DNA from: Pyropia yezoensis | Lineage: Eukaryota > Rhodophyta > Bangiophyceae > Bangiales > Bangiaceae | DNA length: 64,000 nt | Assembly: GCA_009829735.1 (NCBI GenBank) | Contig: CM020618.1 | Span: 34,510,894 to 34,574,893 of the forward strand | Direction of reading: 5' to 3' | Shown: positions 1 through 64,000 of the stretch, one piece after another | How positions within the stretch are numbered: position 1 is the stretch's first letter | Layout of the letters: the number at the start of each line of letters is the position of its first letter | The notes under the pieces: generated by a model | Databases searched by the model: none | Told to the model about the DNA's origin: nothing | The model's input: the letters and a program-made list of their open reading frames with translations, nothing else | Translations under genes and position numbers: made by a program

Positions 1-386
1 CGCTTCACGTATGGAAGCCGGGCGTCTTTCGGCTGATTGCCCAACGCCTCCCCGCGATGCTTTCCGCCGTATGTGGCAGGTACTCCGCGTTGCAAGGTTC
101 GGTCGAGAAGACGTTGCTGGTGGCCAACTTGCGCGGGTTTGAGCTGGGCCGCCTTTGTCGCGCGTCGCCGTCGGCACCGGGGTAAGTTCTTGTGCGCCTG
201 GTGCAGTGTTCGGCTTGTGTTGCATGCTTGTGTTGCATACGCAGCTGTTGAGGGACAGGGAGCGCCCATTCTTGCAGTCGCTGACTACTCGCAATTGCAC
301 AACCTCTCTGCTTGTTTGCTCTGGTACCACGCGATTGATTGCCTGGTCACAGCTGCTTTGTTCCGACCACAGTCGCGCAGCCCTCC

Positions 387-1577
387 ATGAAGGGCCGACA
401 TTGGCGGCAATTTTTTGTAGAGTGGCCACACATGCTGGCGGGCCTGATTGGGCCGGCATTCTGGCCCATCGGCGGCCACGCACCGCAGGGCTTTGACGGG
501 ATTCCGGACACTACAGCCGACGCATCTCATGATGAGCGCGAAGCCGCGACGGAGCGGCCTGACGGCGACGACGTGAACGATCTGGAGGTGTCGTCCGAGG
601 CTCGGAATGTCGTCACCCCCGCTTTTCGTCGAGCGTACGGCAGCATGAAGCTGGAGGACGCCGTGTTGGACATGTTTTGTATGGCAGCCAAGTTGAACGG
701 CGTTCTCTTCGGGGACAACATGAAGGACCCTACCACGACGAAAGCGACGGATGCGGAGGCGATTGCCACGCTGGCCCGTGAGCTGGGTACCGCCATCCAA
801 GTGTTGCTGGGTCCTTTGGACACGACTAAACTGCACCGGATCATGTTTCATCTCGCCCAGGAGCTTCAGAATCTGAGCAACCTCTGGGAGGGGGATACCA
901 GTGAGAACGAGTCGCTGCACAGCTCTTTGAAGCAGATGTTCAAGCGGACCAGCAAGCACTGGGCTACACTGCTCCTGCGGATGCTGAGGTCGGAGGAGAC
1001 CCAGGCGGAGGTGCTGCAGAGCTTGGATCGCGAAGACAGCCGCGCGGAGCGCGACGCCAGTGTGGGTGGAACGGGTCTGAGAGGGCCTGTGCCCGACGAG
1101 GAGGAAGAGGAGGCGCAGCGGCTGCGCATCTTCAGGCGCGGGATTCGAATTACGCTTGCCTCTGTCGCTGCCCACCCTGGTCTGTCGTCGTTGGCTGTTG
1201 CCCTGGGGGTCGACCCGTCCAAGTCGCTGATTGTCGCCAACACCATCATTGTGCGAGCCAAGTTTGAGTGGGGCGCCCGTGGCATCCCCCAGCACATCCG
1301 CGGAGCTGACAGCTTTTGTGGCAGCCCTTGCTACTCGTACATCCAGTGCCGCAACGAAGGGGGGGAGCTGTGCGGGGGGATGGTGCGCGTCGTGCTCCGT
1401 GCAGTTGGCGACGACTTGCGCACTTGCGTCGTGGTCCAGTGCATGCGGCTCGCCCGATCTCGCCGTCGATGTCTCCTGAGCAGGTATGGCTGCCAGCGTC
1501 TTCAGTGGGACTCTGCCCACCGTGACGACGAGTGGCCGCGGTTGGCAGTTCTGGACCCTGCCAATATTTGCCGACTG
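387..1577 (+). pseudogene. TNP2-like transposase-domain ORF, 5' part, split by a retrotransposon
   Basis: The first ATG of this frame is at 387; the frame is open further upstream, so exons may lie outside the window. The most telling segment is around 830-1020: a KLHR..HLAQEL stretch, then GDTSENESLHSSLK and FKRTSKH. That order resembles the C-terminal region of TNP2/CACTA-type transposase-domain proteins, in which a histidine-leucine helix is followed by a 'E-x-LH' motif and a K-R-TSK motif. A Glu-rich linker and a diverged C-terminal part follow. The frame runs in phase into the LTR at 1578 and would continue in phase at 11240. I see no catalytic motif in the part present. This is a transposon-derived gene or a domesticated relative, now broken by the insertion. 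Family assignment is by motif resemblance only. Confidence 0.5.
1573..1577. repeat. Target site duplication, left copy (GACTG)
   Basis: The five bases GACTG directly precede the first TG of the left LTR. The same five bases follow the right LTR at 11235-11239. A 5-bp duplication is usual for Ty3/gypsy integrases and fixes the outer ends of the element. Confidence 0.95.
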
Positions 1578-2148
1578 TGTAGCATCCCTGGCCCCGACTT
1601 GGCGCCAACCCGGGACTACAACCAGAGGGCACCAGGTGCCAGAACACGCCCGCCGTGTGGTGATGGTTGGCGGCCGTGGCCCGTGCCCGGCGCTGGGATG
1701 CGGTGGACTACGCTATCCACACGTGAGAGAGGGATTTCTGATGGGTTTTTGCATACTTGTGAGGGACTTGATTTGAGAGAATTGGAGTGTGAGATTAGTG
1801 AGTGGAAATAGAATTAGTAGTGATAGAGGCCCCCGACCTGACGAGGTTAGACTCGGGTCGGGGCCACTCGGGGTTATGGGGGGGCTACCTGGCCAACTTG
1901 CCGAGGCTCCCCCAGATGCACGTTAAGAGGGACAGCTAGGCGCCCTTGGCCCGCGCCCTCAGGAAAAAGACAACTGCGGGTTTGCTTTCCTCTTCCCCGT
2001 GTGCACTACCGTGCGTATCTGTTTGCTCTGCGAGCAGGCACGTGAGGCAACAGGCATACCATTCTCGTAGTTCCCCTTTCTGTGTTACCTGTCCCTTTCC
2101 CCCGAGGGATATTGACACGTGTCTGAGAGGATCGAGTTTTATACCACA
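1578..2148 (+). repeat. 5' LTR of element 1
   Basis: Direct repeat of 10664-11234, both 571 bp. It starts TGTAGCATCC and ends ATACCACA. A TTTTATA stretch at 2137-2143 lies only a few bases before the end, so I do not call it a promoter TATA with confidence. The LTR carries a short palindrome-like segment with CCGACCTGACGAGG and CTCGGGTCGG around 1833-1863. Confidence 0.95.
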
Positions 2149-2152
2149 TATT

Positions 2153-2170
2153 TGGTGGAGCAGCAGGGGA
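2153..2170 (+). other. Primer binding site-like motif of element 1
   Basis: TGGTGGAGCAGCAGGGGA starts four bases after the LTR. It begins with TGG, the complement of tRNA 3'-CCA. Element 2 has the same 18-mer with one change (TGGTGAAGCAGCAGGGGA) one base after its 5' LTR. The two elements are otherwise unlike in non-coding sequence, so this conservation supports a primer site. The complementary tRNA was not identified; it would need a 5' acceptor strand close to GAAGCAG. Confidence 0.65.
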
Positions 2171-2360
2171 TGATTGGAGTGCTTGAGAAGAGACATTTGG
2201 GAGCAGCGGTTGGGTTGTTCCTGTTCTGTCTTTTTCTGTGGTTTGGGAATTACTTGCACCCGTTCACGGGAATCCCATTCCTGGCTCTCCAACCCCTCTC
2301 TTGTGGTCTTGCGATCTTTGGACACGCAGGCAACTGGACTGTGGCTGTCAAGGGACCAAC

Positions 2361-4121
2361 ATGGCTACCTTCCCTGGCACGACGGTGCCCGAAGGAGTAG
2401 ACCCCGCGTCCTTTGACGCATCCCTGGTCACCGCGGGGGACGGTGCCCAACCCGGCGTCCTCCCTACGGGTGAAGCAGACCTGGGTGTGACATCCGGTAG
2501 CGGACTGGAGTCTACAGGCGGCCAAGCACCTCCTGCTCCCGTTCCTCCGGCTGTTCCTCCTGTGGGAGCCACCCCGGGGTCAACGGCGTTTGAGTCCGCT
2601 CGCAGCAGACGTCTCCCTCCTGTCGGTTCTACTCCTCAACCTCCAGGGATAGCCCCTGGTGTGTTTACTCCTGGACCCACGCATGGCAGCTGGGTGTATA
2701 CACCTCTTCCTGTGGGCACTAGCAGAGCCAGAGGCACCGCTGTGACTGGTTCTACGGGTCTCCCTGAGACCTCGACTCCTGGGACCGGCCAAGCTTTTCC
2801 TCCCCTTGCATCCTATGGGGCGGGGAGCTCTAAGACCAGAAACCGGAGTAGCCGGAGGCGTCGGCGTCGTCACCGTCGCTCTAGCACCAGCGAGACCAGT
2901 TCCTCCAGCTCTGAGGAGGTATATGACTGGGATGCATCTCCCGGTCCCGCCCGGCGCAGGCTAGTCGAGTTTGACTTCCCTGCCAACCAAGTGGGAGATG
3001 CCACCCTGGACAAGGTCACGTGTTGGGGTAACTACCGGCTGGAGAAATAAGACCAAGGTTACACCCGGAAGATGGCCAAGAAGATGGCATCCCTGAACCG
3101 GCGAATGCAGCCGAGCTTCGGTGGACATCCTAAGTTTTCCGGGAAGAGACCGGCGCTTATCTTTGCCTTCCTGCGCCGGTTTGTCAAGGCATGCAATGAC
3201 AACGATGTGTCCGAGGGCAAGGCTCTCTACCTCCTGGTTAACTTCATGACCGGAGAAGCCGAACAGCGGTTTGCACAGGTTCTCCCAGACTCTGCCGGAC
3301 ACATTGTCAGGCGTACCGTTGGGAGATATCCGGAGGCGGTCAACTGGCTTCTGTCCAACTACGCTGAAGCGGACTCCCTGCGTAAAGCAGTCGGCAGGCT
3401 GAACCGGGAAACCATGGAAAGAAAAGAGACTCCAGAGGCCTTCGCCCGTCATGTCCGGGAGATGAGCGAGGCTTGTGGCAACGTGTACCCTGAGGACAGG
3501 CTCGAGATGATTTTCTCGGAAGGGCTTCCTGAATATCTTCAAGTAGATGCGGAGAACTACAACCAGGAACATCAAGAACATACCTTCCAGCAGTTGATGG
3601 CCTACACCCAGGGCAAGTACTGGCAAGCCAAGGCCCTCCAAGCTCCCATGGTATCAACTCCCAAGCCGTTGTCGCGAGTTCGTCCCGGACCCGACAAATA
3701 TAAGGGAGGTGATAGCCCTGTACCGGTACTCGCAGTTGGCGAGGCCTCACCCGTGGGGTCAGGGGACAAGTGGGGCGGCTTCGTTTCTAAGGAGCAACCT
3801 TCCCTGGTCGCCCCCAAGCAGGTCAAGAACCAGCGGTTCCGGTCTTGCTGGCTGTGCCAGAAGGAGGACCACATGTCCTACCAGTGCCCGACCATTCCCA
3901 AGGATCTCCAGGAGAAACTCAAGCGTCAAGGACTGGTGTTTGCAAAGGCGATCAACTGGGCCGACCGGCGAGCACCCTCCAAGATGGACAAGGCACAGGT
4001 ACACGCAGTCCGAGTGGCAACCTTACAGAGCATTACGGAGGCTCTGGCAAGGAAAGCTCCTACGGACTTTGATGTGGAGACCGAAACCTCTAAGGACTCC
4101 TCGGACCCGGGAAACGAGTAG
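2361..4121 (+). pseudogene. gag: Element 1 gag, with one internal in-frame stop
   Basis: Structural polyprotein of the Ty3/gypsy particle. The frame starts at ATG 2361 with a Pro/Ser/Thr-rich N-terminal region and an Arg/Ser block (SSRRRRRRHRRSS), is cut by TAA at 3048-3050, and continues in the same frame to TAG at 4119-4121. The second part (first ATG 3072) holds the retrotransposon Gag/capsid region (LNRETMERKETPEAFARHVREM) and a CCHC zinc knuckle of the form CX2CX4HX4C (CWLCQKEDHMSYQC). The stop could be a plain nonsense mutation, or the two halves could be separate proteins, with capsid starting at 3072. The gag end overlaps the pol frame and carries a slippery heptamer. Confidence 0.85.
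4109..4115 (+). promoter_or_regulatory. Putative -1 ribosomal frameshift site, GGGAAAC
   Basis: The heptamer G GGA AAC is phased exactly as X XXY YYZ in the gag frame (codons GGA 4110-4112 and AAC 4113-4115). One GAG codon and the TAG stop follow. A one-base backward slip enters the pol frame, which has no stop from 4094 to 6613. GGGAAAC is a known -1 shift heptamer in some retroviruses. I did not identify a downstream pseudoknot. Confidence 0.7.
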
Positions 4122-6616
4122 GGCAGGCGCTCTCCCCAAGTGTCTTCCCGAACCTCCAACGGCAGGGTACTTCTACCCGTTCTTTCCTTGCGTGCCGGGA
4201 GAAAAGACGGCAGTTACCTGCTCAACTGGTAGCCGCCTGGACACCCTGTTTGTTCAAGGGGACCTTGCTCGTCCTGCGTAAGGAAAACCTCAAGATTAAT
4301 GCTCGTATGCGTGTGGGGGATAGCCTCCCCCAAGCTGTTACGCCGGTGGTTGACACGGGAGCCGGACCAAGCGTCATCACCGAGAACCTGTTACCTCCGG
4401 GCTGGCGTCGACATGCCAGGAGAGCGCCTACCAAAACCCACATTGTCGACGCATCAGGTCAAACCCTACGACCGCTGGGCCGCCTTCCCGTCGCCATCTA
4501 TGTCAACAATGAACCAATGCTTTTTCCCTTTCTAGTAGTCAAGACCCTATCAGTCCCCCTTATCCTAGGCTGGGACTTCCAGAAGCAGCATGTCAAGAGC
4601 ATTCTACCCGGAGAAGCGAAGGTGCAGTTCAACCATGGGTTTGTGTCACCGGTATTGGAGCATCTGGACGCCAAGGTTCGCGTAGCCAAGAACAAGGGGG
4701 AACGCATCCCACCCTCTACCTTGACTCTCTTCAAACCGGTGCTCCTACTTCCTCGCTCGGAGACCAAGGTTCAAGTAACGACCCCGATTGCAGGTCAATG
4801 CCTGATCTATGGACGTAAGGAATTTCTGGCGAAACACCGGTTATACTTGGCCCACGGACATCACAAGAAGGTGGAAAGGCACACCCCGTTCTCGGTGCTG
4901 ATCGTCAACGTGAGCCGGAAGCCAATAACCCTCGCCAAAGGCACCCGAGTTGGTACAGCAGAGCCTTACCGGGGGTCCGCCCGTGCTATGAGCAAGGAAG
5001 ACCTCTTGAACCTGCAACAAGAGCTGGCATCCAACTTGACGGCCTTAGACGTACCTCCGAAGCAAGAGCAGGCTGGCAGCGCTACTCCGAAGCCCGAACA
5101 AGCACCACCCGGGTTGCCGAAGGTCAAACAAGAAAGTGTCCCTCCCGACTTGAAGGAGGCACTGGAGAAGCTTCTCCAGGAATATCGGCACCTGTGGTCG
5201 GGAGAGCTTGGCAAGATGGACTCCACTCTACACCGGATTCAACTCAAGCCGGAAGCTAAGCCAGTACACCTGCAACCATACCGGGCTGGACCTCATCGCC
5301 GGGATGAGATTGAGAAGCAGGTTAATAAGACGCTCAAGATGGATGTTATCGAACCGTCTGATGGCGAGTGGGCCTTTCCGGTGGTAGTCGTCCCGAAACC
5401 TGGCGGTCACTTCCGTTTCTGCGTTGACTACAGGCGCCTGAACGAGATGACCGTTAAGGATGTATACCCGATGCCCCGGATGGACGATTGCCTCGACGTT
5501 CTTGGTGATGCCACCCTCTTCTCGACGCTGGATTGTAATGCAGGTTACTGGCAGATCCCTCTGGCTGACGAGGACAAGGACAGGACCACCTTCACGTGCC
5601 ACCTGGGACTATTCCGGTGCAAGCGTCTTCCTTTTGGTCTCACCAATGCTCCGACGACCTTCCAGAGAGCCATCGACATCATCCTGTCGGGGCTAAGGTG
5701 GAGAACCTGTTTGGTCTACCTGGACGACATTATAGTTTTCTCCAAGACCCCAGCGGAACACCTGGAGCACCTTCGAGAGGTCCTGGCTCTCCTGTCCAAG
5801 GCTGGAGTTACCCTCAAGGCCAAGAAGTGCCACTTTTTTGAGACTGAAGTGGAGTACCTGGGGCACGTGCTGAGTCCGGGGGAGCTCCGAGTCAATGAGA
5901 AGAACATCAAGGCCCTCCGGCATGCACGGCAACCTAAAACCCAGACGGAACTCAAGAGCTTCCTGGGTATGTGCAACGTCTACCGCCGGTTCGTACGGGA
6001 CTATGCTCTGATTGCCCGGCCATTGACCAAGCTCACCAGCAAGAAGCTTCCCGCACAACTCCCGGTGCTCGACAAAAAGCAGACCGCGGCCTTCGAAGAG
6101 CTCAAGAAGCGCCTGACCACCACTCCAGTACTGGCGTTACCCAAGCGGGAGGGCCAGTTTGTTCTGGAGACTGATGCCTGTGGCGTCCAGGTGGGGTGCT
6201 CACTGCTCCAGCAGCAACCTGATGGGCACTTCCTCCCGATAGGCTACTACAGTCGCGCCCTGACTACAGCCGAGAAGAATTATTCCACGACGGAGCGCGA
6301 GTGCTTGGCGGTTGTGTGGGCTTGCTTCCTGTTACGTCCATATCTTGAAGGACAAGAGTTCCTCATCCGGACGGACCACGCCAGCCTAAGGTGGTTGCTA
6401 TGTATGGACAGCAGCCAAGGAAGGGTCGCCCGGTGGCGCTTACGCCTTTCGGAGTTCAAGTACAAGGTGTGCACCAGAGCAGGGAGGGAGCACCACTGCG
6501 CCGACACCATGTCCCGGCTGGAGACTCCTGCAGCCGACACCGGTCCTATTCCGGAGGAAATACCTTGCTTCATCCTCCCGAATGTTGGACGTGGCTGGCA
6601 TGCTCCCCTGTATTAG
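4115..6616 (+). CDS. pol: Element 1 pol, part 1: protease, reverse transcriptase, RNase H
   Basis: The frame is open from 4094. It has no convincing ATG of its own, only weak TTG-type starts near 4250, which fits expression as a Gag-Pol fusion. Order of domains: aspartic protease with DTGAGPS (about 4350); reverse transcriptase with FRFCVDYRRLN, the TLDCNAGYWQIP block, LPFGLTNAPTTFQ and the catalytic YLDD (about 5717); RNase H with TDACG, the ERECLAVVW helix, RTDH and ADTMSRL. All catalytic aspartates expected for these domains are visible. It ends at TAG 6614-6616, after which the integrase continues in the same frame, so this stop is probably a late mutation. Confidence 0.9.
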   Translation, partial: RVGQALSPSVFPNLQRQGTSTRSFLACREKRRQLPAQLVAAWTPCLFKGTLLVLRKENLKINARMRVGDSLPQAVTPVVDTGAGPSVITENLLPPGWRRHARRAPTKTHIVDASGQTLRPLGRLPVAIYVNNEPMLFPFLVVKTLSVPLILGWDFQKQHVKSILPGEAKVQFNHGFVSPVLEHLDAKVRVAKNKGERIPPSTLTLFKPVLLLPRSETKVQVTTPIAGQCLIYGRKEFLAKHRLYLAHGHHKKVERHTPFSVLIVNVSRKPITLAKGTRVGTAEPYRGSARAMSKEDLLNLQQELASNLTALDVPPKQEQAGSATPKPEQAPPGLPKVKQESVPPDLKEALEKLLQEYRHLWSGELGKMDSTLHRIQLKPEAKPVHLQPYRAGPHRRDEIEKQVNKTLKMDVIEPSDGEWAFPVVVVPKPGGHFRFCVDYRRLNEMTVKDVYPMPRMDDCLDVLGDATLFSTLDCNAGYWQIPLADEDKDRTTFTCHLGLFRCKRLPFGLTNAPTTFQRAIDIILSGLRWRTCLVYLDDIIVFSKTPAEHLEHLREVLALLSKAGVTLKAKKCHFFETEVEYLGHVLSPGELRVNEKNIKALRHARQPKTQTELKSFLGMCNVYRRFVRDYALIARPLTKLTSKKLPAQLPVLDKKQTAAFEELKKRLTTTPVLALPKREGQFVLETDACGVQVGCSLLQQQPDGHFLPIGYYSRALTTAEKNYSTTERECLAVVWACFLLRPYLEGQEFLIRTDHASLRWLLCMDSSQGRVARWRLRLSEFKYKVCTRAGREHHCADTMSRLETPAADTGPIPEEIPCFILPNVGRGWHAPLY

Positions 6617-8210
6617 ACACCTGAAGCTCATCAACCGGTGACCATTCACCGGATGCCGGGGGCACAACTGACGGATCCTCAATGCTTGGAGCTTGGCCAC
6701 GAAATGGACCTGAACCGGAACAGTCGTTTCTCCGAGTCTACAGATGGACTCCTGGTACGGGTGTCACCCTTCGATGGGGCAACTCAAGTCTATGTACCCC
6801 AAAGTCTGCGAGCTGACATCCTACGCCTGGAGCACTCGTCTCCTCAGGCCGGACATCCTGGCATCAATCGGATGTATGCTTCAATGCGACGACATTACTA
6901 CTGGGAAACCATGGCTAGCGACGTCCATAAGCACCTGGAGGCTTGTGTCTCTTGTGCAAGGAACCGGTTGTCCCAGAGGAAGAAGACTTCTAAGCTACGC
7001 CTATTCCCGGCGGCGAAGCCCTTTGCAAGCTTAAGCATGGACATCCTGGGGCCCCTACCTGAAACATCCAGCGGCAACATATACCTGCTCATCATTTGTG
7101 ACCGGTTCTCCAAGTTCACTCGAGCAATCCCGCTGAGGACCAGTACGGCTCTGGATGTCACGTCAGCCTTTCTGCGAACACTGGATAGCTGCATACGGCC
7201 CTCCAGACTCCGTCTTAACAGACAATGGCCCCCAGCTTGCATCCCTGTTCTTCCAAGGAGTCTGTGACCTGATGGGCATCAAGAACTTGTTCACCACGAC
7301 GTACCACCCGCAAACGAGCGGCCAGGTGGAACGATTCAACCGGACCCTAGTGGATATGCTACGGCACTACGTGGAGGAGCACCAAGAAGACTGGGATGAG
7401 CTCCTGGCTGTCCTCACTCTAGCCTACAACTCCCGAGTTCACCGGACAACGGGGGTCGCTCCACTCGACTTTGTCACCCCAAGGCGGCTGACCAACTTCT
7501 CCCTGGAAAGAATACCAGACGGACTCCAGCCTGCATTGAAGTCAGGTCCCAAGGCCGAGGATGAGTTCCTGGAACAACTGAAGCTCCTGCTCCCTAGAGT
7601 CAAGGAGTCAATCTCAAAGACCCAGGAGCGATACAAGCGGGACTATGACGAGGGGAGTCCGGGAAAAGAACAAGGAACTGGGTGGTGGCGACTGGGTTTT
7701 TGTGGACAACCATAGCAAGACCCGGGGGAAGCTGGACTCTAAGACGGATGGACCTTATGAGATTCTGAATACGGATGGCTGGACCTTTTTCTAGACGTGG
7801 ATGGCTCCCCGTACCGGGTGAGCAGCGACCATGTCACCCGAGCTCCACCGCCAAGCAAACGGGACTTGACCGTGCGCAAGCGGACCGCAGTACCCTGGCT
7901 ATCCCAAGAAGCAGGCCGGGAATATGTCTACGTCAAGTTTGTCGACCATGCCTGGAGAGACGGGCGCTTGTACCTGCGAGTACGCTGGTTCGGTTTTAAC
8001 CCGGCAGATGATACCTGGGAACCCTCAAACCGGTTACCCATCGCGGACGTCTGCGCCTACACGCGACGGAACGGGATTGAGGGCACTCCGGTGGCCAGAG
8101 CCGGCAAGATTCTGGAATCAGACTCGGAGGAGGACCAGGAGGACGGGACCGATCAAGACCCTCAGGACGAGCCGAGCTCACCCGCAACGGATGCGGAACA
8201 AGAGGATTGA
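6617..8210 (+). pseudogene. pol: Element 1 pol, part 2: integrase and chromodomain, frameshifted
   Basis: Continues in the pol frame after the stop at 6614-6616. The HHCC zinc-binding part (HSSPQAGHPG...CVSCARNR), the first catalytic Asp (SMDILGPLP), the second Asp (LTDNGPQL) and the Glu (GQVERFNRTL) are recognisable. The frame shifts near 7175, again near 7655 and again near 7790. The last part (frame of 7797-8210) ends in a chromodomain-like segment (LYLRVRWFGFNPADDTWEP), the hallmark of chromoviruses that target chromatin. A Glu/Asp-rich tail follows. With three shifts it cannot yield an intact integrase without repair or recoding. Confidence 0.88.
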
Positions 8211-8355
8211 GAAGAAGGGAACGGGTATATCAAGGAAAACACGCAAGGCAAGCATGGAACAATCAAGGAAAACAAGCACCCGCTCGAGCAACCCTTCTCT
8301 CCGCCTCTTCCCTCCTCACTTCTCCCAAGACTCTCACCCTCCTTGCCTCCAAGTA
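8211..8355. other. Convergent gap between pol and the antisense ORF in element 1
   Basis: The 145-bp gap lies between the end of pol (plus) and the end of the antisense ORF (minus). It holds a short direct repeat (ATCAAGGAAAACA, twice) but nothing like the hairpin ladder of element 2. Confidence 0.5.
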
Positions 8356-10473
8356 CTAATCCCGGCGCGGACGCTGTGCCGCGGGAGCGTCCTCCAGCGC
8401 TGCCTCCGCGGCACGACGGGAACCGGAGGAAGGCGGGATGACGTAGTGCGGTGGGCGCGGTGCATCCAGGTATGACGCCATCGGAGTAGTACCGGTAGTT
8501 GCCGGGCGCTCCCGCTCATCCAGATATGCCTGGCGGCGCCCCTGGAAGCCAGTGAAGGTCTCTGACCACTGCTGGGCCAAGCCATGCCGCGTCAAAGTCG
8601 CCAGAAGTTCGCCAACTACCGGGCTGTCCGACATCTGGCCGCTGTCCGCGCAAGCAAACACCCGGTCAACCACGTTGTTCAAAACGCTGGCGTAAGTACC
8701 CAGCACCAGGGAAGACCCGACGCCTTCAACCTGCACCGGAAGACGACCCAGCTGGTCTTCAATCATACCGACGTCGTACTGGTCGCATGTCGGGCCACCT
8801 TGGTTCAGGTACCAGTCAGGCACCCGGAAGCGGGTAAGGCGCAGAGTCGGCGCCGGGATCTCGAACCGCCCCGAGGATGCCACTACCGGACGGTCCACAA
8901 CAGACCCAGAAGCCGGAGTCCCCAACTCCAGCGGAGGCACAGGGCCGCCGACGTTTTGAGAAGGCGCCCGAGGCAGAACGGCCGGAGTAGTCGGCGACCG
9001 CACGGCCACCCCCAGACTCGCGGCGGACAAGTGCGGTGCCGAAGGAGCTTGAAGCACCGGCACAGGCGGAGCGGAGCGCAAGCGCGCCGGCGACGGTCCA
9101 GGCGAAGCCACCGGCATGACAGGTGCAACAGGAGCAAGTGGAGCCGCCGCAGACGCCCGACCGACCGCCGCGGCCCACCCCGACTCTTGCACCGGCGGCC
9201 CAGTTGGCAGAAGATCGAAGGCGACCGGAGCAGGAAAGCTGCCTAGCTGCGGCCACCCCGGAAGCGGTGTCGCTAGCTGCACCTTGGCCGGAGAAGACTG
9301 GTAGACCACCTGCACCCAACCCGAGCCATCCCGACGCGGGCTGTTCTGGTCGGCAATCGCGTTCAAGAAGCTCCGGTCATGCACCGGCAGCCGACGCCGG
9401 AAGTCAATCATCGGCTGGAAAAGCTCCTTGTACTCCTCGTCCTGGCTGCACAGGAAGTCGACGGTCAACTTGTCGACAATCCAGACCATCAGGAGGTCGG
9501 GGAGAAGCCAAAGCCGGTTGGACACCAAGACTTCGTGGAGCCAGTGGTTGGCCGCCAAGACCGTCATCTCGGAGGTGTACATCATGTATGGGACCGAGTG
9601 GAAGAAGCCCTTGATCGACGCCTGGGTCAAGGCGTCCAAGAAGTACCAGGTGAAGGGGATGCTGGATGGAGCAAACCCGACGGGGATCTCGATTTCCTGC
9701 TGCTGCGGGATGACCTTGGGGTAGTACGCCGCCCGGTTAGCCTTGTCCAGCTTCCAGAACTCCTGATGGTTGCAGCTCACGAGGAAGTCACGCTGACGTC
9801 CGCGTCGCTCTCCTTGCTCCCGTGCCGGCGACAACTTGGAGTATTTCCGGGTCAGGAAAGGCGGCTCCAGAGCGACCATGCTCGGACGGGGATCGCAGTT
9901 CAGGCTCCCCGACCCCTTGAGCGCCTCGTCCCAAACCTTAAGTGCCCGGTGGACGTACCCTTCCTCCTCTGGCCACCGGAGAACGGACGCGGACACGCGA
10001 CGCTCGGTCAAGGGTAGATCCAGCACCAGCGCGAAGGGGAGATCCTCCAGACGAGCAACCCAAGAGGAACCCGAGAAGCTCTGGGAGCGGTCTTGTGCCA
10101 GGCGCATCTGGTCCGCCGTATGAAGACGAGTCTTGTCCATCTCGGTCAAGACCCCGCGCTGGAGTTCCTTGCGCCAGATGTTCAAGCAGTCCTGTTGGCA
10201 CTGGGCCGCGTTGGCGTTGCCAACCGCCGTGGAGTAGCGCCGGCCCGCCAGAGGATCCTGCCCAAGAAGCATCTCCGGGAGACCCACCGGGGGGGTCTCG
10301 ACCGGGTGCATCGCAGAAGCCAGGGGAGCCCGCTCCGTCCCCGCCGTGGCGACCGGCACCGGCACCGACACACGAGGAACCGGAGGCAGGAGAGGGGCGC
10401 GACTACCAGAGTTCTCTTCCGCAACACTCGCCGCCGGAACCACGGGCCCAGCTTGGATCTCGGAACTGGACAT
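8356..10473 (-). CDS. Antisense ORF of element 1 (unknown function, about 706 aa)
   Basis: A continuous frame on the strand opposite gag-pol, ending 145 bp from the pol end. I chose ATG 10473 (MSSSEIQAGP); the frame stays open up to 10671, into the LTR. It has a Pro/Ala-rich N-terminus, a globular middle with many aromatic residues (WYFLDALTQASIKGFF, LWLLPDLLMVWIVDKL), a Pro/Ala-rich linker, then a C-terminal helical block with WSETF. I do not recognise a known domain, and no TM helix is convincing enough to call it an envelope. Element 2 has an ORF of similar size in the same place and orientation. Its C-terminal block shows a weak but similar pattern (WY, then VL..V, then a Trp-Ser pair). 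That the frame is open while integrase is broken suggests selection or recent decay of pol. Confidence 0.7.
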   Translation of the reverse strand: MSSSEIQAGPVVPAASVAEENSGSRAPLLPPVPRVSVPVPVATAGTERAPLASAMHPVETPPVGLPEMLLGQDPLAGRRYSTAVGNANAAQCQQDCLNIWRKELQRGVLTEMDKTRLHTADQMRLAQDRSQSFSGSSWVARLEDLPFALVLDLPLTERRVSASVLRWPEEEGYVHRALKVWDEALKGSGSLNCDPRPSMVALEPPFLTRKYSKLSPAREQGERRGRQRDFLVSCNHQEFWKLDKANRAAYYPKVIPQQQEIEIPVGFAPSSIPFTWYFLDALTQASIKGFFHSVPYMMYTSEMTVLAANHWLHEVLVSNRLWLLPDLLMVWIVDKLTVDFLCSQDEEYKELFQPMIDFRRRLPVHDRSFLNAIADQNSPRRDGSGWVQVVYQSSPAKVQLATPLPGWPQLGSFPAPVAFDLLPTGPPVQESGWAAAVGRASAAAPLAPVAPVMPVASPGPSPARLRSAPPVPVLQAPSAPHLSAASLGVAVRSPTTPAVLPRAPSQNVGGPVPPLELGTPASGSVVDRPVVASSGRFEIPAPTLRLTRFRVPDWYLNQGGPTCDQYDVGMIEDQLGRLPVQVEGVGSSLVLGTYASVLNNVVDRVFACADSGQMSDSPVVGELLATLTRHGLAQQWSETFTGFQGRRQAYLDERERPATTGTTPMASYLDAPRPPHYVIPPSSGSRRAAEAALEDAPAAQRPRRD

Positions 10474-10649
10474 GACGTCCAGAATCCGGGGGGGGGGACG
10501 AGACGGCCAAGGTGAAGGAGATGGGGGGGGGGAACAGAATCGGAGCAGGTGATCGTGACCGGGGTGAAGAGGCTCGACCTCGGCACCGGTGTGGACGTGC
10601 TCGAGGCTGTGCACGGTGGCACCTGGTTCGGCCCGAGGACGTGCCGGAC

Positions 10650-10662
10650 TAGGGAGGGAGCT
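10650..10662 (+). other. Polypurine tract of element 1
   Basis: TAGGGAGGGAGCT lies directly before the 3' LTR start at 10664 (TGTAGC). The position and purine content match the plus-strand primer of LTR elements. Confidence 0.7.
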
Positions 10663-10663
10663 A

Positions 10664-11234
10664 TGTAGCATCCCTGGCCCCGACTAGGCGCCGACCCGGG
10701 ACTACAACCAGAGGGCACCAGGTGCCAGAACACGCCCGCCGTGTGGTGATGGTTGGCGGCCGTGGCCCGTGCTTGGCACTGGGATGCGGTGGACTACGCT
10801 ATCCACACGTGAGAGAGGGATTTCTGATGGGTTTTTGCATACTTGTGAGGGACTTGATTTGAGAGAATTGGAGTGTGAGATTAGTGAGTGGGCATAGAAT
10901 TAGTAGTGATAGTGGCCCCCGACCTGACGAGGTTAGACTCGGGTCGGGGCCACTCGGGGTTATGGGGGGGCTACCTGGCCAACGTGCCGAGGCTCCCCCA
11001 GATGCACGTTAAGAGGGACAGCGAGGCGCCCTTGGCCCGCGCCCTCAGGAAAAAGACAACTGCGGGTTTGCTTTCCTCTTCCCCGTGTGCACTACCGTGC
11101 GTATCTGTTTGCTCTGCGAGCATACACGTAAGGCAACAGGCATACCATTCTCGTAGTTCTCCTTTCTGTGTTACCTGTCCCTTTCCCCCGAGGGATATTG
11201 ACACGTGTCTGAGAGGATCGAGTTTTATGCCACA
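10664..11234 (+). repeat. 3' LTR of element 1
   Basis: 571-bp copy of 1578-2148. It starts TGTAGCATCC and ends ATGCCACA. Differences from the left copy are mainly single transitions, such as GTGCCCGGCGC versus GTGCTTGGCAC. Confidence 0.95.
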
Positions 11235-11239
11235 GACTG
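11235..11239. repeat. Target site duplication, right copy (GACTG)
   Basis: Identical to 1573-1577. Confidence 0.95.
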
Positions 11240-11398
11240 GAGCAGGTGCATGTTGACTGGCAAGACCTCACGGACCGTCTGGGCATTGACGCCATGCCGT
11301 CTACCATGCTGGACACGGCGGGGGAGCGGCGCCGCACGCGGTTCTTCACAAACGTCTTCTATTCCTGGACTTCTCGCCCTCTTCGCGTGATTCTGTGA
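11240..11398 (+). pseudogene. TNP2-like transposase-domain ORF, 3' part
   Basis: Taken with one copy of the target duplication, this segment continues the frame of 387-1577 with no shift for 53 codons to TGA at 11396-11398. It contributes residues such as QVHVDWQDLTDRL and ends RPLRVIL. The uninterrupted phase across a 9.66-kb insertion is strong evidence that the split ORF was coding when the element landed. Function of this C-terminal part is unknown. Confidence 0.6.
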
Positions 11399-13130
11399 GT
11401 GGGTACTGTGGTGTGGGTGTGGGTGTGACGTAGTTTGCGTGTCGCGGTGGCACGCTCACGGCTATGGCTATAGAAGTGTTGTTTTTGTTTTCAATGTTCT
11501 TGTGCGGGACAGAAGTGTGCGGGAGAGACGCGCCCGCACATCTGCATTGGCGGTACGTCACTTACACGCCACATCATGCCGACAAGTCGGCAGCCGCTGG
11601 GAAGTCAAAGAACGCCATCGCCACCGCCCCCCCAAGCCGCTCGCAGACCGCCTTAGTCGACGTACTCGACAATGACACCTGGGTGGTCCGGAATGGAGAT
11701 CGTGTGCACCGTCGGCTCCATCGTGGGACTAATCGTTGACCCCTGTGACGTTGTCCCCGACGTGGAAGCCGACGAGGCGCTCGAGAGCGACGCACACGTG
11801 GAGTGGGACGGCACGGGCGACGTGCACCCTGCTTGGGGGTCACACATGGCGACTTGGTAGAGAGCTGCCTTAAACGGCATGAATTATTCGTACGTGGATA
11901 AGCAAAAGCCAACAGGGAGCCGGATGAATGGGCGCAGACTGGTCACCATAGATGCCTGGGCAGCGTCGCTCCGTGATCCTGCGGAACGCTGGAGACAAAC
12001 CAGCGGTGCCACAGGGTACAAAAAAGCCCTTGCGGGTGCGCCATACACTCGTGCGACCAAATAGACTCCCGCCCACCGCCCGATTGGCCTCTCCAGCGCC
12101 ATTGCCCCCTGCAAGGGGGCCCCACAACCGCTCTCCTATAACTTCTCGCATATACAAGCCCGTCCCTTTGCGACAAGAGGCCCCAACCCGTTCACGGGGC
12201 AAGGTCAATGAGCCCGGCCAGAACGAGCACGAAGGAGGTGCACGGCCGCGGCTGGAGGCGCCAGAGGTCGAAGCCTTGAGCCTGGCGCACGCAGCACACG
12301 AGCAGGAGAGAAACGAGGGCCGTCGCAACGTGCTGTGCAGCGAAGCATGGCGGCAAGAAAGGGCGCCTAAGCAAAGTTCACCGAGTAGTCAATTCCGGCA
12401 GGCTCGAGCAGCTCACCAGAAACCCGACCGTTGCGGTGCTTGGCAGGCAGGCGGCCTCGTTCTGCGGCTAGCGCGGCAGGGGCGCTGCCCAGTACGAGCG
12501 GGCGGGGTGGAGCCGAGGTGGCGCCGAGCAGTCGGGCAGGTGGCCACGGTAGCCGGCCAGCACGGCAAGAGCGCAGCGCCCGCGTACATGGGCGGGGTGG
12601 CCGAGAGGGCCGAGGCGGCTGCGAGCAGTCGGTGGTTAGAGAACGTCCGCCCGGGTGCGCGCCGTCACCAGCACGACGGCGCAGACAGCATTGGCCCGCC
12701 GGCATCCCCAATCACACGTTCGAGGACTTCAGCCGGCTCCCTGCCGTGGACAAGGGGCGGTGCGAACCCCCCGGCAGGCATGGGAGCTTCCCGGTTCTCC
12801 ACCGGACGGGCAGCAGCGGGCCGCAGCGGGCCGCAGCGGGCCGCAGCGGGCCGAACCGGCGCCGACTAAGATGGTGGCACAAGCATGGTGGATGGGCTGG
12901 CGGTGGATTGCTGTCGACGACTTGCTTCTGATCGGGTGGCCATCTCGCTGATCAGTGCAGTCGCCCAGATAACTCCTAGCCCAGAGAGGCACCTCCCCAC
13001 GAGTTTAGCGCTGTGATTGGCTACTAAAGTCACATTCGAAGGGAGACCTTCGAGATAATCCCGAGCCCGGGTAGGATCTGCGAGGCCCATCGCCGCCGTG
13101 AACCGCAGCGTTATCCAAGAGTTTATTCAT
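11399..13130. other. Intergenic stretch without a supported gene
   Basis: Several overlapping frames of 100-300 codons occur on both strands (the longest at 11952-12869, plus). Their compositions are Arg/Pro/Ala-rich and I see no domain or clear start, so I treat them as chance frames in GC-rich DNA. A four-copy 10-bp tandem repeat lies at 12813-12852. Confidence 0.5.
12813..12852 (+). repeat. Tandem repeat, 10 bp x 4 (GCAGCGGGCC)
   Basis: Four perfect head-to-tail copies. Confidence 0.9.
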
Positions 13131-13171
13131 TGGACAATCTGTTGAACAAAAAATAAAACACAAAGGGTATT

Positions 13172-13200
13172 CATCGTCGGGAAAACGTACCACTCGTACT
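13172..13200. repeat. Left arm of a perfect 29-bp inverted repeat
   Basis: All 29 bases are the reverse complement of 17307-17335. Similarity continues, with gaps, outward to about 13131 (the GAACAAAA block) and inward to about 13215 (CTTACTGGGGC). It may be the terminus of a DNA transposon or one of two inverted copies of an older repeat. No transposase was recognised between the arms. Confidence 0.85.
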
Positions 13201-13679
13201 GGGGCTTACTGGGGCCGTGACCACCCCCCAACCTAGATTCATTTCATTTGGGGTGAAATGACCCGCAGGACACATATTCGCAGGTGTGCATCGCTCTGGC
13301 AGTACGTGTTTTCCACAGTGTCTACCCAATTCAGTACAGGCCCATATTCGCACGGTTTTAGGCAGTACGCGCATCCACTGCGCCCACGACCGCTCTGTGT
13401 GGGTGTGTGTGCGCATGCCGCATCCCCCAAGCGCGACAGATGACCAGGCTGTGACCCCGGAAGGAGTTGTATCCAGCTACTTATCGACCGTCTCCAGCCC
13501 AGAGCGTGTCCACTCCCTGTCACGGAGCGTGTCAAGCCGTTCGTTGTCTACGTTGAGCACAGCGGTGCTGATGCGCACTGCGCTGGGGCTCGTTCTGGTA
13601 CCGGGGTATCCGACTGGGCTCTCGCGGGTACGCTCCGCAGTCTGCATGCAGAACGTTGCAGAAAAGAAAGCTATTTCTG

Positions 13680-13815
13680 GATCCCCAGGGGCACCCCCAG
13701 GGGCACCCCCTGTGGCACCCCCATGGGCACCCCGAGGGGCACCTCCAGGGGCACCTCTAGGGGCACCTCGAGGGGCACCAACAGGGGCACCTACAGGGGC
13801 ACGCGGATGGGCACC
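13680..13815 (+). repeat. 12-bp minisatellite (GGGGCACC-type), about 11 degenerate copies
   Basis: The unit is close to AGGGGCACCCCC and would encode GAPx repeats on the plus strand. A second short tandem (CTCACCTGGTCCCTCAC-type, about 30 bp) follows at 13870-13940. The open frame across it is a by-product of a period divisible by three. Confidence 0.85.
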
Positions 13816-14849
13816 CCGACCCGGATGCTCGCCCCGCCCGATGCCCCCACCCCACCGCCTCGACCGCCTCGTCCCTCACGCCTCTCACCCTCCTCACCTG
13901 GTCCCTCACACCCCTAACCCCCCTCACCTGGTCCAGTGCGCCCCCAGAGGCAAGACGAGGAAGTAATAGAATAACGAAGGAAAAAAAATATGAAGCAAAA
14001 AGAAGAAAAGGGCAAAGCACGCCAGCGCATATGGCACTAGGACGACGCCCTGTCGTCCAGGTCCCCAACAGAAAACTCAGAGTCCGAGTCCAGACTCCCC
14101 CCGCGAGCGCGCTCACCCAACGAGCGCTGCCGGCTCCACAGCGGCTGCTTGCGTCACCGCACCAGCTGAATCTCGTCGTCCGATGGCGCCGGAGACAGAG
14201 GGTGGCGATCAGGAGGCGGTGCCGGAGGGCTGCGCCCCACGCTGCCACCCACGCCCTCTTGCGCGTAGTGGTGGCGAGGGGTGGTGAAACAGAGCCCTCA
14301 GCAGTACTGGCAGCCGGACCTGTGCGCTCGGTCATGCCGGAGCCATCAGAGGGAAGTTTGCGTCCGGGCCGGAAAAACGAGAGCTTGGATTGACTGTGAG
14401 AAAGGTGTGCGCGACAAAGAAGCAAATGAAAGGAGGACATTAGTAGCAGTACGGTGGTGAACAGAAGCACAAAAGAACATACAGCATAACACCAGGGGCA
14501 GTACGGCAGCACAACATGTCACGACGGCTCATACGGAGTCTCACGCACCGACCCACCACGCCCATGGAGGATCGCACCCCATACCACAAGGCACATGCCC
14601 GCGAGGAGAACGTACGCTTGGTGCAGACCAGGAACAAAGCGAATGCGCTTTTTCGCCCGTGTCATGCGCTCCACGTCCACCATCTCAACGGCTTCGTTGG
14701 CCTGGTCCAATACCTCCCCCGCCTCACAAACCAGACCCCCCGCCGCAGGGACCGTGCCAAACGACGCGCCGACCACGCTCGCCGCAGCACCGACCGCGGC
14801 CACTTCCGCTGCGGTGCAGGCCGTGCCGCCGGCAACATCCGCCGCGCTG

Positions 14850-15260
14850 ACCACGCCGGCCGCTGTGCTGGCGGCCCCGACCGTGCTGGCGGCACCGTCC
14901 GCCGTGCTGGCGGCACCGCCCGCCCTGCTGGCGGCACCGCCCGCCGTGCTGGCGGCACAGCCCGCCCTGCTGGCGGCACCGCCCGCCGTGCTGGCCGCAC
15001 CGCCTGCCGTGCTGCCGGCCTCGTCCGTACTGGCGGCACGGGCAATTCTGCCGGTACCGCCCGCCGTGCTGGCGGCGCCGATCGTACTGGCGGCACCGAC
15101 CCTACTGGCAGCAGCGACCGTGCTGCGGGCACCACTCGCCGTGCTGGTGCCACCGACCGGGCTGGCGGCACCGCTCGCCGTGCTGGCGGCATCGACCGTG
15201 CTTGCAGCACCTACCGCCGAGCTGGCGTCACCACCCGTCGTATTGCCCGTCGTGGCGGCC
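14850..15260 (+). repeat. 21-bp minisatellite (GCCGTGCTGGCGGCACCGCCC-type)
   Basis: About 18 imperfect units of a 21-bp repeat. The plus strand reads as degenerate PAVLAAP repeats and the minus strand as AASTAGG-type repeats, both open for hundreds of codons. The minus frame (16075 to 14519) ends after the repeats in a hydrophobic segment (AYVLLAGMCLVVWGAIL) and a short polar tail, which could be a membrane anchor of a repeat protein. No start or domain supports a choice of strand. Confidence 0.7.
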
Positions 15261-15856
15261 GTGCCGATCGCGCCGCCCGCCGTGCCGGTCGCACCCGACT
15301 CTCCCACGTCAGGTGAGGCTCTCCTAGGACGAGGCACTCTTGCCCCGCAAGAGCAGGTTGCGGGAGCAGCCGCCACGACCGACATCAGATCGACGGCCCA
15401 CGGGGTGGTGCTTGTGTCCGGGTGCAGCTCGGTAGATAGGGACGCGAGGGGATGGCGCGTAGGACGAGGATGCTCGGCGTCGCCGGTGCCGTCGGTCGCG
15501 GCGTTGTCCCCGGCGCGGCCGGCCGCACCGCCGACGACGACGCGCCCAAACGCGTCGCCGACAACGGCGTGACCGGCCGCGTCGCCGTCAGGGGCGTGGT
15601 AGGCGGCGTTGCCGCCGGCGCCACCAGCGGGCGCGCCTCCAGCTGCGCGCCCACCGGCTGTGATCCTGACATAGCTAGCAGTCGCTGGCCCCAGTGCGGG
15701 CGGTACGCACGGCACTGAGCTCCTCAGGCGACGACCGTACTCGGCCTGACGCGCGCTCATGCCTGCAACGCGGCGTGCGAACGGCCACGCAAACGCGGCA
15801 AGGCGGTACGGGAGGGCGCGGCGGCGGGAGAGAGGGAAGGAAAAAAGGAAGGCGGG

Positions 15857-15960
15857 CGGGGGGGGGGGGGGGAGAGGGGGGGGGGGAAAGGCATTGGTCG
15901 GCAGCGAGGGCGTGAGGGGGGGGATGGTTGTGAGGGGCAGAGGGGGGGGGAGGACGAGGG
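15857..15960 (+). repeat. G-rich homopolymer cluster
   Basis: Several G runs of 8-16 bases occur within about 100 bp. A G-quadruplex is possible, and assembly length errors are likely. Confidence 0.7.
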
Positions 15961-16496
15961 GAGATGGCGCGGTGGGGCGGGCCAAGAAGAGGTGGCTCGC
16001 GAGCCAGCACAAGGCAGTTCTGCACGCCGGCCCGCGAGAGCTGTCACGGGCGGCACCCTGTGTCGCGGACAGCACCCAGGGTCTACCAGCGGGTGGACCA
16101 CAGCACCCCCTTGGAAGGGTGCATCATCCTGTACCGGCGCGGGGCCCGCCTGGTGGCTCGCCTCGTGGCCCTGTACCTGGGCAAATCCGGGCTGGAACAA
16201 TGAGTAACGGGCCAGTACAGGGCCCGGTCGGCGTGGCGCGCGGTGAGGCAGACCCCACCAAGAATCCTGATTTCTGAGGTTGCCGCAGAGGGTGCCAGAT
16301 TTTTGGGAGATCTGCGTGGGGCACAGCATATCGTCGCGTGTCCAATCGCATCAGCTAGCGAATCACGTGCTGCGCAGGCGCCTGTGCGGGACACCTTTGA
16401 CAGCTGAGCTCTGTGTACACAGGTTCAGACGAGCTGATAGTTGTCACGCGAGCGCATACGGCGGCTGACGGTGCGCACGGTGCCTCCAGCAGGGGG

Positions 16497-16730
16497 GTCA
16501 CAGCCGGTGGCAGGTACGTGGTGGAGGTGGCGGCCGTCCCCACCAGCACGGGGGATACCGCCGGTGCTCAAAAGACCGTGCTGGCCGTGGCCGCCGCCGC
16601 GGCCAGCGGGGAGGTCACCGCCGGCGACAAATAGACGGTGGTGGTCGTGGCGGCCGCCGTGGCATGCAGGGGGATCACGGCCGGCGGCAGGCGCGGGGTG
16701 GTGGCGGCCGCCCCCGCCAGGAATAGGAAA
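16497..16730 (+). repeat. About 60-bp minisatellite, four copies
   Basis: Four imperfect units, each with a (G/A)TCACxGCCGG start, a GTGGTGG-type middle and a GGCGGCCGC-type end. In one frame they read as VTAGG...VVVVAAA blocks of about 20 codons, interrupted by a stop at about 16632. Confidence 0.75.
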
Positions 16731-17306
16731 ATGTTTGCTGGCATGCAAGGGGTGGTCGGGGTGGGCCCCGTGCGGGTGACGGGCCCTCGTGCCTGGGATT
16801 GTCCAGAGCGCCGCACCGGGGGGCGGGGCTGCGAGTAGGGGACGGGGGTTTCGGGAACGGGCCCGCGAGAGGGGAAAGGCCCCACGCAACGAGCGAAGGA
16901 TGCCCCGTTGGCCAAGACCACCCTCCCGAGCTGGTTCACAGCGGATCGCGTCGTCGACGCGTGACAAGTCCTTCTGTCGGCGACAGGCAAATCTACGTAG
17001 TGCACGGAGGGAAGGCTCTGGATCGGCGCAGCCCACGTGTGTGCTGCGAAGTGTGACAAACGGCTCAGGCGTAGCGGTGATTTCTCCTCTGGCACTCAAA
17101 CTCCTGCTGTGTGCACCACTTGCACCCCGCTCTTCGACTGCCAACAGACTGGTCTCGGCCAGGATCAGAGAGCCCGGAGAGTAGTAGCCCACCTTCCGAT
17201 GGACTCGGCACGCATTCGCCCGCAATTTAAGCACGCCAGCACCACGCACGTGCTGATGGGGGAGCTCAGCACAGGATCTGAGCCCCAGTACGCCCCAGTA
17301 AGCCGC

Positions 17307-17335
17307 AGTACGAGTGGTACGTTTTCCCGACGATG
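17307..17335. repeat. Right arm of the perfect 29-bp inverted repeat
   Basis: Reverse complement of 13172-13200. The outer side carries TTTTGTTC, matching GAACAAAA outside the left arm. Confidence 0.85.
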
Positions 17336-17709
17336 GACGCAACGTTTTGTTCAGCAGATTGGTCACTTGCACGTCTTCCCAACGAGTACAGTACCGCAAG
17401 CTCAAAAGCCGCTTCTACAAGCACGCGTGCGCTGTCAACGTTCGTAATCAACTCTTGAGCACAAGTATTCACATGTACTTTGAGGACACCCCCGTCTGCA
17501 GTCCAGAGTCAGGACGTGTGTGACGTTTGTATGTGCACTTTTCTCGCCGGGCTCTTCGTGGTGTGGGGCGTGCGTCGCGCCGGGCCCTCTAGAGTGCATA
17601 CGCACTCGCGCGAGGGGCGTCCTGTGGTCTTCTTCCTCATCCTGCCGCGTTCATTGCCCCCCTTGGCTCAAGTGCTGAACCTCGCCGCGCGCTTCAGTCT
17701 AGTACTACA

Positions 17710-18558
17710 ATGACCGCTGTCATCTCCCTCCCCGCCGTCTTCTTGGCCGTCGTGGCTGCCATCCCCACAGTTCTGGGTTGGCTGGCGCTCCTGAGCCTGG
17801 TCATTGTGCCCGCCGCCCACTTCATCATCTACCCTCACGCGCGGTCGGTGGTCTTTGGCATCAAGCGGGTAAACGTGAACGCGCCCGTGGCGGTGGTGTC
17901 GGCCTACCTCCGTACCGTGGCCAACTTGCCAACCTATGAGCAAAAGGTGGTGGCGTCCCTGCTCGTTGGGCCCGTGAACGGCGGGGGTAAGGCCGGCGCG
18001 GCGGTGGCACCATGGTCACCCAATGCACAACGAGTCGGCGGCTCTGCGCACGGCGCCTTGCGGTCGCCACCAGCGCCACGCATCAAGTACACGCTGTTTG
18101 GGTTTTGGGTGGGCCTTCCCTGGCGGGCGACCTTCACAATGACCCCCACACGAGACGGGGGGTTCCACTCGGCGTTGGCGCCCCTCTCGCCCTCCTACAC
18201 GGGCGCGGTGGCGGTGCTGCTGGGCATTACGGGCGGGTTTGTGCTGGGCCCCCGCCGCGACGGGGTGCCTGGCACACGCATCGTACATTACGAGCGCTAC
18301 GAGTGGCCAGCTGCCTACCCGCTGCTGCTTTGGGGGGCACGGTGGGTGCGGCAGTGGCACGAGGAGGGGATGGAGGTGGAGATGGGGGTGCTTCAGAGGG
18401 AAGTGGAGGCCGCCGCCGCCGCTGCCGCTGGCGCGGCCGTCGCGGAGGGGCAGGGGGGTGGGCTCGTGGCACCATCGCAGTCGCCGCCCACTAGCGGCGG
18501 GTGGCTGGGGACCGCCCTACGGCGCGTGACGGGCGTGCCCCTGCACTTTGCCAAGTAA
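17710..18558 (+). CDS. Membrane-anchored protein of unknown function (282 aa)
   Basis: ATG 17710 opens an uninterrupted frame to TAA. Residues about 5-41 are a long hydrophobic stretch (FLAVVAAIPTVLGWLALLSLVIV), enough for one or two membrane helices. A soluble-looking domain with many aromatic residues follows (FGFWVGLPWRATFTMTP, HYERYEWPAAYPLLLWGARW), then an Ala/Glu helix and a Pro/Ser-rich tail. The alternation of short beta-like and aromatic stretches could fit an SRPBCC-like fold, but no family motif is clear. It lies upstream of the DUF4139-type gene on the same strand, separated by 868 bp. Codon third positions are strongly G/C. Product unknown. Confidence 0.6.
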   Translation: MTAVISLPAVFLAVVAAIPTVLGWLALLSLVIVPAAHFIIYPHARSVVFGIKRVNVNAPVAVVSAYLRTVANLPTYEQKVVASLLVGPVNGGGKAGAAVAPWSPNAQRVGGSAHGALRSPPAPRIKYTLFGFWVGLPWRATFTMTPTRDGGFHSALAPLSPSYTGAVAVLLGITGGFVLGPRRDGVPGTRIVHYERYEWPAAYPLLLWGARWVRQWHEEGMEVEMGVLQREVEAAAAAAAGAAVAEGQGGGLVAPSQSPPTSGGWLGTALRRVTGVPLHFAK

Positions 18559-19426
18559 TGTGTCCCCGTGGGGTGGCCCCTCGACACGGGCGCCCGGCGG
18601 TATTCCCTTGAGCCGTGGGGCCCCCCGGTCGGCTCCGTGTACAAGACTGTTTAAGAGCTGTACGGCGGCGGCCCCCCATCCCTCACCCCTCCCCGAGAGC
18701 AGTCAAACCGGACCAACGTGGTGACGTCCGCCGCCAGGCAGCAAACGGTACGTCCCAGAGGCACGTAAAGAGAGTCAGCTGGGGAGTGGGTTCCTTTGAA
18801 TGTAGGCGGATTGGGCCGTCTGGTCGTCGTAGAGTACACACACCCCCACCGCACGCGTCGGTGAGGGGGGATTGTCACACCCCCGCCGCTGTACAGTACA
18901 CAAGAGTGCTGGCAACTGGACGCCCCTGTCTCTTGTTCGCGCTCTTCTGCCAGGTGCCAGTCCCGGAGCCCACCCACAATCCCACCATCGTTTCTCCCCC
19001 CCCCCCCGGTACATCCGTTTTGAGTTCGGAACACTACTGCCCCTTTACAGTTGACCCGCGAGCACACTCGTGGGGATCAATGGGATCCCCCCGTGCCTTG
19101 TCATCCATCCGGAGTCAGCTCGAGAGGTGACGCGACATCGCTGTCTGGGTCCCTCCGTACTTAGTTCATCAGCCCCGTGGCCTGCCTCATCCCGGAGCAC
19201 GTCCTTGCCGTCGTGTCCATCCTGTCTGCCGGCTCGCCTTGGACACTGGCGTTTGCTGCTGCTCCGTGACGCCCAACGCCTGCACCCTGCTGCCGCCTCG
19301 GTCCCCCCCGTCTCCCCCCATCGCCGCTCGCCTGTGCACCGCGCCGCCTGCCTGTGCACCGCGCCACCTGCCTGTGCACCGCGCCGTCTTCGAGTGCACC
19401 GCGGTCGCAGCTGCGGCGTGATCGTC
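18559..19426. other. Intergenic spacer with a short tandem repeat before the DUF4139-type gene
   Basis: No supported gene. At about 19328-19390 a 20-21 bp unit (CTGCCTGTGCACCGCGCC) is repeated three times just upstream of the next start codon, in what is probably the 5' leader. The frame is open back to 19070, so a longer N-terminus or a mitochondrial/plastid transit peptide cannot be excluded. Confidence 0.5.
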
Positions 19427-21988
19427 ATGGAGTCGGCGGCGGCCGTCCCCCCCACCCCTTCCGGCGCGCACATGCGGGTCACCGCAGTGCGGCTTTTTAG
19501 CAACGGCATGGCGCACCTCGAGGCCGAGGCCACCGTGACCGGCGACGCCACCCTGTGCATCCCCGTCCGCACTGGCGCGATGAGCGACGTCCTCAAGTCC
19601 ATCTCCGTGGCCGACACGTCGGGGGGGGGCGGCTCCATCGCGTCGGTCGGCTACGAGTCCCCGGCGGGGGGGATGTACGCCGACGGGGCGGCAGCGGCCC
19701 TGGACATGGACCCCATCAATTCCTTGGTGCGGCTGCTCCGGGAGGCGCAGGGGGCGTCGGTGGCGCTCACCACGGCGGGTGGCGGGCAGGCCACGGTGTT
19801 GGGAAAGCTCATGGGGACGCAGCCGGTGTTGGCGCCGCGACCTTCAATGCTGCGGCCACCTGAATCGTCACCGCCTGGTGCGCCTAAAAAAGTCGGGCCT
19901 GACTTTGGCCCCCTCGGCCCGTTTGGCATGGTAGAGGCCTTAGATATGGACACTGTCGGTGACTCTCGGAAGGGTTTTCCGCTCCACGTGGCGGTCTTGG
20001 TGCTTACCGCCGCCGGCGAGGTGGTGACGGTACCGTTGGCATTTGTGACCGCCTTTCGCTTTGAGGACCCAACGTTGACGGCGACCATGAACGACATCCT
20101 GGACGGGCGGGCCGGCTTGGTGAAAGCTGAGCGCAAGCTCCTCTACGTACGCTGCGTCGGCACTGGTGAGCGCCGTATCGTTGCCCGCTGGTGCGTGGAG
20201 GCGCCCGTGTGGAAAACAACGTACCGGATATTCGCCGGAGGGGACGACGATGCCACGGGCGGTGCCCCCGCAGGTGACAGTGGCGACGGTTTAGCAGGCG
20301 GGGACTCGTCTCCCCCCCCTGCCACCCCACCGCCACCCCCACCGCCGCTGGTTATTCAGGGCTGGGCCATTATCGACAATGGATTTGAGCAGGATCTGAC
20401 CGACGTGCGCCTGTCACTGCTGTCGGGCATGGCGGTGTCCTTCAAGACCTCCCTGTTTGAGCGCCGTTTCAAGGCGCGAGTCACCGAGCCGACCGGCGAT
20501 GACGCGCCCGCCACGGGGCGAGTGTCGGAGGCAAATGCGCTCTTTGCGGCTCGCTCAGGCCGACCGCGTGAGGTCCGTCGCCGAGGCTTTGCGGCACAGG
20601 CTGCCTCTTGCGCATTGCCAAAGCCTTCACCCGCGGCGGCGGCGCCATTGAGCCTCGTGGTTGAGGAGGAGAATGTAGTGGACTTGGCCGACTTTGAAGG
20701 CGACGGGGCTGCTGCGGGAGGCGGGCCGCCGCGTGCCCCCCCCCCTGCGCTTGGTGGCTCTGCCGACGGCGTCGCCGCGACCACCAACTTGGCCGCGGCC
20801 GGTCGCCCCGCCGGCGAACACTTTGCCTACACCGTGGAAGCGCCGGTGAGCGTGCCGCGGCGACAGTCGGCCATGGTGCCCATCCTGGCTGCCCCTGTCA
20901 CGGGCGGCCGGGTGGCCCTCTACCGTGGGTCCATCCGGCGGGCCAACCCGCTGTCGGCCATCCTCTTCACCAACACGTCGGGCGCGACGCTCGAGGGCGG
21001 GCCCGTGACGGTCCTCCACAATGACTTGCTGGCCGGCGAAGCGATGCTCCGCTCCTGCCGCCCCGGAGACGTGCAGATCCTCCCCTACGCCGTCGACCTG
21101 GATGTCGACGCGGAGCAGACGGTGACCACGCCGTCGCCGCCGCCGGGTCGGTGCGCGGGGGGGCGTCTCGGTTGTTTCGGCCTTGGCGACTCAGATGAGG
21201 TCCACGAGCTGACGCTCGCCAACGGCGTGCTGGTGGCCAGGTCGTACCTCCTGCACCAAGTGGCCTACACGTTTACCAGCCGCCGAGGGCGACCGGTAGT
21301 GCTATATGTAGACCACACCAAGCCGCGCGGCTATGGCTTTCACGCCGCGGACGTGCGGGCGGGTCGGCCGGGCGTGCCCGCCGCCGCGGTGGGCAACTCC
21401 CCCCCGGCGGCAGCCGCGGCCGACCCCCACGGCGGTGGCGACGGCGGCCCGGCGGGGTCGGCCGCCGCGGGTGCGCCGACGCCGCTGACGCCGGCGGAGG
21501 AGGACGCTTCGACCTGCCGCTTCCGTCTGACGCTCCCGCCCGCCGCCCCCGGCGTCCGGTCCGTCACCACCCTGACCGTGACGGAGCGGTCGGAGCGGCG
21601 CTCCACCGTGCAGCTGGCCAACCTGTCTGACGACGCGGTCGGCGCGTGTGTGGCGGGGCGGCTGCTGTCAGCGGGCGCCGTCGCGACCATCCAGGCGCTC
21701 GCGGCGGCGCGGGGGCGGCTCGCCACCGCGCAGCGGTCGGTGGCGGCGCTCGAGGCGGAATCGGCAGAGGAGGCGGCAATGCAGGAGCGGCTGCGCGCCA
21801 ACCTGGGCGCCCTGGGGGGGGGCGCCCCGTCCACCGCCGAGGCCACCCTCCGCGCCCGCTACGTTACGGCCCTGTCAGACAGCGAGGACACGGTGGGGCG
21901 GCTGCGCGAGGAGCGGCGGCGGCGGGTGGCCGCCGTGGATGCCGCTCGGCAGGCCTTGGCCGACGCGGTGGCGGAGGCGCGCTTTTGA
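19427..21988 (+). CDS. DUF4139-type protein (about 853 aa)
   Basis: I chose ATG 19427 because conserved-looking sequence starts soon after it (VTAVRLFSNGMAHLEAEATVTGD, then an LPVR-like strand and MSDVLKS). Later, GERRIVARWCVEAPVWKTTYRI and IQGWAIIDNGFEQDLTDVRLSLLSGMAVSF match the pattern of the DUF4139 family (the family that includes bacterial MucoidyInhibitor A-like proteins), where the APVWxxxYR and GWAxVDN blocks are typical. The C-terminus has VxxSYLLHQVAYTF, a TLTVTERSERR strand, and a coiled-coil stretch from about 21690 to 21980 (LAAARGRLATAQRSVAALEAE, RLREERRRRVAAVDAARQAL). Pro/Gly/Ala-rich inserts separate the blocks. The family is widespread, and its biochemical role is not settled. 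There is no intron. It is convergent with the ion-channel gene, 314 bp from stop to stop. Confidence 0.8.
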   Translation: MESAAAVPPTPSGAHMRVTAVRLFSNGMAHLEAEATVTGDATLCIPVRTGAMSDVLKSISVADTSGGGGSIASVGYESPAGGMYADGAAAALDMDPINSLVRLLREAQGASVALTTAGGGQATVLGKLMGTQPVLAPRPSMLRPPESSPPGAPKKVGPDFGPLGPFGMVEALDMDTVGDSRKGFPLHVAVLVLTAAGEVVTVPLAFVTAFRFEDPTLTATMNDILDGRAGLVKAERKLLYVRCVGTGERRIVARWCVEAPVWKTTYRIFAGGDDDATGGAPAGDSGDGLAGGDSSPPPATPPPPPPPLVIQGWAIIDNGFEQDLTDVRLSLLSGMAVSFKTSLFERRFKARVTEPTGDDAPATGRVSEANALFAARSGRPREVRRRGFAAQAASCALPKPSPAAAAPLSLVVEEENVVDLADFEGDGAAAGGGPPRAPPPALGGSADGVAATTNLAAAGRPAGEHFAYTVEAPVSVPRRQSAMVPILAAPVTGGRVALYRGSIRRANPLSAILFTNTSGATLEGGPVTVLHNDLLAGEAMLRSCRPGDVQILPYAVDLDVDAEQTVTTPSPPPGRCAGGRLGCFGLGDSDEVHELTLANGVLVARSYLLHQVAYTFTSRRGRPVVLYVDHTKPRGYGFHAADVRAGRPGVPAAAVGNSPPAAAAADPHGGGDGGPAGSAAAGAPTPLTPAEEDASTCRFRLTLPPAAPGVRSVTTLTVTERSERRSTVQLANLSDDAVGACVAGRLLSAGAVATIQALAAARGRLATAQRSVAALEAESAEEAAMQERLRANLGALGGGAPSTAEATLRARYVTALSDSEDTVGRLREERRRRVAAVDAARQALADAVAEARF

Positions 21989-22302
21989 GCGGGCGATAGG
22001 CGCAGGGGGTGGGGGGGGCTGGGTGGGGGGGAAACTGCACGTGCTCGTGCCACATGCTCCCCGCTCCTTTTATCATGTCACGTTCTTAGGGCACCCTTTT
22101 GTTTGTGTCTGTGTGTTGGGTGAGAGGCAACGCTCTTGTTGGGGTGTGGCTTGACCAGTGACAGAGTCATGGTACATCCTTGTGTTTAGTGCATACACTG
22201 GCCTTGAAGGTTGCTGAGGTATTGGTGGTCGCCCATGGAAAGCCTGCGTGGCGCGCCCCCCCCCCCCAACCACCCTCACCCCCCCCCTCCCCCCACGTCT
22301 CC

Positions 22303-23589
22303 TCACATGTCCACGCTAAACTCGCGGCCCGACGCCCGCTGGACGGCCTTAACAAAGCCGCTGCCAATGACCGCGGTGGGCACCGCAAAGACGGCGACCG
22401 CGACAATGGCGATAAAGCCGGCGACGACCTGGCCCTTGGCGGTGAATTCCGCGAGCGGGTACTCGCCAGTGAGCATGAGGAGCGTCGGGAAGAGCGACGC
22501 GGGGATGGACTGGAAGAAATTGCCGAGTGCGGGGTTGTCCACTTCGGTCAAGTACAAGAGCGTTGCAAAGGTGACCCAAAACATGAACGCGTAGAAGGAC
22601 TACGGTCGGGAAAGGAAGCACAGGGGGGGAGGGGGGCGGTACGGTCGCCGGAGAATCCATAAAGAGGGTGCAGACGGGGAACCAACACCAGTCGAAAATA
22701 ACGCGAACACCCGAGCCACCGAGCCACCCACGTTAGCAGCAGGAACAGCCTCTGTGTAGGTGCGACTGTCAACCTTCCCTCCCAGCTGGTCCCTGGTTCC
22801 TCGCCAGTCGCGGTCCTCACCTCAGCCAAAATGGACAATCCCCCTGCTCCCTGAGCACCCCATCCACCCCCAACTCATGCATACGAGCGCGCAAAAGCAG
22901 CCACCCCCCACTCCCCACCCCCCCCCGCCCCCCCCCCCCCTTCCCCCCCCCCCTTCCCCCCCTCCCCCCAACCGCCGCTCCGAACGTACCGTCGCGATCA
23001 GCAACGTGGAGTTCTCCCGCAGCACTTCGGCGAGGAGCCCAAACGCGCTAATGTACTTTTCCGCCTTGAGGAGCCGGAACAGCCGAAACACCCGGAGGGC
23101 GGTGGTAAAGTCGGGGGACTCGGGCACCCCCGGCATGACCGCCACCCACCAGGGCAGGATACTGGCCAGGTCAACAAGCAGGAAAAAGCGCGACGCGTAC
23201 GTCAGGCGCCCCTTGAGCGGCCCCGCCGCCGCGATGGCCGGCTCCTCCATGCACGCCCACACTCGCGCCGCGTACTCGACGGTAAAGATGAGGACTGACG
23301 CCGCCTCCAGCGCCTCAAACACCGCCGAGTAGGTGTCCCCCCAGCGCTCGCAGGCCGACCCAAAGCACTTGCCCGACGTTGGCACCGTCGACGCCATCAG
23401 CGCGGCGACATTGACAAAGATGAGCGCCAGCAGCGCGTACTCAATCGCCGAGTCCATCTCCCCCTCAACGGCCACGTACGTCCACCGCCGCAGGCGGGCG
23501 AGCGTGGCGTTGGAGGGCGAAGAGGAGGGGGAAGCGGGGGGGGCGCCCCCGCCCCCCCCCGCTGCCAGCAGGGACGACCGCTCGTCCAT
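22303..23589 (-). CDS. Voltage-gated-type six-helix ion channel, two exons (about 298 aa)
   Basis: Exon 1 is 23589-22990 and exon 2 is 22599-22303, with a 390-bp GT-AG intron (5' GTACGT, 3' CCGTAG) in phase 0. ATG 23589 (MDERSSLL) was chosen because only Gly/Pro-rich sequence lies upstream. Exon 1 holds S1 (IEYALLALIFVNVAALMAS), S2 (ASVLIFTVEYAARVW), S3 (FFLLVDLASILPWWVAV) and an S4 with four basic residues spaced by three (LRVFRLFRLLKAEKY). Exon 2 holds S5 (FMFWVTFATLLYLTE), the pore helix and loop (PASLFPTLLMLTGEYPLAEF) and S6 (IAIVAVAVFAVPTAVIGSGFV). The loop has LTGEYP where a K+ channel has TVGYG, so selectivity cannot be assigned. There is almost no cytoplasmic C-terminus (about 20 residues). 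It is one subunit of a probable tetramer in a membrane. Confidence 0.82.
22600..22989 (-). other. Intron of the ion-channel gene
   Basis: 5' splice site GTACGT at 22989-22984 and AG ending at 22600. Joining keeps the frame between S4/linker and S5. Long C runs (on plus) lie near the 5' splice site. Read straight through, the frame continues as low-complexity sequence. Confidence 0.75.
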
Positions 23590-26500
23590 GGCGGCGGCGA
23601 AGGACAGCTCAAAAAGCAGCAGAGATACGGGTGGGCAGGAACACCGCAGGAGTGGGGGCACCCGGGCAGTGCAAAAAGAAGGGCGGGGGGGGGGGGGGGG
23701 GAGGGGGGGGGGGGGGGGGTGGGAATCAAATGATGGAAGGGGGGGGGGGGGAGGGGGCAGGGGGCGGGGACGGAGGAACCAATGGAGGAGACGTTCAACC
23801 AGCGTAGGGGGGCGGGGGGAAGCCCACCGCCCCAACAGCGCCCCTGCACGCGGCGGGGGACGGCAATCGGCAGGGGCTGTCGCCGCGGCGGCGGCGCCAC
23901 GCGGGCGGCGGCGGCGGCGGCGGTGGCAAGCGGCAGCGTCGGCGGCCGGCAGCGGCGGTCGACGGCAATGGCGGGAGCGGCGGCCGCGCGAGGGGGGGCA
24001 CGGCTGCCGGCGACGCAGGCGGGCGGCCGCGCGCGGGCGGGCGGCCGCGCGCGGGCGGGCGGGCGGGCAGGCGGGGGCGCGCAGGCGGGTGAGCGAGGCG
24101 GCAAGTGGGAGGGGGAGGGGGAGGGAGGGGGGGGGGGGGGGGGAGCGGGCGGGCGGCAGCGTGGCGGGCGGGCGAGGCTGCCGTCGCGGCGCGGGCGGAT
24201 CCCGGCGGCGGTCTGGCTGGCGACGCCCCCCGCCTGCGCGCGGCGACTGGCAGCTCCCCCCCGTGGGTGCCCATCGGCCCGAGCAGCAACTGTACTGTAC
24301 ATATAGCACTATTACACACCGGGGGTGGGGTAGAAAGACAGAGGGGCCCCTGGACGGCTGTTGCGCCACAGGTCCTGGGATCCCCTCCCCGCACGCCCCC
24401 AGCACCCCCCTCCCCCCCCCCCCCCCCCCCCGGGCGACCGTGTCCCGGCGAATGAAGGGGGGGGGCGGTGCGCGAAGCCGGTTTGCAGCACAGCGGCCCC
24501 GCCGTGCCGCCGCTGGCCCGCTGGCCTTGTCCATGGCGCGACAGGGGCGGCGGCGGGGCGGGGCGCCCCGCAGAGCCCGCGCCGCCCGCTTGCGGGCCAC
24601 GAGCCGCGGCGGGGCGGCCAAGATCGGGGCGGTGCGGCCCGCGGGGGGGGCGGGGGGGGGTGGGGGGGGGGGGGGGGGGTGGATGCGCCGGGCGTGGAGC
24701 GGGCGGGGTCCCCCCCCTCCCCACCCCCCCCCCCCCCCACCTTGCCCCCCCCCCGCTTTGCCGTTGCCCCCGCCCTCTCCTTCCTTGACGACCCCCCTCC
24801 AGCCGTACGCACACCACAACCCTTCCCGCCGCCGCGGCGGCCACCCTTTGCGTACATGGTCGGCGGGCGGCGGTGGCGGTGGCGGGGGGGGGGGCGCGCC
24901 TTTGAGCCCACGTGGGTCCCACGCCCAGCTGTGCAGGGAATGTGGTGGTGGCTGAGCTGGGGAGGGGTGCCCCTCCAGCAAAGGGAGGGGGGGAGCCGGA
25001 GGGCGGGCGGCCGCCCGCGGCGCGGCGGCCGCCGTGGGAGACGACGGCCGGCGGTGCCGGGTCCCCCCGACCGCACCCGCCGACGGTGGGCGGGTCGGCC
25101 CCGTGCGGCTCACGGCACGGCCGGACGTCCATCGTACGCCGTGGTGGGCGTATGTCTGTACGTACGCACGGAGGCGGAGGCGTGCGCCCACACCGCCGCC
25201 TGCGCGGGGGCACTCCCGCCAAAGGTGTGCTGTACTGTGTACTTCTATGTACATACAGACAGGCGCGCACACCCCACGTTCTCGCTGCGAGAGAGCGCGT
25301 GCAGCACCGCCGCGCGCTCCCGTATGATGGGGGGGTAAGGTCGTGCCCGCCCACCCCCCCCCCCCCCCCCCCCCCCCCGAGAGCCTTGCTGTGCCACTGC
25401 CGTACCGCCGCCAAAGAGCAAAAAAAAAGAAACAGCATGCCTGCTGCCGCCGGTTGGACAGGATTCTCTCCCTGGGTGCTGTTGCCGAGGCAGGTGGGGC
25501 GGGGGGGTGGTGGCTTGGGCTTGGCGCCCGTCCCTTTGGAACGCGACGACGCTGTCGCGCTCGCCGCTGGGGCGGGAGGATTCACCGTCTGGGACTGCGG
25601 CCGCGCCAGTTCGTCCTTGTCAACCACGGGCAAACGGCCTGGGCGGTGCTCCGCTGGGACGCCTTCCTCTTTGGCTTTTCCCACCATGGCCATGGCGGGG
25701 GGCGCACAGTGGAGCAGAGGGGCTGCGTGGGGGGGGGGGGGGGTTGTCCTGCATCCATCCTACGTCGCTGCCGCACTCGTGCAGCTCACGCGTCCATGGT
25801 CGGCGGCGGTAGGGACGGGTGCAGCCGCCGGTGGCTGCGCCCGCGCTGGAGCGCACGACAGCGCCAAGAGGGACGAGGGGAAGGTCGGCCCGTCATGACG
25901 GAAACGGCTGGCGCCACCCTGCCCCCCAAACCGCCTGGCCGGGTTGGCCCCGGTGAGTACGACGGGTAGAGCTGTCGCGCGGCCTTGGACCTTTTTTTTT
26001 TTTTTTTTGGGGGGGGGGGGGGGGGGGTAGCAGCGGCCAGTGCGGCAGCAGAGAGATAGAGGGAGAGGCAAGGGCGTTTTCCACGGACACGGCGTGGACG
26101 CTCGTGGACGGGCCTGCCCTTTGTTTTAGGGGGGCAGGGCATGCGGCGGCGGCTGTGGAGGGCGCTGCCCCACCCCCGCTGTCCCCATGGTCGACGACGC
26201 GCGTGCGCCGCCCGCCGCGGGGGCCACCACCACCACCACCCTCCACCTCCACGCGCTTCGCCCCGCTGGGGGGGGGGGGCGGAGGGGGGGCCTGCCGCCC
26301 CAACGCCATCCCCACCGGCGTCCCCCCCTTACACCCCCCCACCGCAGCCCCACCTTTCCGTACAGCCGCCGCGGCGGCCAACCCACCCCACCCGCCACCG
26401 TCTGTCCCTCCCCCCATGCCTCGCACACCTGCAGCCGCGCGGGGGCGGGGGGGAGGCGACGGCGACGGACGGGCCCACCGTGCAACGGGACGCTGCCATC

Positions 26501-27326
26501 CACACCGCCACCGCAGCGCGGCGTGCGCGGGTGGCTTCCGTTCTTTTCTCCCCCCACCGCCGCCGCCGCCGTCGCCGCCACCCAAACGGGGGCGCGCGCG
26601 TCGGCAGCCACCACCTCCTTCCCCCGCTACGGGACCCCCCCCCGCCTCTCGCCCCCCCCCCACCCCCCCCCCCCCCCCCGCCCCCGCTGACCGGGCAACG
26701 TTGGCAACGGGCGTATCGGGGCAAGGGAAAGAGGCTGTGTGCCCGGCGACGGTCGCTGCCTGCCGCTGTGGGAGCGGCCGGGAGGGGGGGGGAGGGGAGT
26801 GGGGGGGGGGGGGGGGGGGAGGGTGGGGGGTGCCCACGGTCACGACAAGTCCTCCACTTCCGCTCCCCACCGCCGTCCCCGTCCCCCCCCCCCCCCCCGC
26901 GCCCCAATTTTCCTCCGGTCGTGCCGCTGGCGTCGCTGGTGTGGCGCAGAGCTCTGTAACGGGGGGCGCCGCGGGGGTGGGGGGGGACAAGGCGACGGGA
27001 CGGGCGGGGAAGGGGAAGGGGTGGAGGGGGGAGAGGGGGGTAGGGAGCCGTTCCAAAGGCGCAGCAGCGGCGGCCGGCGCCCCGCTGCCGCCCGTGCCAC
27101 CGTCGGCGGCGGCGGCAGCGGCGACAGTGGGGGCGGCCGGTGCCGCCCGTGGCAGCGGCGCATTGGGGACAGAGCGGGGGACGGAAGCGAGGCGGCTGCT
27201 CCCGCCCTCCCTCCCCCCGCCATCCCCCCTCTGTGTCCATGGCGGCGCGCAGCTGTGGGTGCGGTACACAGCTCTGCCGCCCCAGGGCTTGTATGGCGTC
27301 CGCGAGGGGGTGTCCCCCCCCCCTCC

Positions 27327-27361
<35 letters not shown>

Positions 27362-29659
27362 ACTTCTTCTTTCCCGAGAGGTCAGAGCAGGTTGTTGCCC
27401 CCCCCCCCCCGCCGCCTAATCCGGCCCACAGCGCGGGGTGCCAACCGGCTGTGCCGGCGATGCAGGCGTAGAGGTAGGTACGTACACAGGTAGGAGGGAC
27501 GAGGGGGCACGTTGACCGGCGCTGTCGACCAGCACTGGGCGGCTGGACAGGGGCCCCCCCCCCCCCCCCCTTTGGACGGGCAGGGGGGGATGATGGGTGG
27601 CGGGTGGCCTAGATGGAGACCGCCGCGGCCGGCCGCGGGAGGCGGCGCCCGCCCACCGGCGGTGCGTCGGTGGCGCGGGGCGGGGGGGGGGCGGCAGCAG
27701 CGCCGCCGGCGGTGCCGCCACGACGGCTGCGGGCGCGGCCTCGGGACCGGCAGGCAGCAGGCGGTGGCCGCCGCTGCGCCGTGCACGTCCCACGGCAACG
27801 AGCGGCAGACGGTCAGCGGATGCGCGGGGCGCCCCACAAGCCAATTCCGTCGCCGGTCCCCCCTCCCCGCCTTTGCCCCCGCGACGCCGCCCCCTCCCCC
27901 GCCCCTCCCCCCCACCCAGCACCCGCACCGCCGCCACGCATCGGCCCGCCTTGGCCAGCACTGGTCCGCCTCCTCCTCGCCATTCCCCCACCCCCCCCCG
28001 ACCCCCGCCCCCCCCGCCCTCCATTCCCTTTCGTCACCCCCCACCCCCCTCCTTCGTCCAATGCCTCCTCCTCTTCCCCACACCCAAACGCCGCTCCTCC
28101 CGGCCGCGACCCAGCCGCCACACACACCCCCCCCCCCCCGCCCCCACCCCCCCCCCCCCCCCACCTACTACCCCCACCGTCGCCGACACGGCACATTGGC
28201 CCCCCCCGGTCGGTCCTCCCCTCCACTCCCGCGCCGCCGCCCCCACCCCCCCCCCCCCCCCCACTACCCCACCTGCTGCTTCCTCTTCTGTCCTCTGCCA
28301 CTGGCGCGGGGGGGGGGGGGGGGTGCCTGTGCGTGTGGCGGCGACAGCAGGCGGGGACGGGCGGGCACTGCCGGTGCCTGCCTGCCGCCGCCGCCAGGGG
28401 CGTGGCCGCCATTGTCGCTGCTGCCGCCGCCCCACGCCTCCCGCGCGGCCGTCACGGACACTCTGGGGTTGAGGGAGCGGGGGGGGGGTGGGGAAGATGG
28501 GTTGTGGGGGGGATGGGGGGGGGGTGGCGGCGTGTACATACTGTATGTACAGCGTGGCGTGGTCGTACGGACACTGGAGTGCATGCCAGGGCGAGTTGTG
28601 GGTGGGGGGGTGGGGGGGGGGGGGGGGGGACGGTGGGGGTGGGAGGGGAGGGGGGGGGGCACCCCCTCCCCCCTCTCCTCCCCCCTTTTTCCTGCGACGG
28701 CGGGCCTGGGGGGGGGGGGACGGGCCGGCTGGGGTAGCTTGTGGTGGGGGTGGTCGCGGCTGGGGGGGGGGAGGGGGTGGGGTGGGGTGAGGGGCGGCGG
28801 CCCCCCGCCCTTGCGCCCGCCGTGGCCAGGGGCGGGTGGGGGGGGGGGGGGGGGGGTGAGGAGACGCGGCGCGCCCTGTGGCCGTCTGTCTGTCAGCGGC
28901 GGGAGTGGGACGCCGAGGGGGAGAGAGAGGAGGAGGAGGGGGGGGGGGGGGGGGGTGGGGGGGGTGGGTGGGTGGGCCCCGCCGGCCGACCGGTGAGGTG
29001 CCACCGCCGCCACCCCCACCCCCACCGCCGGCACCACCACGCTCTCCCACCGCCGTGCGGGCGTCGGCGGTCGTCCCGCGCGGGCGGGGGGCGCGGTGGG
29101 TGCGTTGGGCGGGGGTGTACGGCCCCACGAGGAGGAGGGGTGGGGTGATGGGGGGGGTGGGGGGGTGGGGGGGGGGGTGGGGGTCAGACGGGGCTAGTGG
29201 CGGCGGTCGCCGCGGGCGGGGACGTGAGGGGGGGTGAGGGGGGGGGGGGGGAGGGGGGGGGAGGTGGTGACGCTGGTGGGGGGACAAGGCCCCGCCGCCC
29301 CGCCGGCGGCGCCTCGTTGGGCACCGCCGTCCTCGGCGAGACGGGGCACAGCGGCAGCGGCGGCGGCGGCAGCCCCCCCCCCCTCCCGCCGTTCCTCCCC
29401 CCCCCCCCCCCGCCCCCCGCCACCCCCACTCCTGGCCCCGCCATCCCCACCCGCCTGGTGGGGAGCGCTCCCCCACCCACACCCCAACGGCCAGCCGCGT
29501 CTGGCCCCGCCCGCCCGCCCGCCGACGGCCGGGGGCGAGCAGCCGTGGCCGTGCCGTCGCGGCCGTGCCTACCGCCCTAGTAGTGTGTGGGGGGGGGCGG
29601 CGGCACGGGCTGGCGGCGGTAGCGGTGGAGAAGTTGGGTGGAGCGGCCGGCGCTGTGGT

Positions 29660-29690
<31 letters not shown>

Positions 29691-29782
29691 GGTGGTGGGC
29701 GGGTGACCCCGCACCTTGTTTGGTACCCCTGCAAAAAAAACAGGCAGACGGCGCGGCCGGCAGGCGGCCGGGCGTGAGCGCC
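23590..29782. repeat. Homopolymer-rich region without a clear gene
   Basis: Dozens of G or C runs of 8 or more bases, including about 34 C at 27328-27361 and 30 G at 29660-29689. All six frames stay open for hundreds of codons because runs and CG-rich triplets lack stops. Those frames are Gly, Pro, Arg or Ala homopolymers and I do not call them genes. Part of 23590-24300 is presumably the promoter and leader of the channel gene; a TATA-like TATATAGC lies at 24300-24307. Run lengths may be unreliable in the assembly. Confidence 0.7.
25390..25980. other. Unresolved, less repetitive island inside the homopolymer region
   Basis: About 590 bp here have normal complexity and open frames on both strands. 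The minus frame from ATG 25693 (MAMVGKAKEEGVPAEHR) has a usual amino acid mix for about 85 codons before a C-rich stretch. A plus frame reads FVLVNHGQTAWAVLRWDAFLFGF. Either could be an exon. I recognise neither. Confidence 0.3.
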
Positions 29783-30159
29783 ATGACGGCGGCGGCGGCG
29801 GCAGCAGCGGCGGCAGCGGCGGCAGACGGGGGTGGCAGCAGCAGCAGCGGCGGCGGTGGTGGTGGTGGTGGTGGTGGCGGCGGCTGCGGCGGCGGCGGCG
29901 GCGGCGGCGGCGGCTGCGACGGGGGTGGGGGTGGGGGTGGGCGGGGGGTGGACGGCGGCAGCGGCGCTGGTGCCGCCACGCCGTGCGCTGCGTGTGGCGG
30001 CGGGGGGCCCGCGGCGCCCCTCCGCCCGCCGTGGCAGGGGCACTGGCGGCGGCGGCGGCGGCGGTGGCTGCTGCTGCGGGCGGGGGGGGGCGGCGGCTGC
30101 CGGTCGGCCGCCGCGGTGGTGGGCACCCTCGTCGGGGTGGCCACGGCGGCGGCGGCGGC

Positions 30160-30192
<33 letters not shown>

Positions 30193-30483
30193 AGCGGCGG
30201 CGGTGGCGGTGCCCGGCGGCGGCGGCGGCGGCGGTGGCGTGCCGACGGTCGTCGACGGGGGGGTAGCGGCGGTTGGTCGGGCGGGGCGGCTGCTCCCGCC
30301 GGGCGCCCGCCAGTGGCCGCGGGGGGGGCTGGGGGGGGCGCCGCCGCCGCTGGCGTCTGGGCCCCCCACCGCGACGCCACGGGGGGGGCCCGCCGCTGGG
30401 CGGCCCGGGCGGCTGCCCCCCCCGCCGACGGTCCGCCAGTCGGGGGAGGGGCTGGAGGTGGAGGCGGCGCTCGTGACGGGCGC

Positions 30484-30514
<31 letters not shown>

Positions 30515-33493
30515 CGGTCGGCCCCCTTTGACGGCGACGCCGCGGCGGGGGCGGACGGCACCGCCGACGGGAATGGCCACCGGGTGGTGGCGCTGGTGGA
30601 CGGGAGCGCCACGGAGGCGGTTGCGTTTTGGGTGCGCCCCGACGGCGGCGGCACCGTGCGGCGGGCGGCCGTGTCGGTGGCCGACGAGGAGATCCTCACG
30701 GGCGTGGAGGTGGGGGAGGTGGGCGCCCCCGCGGGGGACCCCACCGACTGGGCCGAGGTGGTCGTGACGTTTTCGTTTGATGGCCTCCCGGGCACGACGG
30801 CCTACACGCTGGAGGTGGAGGTGGGGGGTCCCGACAGTGGCGGCGACGATGACGGGGGGGAGACGACCACCCTCACCGTCACCCGCTACTACACGGCCGT
30901 GGGGGTGGCGGTGTACACCCGCCCCGCCGACGGGGGGGCCGCGACGGTGCTGACGGGCAGCGGCCGGGACGGCCTCCTCGTGGGGGACTGGCTGACCTTT
31001 GTCGCCCGCCCGGTGGTCACCCTCCGCAGCCGGGTGGTGGGCGCCCCCGCGGGCACCAACGGCGGCGCCGGCTCGGACGCCCTCAACGCGACGCTGTTTG
31101 AAAAGTCGGGCGACGTGTACCTCAACGTGGTCAGCTTCAACGCCAGCGGGTGTCCGCTCATTGGGGGCGCCGACACCACCAGCGACGACGCGGTGACCCC
31201 GCCCGCCGCGTACGGCGCGCGCGCCCACTCGGGGCCGCCCTCCTCCTCCCTCAGCGGCGGCCGCGACAGCAGCGACAACACGGTCGGGGACCCCGCCGAC
31301 GACGACCCCGACGCGAATGGCGACGACCCCGCGGCGGCGGTGGAGCCCGAGGCGGCCGCCAGCGTCAATGCCATCCTCCCCGAGGAGTGCGGGCTGGGCT
31401 TTTCCGCCGACGGCAACCGCCTGTCGCTGCGGTTCAACCTGTTCCGCGTCGGCACGGGCGGCTTTTCAGTGGTCTTTCGGTGGCCGGGCCTGGCCGAGGC
31501 GGTGGGGGGGGCGGGGGGCGGGGGCGGTGGAGAGAGTGACGAGGACGAGGGCGGCGGTGGCGGCGGCCCGGCGCCGCGCGAGTACACCAACACCCTCAAT
31601 GTGGCGCTCGCGCCGGGACCGCCCCCCCCCATCGTCATTGCCGGGTACGACGCGGTGCTGGACGCGTACGGGGGCGAGACGCTGGCCATGGCGGCGTTTA
31701 ACGTGGCGTCGCCGCCGGTGCAGCCGTTCCGCTTCAAGCGCCTGTCCATGCTCGTCAAGTCCAAGTGCCCCGCCGAGGGCACCGCCGCCCCCGGCGGCGG
31801 CGAAGAGGACAATGACCCCCTCGACGCGCTCGACGACGGCGGCGCCAGCGGCGCCGGCGACGACGCGGACGCGGCCAGCGCGGTTGCCGCGGGCGGTGAG
31901 GCCGACGGCACCGCCGCGATTAGCTTCCCGTGGGTGCAGGCCGCGTCGAGCCTCACCGCCCAGCCGTGGCAGACGGTGGCGTTCCGCACGCCCGTGCTGA
32001 CCGACCTCTCGCCGGGGGAGGACGCCCTCTACTGCGTCCGCGTGCTGTCGTCGCTCGTGTCGATTGACCTGCTGCGGGAGGCGGAGCAGGACCCCCACCG
32101 ATTCCGCTTTGCCGTTGCCCCGGACGGGGTGGCCCTGCCACGGTCGCCCGCCGCCGAGACGGTGCCGGGCGATGGGGCCGCCGCCCCGGCGGGGGGTGCG
32201 GCCTCCCCGTCTGCCGCCGCGGGGGCCAACGACACGGTGCTGGCGTTTGAGGTGAACCTAGCGCCCTACACGGAGCTGACCTTTTCGCAGCACAAGAGCG
32301 ACCAGCTGGCATCGGCGGTGGCGGCAGCCGTCGGCATTGACCCGGCCTCCATCTACCTGATTGCCGCCACGCCGCAGCGCTTCCCGGCAATCCTCAAGTC
32401 GGTGGTGGGCGGGGTCGACAGCGACGAGGAGGACGGCGACAGCAGCGGCGACGAGGAGGACGGCGACAGCGGCAGCGACGACGAGGACGTCAACGACGAG
32501 GATGCCTCGAATGCGGGTGACGGCCTGCGCGCCACGACGGACGCAGACGACGATGAGAGCAATGCAAAGAAGCAAGAGGTGGACGATGAGGAGGACCGGA
32601 AGCCACAGTTTCGTGGCCTCCGCATCCTCTACGTCATTGCCCCTGCCGTTGGGGGCAGTGCGTTGGACGTGAGCGCCCTCGCCACCGCCCTCACCGCGTT
32701 CATTCGTCCGTCCTCCGCCGCCGACGACTCGGCCGTGCTGGCCGCGGAGCGGCTCCCCGCAGCCGCCCCCCCACGGCTCGACCGGTCCATCTTCCTCCTC
32801 CCCTCCCAGGTGGCCCTCGCGGCAACGCCCGCGACGCGCACGCGCGCCGAGGCCGCCAACGCCATCCGCCTGCCGCCCGGCGTGGCGGACATTACCCGCG
32901 AGCTGGCGGGCGTGGCGGGCCTGTCCAAGGCCGGCACGGCCGGCGTCGTTGCTGCCGTTGCCGCGGCTGTCACGGCCATGGTCCTCGGCCTGCTGTGCGT
33001 GCACCACGCGGTGCACGGCATTGGGAGTGACTACTCGTGCTCCGAGTCGGACGCCATGTCCATCATTGGCGGCGGGATTGGCATGGGGGGGGGCGGGGGG
33101 GGGGGGAACCCCAAGGACGTGCCCGACCCCCACGCGGTCATGTATAAAATGCCCGTTCTCCGCGACAAGGACGGCCGCCGCTCCACGGACGTGTACAGCG
33201 TGGCGGCCGACGGGGATGACGGCTTGGGTGGGAGCCTCTTTGGCGGGGGCGGCGTCGGAGGGGGGGCCGGTGGCAGCCTTGACGATGGTCTGTGGGATCC
33301 TGGAGCAGACGGGGGCGGTGGCGGCGGCGTCGGCGACGGCTATGGCGGCGGCGTCTATGGCGGTGGCGGCATGCCGACTGCGCGCCCCAGCTCCCTCACC
33401 GCCCCCGACTCGAGGGGCGTCATGTACAACCACCCCGTCGCGCCCACCGCCACGGGGTCCGTGTCCCTGGAAGGGTTTGGCGGCCGGGGCTCG

Positions 33494-33525
<32 letters not shown>

Positions 33526-34081
33526 GGGCGGAATGGACGGCGGCGGCGGCGCGCTGTCGTCGTACGGGGCGGGCACGGCGGAGCGGGCGCAGGTGAGCCG
33601 CGCGCGGCGGGCGGCGAACGTGGTGCAGCGGGCGCTGCAGCTCAACATGTTGGGCAAACGTGGCCGCGGCGGCGGCGGCGGCGGCGGACCGGGCGGGGCG
33701 GCCGGCGGTGGCGGCGTGTTTGCGCGGCCGCCGCTGCCGCTCGACGGGGGCGGCCTCGGCCACGCGGCGACCGGCAGCGGCGGCGGCAGCGGCGGCAGCG
33801 GCGGGCCGGGCAGCCTGCCCGACACGACGCCGTCCACCACGCCGCCGACGCCCTTTAAGGCGCCCCCCCCGCCCGCCGGCGGGGACGGCCGCGTGGGGGG
33901 GGCGGGCGGGGGGGGCGGATCCGCCGCCGCCCGCCACCCCACCGGCGGACCGGGTGGCGGCGGGGGCGGGGGCGAGCGGGGTGAGCCGCCGGGCGGCGGC
34001 CGCCGCGTCCTCTACGAGGAGGAGCACGTGCCGTCGTACATGGCCATGGGCACCTGGGGGGGGGACGACAGCGACCTGTAG
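29783..34081 (+). CDS. Large membrane protein with acidic linker and Gly-rich tail (about 1432 aa)
   Basis: An unbroken frame to TAG; it is open back to 29234, but the sequence before ATG 29783 is homopolymer. N-terminal Gly/Ala repeats and an Arg block lead into a hydrophobic segment at about 30105-30225 encoded by GGCGGT-type repeats, a possible signal anchor. The next 900 residues look extracytoplasmic, with beta-like stretches (GDWLTFVARPVVTLRSRVV, RYYTAVGVAVY), NxS/T sites and a run of about 60 mostly acidic residues at 32410-32600. A clear membrane helix follows at about 32935-33015 (AVAAAVTAMVLGLLCVHHAV). The tail of about 355 residues is Gly-rich and contains two copies of a VMYxxPV motif (about 33136 and 33421), and the protein ends YMAMGTWGGDDSDL. 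No known family recognised. It converges with the RAD51-like gene, 124 bp from stop to stop. Confidence 0.65.
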
Positions 34082-34205
34082 GCCCCACGGGGAGGCGAGA
34101 GCATATCATCAAACAAACAAAAAACTCGACCAAGAAAAAACACCATAGCACACCCTGCCGCGCGCCCGCCCGGCCGCCCGCCGCCGCCGCGCGCGGGCCG
34201 GGGCG

Positions 34206-34955
34206 TCAAGCGGGGAGCTCAAACCAGACCGCCGCGGGCGGCACCTCGGCGCTCTTGACCACCCCCGCCGAGCGGGTGCGGGCCCCGACGGCGCCGGCTG
34301 GCGGCAGCGGCGGCGGCAGCGGCAGCGGCGGCGCCGCCCCCCCCCACCCCTCCGGCCGCGCCACCCACACCCGCACCGCCGGGCCCGGGAGCCACCCGTC
34401 GCCGAGGGCGGGCACCAGCACCCGGCGGCCGCCGTCGGGGGGGGCGCCGCCGCCCCCCCACCGGCTCGTCGCCTGGTTGCACCACACCACCGGGATGGCC
34501 CACCGGCCGGCGGCGGCGCCCAGCCGCTGCGCCAGCGCCGCCCGCACGCCGCGGGTGTGGTCGCCACTACCTCCCCCCCCCCCCCCCCCCCCCCCCCCGG
34601 GACCGCCCCCGCCACCACCACCCCCACCACCCGACAGGGGGGGGGGCTCGGCCGCCCGCAGCAGCAGCGTGCAGCCATCAAAGACGACCGCCGCGACGTG
34701 ACCACGGGAGCGCCCCAACAGCGCGTCGAGGGCGGTGGCGACCGCCATCACCTCTGCCGCGTCCGTCACCCGGTGGACGGCCGTGGCGGCCACCACCCGT
34801 CGCCCGGCGGCGGCGGCGGCATCCGCGTCGGCAACGGCACCGGCTGCGGCGGCCAGGGAGGCGGCTACCGCGGCGGCCACCGCGGCCGCCCGCGCCGCGC
34901 AGTAGCCGCCGTCGCCATCAATGTAGAGGACCCGCACCGCGTCACCGTTGCCGCT

Positions 34956-35003
<48 letters not shown>

Positions 35004-35699
35004 ACCGTTGCCGTCGCCGTCGTCGTCGTCGTCGCCATCGTTGCCGTCGTCGCCGCTGTCGCCGCAGACGACGCTGTGCCTCCCACCCCCCCCCCAGTCA
35101 GGGATCACTGGCCGCTGGGGCGGCAGCAGCACCGCAGCGGCGAGCAGGGCCAACGACAGGGCGGTCTTGCCCCCGCCCGGGGGTCCGGCCAGCTCGGTCA
35201 GCTGGCCGGCGCGGACGCCCCCGCCGAGCGCGCCGTCCACCGCAGACACAGTGGTGGGAACGTGGGAGCGGCGGCGGCGCCTGCCGCCGCCATCGCCGCC
35301 ACCGCCGCTGCTGCCGCCGCGGCCACGATCCTCGGCGTCGAGGAGCGCTGCCGCGGTGGGGGCCACTACAAAAAAAGGAAAAAAAAAAAGCCAGGCGGAG
35401 GGCAAAGGCGGAAGGGAGGGGGGGGGGAACGGCACGGCCAGGGGCGAGGCGGGTCAGCAAGCTACTCTGAGAGCTGCTGCTCCCGCCCAAGCCCCCGCCC
35501 CCCCCCCCCCACCCCCCCGCACCCCTCCCACGTGGGCCACCCCCGGCGGTCACGTACCAAACTGGGGGGTGAAGTAGGGCGGCGCGTCGGCGGCCGCGAC
35601 GGCCGCGTCTGCCCCCGCGGCCGACCCACCCGCGCCCGTGGCGGCGGCGGCGGTGGAGGGGGGGGAAGGGGGGGGAGCGGCGGCTGGCAGAGGGGCCAT
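34206..35699 (-). CDS. RAD51 paralogue, closest to RAD51B; two exons
   Basis: A RecA-fold ATPase expected to act in homologous recombination in the nucleus. Exon 1 is 35699-35558 and exon 2 is 35365-34206. The 192-bp intron has GTACGT at its 5' end and TTTGTAG at its 3' end, and joining restores phase. Exon 2 starts the ATPase core: TTVSAVDGALGGGVRAGQLTEL leads into Walker A GPPGGGKTALS, a pattern nearest to RAD51B among paralogues. Then come VRVLYIDGDGGY, a Walker B-like VAAVVFDGCTLLL, IPVVWCNQATSRW (the usual NQ-T-T region) and PALGDGWLPGPAVRVWVAR. The lysine and threonine of Walker A are present. A (GD)n insert from a GCCGTC repeat and Gly-rich inserts interrupt the core. The start is uncertain: the frame is open to ATG 35924. 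A helix-hairpin-helix N-domain was not seen. Confidence 0.75.
34950..35040 (-). repeat. Hexanucleotide repeat (GCCGTC) inside the RAD51-like exon
   Basis: About ten GCCGTC units on plus encode an Asp-Gly string between Walker A and the next conserved strand. A length change here would keep the frame. Confidence 0.85.
35366..35557 (-). other. Intron of the RAD51-like gene
   Basis: 192 bp, 5' GTACGT at 35557-35552, 3' TTTTTTTGTAG ending at 35366. The last exon-1 base plus TG makes a Val codon, so the frame is kept. The 5' splice site matches that of the channel intron. Confidence 0.75.
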
Positions 35700-36369
35700 G
35701 CGGCCTGCCCGCCGGGGTGTGGTACGACGTGCGCCGCCGACGAGTCGGCGGGCGGCGGCGGCAGAAGGGGGGGGACGGGGGGTACTCTGCGGCCAGAGGG
35801 TCTTGATGATGGCTGGTGGACGGCGGGAGGGGGGTCGGGAGCGGCGTGCAGGGAGTGATGAGTGCAGAGCGGTGGGCAGAGACGGCGCCAGGACAGGTCT
35901 GGGCCCGGGCTGGGTCCACGCCATCCGACTTCAAAGTACACTGAGCCATTTCAAGACCCACCGCCAAACTGCCTCCAACTCCCGAACCAGGTCTACATAG
36001 GTAGCTAGGGTTGGGACCAGCGATCAGACAGCAATAAAGTACGACAAGTTGTTCGATCGGACCGATAGTGACTGATTGAGTTGGAACCAATTCTGATACA
36101 TTAATGAAAATCAATATAGCCCCCAGCACGGCGCAAAGGGGGCTGAGAGCGAAGCTTTTTCAGAGGAGCGCCAAAATACATCCAGTATTCGAGGAGAAAA
36201 ATTGGCAGTAGTGAGCCTGCGGGAACAGCCCGCTCTAAATACATATAATTAGCGGCCACGTGTATTCCTACCGATTGTGTCCATGACCTGCGCCGCCGGC
36301 CTCATCCGCCCTCGCCGCGACGACGCCCCGCCGCCACCGTCTGTGCCGCGCGCCTTTCTCGTCGCGGCC
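35700..36369. other. Intergenic spacer upstream of the RAD51-like gene
   Basis: The first 225 bp may still be coding or 5' leader of that gene. 35940-36260 is less GC-rich than its surroundings and holds no ORF of note. Confidence 0.5.
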
Positions 36370-36930
36370 GGCGCCCTTGTCCGCCACTGTTGGCGCCGCC
36401 CGCCTCGCTCGCGGCCGCTTCCATGCGCCGCCACCGTCGGTGCCCCCCGCCACCACTGTCGCTGGCGCCTGTCCCTGCCGTCACCCCTGGTGGGGCCCGT
36501 CCCCCCCGTCACTGCCCTCTCCCTCGGCCGTCACCGTTGGTGTCGCCCGCGTCCCCCGTCGCAGGTCTCTCCCTCGGCCGTCACCGTTGGTGCAGCCGGC
36601 CCCCCCCGTCGCTCCCCCCGCCCCCGGCCATCATCGTCGGTGCCGCCCGCCTCTCCCGTCGCTGCCCCCCTCCGTCGGCCGTCACTGTTGGTGCCGCCCG
36701 CCTCCTCCGTCGTCGCCCCCTCCCTCGGTCGTCATCGTCGGTGCCGCGTGCCTCCTCCGTCGCTGCCCTCTCCCCTGGGCCGCCATCATTGCTGCCACCC
36801 GCCTCTTCTGTGGCCTCCCCCTCCCTCGGCCGCCATCATTGTTCCTGCGCGTCTCCTTTGTCGCGTCCGCCTCCCTCGGTCACCACCGCTCGTGCGGCGT
36901 TTCTCCCCCGTCGCCCTCGCCTCCCTCTGC
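36370..36930 (+). repeat. 51-54 bp degenerate minisatellite, about 10 copies
   Basis: Each unit carries CGTCGC, a CCCTCGG-type block, CCGTCA(C/T)(C/T)GTTGGTGCCGCCCGCC. The period is a multiple of three, so plus frames of 224-255 codons and minus frames stay open across it. I regard these as products of the repeat, not genes. Confidence 0.85.
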
Positions 36931-39038
36931 TGCCACCGCCGGCGGCTCTCACCTTGTCGGTGACGCTCACCTCCCTCCGCTGCGCGTCGGCATCGATGCT
37001 GACGTCGTCGCTGGGCGTCGCGGCCGCCGTGGCCGGCGCCCATACGACTAGAGGCATCTCTTCCCTCTCGCGGACGGTCCTTGCCCCCCCAGTGCGTGGT
37101 CCTACTATTTATCGACACGCGCGCGCACGTTTATTCCCCGCTCTCGATCATGCATAAACCCTCAAATAAAAGCAATCAAAGCACAACACCCGCACATGAC
37201 CACCTCAGAGGCGGCAGGACGATACGTCAGTGGAGGACGCCGGAAGCGTCGATGGGACAGCCTCCTCGCCCATGCCACCCTCCTCAACCTCGTCCTCACC
37301 CATCCGCCCGTCCACACCCCCGACGCCCAGGGTGAAGAGAAGGGAGGCAGACGCCACAAGCGAAAGGTCCGCGGCTGAGGGAGGTGATGGGCTGCGGGGA
37401 GTGGTGGTGAAGGACTGCGGGGGGGATGGTGTGGGTACTTGACACAAACGGCGCCAACCCACGCCGCGTGCTGCGCGGCACCGCATGTGCACAAGTGCAC
37501 AGAGGTGCGTGGGAGCGCTCGGCAAGAGGGGCCGCAGAACACTCAAGGAGGGGCGTCCGGAGCACCAGCACCCTGGCTCTGCCCGAGTTGTGGGAGGGGG
37601 GGGGACCAGCCCTGGCACTCCGGCGCAGAGGGGGCCGCGGGCGCCCTCCCGTGGGCCCACGGGCGTGGAACATGCCTGCGCCCAAACTGTGCGAGGAGGG
37701 GGGCCCCGCCGCGTTGGGACCGGTGGGGGCGGCCTCAGAACGTGGTGCTCGCGCGGGGAGATTCCACATGAGGCTGCCGCGCCTCGCCACACCAAGATTC
37801 CACATACGCGGATGTGCGTGCTCCAGCAACAGTACTTTTCAAGAAAGACCGAGGAAATTGCAAGTACTTGCTTGGTGAACGGCAAACTTCGAACGACGTT
37901 CGCCGTCTATTCGCCGTCCAATCATGTCGCAGCGCCGGAGAACGTGCGGCTCAGAGCTATTCAAGCTTCCCGTGCCCGACCCTCCAATTGACCAATCAGC
38001 GCCCCTATTGACGTCAAGCTGAGGGCGACTGTGAGCCACGAATCGACGTTCAGGGTGTCCATCTCGTATAGTAGCTTCGCTAATAAAATGAATTCATTGA
38101 ACCCGGTGGCAACCCTGCTCTCTATCTAGAGAGGACTCGGACGTTTCCCAGAGGGGTTTAATGGTTAATTAATGCACTTCTCTGACAATACTCTAAATTA
38201 TGTAAATACATGGAACCAAACAGCCGCGGGCGCGTTCACGACCAGATTTCCGGCTGTCGCCGACCGGACGTCCAGTTTCGCAACCCGCCTCCCCCTCTGG
38301 AGGCGCCTTCACGGGCCAGGCAGGTGGTTTTGGCCCCCCTTCCGCAAGAGGTCGGCCGTCGAGACGCGGCGAGAAGCGGGCGCGCGCGCAGTTGCCCCCC
38401 ACCGCACAACCCCCCCCACGACCCTGGGGCCCCCCCGCCCGTTTTGGGTGAGACCCCCGCCGCGGCGCGACCGGAGCGTGATTGTTCATAGCGGCGGGTG
38501 ATGCAGGGCCGCGCCTCGCGGGCGGGGTGTCGTCCGTGCAACGCCTGGCCCCCACTCTTTCTCCCCCTCTCCTATTGCTGCCGGCCTCGCCGTCCTGTCT
38601 TGTAGGACGTTCCCACCGTCCCTCGCACCTCCCACGTCTGTCTTCCGCCCGTTCATTTTGGTGTCCCTGCCCCCCCCTCCGGCCCTCTCTTGCGACGTTT
38701 CTCATCTCTCGCGCTCGACCGCTATTGTTGGTCTTCCTGCCGCCCCAGCTGGCTGACTTTCTCTGTTGGGGGAGCTCCCCGCGTGCCGTCTTTGGTCTGG
38801 CTGCGCCGTCGTGCCTCGCCTACCGCCTGCCGCCTTGGTGACGACTGCCCTCTTCTCCGAGGCCCGCCCGACCGCAGCTGCGCCTCGGAATCATTCAAGG
38901 GGATTGGCGCACCAGCACGACCCCACCCCCTCTCTTTTCCTCACCTATCTCTTGTTACCATTGCGGTCACTCGCCGCGACGTACTTTTTTCCGCCAGTAT
39001 CGCTACCCCCGCCCCCCTTCCCCCCTCATTTTCTCCGC
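36931..39038. other. Intergenic region with no supported gene
   Basis: Overlapping frames occur on both strands around 37200-38000 and 38190-38700 without domains. 38050-38230 is AT-richer. From about 38500 the plus strand is pyrimidine-rich, which would suit the promoter and leader of the gene starting at 39039. Confidence 0.5.
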
Positions 39039-41300
39039 ATGTCGGGCGCTATGGAGGGCGTGAAGGCGGCGCGCCCACTCCATTCCCCCCCCCCTTCCAC
39101 CGCCACCGCCGGAGTGGACATTCCCATGCAAGGGATGACAACGCCAGCGGCGGTGCCCGCGGCGGTGCCCGCGGCGGCGGCACCCCCCCCTCCGCCCGTT
39201 AACCTTGACGGCGCCATCACCGCCGCGCGGCGCTCCCTTCGCCGCGTCCACCAGTCCCTGCGCGGCGCGCTGGTGGCGTCGGCATCCGCAACAATCGGCG
39301 GTGGCGGGGGGAATGGTAGCGTCAGCGGCGGCGGTGGACGTATGGGAGCCGCGCGTGGCCGTGGCGGAGGCGGCGGCGGCGATGGGCGTCTGCCCGCTCG
39401 GTCGCCATCGACGGTGGCGGCGGTGGCAGAGTTGCAGCAGGCGCTTGCCGACCTTGCCGCCGCGACGGCGGCCGCGTTGAACGCCACTGCAGCAAAGAGG
39501 GCAGCTGCTGAAGTAGAGGCGCAGGAGACGGTGGCCGCCGCCGCGGCGGAAGCGGAAGCGGTGGCCTTGGCAAGGGGGGGGGGGGAGGGGGGCGATGGTG
39601 CCGCTTTCACCCCCTCGGCTGCCGCTGCCGACGAGGCGTCGTCCAAGGGGGAGCCAGGCAGGGACGGCGGGGGGGGAACCTCTGATGGCGGCAGCCACCG
39701 TGCGGTGCCTTTGCCACTGGCGGCTGGTGGGCGGGTAGCGGAAGGCGGTGGGAGTGGTGGGCCGTTTGCAGCTGTTGCGGCCAAACACGAGCCGCCGACG
39801 CCGCCTCCGTTCCCGCCAGCTGACCCTGTGAAGGGTGCGACGGCGGGGGCGTCACCCGGGGTGGGCACTCCCTCGGCCGCAGAGGCGCCGCCGGCAGAAG
39901 CAGGAGCGGCCGCCGCCGCCAGCGCCGGCCCGGCCGCGCCCAAGATGGAGGCAGGTGCGGCGGCGGCGGCGACCGCGGCTGCTCGGCCACCGGGCGAGGC
40001 GTCCGCGTCGCCCTCTCCCGCGGGGGCGGTGGCCGGTGGCGCTGGCGGGGGCACCCTGCGCGACGCACCCGCTGGGAGCGACGGCGGCGGCGCCGCCGCC
40101 ACGGCATTGCTGCCGTCCACGGCGGCTCGGACGGCCGCCGCGGCAACCCCCGCGACCGCCGCGAGCGTCAGCCCGCCATTGATGACCGCCCCCGGCGCAG
40201 CCCCCGCGCGACTTGCCACGCCCGCCGAGTCTGCGGAGGGTGCCCCCGCCTCTGCCAGCGTCAGCGGCGCTGCGCCCGCGGCGACGAGCGAGCGCGCCCC
40301 CGACCCTGCCGCGACGGCCGCGTCAACCGCCGCAGCGGCTGTTCGCGACGGCGAGCGCGTGCCGACGCTGCTGCCAGCCGCCGCGGCGGCCGCCCCTCCA
40401 CTGTCATTCGCGGCGGCGGCGGCGGCGACCACCGCCGCACAAGCAAGGGCGGCTGGCCGGGGGACAAGCCTCCTCGGCGGGGACCCCGGGTCCACCCCCA
40501 TGGGGGGGCCCGCGCCGGCCAGCGCGGCGGCTGCCCCCTCCGGGGCAGCCGCTCGTTCCACGTCGGTAGCGGCGGGGGCGCCACCCGTGGCGACACCCGC
40601 CACCGTGCGGCCGCCCCCCGCTGCCGCCCCCATTGGGGACAAGCCGCTGCCGCCCGCCACCGCCACCGCCTCCGCTGCCGTTGCTGCCAGCCCGTCCACC
40701 ACCGCCGCCGCCGAGCTCCAGCCCCGCCCCGCGGCGCCCGCGACCCTGCCGCCACCGACGCCGTCGCCGCCTCCCCCGCTGCCGCGGCCGCCGTCGCCGC
40801 CGTCGCGGCTAATGCCTGGCGAGGTGGGAGCGCCGTCGGGGATGGCGGCGCTGGTCGCCCGCCGCGACGCGCTGGTCGCGTCGGTCCGGGCGGCCAATAA
40901 GCACCTGGCGGTGCTCATTTCGGCGCTGCGCTCCACGCACGCCGACGTGACGGTAATGGGGGAGGAGTGGCGGGGGGGGGGGGCGGGGGGGGGGGGGGCG
41001 GGTTCGGCGGTCGATAGTGGGGTGGGGGGGGGAGCGAGCAATCGAACGGGGTCGGACGGAGAGGGGAAGCTTGGGCGGGGGAGGGGAGCTCCCTGGCGGG
41101 TGTGGCCGCTGCTCGCATTGGCAGCCTTTTTTTTTGTGGGGGAATATTGGCGCCGTGCTGGCCGGCCTTCCAACCAGAGGCGGGGGCAGGAACTGAACGC
41201 GGCGGGGACGTCCCCCAGCCCCAGCGTTGTGCCCCACGATCACGAGGCCGCTGGCGGCGTGGGGGGCGGCTCGCAGTTGCTCGGCAGCGGCCACACCTAG
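39039..41300 (+). CDS. Ala/Pro-rich protein with a conserved-looking C-terminal helix (753 aa)
   Basis: The first ATG after a pyrimidine-rich leader is at 39039 (MSGAMEGVKAARPL); the frame is open from 38766 and ends at 41300. A helix near residues 65-90 (AITAARRSLRRVHQSLRGALVAS) and a second, Ala-rich coiled stretch at about 130-180 precede roughly 400 residues of disordered Ala/Pro/Thr sequence. Near 40850-40960 lies RRDALVASVRAANKHLAVLISALRS followed by THADVTVM. Its spacing (N-K-x-L..LI..LR....DV..M) faintly recalls the C-terminus of Mediator subunit 30; this is a guess. A last segment (VWPLLALAAFFFVGEYW, about 41101-41151) could be a tail anchor, or a non-coding extension if an unseen intron removes it. 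Confidence 0.5.
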   Translation: MSGAMEGVKAARPLHSPPPSTATAGVDIPMQGMTTPAAVPAAVPAAAAPPPPPVNLDGAITAARRSLRRVHQSLRGALVASASATIGGGGGNGSVSGGGGRMGAARGRGGGGGGDGRLPARSPSTVAAVAELQQALADLAAATAAALNATAAKRAAAEVEAQETVAAAAAEAEAVALARGGGEGGDGAAFTPSAAAADEASSKGEPGRDGGGGTSDGGSHRAVPLPLAAGGRVAEGGGSGGPFAAVAAKHEPPTPPPFPPADPVKGATAGASPGVGTPSAAEAPPAEAGAAAAASAGPAAPKMEAGAAAAATAAARPPGEASASPSPAGAVAGGAGGGTLRDAPAGSDGGGAAATALLPSTAARTAAAATPATAASVSPPLMTAPGAAPARLATPAESAEGAPASASVSGAAPAATSERAPDPAATAASTAAAAVRDGERVPTLLPAAAAAAPPLSFAAAAAATTAAQARAAGRGTSLLGGDPGSTPMGGPAPASAAAAPSGAAARSTSVAAGAPPVATPATVRPPPAAAPIGDKPLPPATATASAAVAASPSTTAAAELQPRPAAPATLPPPTPSPPPPLPRPPSPPSRLMPGEVGAPSGMAALVARRDALVASVRAANKHLAVLISALRSTHADVTVMGEEWRGGGAGGGGAGSAVDSGVGGGASNRTGSDGEGKLGRGRGAPWRVWPLLALAAFFFVGEYWRRAGRPSNQRRGQELNAAGTSPSPSVVPHDHEAAGGVGGGSQLLGSGHT

Positions 41301-42886
41301 TTAAGGGCGGTCGTACGGGTCGAAAGTACATGAAAAAATCGCCCAAAGTTTCACCTGGGATTCAAGCGGGAGGGCACCTGGAGCGACCTGGAGCGCCGAT
41401 CCGCCTCCCGGCATCTGAAACCTTTGACCGAGCACACCCGCCCTCCCCTCCGAGCCGACGTACTGTATCGGCCCCGTTGGGCGCTCTGACGTCGGGCTTT
41501 CCCCGCTGTGGGACCGCCGCAGCCTCCTGACACTCCCTGGCACACCCACCTGTCGGCTGTGCGGCGGCGCTGGCGGACGGCGCCGAGATGGGCGGCGGAG
41601 GGGCATATGAGGTAAGCGGCGGGGTCGGCCATGAGGCAGCGTGAGGCAATCGCCCTGACTGCTTGAGTATGACGCTGGTGTCACGGGGAGTGTGTGGCGA
41701 TCCCGGCGAGGTACCTGTCCCATATTTCTTTTGAGATCGTGCCCCGTACGGCATGAGAGACCGTAGTCGGACCCATCTGACTTGGTTCTGTTCTCGGATT
41801 CTTCCCTGAGTTTTTTTTTTTTTCTTGTATGGGCCTGCAGTGCTTTGGATGGTCTGGCTAGCGCGGTAAAGGACATTCTTAACCTCTCTACGGGTACCCC
41901 GTTGACGTTTATGTGCACAGGGTGCCACCAGGCGTTCCTGTTCCCCACGAGGGCTGCCGAGGACTACCTGGCATCTCTGGCCGGCTGCGTGTCAACAAAC
42001 CAGATTATGGGCGCGCCACGGCCGCCCACACCAAGCAGCAGGTGGACATGCGTGCCCGGGCAGACGGTCGGGTGGCGGGCGCAGACGTCACCGTTCGCGC
42101 CTACAAAAATCGGCTGCTGCGTGCGGAAAAGCTGGCGGAGGATGAGGCCCAACTTGCTGCCGCAGCCGAGGCGGAGAGCGACATTTTAGAAGAGGAGGAG
42201 TGGGACCCTGTCGTTGCATTTCTCCTTCTGTAATAGCATTGTTTGACCTCTCCCTTGTGTACGCCCGCATACATATCTGAGCATGATGGGGGTCGATGGC
42301 AGCGGGCAGCGCGTCGCCGCCAAGTTGATTTGAAGGGCTGCCTTGGGCCTGTCCCGCCACTGGCCTGCTCTTTCAAAAGTTCGATTCCAGCAGATGGCGT
42401 CACAGGCCCGTGTACCCCTGTCTGCAGGCCAGTGTTGGAAATCCTCGCGTGAGGGCTGACTTTACTGACTGGAAGGCCCCCTGTCCAATCAAATGGCCTG
42501 ATGCCAACGAAAACCCGCAAGACCGCTCTGGAGCGGTTTTAACTAGGTGTGCGGCCTGGAGGTGCGGGCGCCGAGGGCATACCCCTTTTGGCATACACCG
42601 AGAAGGGGCTATATTCGAGTGCAACCGTTGCCCGGGATGTGCGAAGGGGCAGCAGCAACGTGGTGGCGCATGCTGTATCGGCGGCCGAGGGTGCAGAGCG
42701 GCGAGGCGGTTACCTGGCCACCCGCATGACAGGATGTCCCCAGGGGGGGGAAGGCAGGCGGGAGTGTCGGTAATAGCAGGGTAGGATCTCTTTTACGGGG
42801 GTAGGATATATACTAAGGGGTAGGAACCGTATTAGGGGCAGATTAGTGGAGCGGTGGGGGCAGGTTCCTGACGGTCAGTCTGGTCC
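41301..42886. other. Intergenic region with an unassigned short frame
   Basis: A plus frame at 41913-42233 has a plausible charged C-terminal half (NRLLRAEKLAEDEAQL, ESDILEEEEWD) and may be the end of a degraded transposon or host ORF. No start or family is recognised. The rest holds nothing I can support. Confidence 0.35.
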
Positions 42887-42918
42887 TATGGTACGTTGCA
42901 CAAAAAATATACATCGAG
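42887..42918. repeat. Left arm of an imperfect 32-bp inverted repeat
   Basis: About 29 of 32 bases match the reverse complement of 44896-44927 (core GATACATCGAG / ATACATCGAG). It bounds a 2.0-kb segment without a recognisable transposase. Confidence 0.7.
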
Positions 42919-43079
42919 CATTATTTTCTTTCTTCTCCGGCGTTGTTCGGGCCACACCCCGCGGCCAATCAGGTGCCTCGGGAATTTGCCCCGGTGTAAT
43001 GGACTGGTCCTGCTTGATGGTGGGCTCCTTTCGGGTGTGGTGTGCACGCTCATTAGTCAGGCTTTTGGGAAAGTGTGCA

Positions 43080-43610
43080 GGGTTTTGACGGCCGCCGCGG
43101 TGGCCACGCCAGGGGTGTCGCCGGTGCTGCGGTCGGCGTCGGCGACGGCGGCGACGGTGGCGACGGTGGCGACGGGGGTGGCAGTGACGGCGGCGGCGTC
43201 GGTGGCGACGGCCGTGGCGGTGGCGACGGTAGCGCCTGGGGCGGCGGTGGCGACGCGGTGGCGGGGCCGACGGCCGTGGCGGTGGCGACGGCCGTGGCGA
43301 CGCGGTGGCGGGGGCGACGGCCGTGGCGGTGGCGACGGCGGTGGCGACGCGGTGGTGGGGGCAACGGCCGTGGCGGAGGCGACGGCGGTGGCGACTGGGG
43401 TGGCGGTGGCGACGGGGTGGCGGGGGCGACGGCGGCGGCGGCGGCGTCGGTGGCGACGGGCGTGGTGGTGGCGACGGCGGTGGCGACGGGCGTGGTGGTG
43501 GCGACGGGGGTGGCGACGGGCGTGGTGGTGGCGACGGGGGTGGCCGTGGCGACGGGTGTGGCCGTGGCGACGGGGTTATCCGTGGCGACGGGGGTGTTGG
43601 TAGCTTTGGC
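43080..43610 (+). repeat. GC-rich VNTR (GTGGCGACGG-type, 15-18 bp units)
   Basis: Over 500 bp of GTGGC/GACGG blocks, reading as (V/G)AT-VAV repeats on plus and as Pro-Ser-Pro repeats on minus. Open frames across it are not called as genes. Confidence 0.85.
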
Positions 43611-44895
43611 TGTGGAGTGGGGGGCTTGCGTTGGTGGCGGTGGAGACGGAGAGCTTTTTCTGACGGTGGGGTCGGCCACGTGTTTGGGAGAGGGGGGAGA
43701 GGTTGGCAGTATGCGGGGGGGGGGGGTCGTGGGCGGTGTGATTTATGTGACGGGATGGGAAGCGTAGGTGGTGGCGGTGTTGCTGGTGGGGTTGTTAGGG
43801 GCGGTGATGCCGCCAGCGCTGGGTGAATCGCCGGCGTCGGCACGATTGTTTGTTTATAGTAAAGGAGGGCGGTCATGGGTGCCTTGTCGACGATGTCATA
43901 GCCAGGCAAGGTATCCCAGAATGTCTCGTGCAGGAAATCGGTGGCGGGAGTGTGGGGCGCGGCGGAGCAACGCACAATGCATGCAGACTACCCCCTCTCT
44001 CGCACCCCCGCGCAAAAGAGAACAGGCGCTTCTTTTCCCTTTTTTCTTTTGCGCCCCGGCCCTAGACCACAAGAGCCATGCAGACCGTCACGTTCCGCTT
44101 TTTTTTTTTTTCCCTCCCGTCTGCCTCCCAATATCATCCCCCTCCCCCCGCCTCGCCCACACGCCCGGGGTGCGTTTTCCTCACCCTGGCACGCCCACCA
44201 CAGCTCATCTAACGTTGAGGCTGGCGGCACCTTCTCCCTGGTTACCCCGTCCCCCCATCCCCCGAGCCACGTTGGATGCACCGAGGCTGGCACCACCTAA
44301 GTCGCCAACAATGGACCTGTCGTGCCAGGCGGGAGGAAAGGGTGGAAGGGGTTGCTTGGCACTGGCTGGCGGGAGGGAGGGGCAGGACGATGAGAGGGAA
44401 CCAGAAGGCGAGAGAGGCGCTCTCCGCTTCCTCATCGGGGACCGTCGGGGCGCACGCTAACGGTCTCGAAGCATGACTAACGCATGAGCACCAGTCTTGC
44501 TCATCGACCAATCACACGAGCGCATTGGTTGGAATTATTTCCTCTCGCGAGACCATTTTATACACGAGGTCTCGCGAGCGAAAAAAGAATCTGAAAAAAG
44601 TGCCCTCCAGCTGTCCCCGCGAAGCTCCCCTATCTCGACTACCCCCCTTCCAAGCCTCAGTTAGCACATGGGCCCGAATCAGCCCCCGAGCAGTGCAAAT
44701 CAATGCGAAAAGAAAGGCCCCATTTCAGGTTCGTCAGCATCTGGTCCACTCAGGGTGTTCCTGAGAGCGGTACACAAACCAGGAGACCCAAGGACCTCAT
44801 TGGTTCGCAAGGACCTCTATGATCCTTCTGTCAGCATAGCGGCCGTGGACCCCGTCACGGCCGATGTCCTGCCCGGGCCCGAGCAGAGAAAAACC

Positions 44896-44927
44896 TCGAT
44901 GTATCTTTTTTCTGCAACGGACCATAC
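44896..44927. repeat. Right arm of the imperfect 32-bp inverted repeat
   Basis: Pairs with 42887-42918. The minus frame just inside the left part (43975 to 43830, TFWDTLPGYDIVDKAP region) has a protein-like mix and may be a relic of a mobile element, but the family is not clear. Confidence 0.65.
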
Positions 44928-45743
44928 AGTCTTTCTCCAATGTTGGGCACCCTTTGCGGTGACCGTAAGCCCAAGGATTGTAACTTGATTCCGCCCTCTG
45001 ATTGGTCGGAGACAACGATCGAATGCTGACACATGCGTTGATCGCACCGTAGAGCTCGGTCGACCTGCATTGGTTACTAAAGTCGATTCCATATAGCTAG
45101 ACTGATTGGCACCCCCCAGCTTTGACCCCACCTATCTTCCTTCTCGCTCACACCCAGACGACGTACTTGGGCTCATTTTGTAGCTCATGTCATGGGCACT
45201 CGACTGCGCTGTCGCCCGAGCTCACTGTACGAATATATCAGACAAAAATGCTCCACGCCGTGAATGTAGCTGTGGATTTTTCCGTCACTTTTTCGTCGTG
45301 TTTTATCCGCAGCAAGCAGGTACCGCTAAGAGGCGAAGAGGCGTGGACTCCAATTTTGTCTCCGCATGCATGAGATGCCATCCTCTGTAGTTGTAGTGGT
45401 TTTTAGCAGCGTGCTAGCACGCACAGGCCGGTACGACGCTGGGCATGCTGCGCTTCTCCGCATACATTACGAGCGCAGTCGATCCGGACAACCGCTTTTA
45501 CTCGGTCTACATGAATGTGAGAGCTCAGGGGGGCTACTAATATTCGATTTGAGGGGGTCCACATCTTTGGAATCCCAGCATCCCCGGTTGCATTGCCCGC
45601 CTTTTGTCTCCTGATCCCCCCCTGCCGTTGCATTGCCCGCCCTTCTGATCGCCTGATCCGGTCGGGAGGGACGCAGCGTCAGGACCGTCCGCCTGTGCGA
45701 AAGACGCTTCTGACTGTTGGGTGCGGCACACTTTCGCGGCGCC
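44928..45743. other. Spacer before the decayed transposase
   Basis: No supported gene. A unit beginning TTGCATTGCCCGCC and ending CTGATCC occurs twice in tandem at about 45588-45657. Confidence 0.5.
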
Positions 45744-47175
45744 ATGTCCCGCCCCCGTTCGGTTGCTGCCGGCGGGCGCAAGCGGGACCGCGCGCTTTAC
45801 AGCGTCACGCGGGAGGCGGCCATCATTGTGTCCAACAAGCGGCGCTTCTTCGAGCGTGAGTGCCGTCGAGGTCGGTCCACCGCGTTAGGCAGGCCGGTAG
45901 AGAGGACGCGCCTCGCCACAGGGCTTAGTGAGTCGACCTCCAGCGCGTGCACGACGAGGCGTACGCGAGCTCGCGGCGGAGGGGGGGAGATCCCGAGGGG
46001 CGCCAGTCGAGCCGCCGCGTGCCCTGCAAGGAACTGGCGAGAGTGCGCGAAGCTGTCTACAAGCAGTACGACAACAGATCGATTCCTACGCTAAGCTCGA
46101 CGCTTTTGTACATCACTGCTGAGCGCGCCTCTGGCCAGTCAAGTGGCACGTACAAATAGACTCGAACAACGCTGTTTCGGTGCATGCAAGACTTGGGCTT
46201 CACGTTTTCTCTTGGCCCAAACCACTACGATGTTGCTCGCAAAAAGCCGTCGATCGTGGCTCAGCGGAATGAGTTCCTGCGGCGTATCCAGGGGTACCGA
46301 GAAGCTGGGCGGACTATTTTGTACACGGACGAGACGTGGGCAAACAAAAATATGACGCCGTCTCGAACGTGGAATGACGGCAACCTCCGGGCACGACTGA
46401 GTGTTCCATCGGGCAAGGGCGGGCGGATCATCATCGCGCACGTCGGCTCCCGAAGCACAGGACTGTTGGAAGACGCGGCCCTGGTCTTTGTCGGCAAGAA
46501 AAAGACTGCGACTACCACGGGGAAATGAACTTCCAGGTGTGGCTGAAATGGCTGGAGGACAGAGTGCTACCGAAAATGAAGGGCGGCGCTTTCATAGTGG
46601 ACCGGGCCCCGTACCATATGGTTCTGACAGACGACACCCGCCCGGCGTCGAGCAAGCTGAGGAAAGCGGAGCTTGCGGAGTGGCTGGAAGCGCACGATGC
46701 TGTTCCCGGAGGCTTGGAGGCGGACTGGAGGCAGAATCGGACACGGGCGGAAATGAAGGAGCAGGCGGACAAGCACCGCCCAGCCCCTCGGTTTTTGGAG
46801 CAGGACCTGGCGGCGCAGTTTGATGTCACCATCCTGATATATCCTGTTGCGCTTCCCGAGCTCAACCCTATTGAGATGGTCTGGGGAACCGTGAAGGCGG
46901 CATTGCAGCGCACCAACATTGACTTCTCGCTGACGCGGCTGAAAGAGCTGGTTGAGATGGAATTTGTGCGGATAACGCCGGAAGTATGGGGCCGCTACGA
47001 GGATCACGCGGTGAAAATGGAGGATTACTACTGGACTGTGGCATCGGCGAACGAGACAGAGGAAGCGGCTACCGACAGCGAGATTGAGGAGCTCGAGCCG
47101 AACGATGTTGTGGGATACGACAGCAGTGAGGATAGCGCTTTCGAGAGTGGAAGTGAAATGGAGGATGACGATTGA
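45744..47175 (+). pseudogene. IS630/Tc1/mariner-type transposase with long D-E spacing, decayed
   Basis: Starts at ATG 45744 with an HTH-like N-terminus (VSNKRRFFERECRRG, VERTRLATGLS), shifts frame near 45935, has a TAG at 46157-46159, and shifts again near 46508 in an A-rich stretch. Catalytic residues remain visible: Asp in YTDETW (codon 46328), Asp in VDRAPYH (codon 46600) and Glu in ELNPIEMVW (codon 46873). The last two are separated by 90 residues, against about 34-41 in classical Tc1/mariner. This insertion-bearing layout resembles the long-spaced DDE_3 families reported in animals (for example DD82E). The C-terminus is acidic (SDSEIEELE..., ending EMEDDD). At least three lesions make it non-functional. 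Terminal repeats and TSD were not found. Confidence 0.82.
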
Positions 47176-47934
47176 TTGAGGCATCTTGGTGCAGTACTCC
47201 ATATCGTGATGGTTGCTCTCTGTGATTGCAAATAGTTGCTCAAGCATCCGGAAGACCTGGGGGGTGATGAAATTATCGCTTCGCGGGGGGCGGGGAGGAG
47301 CCTCGAGAACAGGTGGGGGGGGTGCTGCTCTGTCACGAGTCTGCTGATTCGGATGGCAGGTCCCGAGAGGGGCGTGGGGGATAGCGTTAAGGAGGCCCAC
47401 ACGGGGAGTCACGTGCCGGAGGTTGGAGAGGGGTTCGGGAGGAGCAAGGCAGCTGGCGGGTGCTACACGCTGGGAGGCGGAGCTCGAGGGGGACAGATAC
47501 CCCCCTTGTGGCGCGGGATGGCAGGCAGCGGGGGAATGGAGAACGGCATGGGCGCCACAGGGATACGAAGATGTGGTGGAGGCGCTGTTGCGTGAGTGGG
47601 AGCGCGGTGGGTGGGGGGGCGGGCATGTGCCTGGGAGCAGGTTAGCAGGGCAAAGTGAGGAACTTCGGGCGGTGTGGCGGGTGTGGGGCAGCACCGGGGC
47701 GGGCGAGCCGTTGGAGAGGGGGCGCCGGGCGGGGGGGAGGGCGGGGGTGGGAAGAAAGGGCAAGCGATTGAGGAGTGCTTGGGGGGAGGGGGGAGGCAGT
47801 GGATGGGGGGACTCGTCCACGTCGAGGGGGCTGGGCAACGTGGCAGCAGCCATCCAATGCTCAGAATTTGACAATAAATTAGTCCCCTGTTCTTGCAGGT
47901 AGGGATGTCTCGGATGCTGCGTTCGGAGGAAGAG
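47176..47934. other. Spacer between the transposase relic and element 2
   Basis: No supported gene. The long minus frame over 46567-47979 runs antisense to the transposase and is Pro-rich; I take it as a shadow. The right end (AAGAG, 47930-47934) is the target duplication of element 2. Confidence 0.5.
47930..47934. repeat. Target site duplication of element 2, left copy (AAGAG)
   Basis: AAGAG directly before the left LTR, repeated at 58659-58663. Confidence 0.95.
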
Positions 47935-48297
47935 TGTAGCACAATAGGAATCCGTCGCACGTCCACTCTCAGGGAACACTCACCAAGGGGGATCGGCACC
48001 AACGTCACCGGGAGGCCAAGGTTGCTGTCCTTGGAGCGCAAGCCACGGGACCAAGATGGGAGCCCAAATGGGAGGGGTTTGCTGTTCTACCTTGGCCGGC
48101 GGTGGATTCGCCGCCGGCCCCCACGTTATAAACCCTCGGAGACACTACTAACTACCCTCCACCCCAAGATGCAAGTCCCTCTGGTCATACGTAACTTGTA
48201 GATACCGTGACCAGTCCGGACTCTCAAATTGAAAGCCAAGGATTAGAAGTAGCCCCCCTAACATTAGGGTCACAATACGGCCAACCATATTGCTACA
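47935..48297 (-). repeat. 3' LTR of element 2
   Basis: Matches 58296-58658 over all 363 bp with four mismatches. Because the element is on minus, this copy is the 3' LTR, and its plus-strand TATAAA faces the antisense ORF. Confidence 0.96.
48094..48132 (+). promoter_or_regulatory. GC hairpin plus TATAAA in the 3' LTR, facing the antisense ORF
   Basis: A perfect 9-bp stem (GGCCGGCGG at 48094-48102, CCGCCGGCC at 48111-48119, 8-nt loop) is followed 8 bp later by TATAAA at 48127-48132 on the plus strand. Transcription from here would run into the ORF starting 757 bp downstream. On the minus strand the same site reads TTTATAAC, so the box could serve both directions. The other LTR has the same arrangement (TATAAA at 58488). 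Confidence 0.5.
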
Positions 48298-48298
48298 T

Positions 48299-48309
48299 AT
48301 CCCCCCCTT
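48299..48309 (-). other. Polypurine tract of element 2
   Basis: On the minus strand TAAGGGGGGGATA directly precedes the 3' LTR start at 48297. Confidence 0.7.
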
Positions 48310-48888
48310 AGATTCCGCCCGTCCTCGGGTCGAGTTGCATTCGGGATACCGAATGTAAGTGGGTCGCGTGACCGTTTACCAGTCGGGTGGGGCTTTGCGC
48401 CCCGTCGCGACAGACACCCCTTTTCGAGGTTGTCTGAGGGGGGTGCCCCCCTTTGTGTGGTACACACACGATCCGTTTTCCGGACCGTTAAATTCCCGAT
48501 GCGGGTTCTGTTCACGACCCCCCTTTCCGAGGGGTGGTGCAAGCGGATCCGCCACCAGGTGTCTGGTGGTAGGGGAGCCCCTCTCGTGTTACCGAGTGAA
48601 TGGGGGCGGCCGCTCCCGCTTTTCGCGGGGGCGGTTTCGGGGTGAACCCCTCTTGGTTGCCCCGTACGGGGGTGTGGCCCCCGCCCGCCCAGGTGCCTGG
48701 GTGGAGCCCGTTCGTAGCCTCGTGGAGCGCGGGTCAACCCGCGCGCCTGCGGCGCTTCTCGTCGCCGTTTGTGGTCATAAGCGCGGGCGCCCGCGCTTCC
48801 CTGGCTCGTCCGCGCGAGCGTTCCTCGTACCGGGTCGAGCCGGCCTCGGCTTTTCTGCACGGGGCGCCCCTGCTACCCCGGTTGCACC
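48310..48888 (+). other. Leader region of the antisense ORF in element 2
   Basis: About 580 bp between the 3' LTR and the antisense ATG. Shorter plus frames overlap it, but none has a recognisable product. It would be the long 5' leader of an LTR-driven antisense transcript. Confidence 0.4.
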
Positions 48889-51258
48889 ATGTCGGACCCC
48901 CAGGTACCCGGGGGCGAGGACGACCTCCTGCCTGAAGAGGGGGAAGAGGTGATGGTGGACGACGTTCCCGTCTCCGCCACCGCCGCCGAGTGCTTCCTAG
49001 CGAGCTCGTCGGAGGACGAGGACGACCGGGTGACCGTTCGTGTGGCCCCGGAAGGCGCGCCGGGCGGGTTGTCGTCCGTGTGTAGCGGCACGACGGCTCC
49101 GTCGGGTGGCGGACAACCGCGTGCAGCGGTGGCTTCTACCGCTTCTCCTCCGGCGGCCCGGATGGCTTCTGTCGCCGGTACCGGCGTGGCTCTACCTCAA
49201 GACGGTGTCGCCGGCGTGGCGGATGGTGGTGGCGGCACCCCGGCCAGTCCGGCGGGTCAAGACGGCGCGGGTGCCCGCCCGGTTGGTGTGTCCGCTGCGG
49301 CGGGTAGCGGGTCTACCCGTGCTGCCCCCGTGGTACCCACGTCGGGTCCGGGTGGCGGCGATGCTCTGCCCGCGGTGCCGCGGGCGTCTGGTGGTCAAGG
49401 TGGGTTTACACCGATGGCAGTGGACTCCGGTAGTTACTCCGGGCGGGCGCCCGCCCTTCTTCTTCCTCCTCGGCCGCGTGCGACTCCGGCGCCGGCCCCT
49501 CTTCCGGTGGGGCATCCCCCGGCGCCCCCTATTCTTCCTGGTCCTGCCCGGGTTGCCCCGTTGGGTGGCGGCGTCGCCGTGAGGGCGGGTCAACCCGCCA
49601 TGTCGATGTTTGACTTGGTGGCTCGGGTTCAAGGCCTGACTGTGCAAGAGTCAATGGAGTCCGATGGGCGGATGCGGGTGGACTTCCACCTGCCCCATCC
49701 CCGTGGAGAGTCCTCCCGGCGCGTCAAGGTGGACCCGAGTTGGGAGCGGGAGTTGGTGCGGCTGGTCAACCAGCCGAACGCGGTGCGGGTGGAACACCAT
49801 TGGATCCTGAGTCAGCCGGACGACCGGCATGCGCAGCTCTGGCGCACCCGGGTGGTACGGGGTGAGTTCTACCTCGACCCCGCCTTCGGGGTATGCGACC
49901 TGATTGCTCCCGCTTTACCGCGGGAGGTTGACTACCCGGCTAGTGCACGGGGGATTGCGGCGGCGGCGGAGCCGGTTGCGTTTGGGGAGACGGTGGGCGA
50001 CACCGGTCGGTATCCTGACTTCGATTATTACCCGGGGGTATCCCCGTATCTGTCGTTGACGGCTCCCTACCCGCCTATGGCGGGTTTGAAGTCGGCGTCG
50101 AGCTGGCGACGTAACCATGGTGTCATGGCGGATGCGTTCCGCACCGATATAATGTGTGCGTTGCAGACCGGCAACGGTCGTGCGCCGGTATACACTCCCG
50201 TGCGCCCGCCTCTGTGGCAGGAGGGGTGGGAACCCGCCCCTGCTTTCCGGTTTGACACCGGCTCCTGTCTCCGATACTTCGGGAGTGTGTTGGCCTCCCG
50301 GCCGGTCCACCCGTTGCAGGGTACCTTCACCCTTGAGGTTACCCTCGGGCAGGCTTCTTCCTTCTTGCTGTCCGTCCGCCGGCAGGGGCGCCTGTTTCAT
50401 CTTCCGACGGGTGTCCGTCGGCACATCGCGCAGTTGGGCGTGGACCTGATAGCCGCCAAGACCGGGTTGGCCCGGGAGTTCGAGGCCCTGCTGGCTGTTC
50501 ACGATGCCGTGAACTGGGCTGGGGTGTTGGCCCTTCCCCCGTACCGGGACCCGCAGGCTGGGGCTACCCCCTTGCCTCGTCACTCGTTGCGTATCCGGCG
50601 TACTCAGCCGGGTGAGCCTAGTTGTCATGGGTGGGCGTCCACCGAGGCTGTTGCTGACTTGGGTATTCCCATGGTTATCCATGACCCTCTACAGGTCCTT
50701 GCCCCGTGGTTCGGTAACCCGATACCGGCGGCGGTTGGCCGTCGTCCCCGAGAGTGGGGCTCTGCGGGTGGGGAGCGTGAGGTGTCCCGTCGTCGGGCGG
50801 AGCCCCGCCGGGGTTACGGTGGAGCCCCTTCGGTGGGGTCCTACCGGGCCTCATATCAGGCGCCACCGGCTCCGGTGGTGGCCGTGTCGGCTCCTCTGGC
50901 TCCTCTGGCTGCGCCAGTGTCCCCTCCCGCCCCTGTCATACAAGACGGGAGTCCCCGTCTCTGGTATGAGGGCGTTGACGCCCTTGTTGCCCGCGCAATG
51001 CGGGAGAGTCTCTCTGTTAGCTGGGGGGATATCCCCCCAGGTGCTGCGCTGGTTGGGTCAGCGCGTTGCTTCGGTGGCGTGCTCGACCGCCTCCAGAGAG
51101 CTCTGGAGGACGTGGAGGCTGGTCGCAGCACTCTCGTCCAGCTATGCACCGAGGTAACTCGGGTGATTGACCGTCGTGAGATTGCCGACCGGTGGAGCAC
51201 GGAGGTATACGCGCTTACGCGTGAGTGGCCTCCCTCGGGCAGTGGGTCTACCCACTGA
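48889..51258 (+). CDS. Antisense ORF of element 2 (unknown function, 789 aa)
   Basis: ATG 48889 (MSDPQVPGGEDD) opens a full-length frame to TGA at 51256-51258. An acidic N-terminus is followed by about 200 Pro/Ala/Gly-rich residues, then a structured middle from about residue 240 (MSMFDLVARVQGLTVQESM, FHLPHPRGESSRRVKVD, WILSQPDD, LWRTRVVRGEFYLD, YFGSVLASRPVHPLQG), a Pro-rich linker and a helical C-terminus with DRWSTEVYALTREW. I recognise no domain. Size, position, orientation and the order disordered-core-linker-helix match the antisense ORF of element 1, and both C-terminal blocks carry a WS pair after a leucine-rich helix. Convergent with pol, 452 bp apart. Unlike classical env genes it has no signal peptide or TM segment. 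Confidence 0.8.
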   Translation: MSDPQVPGGEDDLLPEEGEEVMVDDVPVSATAAECFLASSSEDEDDRVTVRVAPEGAPGGLSSVCSGTTAPSGGGQPRAAVASTASPPAARMASVAGTGVALPQDGVAGVADGGGGTPASPAGQDGAGARPVGVSAAAGSGSTRAAPVVPTSGPGGGDALPAVPRASGGQGGFTPMAVDSGSYSGRAPALLLPPRPRATPAPAPLPVGHPPAPPILPGPARVAPLGGGVAVRAGQPAMSMFDLVARVQGLTVQESMESDGRMRVDFHLPHPRGESSRRVKVDPSWERELVRLVNQPNAVRVEHHWILSQPDDRHAQLWRTRVVRGEFYLDPAFGVCDLIAPALPREVDYPASARGIAAAAEPVAFGETVGDTGRYPDFDYYPGVSPYLSLTAPYPPMAGLKSASSWRRNHGVMADAFRTDIMCALQTGNGRAPVYTPVRPPLWQEGWEPAPAFRFDTGSCLRYFGSVLASRPVHPLQGTFTLEVTLGQASSFLLSVRRQGRLFHLPTGVRRHIAQLGVDLIAAKTGLAREFEALLAVHDAVNWAGVLALPPYRDPQAGATPLPRHSLRIRRTQPGEPSCHGWASTEAVADLGIPMVIHDPLQVLAPWFGNPIPAAVGRRPREWGSAGGEREVSRRRAEPRRGYGGAPSVGSYRASYQAPPAPVVAVSAPLAPLAAPVSPPAPVIQDGSPRLWYEGVDALVARAMRESLSVSWGDIPPGAALVGSARCFGGVLDRLQRALEDVEAGRSTLVQLCTEVTRVIDRREIADRWSTEVYALTREWPPSGSGSTH

Positions 51259-51414
51259 GAAGGGCTATTGTTTGTGAGGGAGAGGTCCCCGGTATCCCTT
51301 ATGGTGGCCGGGTAGTAGTGAGTATAAACTCATCCCCCGCTGGGGCGTTTGCATGATACCATGCCTGCCATTGGGGAGTACCCCGTCCGACTTCTTCCGG
51401 TTGGTTCATGCTTG

Positions 51415-51664
51415 GGGAGGTCATCCTCCCTCACTTTGTGTCTTGGCTTGGGGAGGTCATCCTCCCGTGTAAGCCCCCTAGTTACTTCGATATTATCGAA
51501 GTTAGCCTTTACCTTTAAGTTAACTTACTAAGGTTCAGGTTTTACTTAGTTATCTAAGCTTGACTCTACTTAGTTGCCTAAGCTTGGTTCGACTTAGAAA
51601 CCTAAGTCTGACTTGACTTAGAAGCCTAAGTCTGCCGTAACCATATCACACCCTACTTAGTAGG
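51415..51664. promoter_or_regulatory. Hairpin ladder between convergent pol and antisense ORF
   Basis: Eight perfect short inverted repeats: GGGAGG-TCAT-CCTCCC at 51415-51430 and again at 51451-51466; ACTTCGA-loop-TCGAAGT at 51484-51502; four CTTAG-NNNN-CTAAG hairpins starting at 51545, 51569, 51593 and 51617 (exact 24-bp period; loops TTAT, TTGC, AAAC, AAGC); and CCTA-CTTAG-TAGG at 51652-51664. Stems are constant while loops vary. The array is symmetric, so it would fold in transcripts of both strands. A bidirectional 3'-end or pausing element is a reasonable guess. Confidence 0.7.
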
Positions 51665-51710
51665 TATAAGCCTCACCCCCCAACAGCCGAAGTCGGTGTC
51701 GGTTGGGTTG

Positions 51711-54700
51711 TTACACTAGGCGTCGTCGCCTCATGTAAGGCATGAGGAGTTGGCGGGGTATATTTGCCGCCTGTTCCCAGGTGGGTGAGTCGTATCCGAC
51801 CCACATAACCTTGACGTACCAGGGTCCTGGTAGGTCCGGGTCGGTGTGTCCGACCACGCTCTCTACTTGGTATGGAAACCCATCCGGTCCCACCGGGTCA
51901 TCTGACCGGTGGGTTGTAAGAGCTTCATGTAGCAACCCAGCCGGTACCGGCTGAGGCTGTTCCGGCTTCGGAGCAGGTGTGACATCATTCACACTGGTGC
52001 GTTGGATCTCCGTATCGGAGTGTAAGATGACAGAGTGGTCATCTCTGTGGAGAATCTGGTACGGTCCCTTGACCGGTTGCATGAGCTTGTTCCCCCGGAA
52101 ATTCTGGTGTCTGATATAGACCCAGTCACCTGTTACCAGGGTTGCGTTGCGCACCCGTAGTCGGGCGTCGAAGTTCTTCTTGTATCGAAGTTGTGTTCTG
52201 TCAAGGGCACCCTTGAGCTTAGGAATCATCCACGATAGCTTGGCCAACCAAGCTAGGTGTATACATTCGGCCGGTCGGCCTTTCGGTGTATCATACCGAG
52301 TGCACCTGCCTGGCGGCAGCGTCAGGTTACCGACGCCTAATGGCATGACCCATTCCAGTGGGGCGATGTTGGTACTCCGATGTGGCCTGGCATTGTATGC
52401 CAGGGTGAGTACGGAAAGAAGCCTGTCCCAAGTGTTCGTGTGCTCTGCCACGTAGCACTGTAGCATCTTGACGATGGTGCGGTTGAACCGCTCCACCTGC
52501 CCGTTGGTTTGCGGGTGGTAGTCGGATGCCCGACGTGGTTCGATGCCGAACATGCCCAGGACCTTAGTGCAGAATGCTGACGTAAGGTTTGCTCCGTTAT
52601 CGGAGAGGAGTTGCTTCATGACTCCGTATGCACTGATCCAGTGGTCAACCACTGCGTTCATAATCGTGTATGCCGTATCATTCGGGATGGCTGCCGCTCG
52701 TGACAGCTTGGTGAGTCGGTCAGACATGACCAGGATGTACCTGTTCCCTTCTTCCGTTACCGGAAGTGGCCCGAGTATGTCGATAGCGACTTGCTCGTTG
52801 GGCCCATCGGGTGGGAATAGCTTCATGGCAGACGCCTGCCTATGTAGACTCATGCGGTTACGCGCACAGGGGTGGCATCCCCTTACGTGGTCGACCACGT
52901 CGACGGCCATTGCTGGCCAGTCGAAGAACCTTCGCATTGCTGCGAACATACGTGAACCCCCCGGGTGTCCGGCTGTAGGGTTCTCGTGTTCTCGTTCCAT
53001 GACGGCTGGCCGTAAGGACACGGGAACCACGACTTGATGTCGTCCATCGGCGGGTGCCCGCCGGTATATGAGTCCGTCTTCGTTCTCGGAGAAGATGCCG
53101 GCCGTACCGGCCAGGAGGTTAGCACGATGGCGTGTACAGTCATCGTCATTGGCCTGTGCCTCGCGGAAGTCTGCGAGGGTCAGTGGGCATGCTCGGTGTG
53201 CCATGGTATGGTCAACCATACCTTGCGTAGCGTTACCCACCATGCAGACCGGTACCACCGGGATGTCCTCGTCCACCGGGCGGGTATCCCCGCTCGGGGT
53301 GTCGAGGCGAGACAATGCGTCTCCGAGATGGTGGGTTGACCCAGCCTTATACACGGTACGGTAGTCGTGCTCGGCCATCTTCAGCCTCCATCGGGCTAGC
53401 CTCCCATGGCTATCGGAATCCTTGTCACCAAGGTTGAGGAGCCATCGTAGGGGTTCGTGGTCGGACCTCACGATGAACCTGGAGCCCTCCAGGTATGGAC
53501 GGAGCAGTTGCACTGCCCATATAACTCCGAGGCACTCACGCTCGGTGGCACTATAGTTACGCTCAGCCGGGTTGAGTGTCCGGCTGAAGTATCCTACCGG
53601 ACGTAGGTCCGGGATAACGTTATCGGTGCCGATCAACGTCTCTCCCTGCAACAGGGTGCATCCCACTTGTGTATCACACGCATCGACATCGATGACGAAG
53701 GTCCCCCGTCTGTGCGGTAACGCAAGGACGGGTGGGGATAGTAGGGCTCGCTTCAGCGTCTCGAATGCCTCCTCTTTGCTAGGCGAAGGGGGTTGGAGTA
53801 CCTTGGGCAAGGTACTGCTCGTAAGAACCGTTAACGGTTTAGCTATCCGAGCGAAGTCCTTGACGAACCTTCGGTATACGTTGCACATTCCCAGGAAGCT
53901 CTTGAGCTGCGTCTGGGTGTTAGGGAACCGGGCATCCCGGAGTTCCCGGGTATTGGCTTCGAGTACCCCTAGTTTACCAGGGGTTATCTGGTGGCCCAGA
54001 TACTCGACCGTCTGTTGGAAGAAGACGCACTTCTTCAGACGCAGGGTTACCCCGGCGTTCCGCAAGAGGGTGAGTACCTCGTCCACATGTTGCACATGGT
54101 CATCCATGTTACGCGAGAAGACGATAACGTCATCGAGGTACACTAGGCAGTTACGCCACTTCACCCCCGACAGTATAATGTCGATAGCCCGCTGGAATGT
54201 AGCGGGGGCGTTGGACAATCCGAAGGGCATCCTTAGGAACTCGTACACTCCACTGTGACAGACGAATGCCGTCTTGGGGATATCGTCGTCCGCCACCGGG
54301 ATCTGCCAGTATCCGGCATTGCAGTCGATGGTGGTAAACACCGTAGCTTCCCCCAGGGAGTCGATGCATTCATCCATCCTTGGTAAAGGGTATGAGTCCT
54401 TGTTGGTAACCAAGTTGAGGCGTCGATAATCGATGCAAAACCGAGGGGTTTGATCCTTCTTCGGTACGATAACGACTGGGGCACCCCACTCCGACATCGA
54501 TGGTCGTATCACCTTCGCTTCACTCATCCTCTTCACTTCTCCATCAACGATCTCTCGTTGCATAGGTCCCGCTCGGTGCGGTTGTGACCGGGCGGGGCGT
54601 GCGCCTGGTACCAGGTCAATACGATGTTGGGTTGCCCCAATGGTACCCAAGGCCCCGCCTGTCCACATGACGTCATGCTTTCTTAGCATTCGTCGTACCC

Positions 54701-55877
54701 CTTCGGCTACCGAAGGGGGAAGGTGGTCGAGGTCAGCCTCGGCCAGTGCCTTCAAGGCTTCTTGGTCCTTTGGCGGCATGTCCGCCGGAGCCGCCGATGG
54801 GCTAGGCTTCCCGTCATCGGGTTGCTGTCGCTCGGTGGTCTCGGCGACCGCCAGCACCTCAAGTGGTTCCACTTGACCTTCCTTGTCAGGGGTAAGGATA
54901 TCTCCTTCGTAGAGCTCGGCAATCCCGAGGATAGTTCCCTTCGGGAGGGTGACTGCCTTACGGCGATAGTTCGCCATCACTAGGAGGGACGACCCTCCTG
55001 ATGGGAGGTCTATGAGACCGTTGGCCATGGTCAACCCATGGCGCTTGTACGTCCGCAAGTTGGACTTGACTCTGCAGATGCCTGCGAGGTCACAGTTAGC
55101 CGGGAGGACTGTCTCCGACAACGGCTCAAAGCGAGTTCGCTTGGCCAACCGAAGTGTCTTAGGCTCGACACTTGCGTACACCTCAGCCACGTTAACGTGG
55201 CTCCCTTGTAGCGTCAGGTCCCTGAAGATAGCCGTGTGTCCTCGCTTCGTACCGTCGGCTTCTTGAAGCTCGACGGTCCTCCGGCCTGGCCGGATTGCAT
55301 CAACGTGAACGTTGATGAAGGTGCACCCCAGTATGCATGGCACCGATAGGGTCTCACACACCAGGAAGTCGACTTCCGTGGTGAGTTCCCCGATGGTAAC
55401 CCGCAGCGACATCGCTGCGGTCGTACGAATGAGGCGACCATTCGCGTCCCTGATGGTGGGTCCCCGAGTCACTCTGACTCGCGGAAGCCACTTGTCCGGG
55501 AGGGTATCCTTCCGGATAAGGTTGGGTCCAGCCCCTGTATCCAGTACAGGGTAGTACGATCGTGTCGACTGGGGGTCAACCCCCAGTGTGGCTGATACCT
55601 TGAAGTTCTCCAAGGTAAACAGCACGTGGCCTACACCGATATCCGGTGTAGCTCGGGCATCCTGAACAGGGCCCTTGTCTGGTTCCATGTGACGGGGCTT
55701 CCCGTCCTCTCCTCCCAACCTTGGAGGTTGGTCATCAATCCCCTGACGCCGTGTCGTCGGGGCCGGAAGTTGTACCCGGGGGTTGATGCGGCGTCGGCTC
55801 AACCGCGCTCTCCGTGGGGCTTTCCCCGCGGTACTCCGGGGTGGCTTGCTTGGGTTACCCCAGCGCCCCCCGGTCAT
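51711..55877 (-). CDS. pol: Element 2 pol: protease, RT, RNase H, integrase, chromodomain (1388 aa from first ATG)
   Basis: One continuous frame. Protease DTGAGPNLI; reverse transcriptase with RFCIDYRRLN, TIDCNAGYWQIP, MPFGLSNAPATFQ and catalytic YLDD; RNase H with DVDACD, ERECLGVIW, RSDH and LGDALSRL; integrase HHCC (AGHPGGSRMF...CHPCARNR) and the D-D-E residues in VAIDILGPLP, LSDNGANL and GQVERFNRT; C-terminal chromodomain (YVKVMWVGYDSPTWEQ). All catalytic residues are present. The frame continues upstream without a stop for 35 codons to the gag UAG, so ATG 55877 may not be the true beginning; expression as a Gag-Pol readthrough product of about 2120 residues is possible. Confidence 0.95.
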   Translation of the reverse strand: MTGGRWGNPSKPPRSTAGKAPRRARLSRRRINPRVQLPAPTTRRQGIDDQPPRLGGEDGKPRHMEPDKGPVQDARATPDIGVGHVLFTLENFKVSATLGVDPQSTRSYYPVLDTGAGPNLIRKDTLPDKWLPRVRVTRGPTIRDANGRLIRTTAAMSLRVTIGELTTEVDFLVCETLSVPCILGCTFINVHVDAIRPGRRTVELQEADGTKRGHTAIFRDLTLQGSHVNVAEVYASVEPKTLRLAKRTRFEPLSETVLPANCDLAGICRVKSNLRTYKRHGLTMANGLIDLPSGGSSLLVMANYRRKAVTLPKGTILGIAELYEGDILTPDKEGQVEPLEVLAVAETTERQQPDDGKPSPSAAPADMPPKDQEALKALAEADLDHLPPSVAEGVRRMLRKHDVMWTGGALGTIGATQHRIDLVPGARPARSQPHRAGPMQREIVDGEVKRMSEAKVIRPSMSEWGAPVVIVPKKDQTPRFCIDYRRLNLVTNKDSYPLPRMDECIDSLGEATVFTTIDCNAGYWQIPVADDDIPKTAFVCHSGVYEFLRMPFGLSNAPATFQRAIDIILSGVKWRNCLVYLDDVIVFSRNMDDHVQHVDEVLTLLRNAGVTLRLKKCVFFQQTVEYLGHQITPGKLGVLEANTRELRDARFPNTQTQLKSFLGMCNVYRRFVKDFARIAKPLTVLTSSTLPKVLQPPSPSKEEAFETLKRALLSPPVLALPHRRGTFVIDVDACDTQVGCTLLQGETLIGTDNVIPDLRPVGYFSRTLNPAERNYSATERECLGVIWAVQLLRPYLEGSRFIVRSDHEPLRWLLNLGDKDSDSHGRLARWRLKMAEHDYRTVYKAGSTHHLGDALSRLDTPSGDTRPVDEDIPVVPVCMVGNATQGMVDHTMAHRACPLTLADFREAQANDDDCTRHRANLLAGTAGIFSENEDGLIYRRAPADGRHQVVVPVSLRPAVMEREHENPTAGHPGGSRMFAAMRRFFDWPAMAVDVVDHVRGCHPCARNRMSLHRQASAMKLFPPDGPNEQVAIDILGPLPVTEEGNRYILVMSDRLTKLSRAAAIPNDTAYTIMNAVVDHWISAYGVMKQLLSDNGANLTSAFCTKVLGMFGIEPRRASDYHPQTNGQVERFNRTIVKMLQCYVAEHTNTWDRLLSVLTLAYNARPHRSTNIAPLEWVMPLGVGNLTLPPGRCTRYDTPKGRPAECIHLAWLAKLSWMIPKLKGALDRTQLRYKKNFDARLRVRNATLVTGDWVYIRHQNFRGNKLMQPVKGPYQILHRDDHSVILHSDTEIQRTSVNDVTPAPKPEQPQPVPAGLLHEALTTHRSDDPVGPDGFPYQVESVVGHTDPDLPGPWYVKVMWVGYDSPTWEQAANIPRQLLMPYMRRRRLV

Positions 55878-55982
55878 CCTTCCTCTTACTCGTTTCCCGC
55901 CCTTGGTAGGGTGCTGTCCGCCGGGACATCCGGCTGAGGAGGTGCCTCCTCGACGGCCAGTACTCCACCTGGAGCTGGCTGC

Positions 55983-55985
55983 CTA
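55983..55985 (-). promoter_or_regulatory. In-frame UAG between gag and pol (candidate readthrough stop)
   Basis: On the minus strand GGG UAG GCA; gag, the 35-codon linker and pol share one frame, with no other stop from 58076 to 51714. A G follows the UAG, as in gammaretroviral gag-pol readthrough. No downstream structure was identified. Confidence 0.6.
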
Positions 55986-58076
55986 CCCGGTGCGGGTCCG
56001 GGTGCTCTGGCGGGATACCCCCCGGGTGGATGCCTTGCGTTGCGCCGCTGCCCGCCGAGACTCCTCGGGGATGAGTGGGCAGGAAGACACCCAGTGCTGG
56101 GGATCCCCACACAACATACATCCGGACGTGCCGGTCCCTCCTTGAGTTCGCATCGGGGTAGCCCCGTAGCTGCGGTTGCCTCCCTCGGGCGCCCGAGTGC
56201 CTGCTCCCTGGTAGGCCTTGGGTCCTTGGGTCAACCGGAACATGGACTCCCCCAACCGGTTGGGTCGGCCCGCAATCTGCGGAGGTGCCTCCGTACGTAC
56301 TGCCCATGTAGGCAGGGGCTGGTGGGGGCTACCCGTAACCGGGGCATACCCCGTCGTCCGCACATACGGGACGCGCCGTCCCGCTCCCTCGTTGACCTGG
56401 AACTGGGTCCCAGCCGGGGCGATGTACGCTACCGTACCGTGCTCATCAATCACCGGCGTCGCCGGTAGCAACAGGTGGCCCTGTTGGTCAACTAGAGGTT
56501 CATCCTCGCCCGTAGGGGTATGTTCGGTCGCCACCAGTACTGGTGCGGCCTTACGTTCCACCTTCTCTTGCCTCGGTACCCGGGTAAGACTGGGCTTGCC
56601 TCCCTCACCCTTGGGCTTCGGGGCCAAGGCACACTCCGGGTGTAGAACCCGGTAGGCGTCCCCTAGGGACTTGCACATATGCATCAGTCGACTGAAGTTC
56701 GTCCGGGCCGTATTGGCTCCCCGTGCGGATATCCGCACGTAGTTGGGTACTCCTGCGAACAGGATGGCCCGTAGTTCCCCTTCTCCGAGGAGCTTCCCCA
56801 GCTCGTAGTCGAGCTCTTGAATCCGTCGTCCGAACATCTCCTCATCCTCCCAGCTCTGGGCGGTGGCAGTGCGCAGGGCCCGGTAGTGGTCCTCGCACTT
56901 GTCCTCACTGGGGTAACTGCTCAGCAGCTCCTTGGGGATCCCACGGTAATCCAAGGGGGTGGCCGTGACCCTCATTCCCGGCATCGGGGATGCCTGGCGA
57001 AGGATGCCTCGCACCCGTTCATCAACAAAGAACGGGAGGATCTCCAGGGCCATCCCCTCGTTAACGAGGGCCTTGTCCGCGGCTGCCTTGAAGCTAGTCA
57101 AGAAGCCGATGACTGCCAACGGGCGTCCGTTCGGCCCCCCGAACATAGGAACTCCCTTCATAAGGGTCTGCATAGAGCCGATCGCCGGATTCGACGTATT
57201 ACGCATCGATTCCGATACGGTGGTAGAGCGGTCCTCCAAACGATAACGTTCCGGAGTAAGAACCGACCGGAAGACCTCGTTGACGATCTCCGTGTCAGCG
57301 TCCTGGATATCCAGTCGCTTAGCCAGTTGATGAGCGAACTCATCGGACTCCATCCGCTTCTGTAGGCTCGCAGTTACCTGCGCGGTCATAGCTTCCACCA
57401 CTGAAGATGGTACTTCAGGCGTCGGCACCTCGGGAACCCGAGCTGCCTGGCCTCCTTCGTCGTGGGGATACTGTGAGAGGGTACCCCCTCCCCCAAAAAC
57501 CGACTCTCCACCGGCGTAAGTATCCGCCGGGTCGTGTCCGCGGAGTCCGCTTCGGGTGCTCCGAGCGTATCGCTCCGTGTGACTCCGTTCCAACTCTACC
57601 GACGAGTCGGATCCATAACCCATTGTGTCCGGGGGTTGTCCGGGAGTTGCTGCGCCGGGGTCGACCCCGGTGGACTCCGAAAGTATTCCGGCCGGCTCGA
57701 ACCGTACCGGTGTGGGAGGAACACGTCGGGGTCCCGTCGTGTGGCGTGTTGACATCAACACTGCCATCGCGTCCTCCGTCCGCTCCTGGCGAGCGTTGAG
57801 TCCGGAAAACCGGGCCTCGATGCGGGCCATTGATGCCATCAGGGAATCCCCTGGTGACGGAGGCGGCGGAGTGAGGTCGGTCGACGACAGTTGCGGGGGA
57901 CCCCCGCCTCCTGCCGTCCGAGCCGTGCCAAACGTCGATCCGCCACCGGAAAGCATTGGCGTCTCAATGTTGTCGATCGGGTTCCCGATCCCGGTTCCCG
58001 TAGTCACCTCCGGGGTCGGCGTCGACGCCGATCCGTCATCTCGAACGTTCCCCGTCTCTTGGGTAGCCATAGTCAC
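55983..58076 (-). CDS. gag: Element 2 gag (697 aa)
   Basis: ATG 58076 (MTMATQETGN) leads to UAG at 55985-55983. The N-terminal third is Gly/Pro/Thr-rich and disordered with a short helical segment (MASMARIEARFSGLNARQERTE). The middle (about residues 260-480) is the capsid-like Gag domain (SFKAAADKALVNEGMALEIL, YPSEDKCEDHYRALR, ELGKLLGEGELRAILFAGVP). A CCHC knuckle CX2CX4HX4C (CMLCGDPQHWVSSC) is near the C-terminus, followed by an Arg-rich end. The product would form the particle and bind RNA. Codon use resembles pol. Confidence 0.92.
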   Translation of the reverse strand: MTMATQETGNVRDDGSASTPTPEVTTGTGIGNPIDNIETPMLSGGGSTFGTARTAGGGGPPQLSSTDLTPPPPSPGDSLMASMARIEARFSGLNARQERTEDAMAVLMSTRHTTGPRRVPPTPVRFEPAGILSESTGVDPGAATPGQPPDTMGYGSDSSVELERSHTERYARSTRSGLRGHDPADTYAGGESVFGGGGTLSQYPHDEGGQAARVPEVPTPEVPSSVVEAMTAQVTASLQKRMESDEFAHQLAKRLDIQDADTEIVNEVFRSVLTPERYRLEDRSTTVSESMRNTSNPAIGSMQTLMKGVPMFGGPNGRPLAVIGFLTSFKAAADKALVNEGMALEILPFFVDERVRGILRQASPMPGMRVTATPLDYRGIPKELLSSYPSEDKCEDHYRALRTATAQSWEDEEMFGRRIQELDYELGKLLGEGELRAILFAGVPNYVRISARGANTARTNFSRLMHMCKSLGDAYRVLHPECALAPKPKGEGGKPSLTRVPRQEKVERKAAPVLVATEHTPTGEDEPLVDQQGHLLLPATPVIDEHGTVAYIAPAGTQFQVNEGAGRRVPYVRTTGYAPVTGSPHQPLPTWAVRTEAPPQIAGRPNRLGESMFRLTQGPKAYQGAGTRAPEGGNRSYGATPMRTQGGTGTSGCMLCGDPQHWVSSCPLIPEESRRAAAQRKASTRGVSRQSTRTRTG

Positions 58077-58276
58077 AATCAGTCAACCGACGTAACAATC
58101 ACCACGAATAAGAGAGCGAGGGGGTAGATTGGGGAGAGTAACAGTAGATCACAGTCAAAGGTAAAAACTGAACACAATCGATCAGGTCGCAACACCACGA
58201 GTACAAGAAAAGGACCGGATCCCTATCCGTGTGCCAGGGCCGAAGACGGCGTCACCACAAGGGTGACGGAAACCCG

Positions 58277-58294
58277 TCCCCTGCTGCTTCACCA
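58277..58294 (-). other. Primer binding site-like motif of element 2
   Basis: On the minus strand TGGTGAAGCAGCAGGGGA starts one base after the 5' LTR. It is 17 of 18 identical to the motif after the 5' LTR of element 1. Confidence 0.65.
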
Positions 58295-58295
58295 A

Positions 58296-58658
58296 TGTAG
58301 CACAATAGGAATCCGTCGCACGTCCACTCTCAGGGAACACTCACCAAGGGGGATCGGCACCAACGTCACCGGGAGGCCAAGGTTGCTGTCCTTGGAGCGC
58401 AAGCCACGGGACCAAGATGGGAGCCCAAATGGGAGGGGTTTGTTGTTCTACCTTGGCCGGCGGTGGATTCGCCGCCGGCCCCCACGTTATAAACCCTCGG
58501 AGACACTACTAACTACCCTCGACCCCAAGATGCAAGTCCCTCTGGTCATACGTAACTTGTAGATACCGTGACCAGTCCGGACTCAAAAATTGAAAGCCAA
58601 GGATTAGAAGTAGCCCCCCTAACATTAGGGTCACAATACGGCCAACCATATTGCTACA
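58296..58658 (-). repeat. 5' LTR of element 2
   Basis: 363 bp, same ends and hairpin-TATA unit as 47935-48297. Confidence 0.96.
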
Positions 58659-58663
58659 AAGAG
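58659..58663. repeat. Target site duplication of element 2, right copy (AAGAG)
   Basis: Identical to 47930-47934. Confidence 0.95.
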
Positions 58664-60073
58664 GTATCATATGAGATAAGGTCGAGGGGGTCCCCGGAAA
58701 AATATGGACGTACGAGACGCCTGCACACCAACTCCATACCCATGTCACAATGGGTGCATGAGAGGTGTGCCGCAGGGCGCTCTCGCGTCTATCTGCAGAG
58801 TTCGAACCTGAAAGCTGCAGTCTGCTTGCTGCACGAGGCACTTTTTCATCCGTCCAGCAGTATAGAATCGACTTAAGACACCGTGCCCAAGAAAGGATGT
58901 CTCAGCAATGGAGAAAGACTGTAACGACAAATCAATTGGAACGGTGAGCTGGATCGCGAGCTTTTGCACACCGTCGACTTCGTGGGATTGGGCTTCAAGA
59001 CCGCCCGACTCCCCCCGAAGCGCACCCTGAACCACTCTCCCGCATCAAGTGCAGACCGGGGACCGCCCGAGGTACCGCCAGTTGACTTCCGCTGGGATGG
59101 AGCACCCAGGAGGGGTAGAGACAGAAAAAGTGAGGCGCCACCTGGGCGGACGGGACGGCAGTCTGGAGGGGGCGACCTCAGTACATGGGCAGGCGAGGAA
59201 AGACGGGAGGAATCGAGGGAACTAGGACAACAGTGAAGTGAAGTCTTCTCTCACACATCCGACCCCCCTTCCCCGCGTCTGCGCGATAGGGTGACACCTA
59301 CTGGCCAGGGAGACGGGCTCTATCGTCCGTCTGGCTGCATCCCGGCCGCCCGCCGGTCAACTTGCCTATTCGGTCGTTCACACCCTCTCCATCAACAAGA
59401 GGTGTCAGTCCACCCAGCCACTGGTCTTCAACCTCCGCCTTCTTCCCCTTCCGTAGTTGTCAGGTGGTGACGAAAGGTTGTATGTCATCATGGGTTATAG
59501 AGTCCGTGGCCGGGAAAGGGGGCCCCAACCCCCTTGCGACGGCATCCGAGGGGGGGCTTGTGACGCGTTTTATGACACGATGAGCGTATCGATCCCCGAT
59601 GTCGACGTAGGGAGGGCCCATATACCGATAAATGGAAACGCGATCGTGGGATCTTGACGCCACTTGGCACTACGTGGCATACGTGCCGCGCCACATTGCC
59701 CCATTTGATCACACGAACGGGTTGCGAAAACTCGCTAACGTCGACCATTCTCAGGCGTTTTACCGGTTCCCGTGGCCGCCGAGAGACACAACGCACATGA
59801 GAAAAAGCACGCATCGAGTGTGTATTTACTGGGCAGTGTTGTGTCTCGAGCTTTATTGTTTCTCTGTAGGCACTATAAAGAGTCATAGGTCGGTGTCCAT
59901 ATAGTTGACCACTTGGATTTCTTGTTTATTGCACCCGCAACCGGGCTTGGCGTGGCACTGGAGCGCATCTGTATCGTCACCCAATGTACTTCCCAATGAG
60001 AACCCTATCGGATGTACCGCACTTCCTTCACCCACGCCTGCTCCCACCCCTCAACCCCGACCCGACTCCACCG
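58664..60073. other. Spacer without a supported gene
   Basis: Short frames only. The sequence has near-normal complexity and may hold promoter or UTR sequence of genes not recognised here. Confidence 0.5.
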
Positions 60074-60435
60074 TCACCCCCCCCCCCCCGACCTCATGCC
60101 CACGACCACTTTGGCATCCTTGAGAACGCGCAGGCCCACTGCGGACGCGTGAACCTTGCACCCGTCCATCAACAGCACCTTCCACTCCGCCCTACCGCGT
60201 CCCTCCAGATGACGCGCGGCAAGCCGAGTAAACGTTTCCCACAGGTCCCGGTCAAAAAAAAACTCCGGCGTCTTGCGACGAGGCACCTCAGCGCCAGCGT
60301 CCAAAAACGACGCCAGGGGACGCGGCGCGAGGAGCCATCGACTTTCTTCACGACAGCAAGTGAGAGTCGCCCGCCGCTGCCCGACATCACCACAAACAGG
60401 GGGAGGCGTGACCCGTCCGCACAGGTGGTGGCCAC
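60074..60435 (-). pseudogene. DDE superfamily transposase fragment
   Basis: Two overlapping minus frames join into one recognisable segment: TTCADGSRLPLFVVMSGSGG in the first, then a one-base shift near 60300 into FFFDRDLWETFTRLAARHLEGR and WKVLLMDGCKVHASAVGL. The order (a T-x-x-A-x-G-x-x-LP strand, a helix around WF/LW, then a LLxDGxxxH motif) fits DDE_1-type endonucleases of pogo/Tigger-like elements. The usual downstream TH..QPLD block is not visible. It is a remnant, with the frame broken and both ends missing. Confidence 0.55.
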
Positions 60436-60759
60436 GAGGCTGGCAGCCTCCGCCCTACAGCCGACGATAGATCGCTACGGCCATGGGAGATCCAGGAAGT
60501 GGCGAGAGGCCGCGGGGGATGACTCAGGCAGGAAGGGGGATGGTGTCTACCGCAGCACGGAGGTAGCGGGCCAGCCTAAGGGGCTGAGGCAGGAGGCAAA
60601 AGATGGGACGCGGGCGGGTGTACCCTAGCCCCCACGTGACAGGCTGGGGCCTGCCGCCGGCTGGGATGGGGTGCTGGTGGCGCGGGGGGGCAGCAGCTGC
60701 AACAAGACTGTGCATGGTTTAGCCTGCAAGCCGCAGTAGGCGCCTTTGGAAAGGGGAGG
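60436..60759. other. Short spacer between the DDE relic and the minisatellite array
   Basis: Nothing supported. Confidence 0.4.
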
Positions 60760-62230
60760 CCTGCTGCCGGGGGTAGACGCTGGTTACAGCGGGGCGGCCG
60801 TCCGCTACGGGTCGGGGCGGCTCGGAACGGCGGAGGGGGCGGATTCTACCATTGGGGAGCGGCTCTTCCCCCCCCCAACATGCTACCGGTGGGGGGGCGG
60901 CTGGTACTGGGGGGGGAGGGGGCTGCAGCGGCCGGGGCGGCGGCCGGTACCGGTGGGGGGGCGGCTGGCACCGGCGGGCGGGGCGGCTGCTGCAGCCGGG
61001 GCGGCTACTACCGGTGGGGGGCGGCTGCTATTTGGGGGGGGGCCGACTGCAGCGGCCGAGGTGGCGGCAGGTACCGATGGGGGGGCGGCCGCTACAGGTG
61101 GGCCGGCGGCTGGTACCGGCGGGGGGGCCGCGGGTACCGGTCAGGGAGGGGCTGGTACCGGTGGGGGGTCGGTTGCTACCGGTGAGCGGGCGGCTGCTGC
61201 AGCCGCGTGGGCGGCTACTACCGGTGGGGGGACGGATGGTACCGGCGGGAACGCGGCTGCTTCTGGGTGGCGGGCGGCTGCTACCGATTGGGTCCCGGCT
61301 GATGCACCCAGGGCAGCGGCCTCTACCGGTAGGGGGCGGCTGCTAAAAGGGGTGGGGGGCTGCCACTGGGGGAGTGGAGGCTGCTTCTAGAGGGGTGCGC
61401 GGCTGGTACCGGCGGGGGGGCAGCCCCTGCCGCCGAGGGGTTGGCTGATACCAGTTCGGGAGCGGCTGCTGCAGCCAGGGCAGCGGCTGCTACCGGTTTG
61501 GGGTAGCTGCATCGGAGGGGGAGGCTTCCGAAACCCGTGGGGGGACGGCTGGTACCGGCGGAGGGGCGGCTGCTGTAGCCGTTGGGGCGGTTGCTGCAGC
61601 CGCGGCGGCGGCAGAGACCGGTGGGGGGACTGCTGCTTCTGGGGTGGGGGGCGGCCGCGACCGGTGGGGGGCCGGCTTCTTCTGAAGGGTGGGCGGCTGA
61701 TACGAGCGGGGGCGGCGGTTGCCTGCGCGGGGAGACGGCCGGTGTCGGTGGGGGGGCGGCTGGTACCGGTGGAGGGGAGTGGCCGCTACTGGGGGGCGGG
61801 CGGCGGCATCTGGAGGGGGCGGCGGGTAGCACCGGCAGGAGGACGGCCGGTACCGGTGTGCGGGCAGCTGGAACCAGCAGGGGGGCTGCTGCTACCGGTG
61901 GGGGGGCGCCTGGTGCAGCCCAGGGGGCGGTTGCTGCAGGCGAAGCGGCGGCCGCTACCGGTGGGAAGGCAACTTCTTCTGAGCGGCGGGCGGCAGGTAC
62001 TGGTCGGGTCGCGGGTGCTGCAGCCGGGGGGGTGGCTGCTACCGGGCTGGGGGCTGCTGGTACAGGGGGTGGGGGGGGGCGCAGCAGCCGGGGCGGCAGC
62101 TGCTTCTGGGGGGGGGGGCGGCTGGTACCGGCGGTGGGGCGGCCGCTGCCGGCGGGGGGGCGGCTGGTACCGGTGGGGGGGCGGCTGCTAACGGGGGGCG
62201 GGCGGCCGCTGCAGCCCGGGTGGCGGCTGG
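60760..62230 (+). repeat. 1.5-kb GC-rich minisatellite (GGCGGCTGGTACCGGTGGGGG-type)
   Basis: Interspersed GGTACCGG, CTACCGGTGGGGG and CTGCTGCAGCC blocks recur every 20-50 bp over 1.4 kb, forming higher-order units with ends such as TTCTTCTGA and TGCTTCTGG. Plus frames are Gly/Ala-rich and minus frames Pro/Ala-rich (a 377-codon minus frame over 61323-62456). I do not call a gene. Confidence 0.85.
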
Positions 62231-63828
62231 CATCGGCAGCACAGTGGGGCTTGAGCCAGGACCACAAGCAAGCGGGGTCTTGGCCCGAAACCTTGCTGTG
62301 AGCGACGCATTGTTTGCATCTCGGGCGCAAGAATATTTCCTGGGATTGCTGCGCAGCGCAACGTTTTGCAGGGCACAACAAGAAGACAACCCAGGTCGGC
62401 CGTGCTCTTCGGCACGAGCGAAGAGTCTCCCGTGACCACAGACTTTCAGAAAACACAATCTCATCAGAATCTCATTCGAATATGATAAACCCCTGCCACG
62501 TGCGTCCGACAGAGGGACATTTTGTATGTAGAGGTCCCTTATTTTGCAGTTTCTGGGCGCTTTATCATACAGGATGTTCATGTCAGAAATACATACTGTG
62601 GCGCCACGTGGGCAAAGACAACGGAAATTAGGTGCCTTTGGTGCAGCTAAAGAGCTGTGATAGCGCGGACTGCATTTCGGAGCGCGGTGCCTCTGTGTCA
62701 GCACAGGACGTCGCCTACCTTCGCGCCACAGTCCAGCCAGTGGTGGGCGCTCACACGGTGGGGGTGGGATAAGGGCAGGCGGCAGACTTGTGGCTGCCGT
62801 GAATGGGCGCACTGGAGGTGATGTGCACGACGGCCGGCAAGAGCGTGCTGCGGGGCGTTGTACGCCACGTATAGGGTGAGGCGCCGGCGGCGTTGATAGA
62901 TAAGAGCTGTAGAGACAGCCCACACCGACCTGACGTGAGGAACGTACTCTGCTCAAGTCGAATGGGCCTCGGGAGACTGGGCTCGCGCCATCAGATGTTT
63001 ACGAGATCGTCATTGTGGCAAAAACCACTCGCGCACTCAGCACCCAGGCTGGGGCGGTGCACACACACAAGGGCTGCTTACCGTGTCGGGGGAGGCGGAA
63101 GGAGTGCAAGTTGCACACACGGTATCCCCGTTGTGGGGCATTCCCCCACCGTTAGAGAAGATGATGGTGTGTGGGCCATCAGTTTCTTGGTCGGGACGGG
63201 GAAGCGAGGCCAAGCCCCGCTGTCCCATCCCTTATCCCTCCAGGGTCCTCTCAGAAGCTCGCCACTCAGAATCTCTCACCCCAGCACCTGCTCACCGGGC
63301 CACACGAAAATTCAAGGCGATAAAAATGCAGAAAATCCTCAATTCCATGTTTGATTTACAATTAAGCAAAGTATCCCTGACTTAGAGAAATTCGGGATCA
63401 AATGCAAAGGAAGAAACGGGTCAGACCAGTTGTCTCCCGCCCCAGTATGGCGCGCCTTGCCCCCCTCCATGGGGCCAGTTCTGCTACACTCCCCTCTCCT
63501 CAGTTCCGACCGACCCGGTCGGCCCTGCGAGGTGGTATAAGAACGCGTGTTGCGGTCGCCGGGGGTGCGACTCGCTGTCCCCCGGCACGTCACGTTGACG
63601 TGGAGGCGGTCACGTCGACCTCCTCTCTCCTCAAGCTTGCCCACTTGGCAGCTTGCACTCACCTTAGCGCACCATACCACCAACCTCCACCACATCCGCA
63701 CCTACACTTCCCCTTCCTCTTACCCTGAGCCACCCCAACCTGGGGAGGCCCCCTGTCTTCCCCAGATCCAAGTCCCCCTCAACTAGAGGCGGGCCTCGGG
63801 CAGCTTTAACCCTGTTGTCTCCCACTGA
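62231..63828. other. Spacer without a supported gene
   Basis: Mixed composition, only short frames. A TATA-like GGTATAAGAACG lies at 63533-63544, about 340 bp upstream of the ATG at 63883. Confidence 0.45.
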
Positions 63829-63882
63829 ATTAGGGGGAGCCATGGTGAATCCGGGTTGGAGTCGGATTCCCTCGACGACCGT

Positions 63883-64000
63883 ATGGAGGATACGCCTGGC
63901 GTTGCAGCATCCGCCGGAACTTCCGGCGGGAGCTCCGCGGCTGTCCCGGGGAATGGGATACTTGCGCTGCCTGATGAAGAGTCTGCGGCGGGCTTTCCCC
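63883..64000 (+). CDS. Start of an open frame cut by the window end
   Basis: The frame is open from 63829 and has ATG 63883 (MEDTPGVAASAGTSGGSSA) to the last base. Acidic/Ser/Gly-rich content, with ESGLESDSLDD just upstream, resembles the disordered N-termini of gag proteins and of host proteins alike. Nothing more can be said without the next bases. Confidence 0.3.
   Translation, partial: MEDTPGVAASAGTSGGSSAAVPGNGILALPDEESAAGFP

Follow-up and report, generated by a model that had tools for sequence, protein, structure and literature searches.

An antisense gene family between pol and the 3′ LTR of Ty3/gypsy elements in the red alga Pyropia yezoensis

Two LTR retrotransposons lie within a 64,000-nucleotide stretch of the Pyropia yezoensis genome (contig CM020618.1; referred to here as the window), and each carries, after pol and before the 3′ LTR, a long open reading frame antisense to gag-pol. 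These frames, ORF1 in element 1 and ORF2 in element 2, raise the question as to whether they are genes, whether they share an origin, and what they might contribute to the elements. We conclude with high confidence that both are true protein-coding accessory genes and belong to one distant family, whose members occupy this antisense slot in several Ty3/gypsy lineages that have diverged deeply from one another.

Two elements with long antisense frames

Both are LTR elements, with LTRs present and with reverse transcriptase, RNase H and integrase domains above the Pfam cut-offs, and the antisense ORFs of 700–790 codons that an initial annotation placed after pol in two Ty3/gypsy elements are confirmed in coordinates and length (Table 1). 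The integrase of element 1 matches PF17921 above cut-off and PF00665 below it, the latter in two separate frames; in element 2 PF00078, PF17917, PF17921 and PF00665 all score above cut-off and the protease (PF13975) below it. The same annotation spoke of chromodomain elements, a name that we soften to weakly chromodomain-like, the PF00385 matches reaching 23.5 bits in element 1 (E 5.4e-5, at 7941–8030) and 14.3 bits in element 2 against a cut-off of 25.1. Outside position 47935 the copies of element 2 diverge, with shared variants in 89% of columns (26 copies).

Table 1. Positions of the elements, their antisense genes and associated features in the window.
Feature	Positions	Strand	Basis or remark
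Element 1 5′ LTR	1575..2148	+	574 bp repeat with 10661–11234, 97.2% identical
Element 1 gag, 349 aa frame	3072..4121	+	zf-CCHC E 0.019, below cut-off; position before pol
Element 1 pol, protease to RNase H	4250..6616	+	PF00077, PF00078, PF17917 above cut-off
Element 1 integrase and chromodomain-like end	6617..8210	+	several frames, broken in window copy
ORF1, antisense accessory gene of element 1, 705 aa	8356..10473	-	
ORF1 protein conserved core, residues 158-366	9376..10002	-	core HMM 242.4 bits (ORF1 in model)
Element 1 3′ LTR	10661..11234	+	pair of 1575–2148
Element 2 3′ LTR	47935..48297	-	direct repeat with 58296–58658
Non-coding 591 bp preceding ORF2 (putative antisense promoter, 5′ UTR)	48298..48888	+	
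ORF2, antisense accessory gene of element 2, 789 aa	48889..51258	+	
ORF2 protein conserved core, residues 334-545	49888..50523	+	core HMM 255.7 bits (ORF2 in model)
ORF2 protein C-terminal helical region, residues 696-777	50974..51219	+	AlphaFold2
Element 2 pol (protease, RT, RNase H, integrase), 1388 aa	51711..55877	-	
Chromodomain-like C-terminus, element 2 integrase	51750..51872	-	PF00385 E 0.041, 14.3 bits, cut-off 25.1
Element 2 gag, CCHC-like knuckle, 697 aa	55983..58076	-	zf-CCHC_2 E 0.068, below cut-off; before pol
Element 2 5′ LTR	58296..58658	-	363 bp, 98.9% identical to 47935–48297

ORF1 starts at the ATG at 10473 (705 codons), and its open frame extends to 10683, inside the LTR. 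Measured from stop to stop, the post-pol frames are 825 and 767 codons long, and the maxima in Markov-1 simulations of the post-pol regions, 500 per element, were 535 and 608 codons. Length alone is insufficient, because the window is GC-rich (up to 80% GC) and holds many other long ORFs, some in sets that overlap on both strands, as would be expected if the two frames were open by chance in a GC-rich genome and encoded nothing. We give that reading virtually no credence, since each frame is longer than any in the 500 simulations of its element, homologues exist in other families and in another species, and the purifying selection described below is frame-specific; the codon-phase and nonsynonymous/synonymous tests refute it.

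Selection on the encoded protein

The copies compared are the best matches to each ORF itself, a choice that biases the level of conservation upward and leaves codon phase unbiased. The antisense frame is kept open by other copies as well, fully so for ORF2 in 24 of 30 (the window copy counted) and for ORF1 in nine of the 22 fetched. The shared variants of ORF2 (29 ungapped of 30 copies) comprise 30 nonsynonymous, 45 synonymous and no stop changes where 49.5, 24.4 and 0.9 are expected, a ratio of 0.33 of the mutation-matched null that none of 300 simulations matched, and those of ORF1 (15 ungapped of 23 copies) give a ratio of 0.37, again with 0 of 300 simulations as low. Amino-acid changes are thus depleted about threefold among the shared variants of both ORFs; single-copy variants lie much closer to neutrality, with a ratio of 0.77 for ORF2 (2/300 simulations), a mild depletion of amino-acid changes, and 0.87 for ORF1 (21/300).

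The distribution of variants among codon positions points the same way. Shared variants of ORF2 fall 19, 17 and 58 into the three codon phases (30 copies); in the spacers and LTR of element 2 codon phase is not significant, and in pol it returns on the opposite strand (48, 6 and 11; 26 copies in both cases). The complementary frame has the same wobble position, yet in the window copies it is interrupted by 20 stops at ORF2 and 11 at ORF1. Between related antisense ORFs dN/dS is 0.17–0.34 in eight pairs, which are not independent, with dS up to 1.6; the ends of pol, for comparison, give 0.08–0.66 in six pairs. Substitution in the antisense frame is therefore purifying and not neutral.

A second conserved region lies immediately upstream of ORF2. 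In 26 of the 30 copies only 3.7% of its columns are shared-variable, close to the 3.6% of ORF2 itself, and it shows no codon phase (8, 5 and 9); the values in these 26 copies are 5.8% for the LTR, 6.6% for the end of pol and 11.9% for the spacer flanking ORF2 at its opposite end. Across all 30 copies the figure for the upstream region is 15.7%, four of them having divergent or missing flanks. Its conservation is only suggestive of a separate antisense transcript, and a bacterial-type promoter scan, which is uninformative for a eukaryotic host, returned no promoter-like sites. The same observation would also be accommodated if only the antisense RNA mattered, as dsRNA, through promoter interference or as a long non-coding regulator, with the protein incidental, and antisense RNA has been proposed as a regulator for such elements (PMC7264820). 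Selection on amino acids in one frame, maintained over dS greater than 1 between families, makes so exclusive a role for RNA very unlikely; an RNA role beside that of the protein may nonetheless exist.

Distant homologues in several integrase lineages

To the initial annotation the proteins looked unrelated to anything recognisable, and compared directly with each other they do not match: hhalign returns a probability of 0.5%, which is not significant, and 1.3% core to core, and direct shuffle tests (14/500, 278/500, 205/500, 56/500 and 308/500) give no match. They are nonetheless distant homologues, as profiles through intermediate families reveal. BLASTP links join ORF1 and ORF2 by way of antisense ORFs that other families carry at the same place, with a core about 20–27% identical, and HMMs made from whole proteins realigned with the group in question left out recover ORF1 at E 3.5e-16 and ORF2 at E 2.8e-8, the best of 302 decoys reaching 0.032. 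The match to ORF2 in this clean test spans residues 441-547 only. Leaving groups out of the core columns of the joint alignment gives E 4.3e-21 for ORF1 and 4.3e-13 for ORF2, and profile-profile comparison of the ORF2 group with the rest, using rows from the joint alignment, gives 98%. Because the direct comparison is not significant, the kinship of ORF1 and ORF2 rests on the intermediate families.

Relatives of ORF2 are also present in Pyropia vietnamensis, at 33–59% identity. A protein search with profile A3, which scored the 7992 candidates sharing most words, returned one protein; it missed these known relatives and is no measure of absence.

The accessory proteins have a Pro/Ala/Gly/Ser-rich N-terminus, a helical-looking core of about 210 residues, a basic linker and C-terminal helices. 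AlphaFold2 gave no usable model of the core, either from the whole of ORF2 (mean pLDDT 29) or from its core with relatives (mean pLDDT 32); in ORF2 pLDDT exceeds 50 only from residue 712, with ten-residue means of about 59–86. A C-terminal WS pair, initially taken as a shared feature, occurs in both window proteins and is not conserved, as P. vietnamensis proteins P0003 and P0004 have RWEAT at that place and the L053/L056/L069 group is without the W in the alignment, and we reject it as a shared motif. Pfam scans of ORF1 and ORF2 (E up to 0.1) and of the eight members of A3 (E up to 1) contain no match to TRP28 (PF04195), and a PDB sequence search yielded nothing convincing (best E 2.1 for ORF2 and 0.57 for profile A3). 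One PDB match, of ORF1 to Rieske subunits (E 0.0065), falls over the Pro/Ala-rich linker and was taken as composition.

To what extent the gene is distributed among elements is seen in a survey of 18 places picked by integrase and not by antisense ORF, several of which are copies of one family. Eight carry the core, always antisense and after pol, and nine have no core detectable with the core HMM; one (L063) has an antisense frame of 883 codons with a weak core match (14.9 bits) and is not counted as a carrier. Among the eight, L065 has an internal stop and L067 a shortened frame. L062 and L066, of the same integrase clade, are without the antisense gene, most of it has been lost from L058 through a clean deletion, and in L054 it was lost through replacement. 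The gene is common to at least four integrase lineages of the P. yezoensis genome, and the integrases of the carriers are only about 40% identical, indicating deep divergence.

These lineages need not have inherited the gene from one ancestor, and could have acquired it separately or horizontally, or swapped it by template switching. Its presence is patchy, L058 and L054 are evidence that elements can lose or exchange this region, and the trees of antisense ORFs and integrases, both with long branches, are not demonstrably congruent and neither confirm nor refute shared descent. The position and orientation are, however, identical in every carrier seen, and divergence is deep in the antisense core as well as in the integrase, and we consider separate acquisition or exchange unlikely.

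Possible roles and known antisense genes

Open frames, purifying selection and profile homology together support what the initial annotation had proposed, a conserved accessory protein, or a regulatory transcript, encoded antisense. We interpret the family as an accessory gene that red-algal gypsy elements have long carried in antisense orientation and whose role is probably regulatory. Tentatively, and at less than an even chance, a separate mRNA would be driven by an antisense promoter lying either in the 3′ LTR or in the region that precedes the gene, and its protein would act on the RNA, DNA or chromatin of its own element at a regulatory step, perhaps to tune transcription of the sense strand, to help in nuclear steps or to counter silencing. 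Such action would resemble, in outline, that of maize Grande gene23 or of an antisense retroviral regulator.

The long product, with a size and place that recall env-like aORFs, might alternatively be a structural or assembly protein, a second gag-like or env-like product, instead of a regulator. Env-like aORFs lie in sense orientation, whereas ORF1 and ORF2 are antisense and so cannot be expressed as spliced products of the genomic RNA; moreover, when the core HMM is run against the remaining frames of both window elements, gag among them, nothing matches at E up to 0.01, and no Pfam family matches ORF1, ORF2 or the shared core above cut-off. A structural role thus seems rather improbable.

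Antisense ORFs between pol and the 3′ LTR (aORF-3R) are described from plants in maize Grande (gene23), rice RIRE2 and Silene Retand, with their function given as unsolved (PMC7264820; PMC11963269). The Pyropia genes are like them in position, orientation, occurrence in many copies, protein-level conservation and unsolved function, and differ in having a red-algal host, no TRP28 in the members scanned, and a family without database match above cut-off. In the Pyropia elements, moreover, the integrase ends are weakly chromodomain-like; Retand, by contrast, has been assigned to a non-chromovirus lineage. HBZ of HTLV-1 is a bZIP protein. Together with related antisense retroviral proteins, it is described as having a promoter in the 3′ LTR and a regulatory role (PMC11963269; PMC7264820); it too is an antisense gene of an LTR element, and its promoter and role offer a model for function, with no expectation of homology. 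Outside plants, the fungal element Boty of Botrytis cinerea is reported to have an antisense ORF in this same interval (PMC7264820), a likeness of position and orientation. Among algal mobile elements, Ectocarpus Sola1-1 likewise bears an opposite-strand accessory gene (PMC12477816), but it is not an LTR retrotransposon and its gene has ParB-like and methyltransferase domains.

What antisense ORFs do for LTR retrotransposons is an unsolved question in plants. A red alga, from a separate eukaryotic lineage, shows this arrangement with another protein family, under clear protein-level selection and with relatives in two species and no fewer than four integrase lineages. We argue from this that such a gene in this position has repeatedly been useful to gypsy elements. 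A bolder proposal, plausible although we would put it at somewhat under an even chance, is that this is an ancient third gene of the red-algal Ty3/gypsy assemblage that predates the split of its lineages, with an undescribed fold and its own antisense control region, and that elements which have lost it, such as L058 and L054, depend on it in trans. If so, its job could be to counter host silencing, in which case the retrotransposon would encode a counter-defence gene in antisense. We note that the nori genome provides many near-identical copies and natural gene-loss derivatives in a cultivable host.

The two elements and their antisense frames

The genome searched comprises 107.5 Mb in 11 contigs, the three large ones being 43.59, 34.33 and 29.39 Mb; the genome description of P. 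yezoensis (Neopyropia; nori) gives scaffolds of 29.4, 34.3 and 43.6 Mbp, 65% GC, and a repeat content of 48% in which LTR retrotransposons predominate (PMC7423979). Each of the two Ty3/gypsy elements in the window carries one long antisense ORF between the pol end and the 3′ LTR (ORF1, 705 aa, in element 1; ORF2, 789 aa, in element 2), so that the same slot and orientation noted in the initial annotation are confirmed.

Coordinates of the LTRs and antisense ORFs of elements 1 and 2
Feature	Position	Strand	Remarks
Element 1 LTRs	1575-2148, 10661-11234	plus	Pairwise identity 97.2%
Element 2 LTRs	47935-48297, 58296-58658	minus	Pairwise identity 98.9%
ORF1	8356-10473	minus	Antisense, pol end to 3′ LTR of element 1
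ORF2	48889-51258	plus	Antisense, pol end to 3′ LTR of element 2

Both elements have a gag-like frame, each with a sub-threshold zinc knuckle match, and a pol with domain matches to protease, RT, RNase H and integrase, of which the protease of element 2 and the integrase core of element 1 fall below the cut-off. The elements had also been called chromodomain elements; matches do exist (23.5 and 14.3 bits), but they are weak against a cut-off of 25.1. The element 1 integrase is split among several frames (6617-8210), and pol is thus broken here with the antisense ORF still open. The five remaining frames of each ORF region contain 5-24 stops in the window copies, and frames of ORF1 or ORF2 length were absent from 500 Markov-1 simulations of each region.

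Elsewhere in the window, inspection by eye shows a voltage-gated ion-channel-like transmembrane stretch in a GC-rich minus-strand ORF (∼22900-23500), perhaps a host gene, and, in a minus-strand ORF rich in repeats (34206-35435), a Walker A motif of RecA/Rad51 type (GPPGGGKT), perhaps belonging to a host recombination gene.

Relationship of the antisense proteins

The two products have the common layout previously claimed for them: a Pro/Ala/Gly/Ser-rich N-terminus (these residues make up 39% in ORF1 and 57% in ORF2), a core of ∼210 residues (158-366 in ORF1, 334-545 in ORF2), a linker of basic character (pI about 11; 58% Pro/Ala/Gly/Ser) and a C-terminal portion. A Pfam scan of the antisense proteins gave no match above the cut-off, a PDB sequence search gave no convincing relative, and a core HMM failed to match any further frame of either window element, including gag. 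AlphaFold2 produced no usable model of the core; pLDDT exceeds 50 mainly at the ORF2 C-terminus, from residue 712. TRP28, a Retand feature present in 97% of plant Retand clusters (PMC11963269), was not found in the antisense proteins scanned.

Among named proteins, the nearest come from Pyropia vietnamensis, which has five relatives of ORF2, four with 33-59% identity over parts of the query and one (P0006) without a reported identity; P0003, also among the five, represents 19 sequences. ORF1 has a single database relative, P0008 (91% identity across 83% of ORF1). The contigs that encode the ENA proteins P0002 and P0008 are 2.9 and 2.3 kb long and could be transcripts. In titles and abstract openings on antisense genes of red-algal or algal gypsy elements, with few subscription papers covered, this family is not described, which is not proof that it is new.

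Intermediates came from an integrase survey in which the ORFs were not used: 150 of 3515 candidate PF00665 places were scored, 18 (L053-L070), each with an open frame of more than 1000 codons, were chosen down the list, and ∼4.6 kb onward was fetched. Several have antisense frames of ∼550-725 codons after pol. In BLASTP against several tens of sequences, ORF1 matches L053, L056, L065 and L069 at 26-27% identity (E 4e-12 to 2e-11), and also the L060/L061/L064/L067 group (1e-6 to 2e-4), while ORF2 matches L060, L064 and L067 (4e-7, 5e-6 and 1e-7), with no match listed for L061. When HMMs were built and realigned with the tested group left out, ORF1 was recovered at E 3.5e-16 and ORF2 at 2.8e-8 (over residues 441-547); the P. 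vietnamensis relatives of ORF2 scored 3e-5 and 6e-5, L053/L056/L069 7e-16 to 2.7e-20, and L060/L064 4.7e-21 and 1e-20. Among 302 decoys, made up of shuffles, reversals and other window ORFs, the lowest value was 0.032. Restricting the models to the core, with rows from the joint alignment, yields stronger values in a less clean test. Profile comparison of ORF1 with the ORF2 group alone is insignificant (1.3%); the relationship runs through intermediates. Integrase identity across carrier lineages is ∼40%, lower for fragmentary rows. For related antisense ORFs, the eight pairs computed have dN/dS of 0.17-0.34, below 1, with dS up to 1.6, and pol-end values are 0.08-0.66 (six pairs). ORF1 and ORF2 are thus distantly homologous and occupy a conserved slot.

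Copies and selection

Both ORFs have many copies in the genome, of which 40 per search were scored out of 1126 (ORF2) and 603 (ORF1) first-look candidates. Open antisense frames, sought in other copies at the suggestion of the initial annotation, are found in 24 of the 30 ORF2 copies fetched from the 40, the window's own included (one of the 24, L030, lacks the ATG), and in 9 of the 22 ORF1 copies fetched from the 40. The remaining ORF2 copies have a single internal stop (five) or a frameshift (one). The LTR is at the expected position in 29 of the 30 ORF2 copies, L009 being the exception.

The effect of each variant was assigned in all six frames and set against a null in which these mutations fall at random on equal trinucleotides, using ungapped copies (29 of 30 for ORF2; 15 of 23 for ORF1, eight with gaps or partial matches being left out). 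In the ORF frame, amino acid changes are depleted among shared variants, those in at least two copies and presumably mostly predating the last insertion. ORF2 has 30 nonsynonymous, 45 synonymous and no stop variants against 49.5, 24.4 and 0.9 expected (ratio 0.33), and ORF1 has 40, 59 and 1 against 63.0, 34.5 and 2.2 (0.37), with 0 of 300 simulations as low in either case. Singletons, most of which presumably arose after insertion, lie closer to neutrality in ORF1 (0.87; 21/300 as low) and in ORF2 (0.77; 2/300), the latter still somewhat depleted. One complementary frame has similar ratios (0.40 and 0.38) because it shares its wobble position with the ORF frame; it holds 20 (ORF2) and 11 (ORF1) stops. 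Ratios in the remaining four frames are 1.2-2.7.

Shared variants at the 30 ORF2 loci fall by codon position as 19,17,58 in ORF2 and 81,20,30 in the pol end on the opposite strand (19,14,53 and 48,6,11 in 26 copies), with no significant phase in spacers or LTR of the 26. The overall conservation level of ORF2 is biased, since copies were selected by ORF2 itself, whereas codon phase is unbiased. In these 26 copies (L004, L009, L028 and L030, with divergent or missing flanks, left out) the 591-bp stretch separating ORF2 from the LTR has no codon phase and 3.7% shared-variable columns, near the 3.6% of ORF2; the corresponding values are 5.8% in the LTR, 6.6% at the pol end and 11.9% in the 452-bp ORF2-pol spacer. 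With all 30 copies the 591 bp value is 15.7%, so that its low variability hinges on omission of the four. An antisense-gene promoter and 5′ UTR would look like this, making the stretch a candidate, not proof.

Distribution and loss

The core is found in eight of the 18 integrase places, antisense every time; it is undetected by the core HMM in nine, and L063 has a weak match. Five of the eight were part of that HMM. Two carriers are damaged, L065 by an internal stop and L067 by shortening. The 18 places are not 18 families, as L060, L061, L064 and L067 are one and L056 and L065 another. Two places have lost most of the gene. L058 and L069 are ∼96.5-97% identical on either side of 1.6 kb, including the gene start and core, that is cleanly deleted in L058, and L054 and L053 are ∼96% identical around a site where ∼0.7 kb of other sequence replaces 1.8 kb, core included. 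Overall, the antisense gene is common, old and losable. L058 and L054 are candidates for elements helped in trans. We note that the fetched pol end is still open in both despite loss of most of the antisense gene.

In the core tree ORF1 groups with L053/L056/L069, and ORF2 joins L060/L064; support is 98/95 and branches are long. Deep forks of the integrase tree are weakly supported (60/76), and constant co-inheritance of the gene with pol is therefore neither confirmed nor denied. L062 and L066, in the same integrase clade as L058 and L054, show no core; L057 shares short matching stretches with L056, and L059 is distant (18-29% integrase identity). L068, the sister of L063, has no match to the core HMM. 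L063, of another integrase lineage, has an 883-codon antisense frame after pol (1951-4599), where the weak core match is 14.9 bits. The matches of L055 and L070 to L069 stop after 1.1 and 1.8 kb; past the end of this homology they have long sense frames of 731 and 594 codons (1693-3885 and 2672-4453, oriented coordinates), which are perhaps neighbouring elements or genes.
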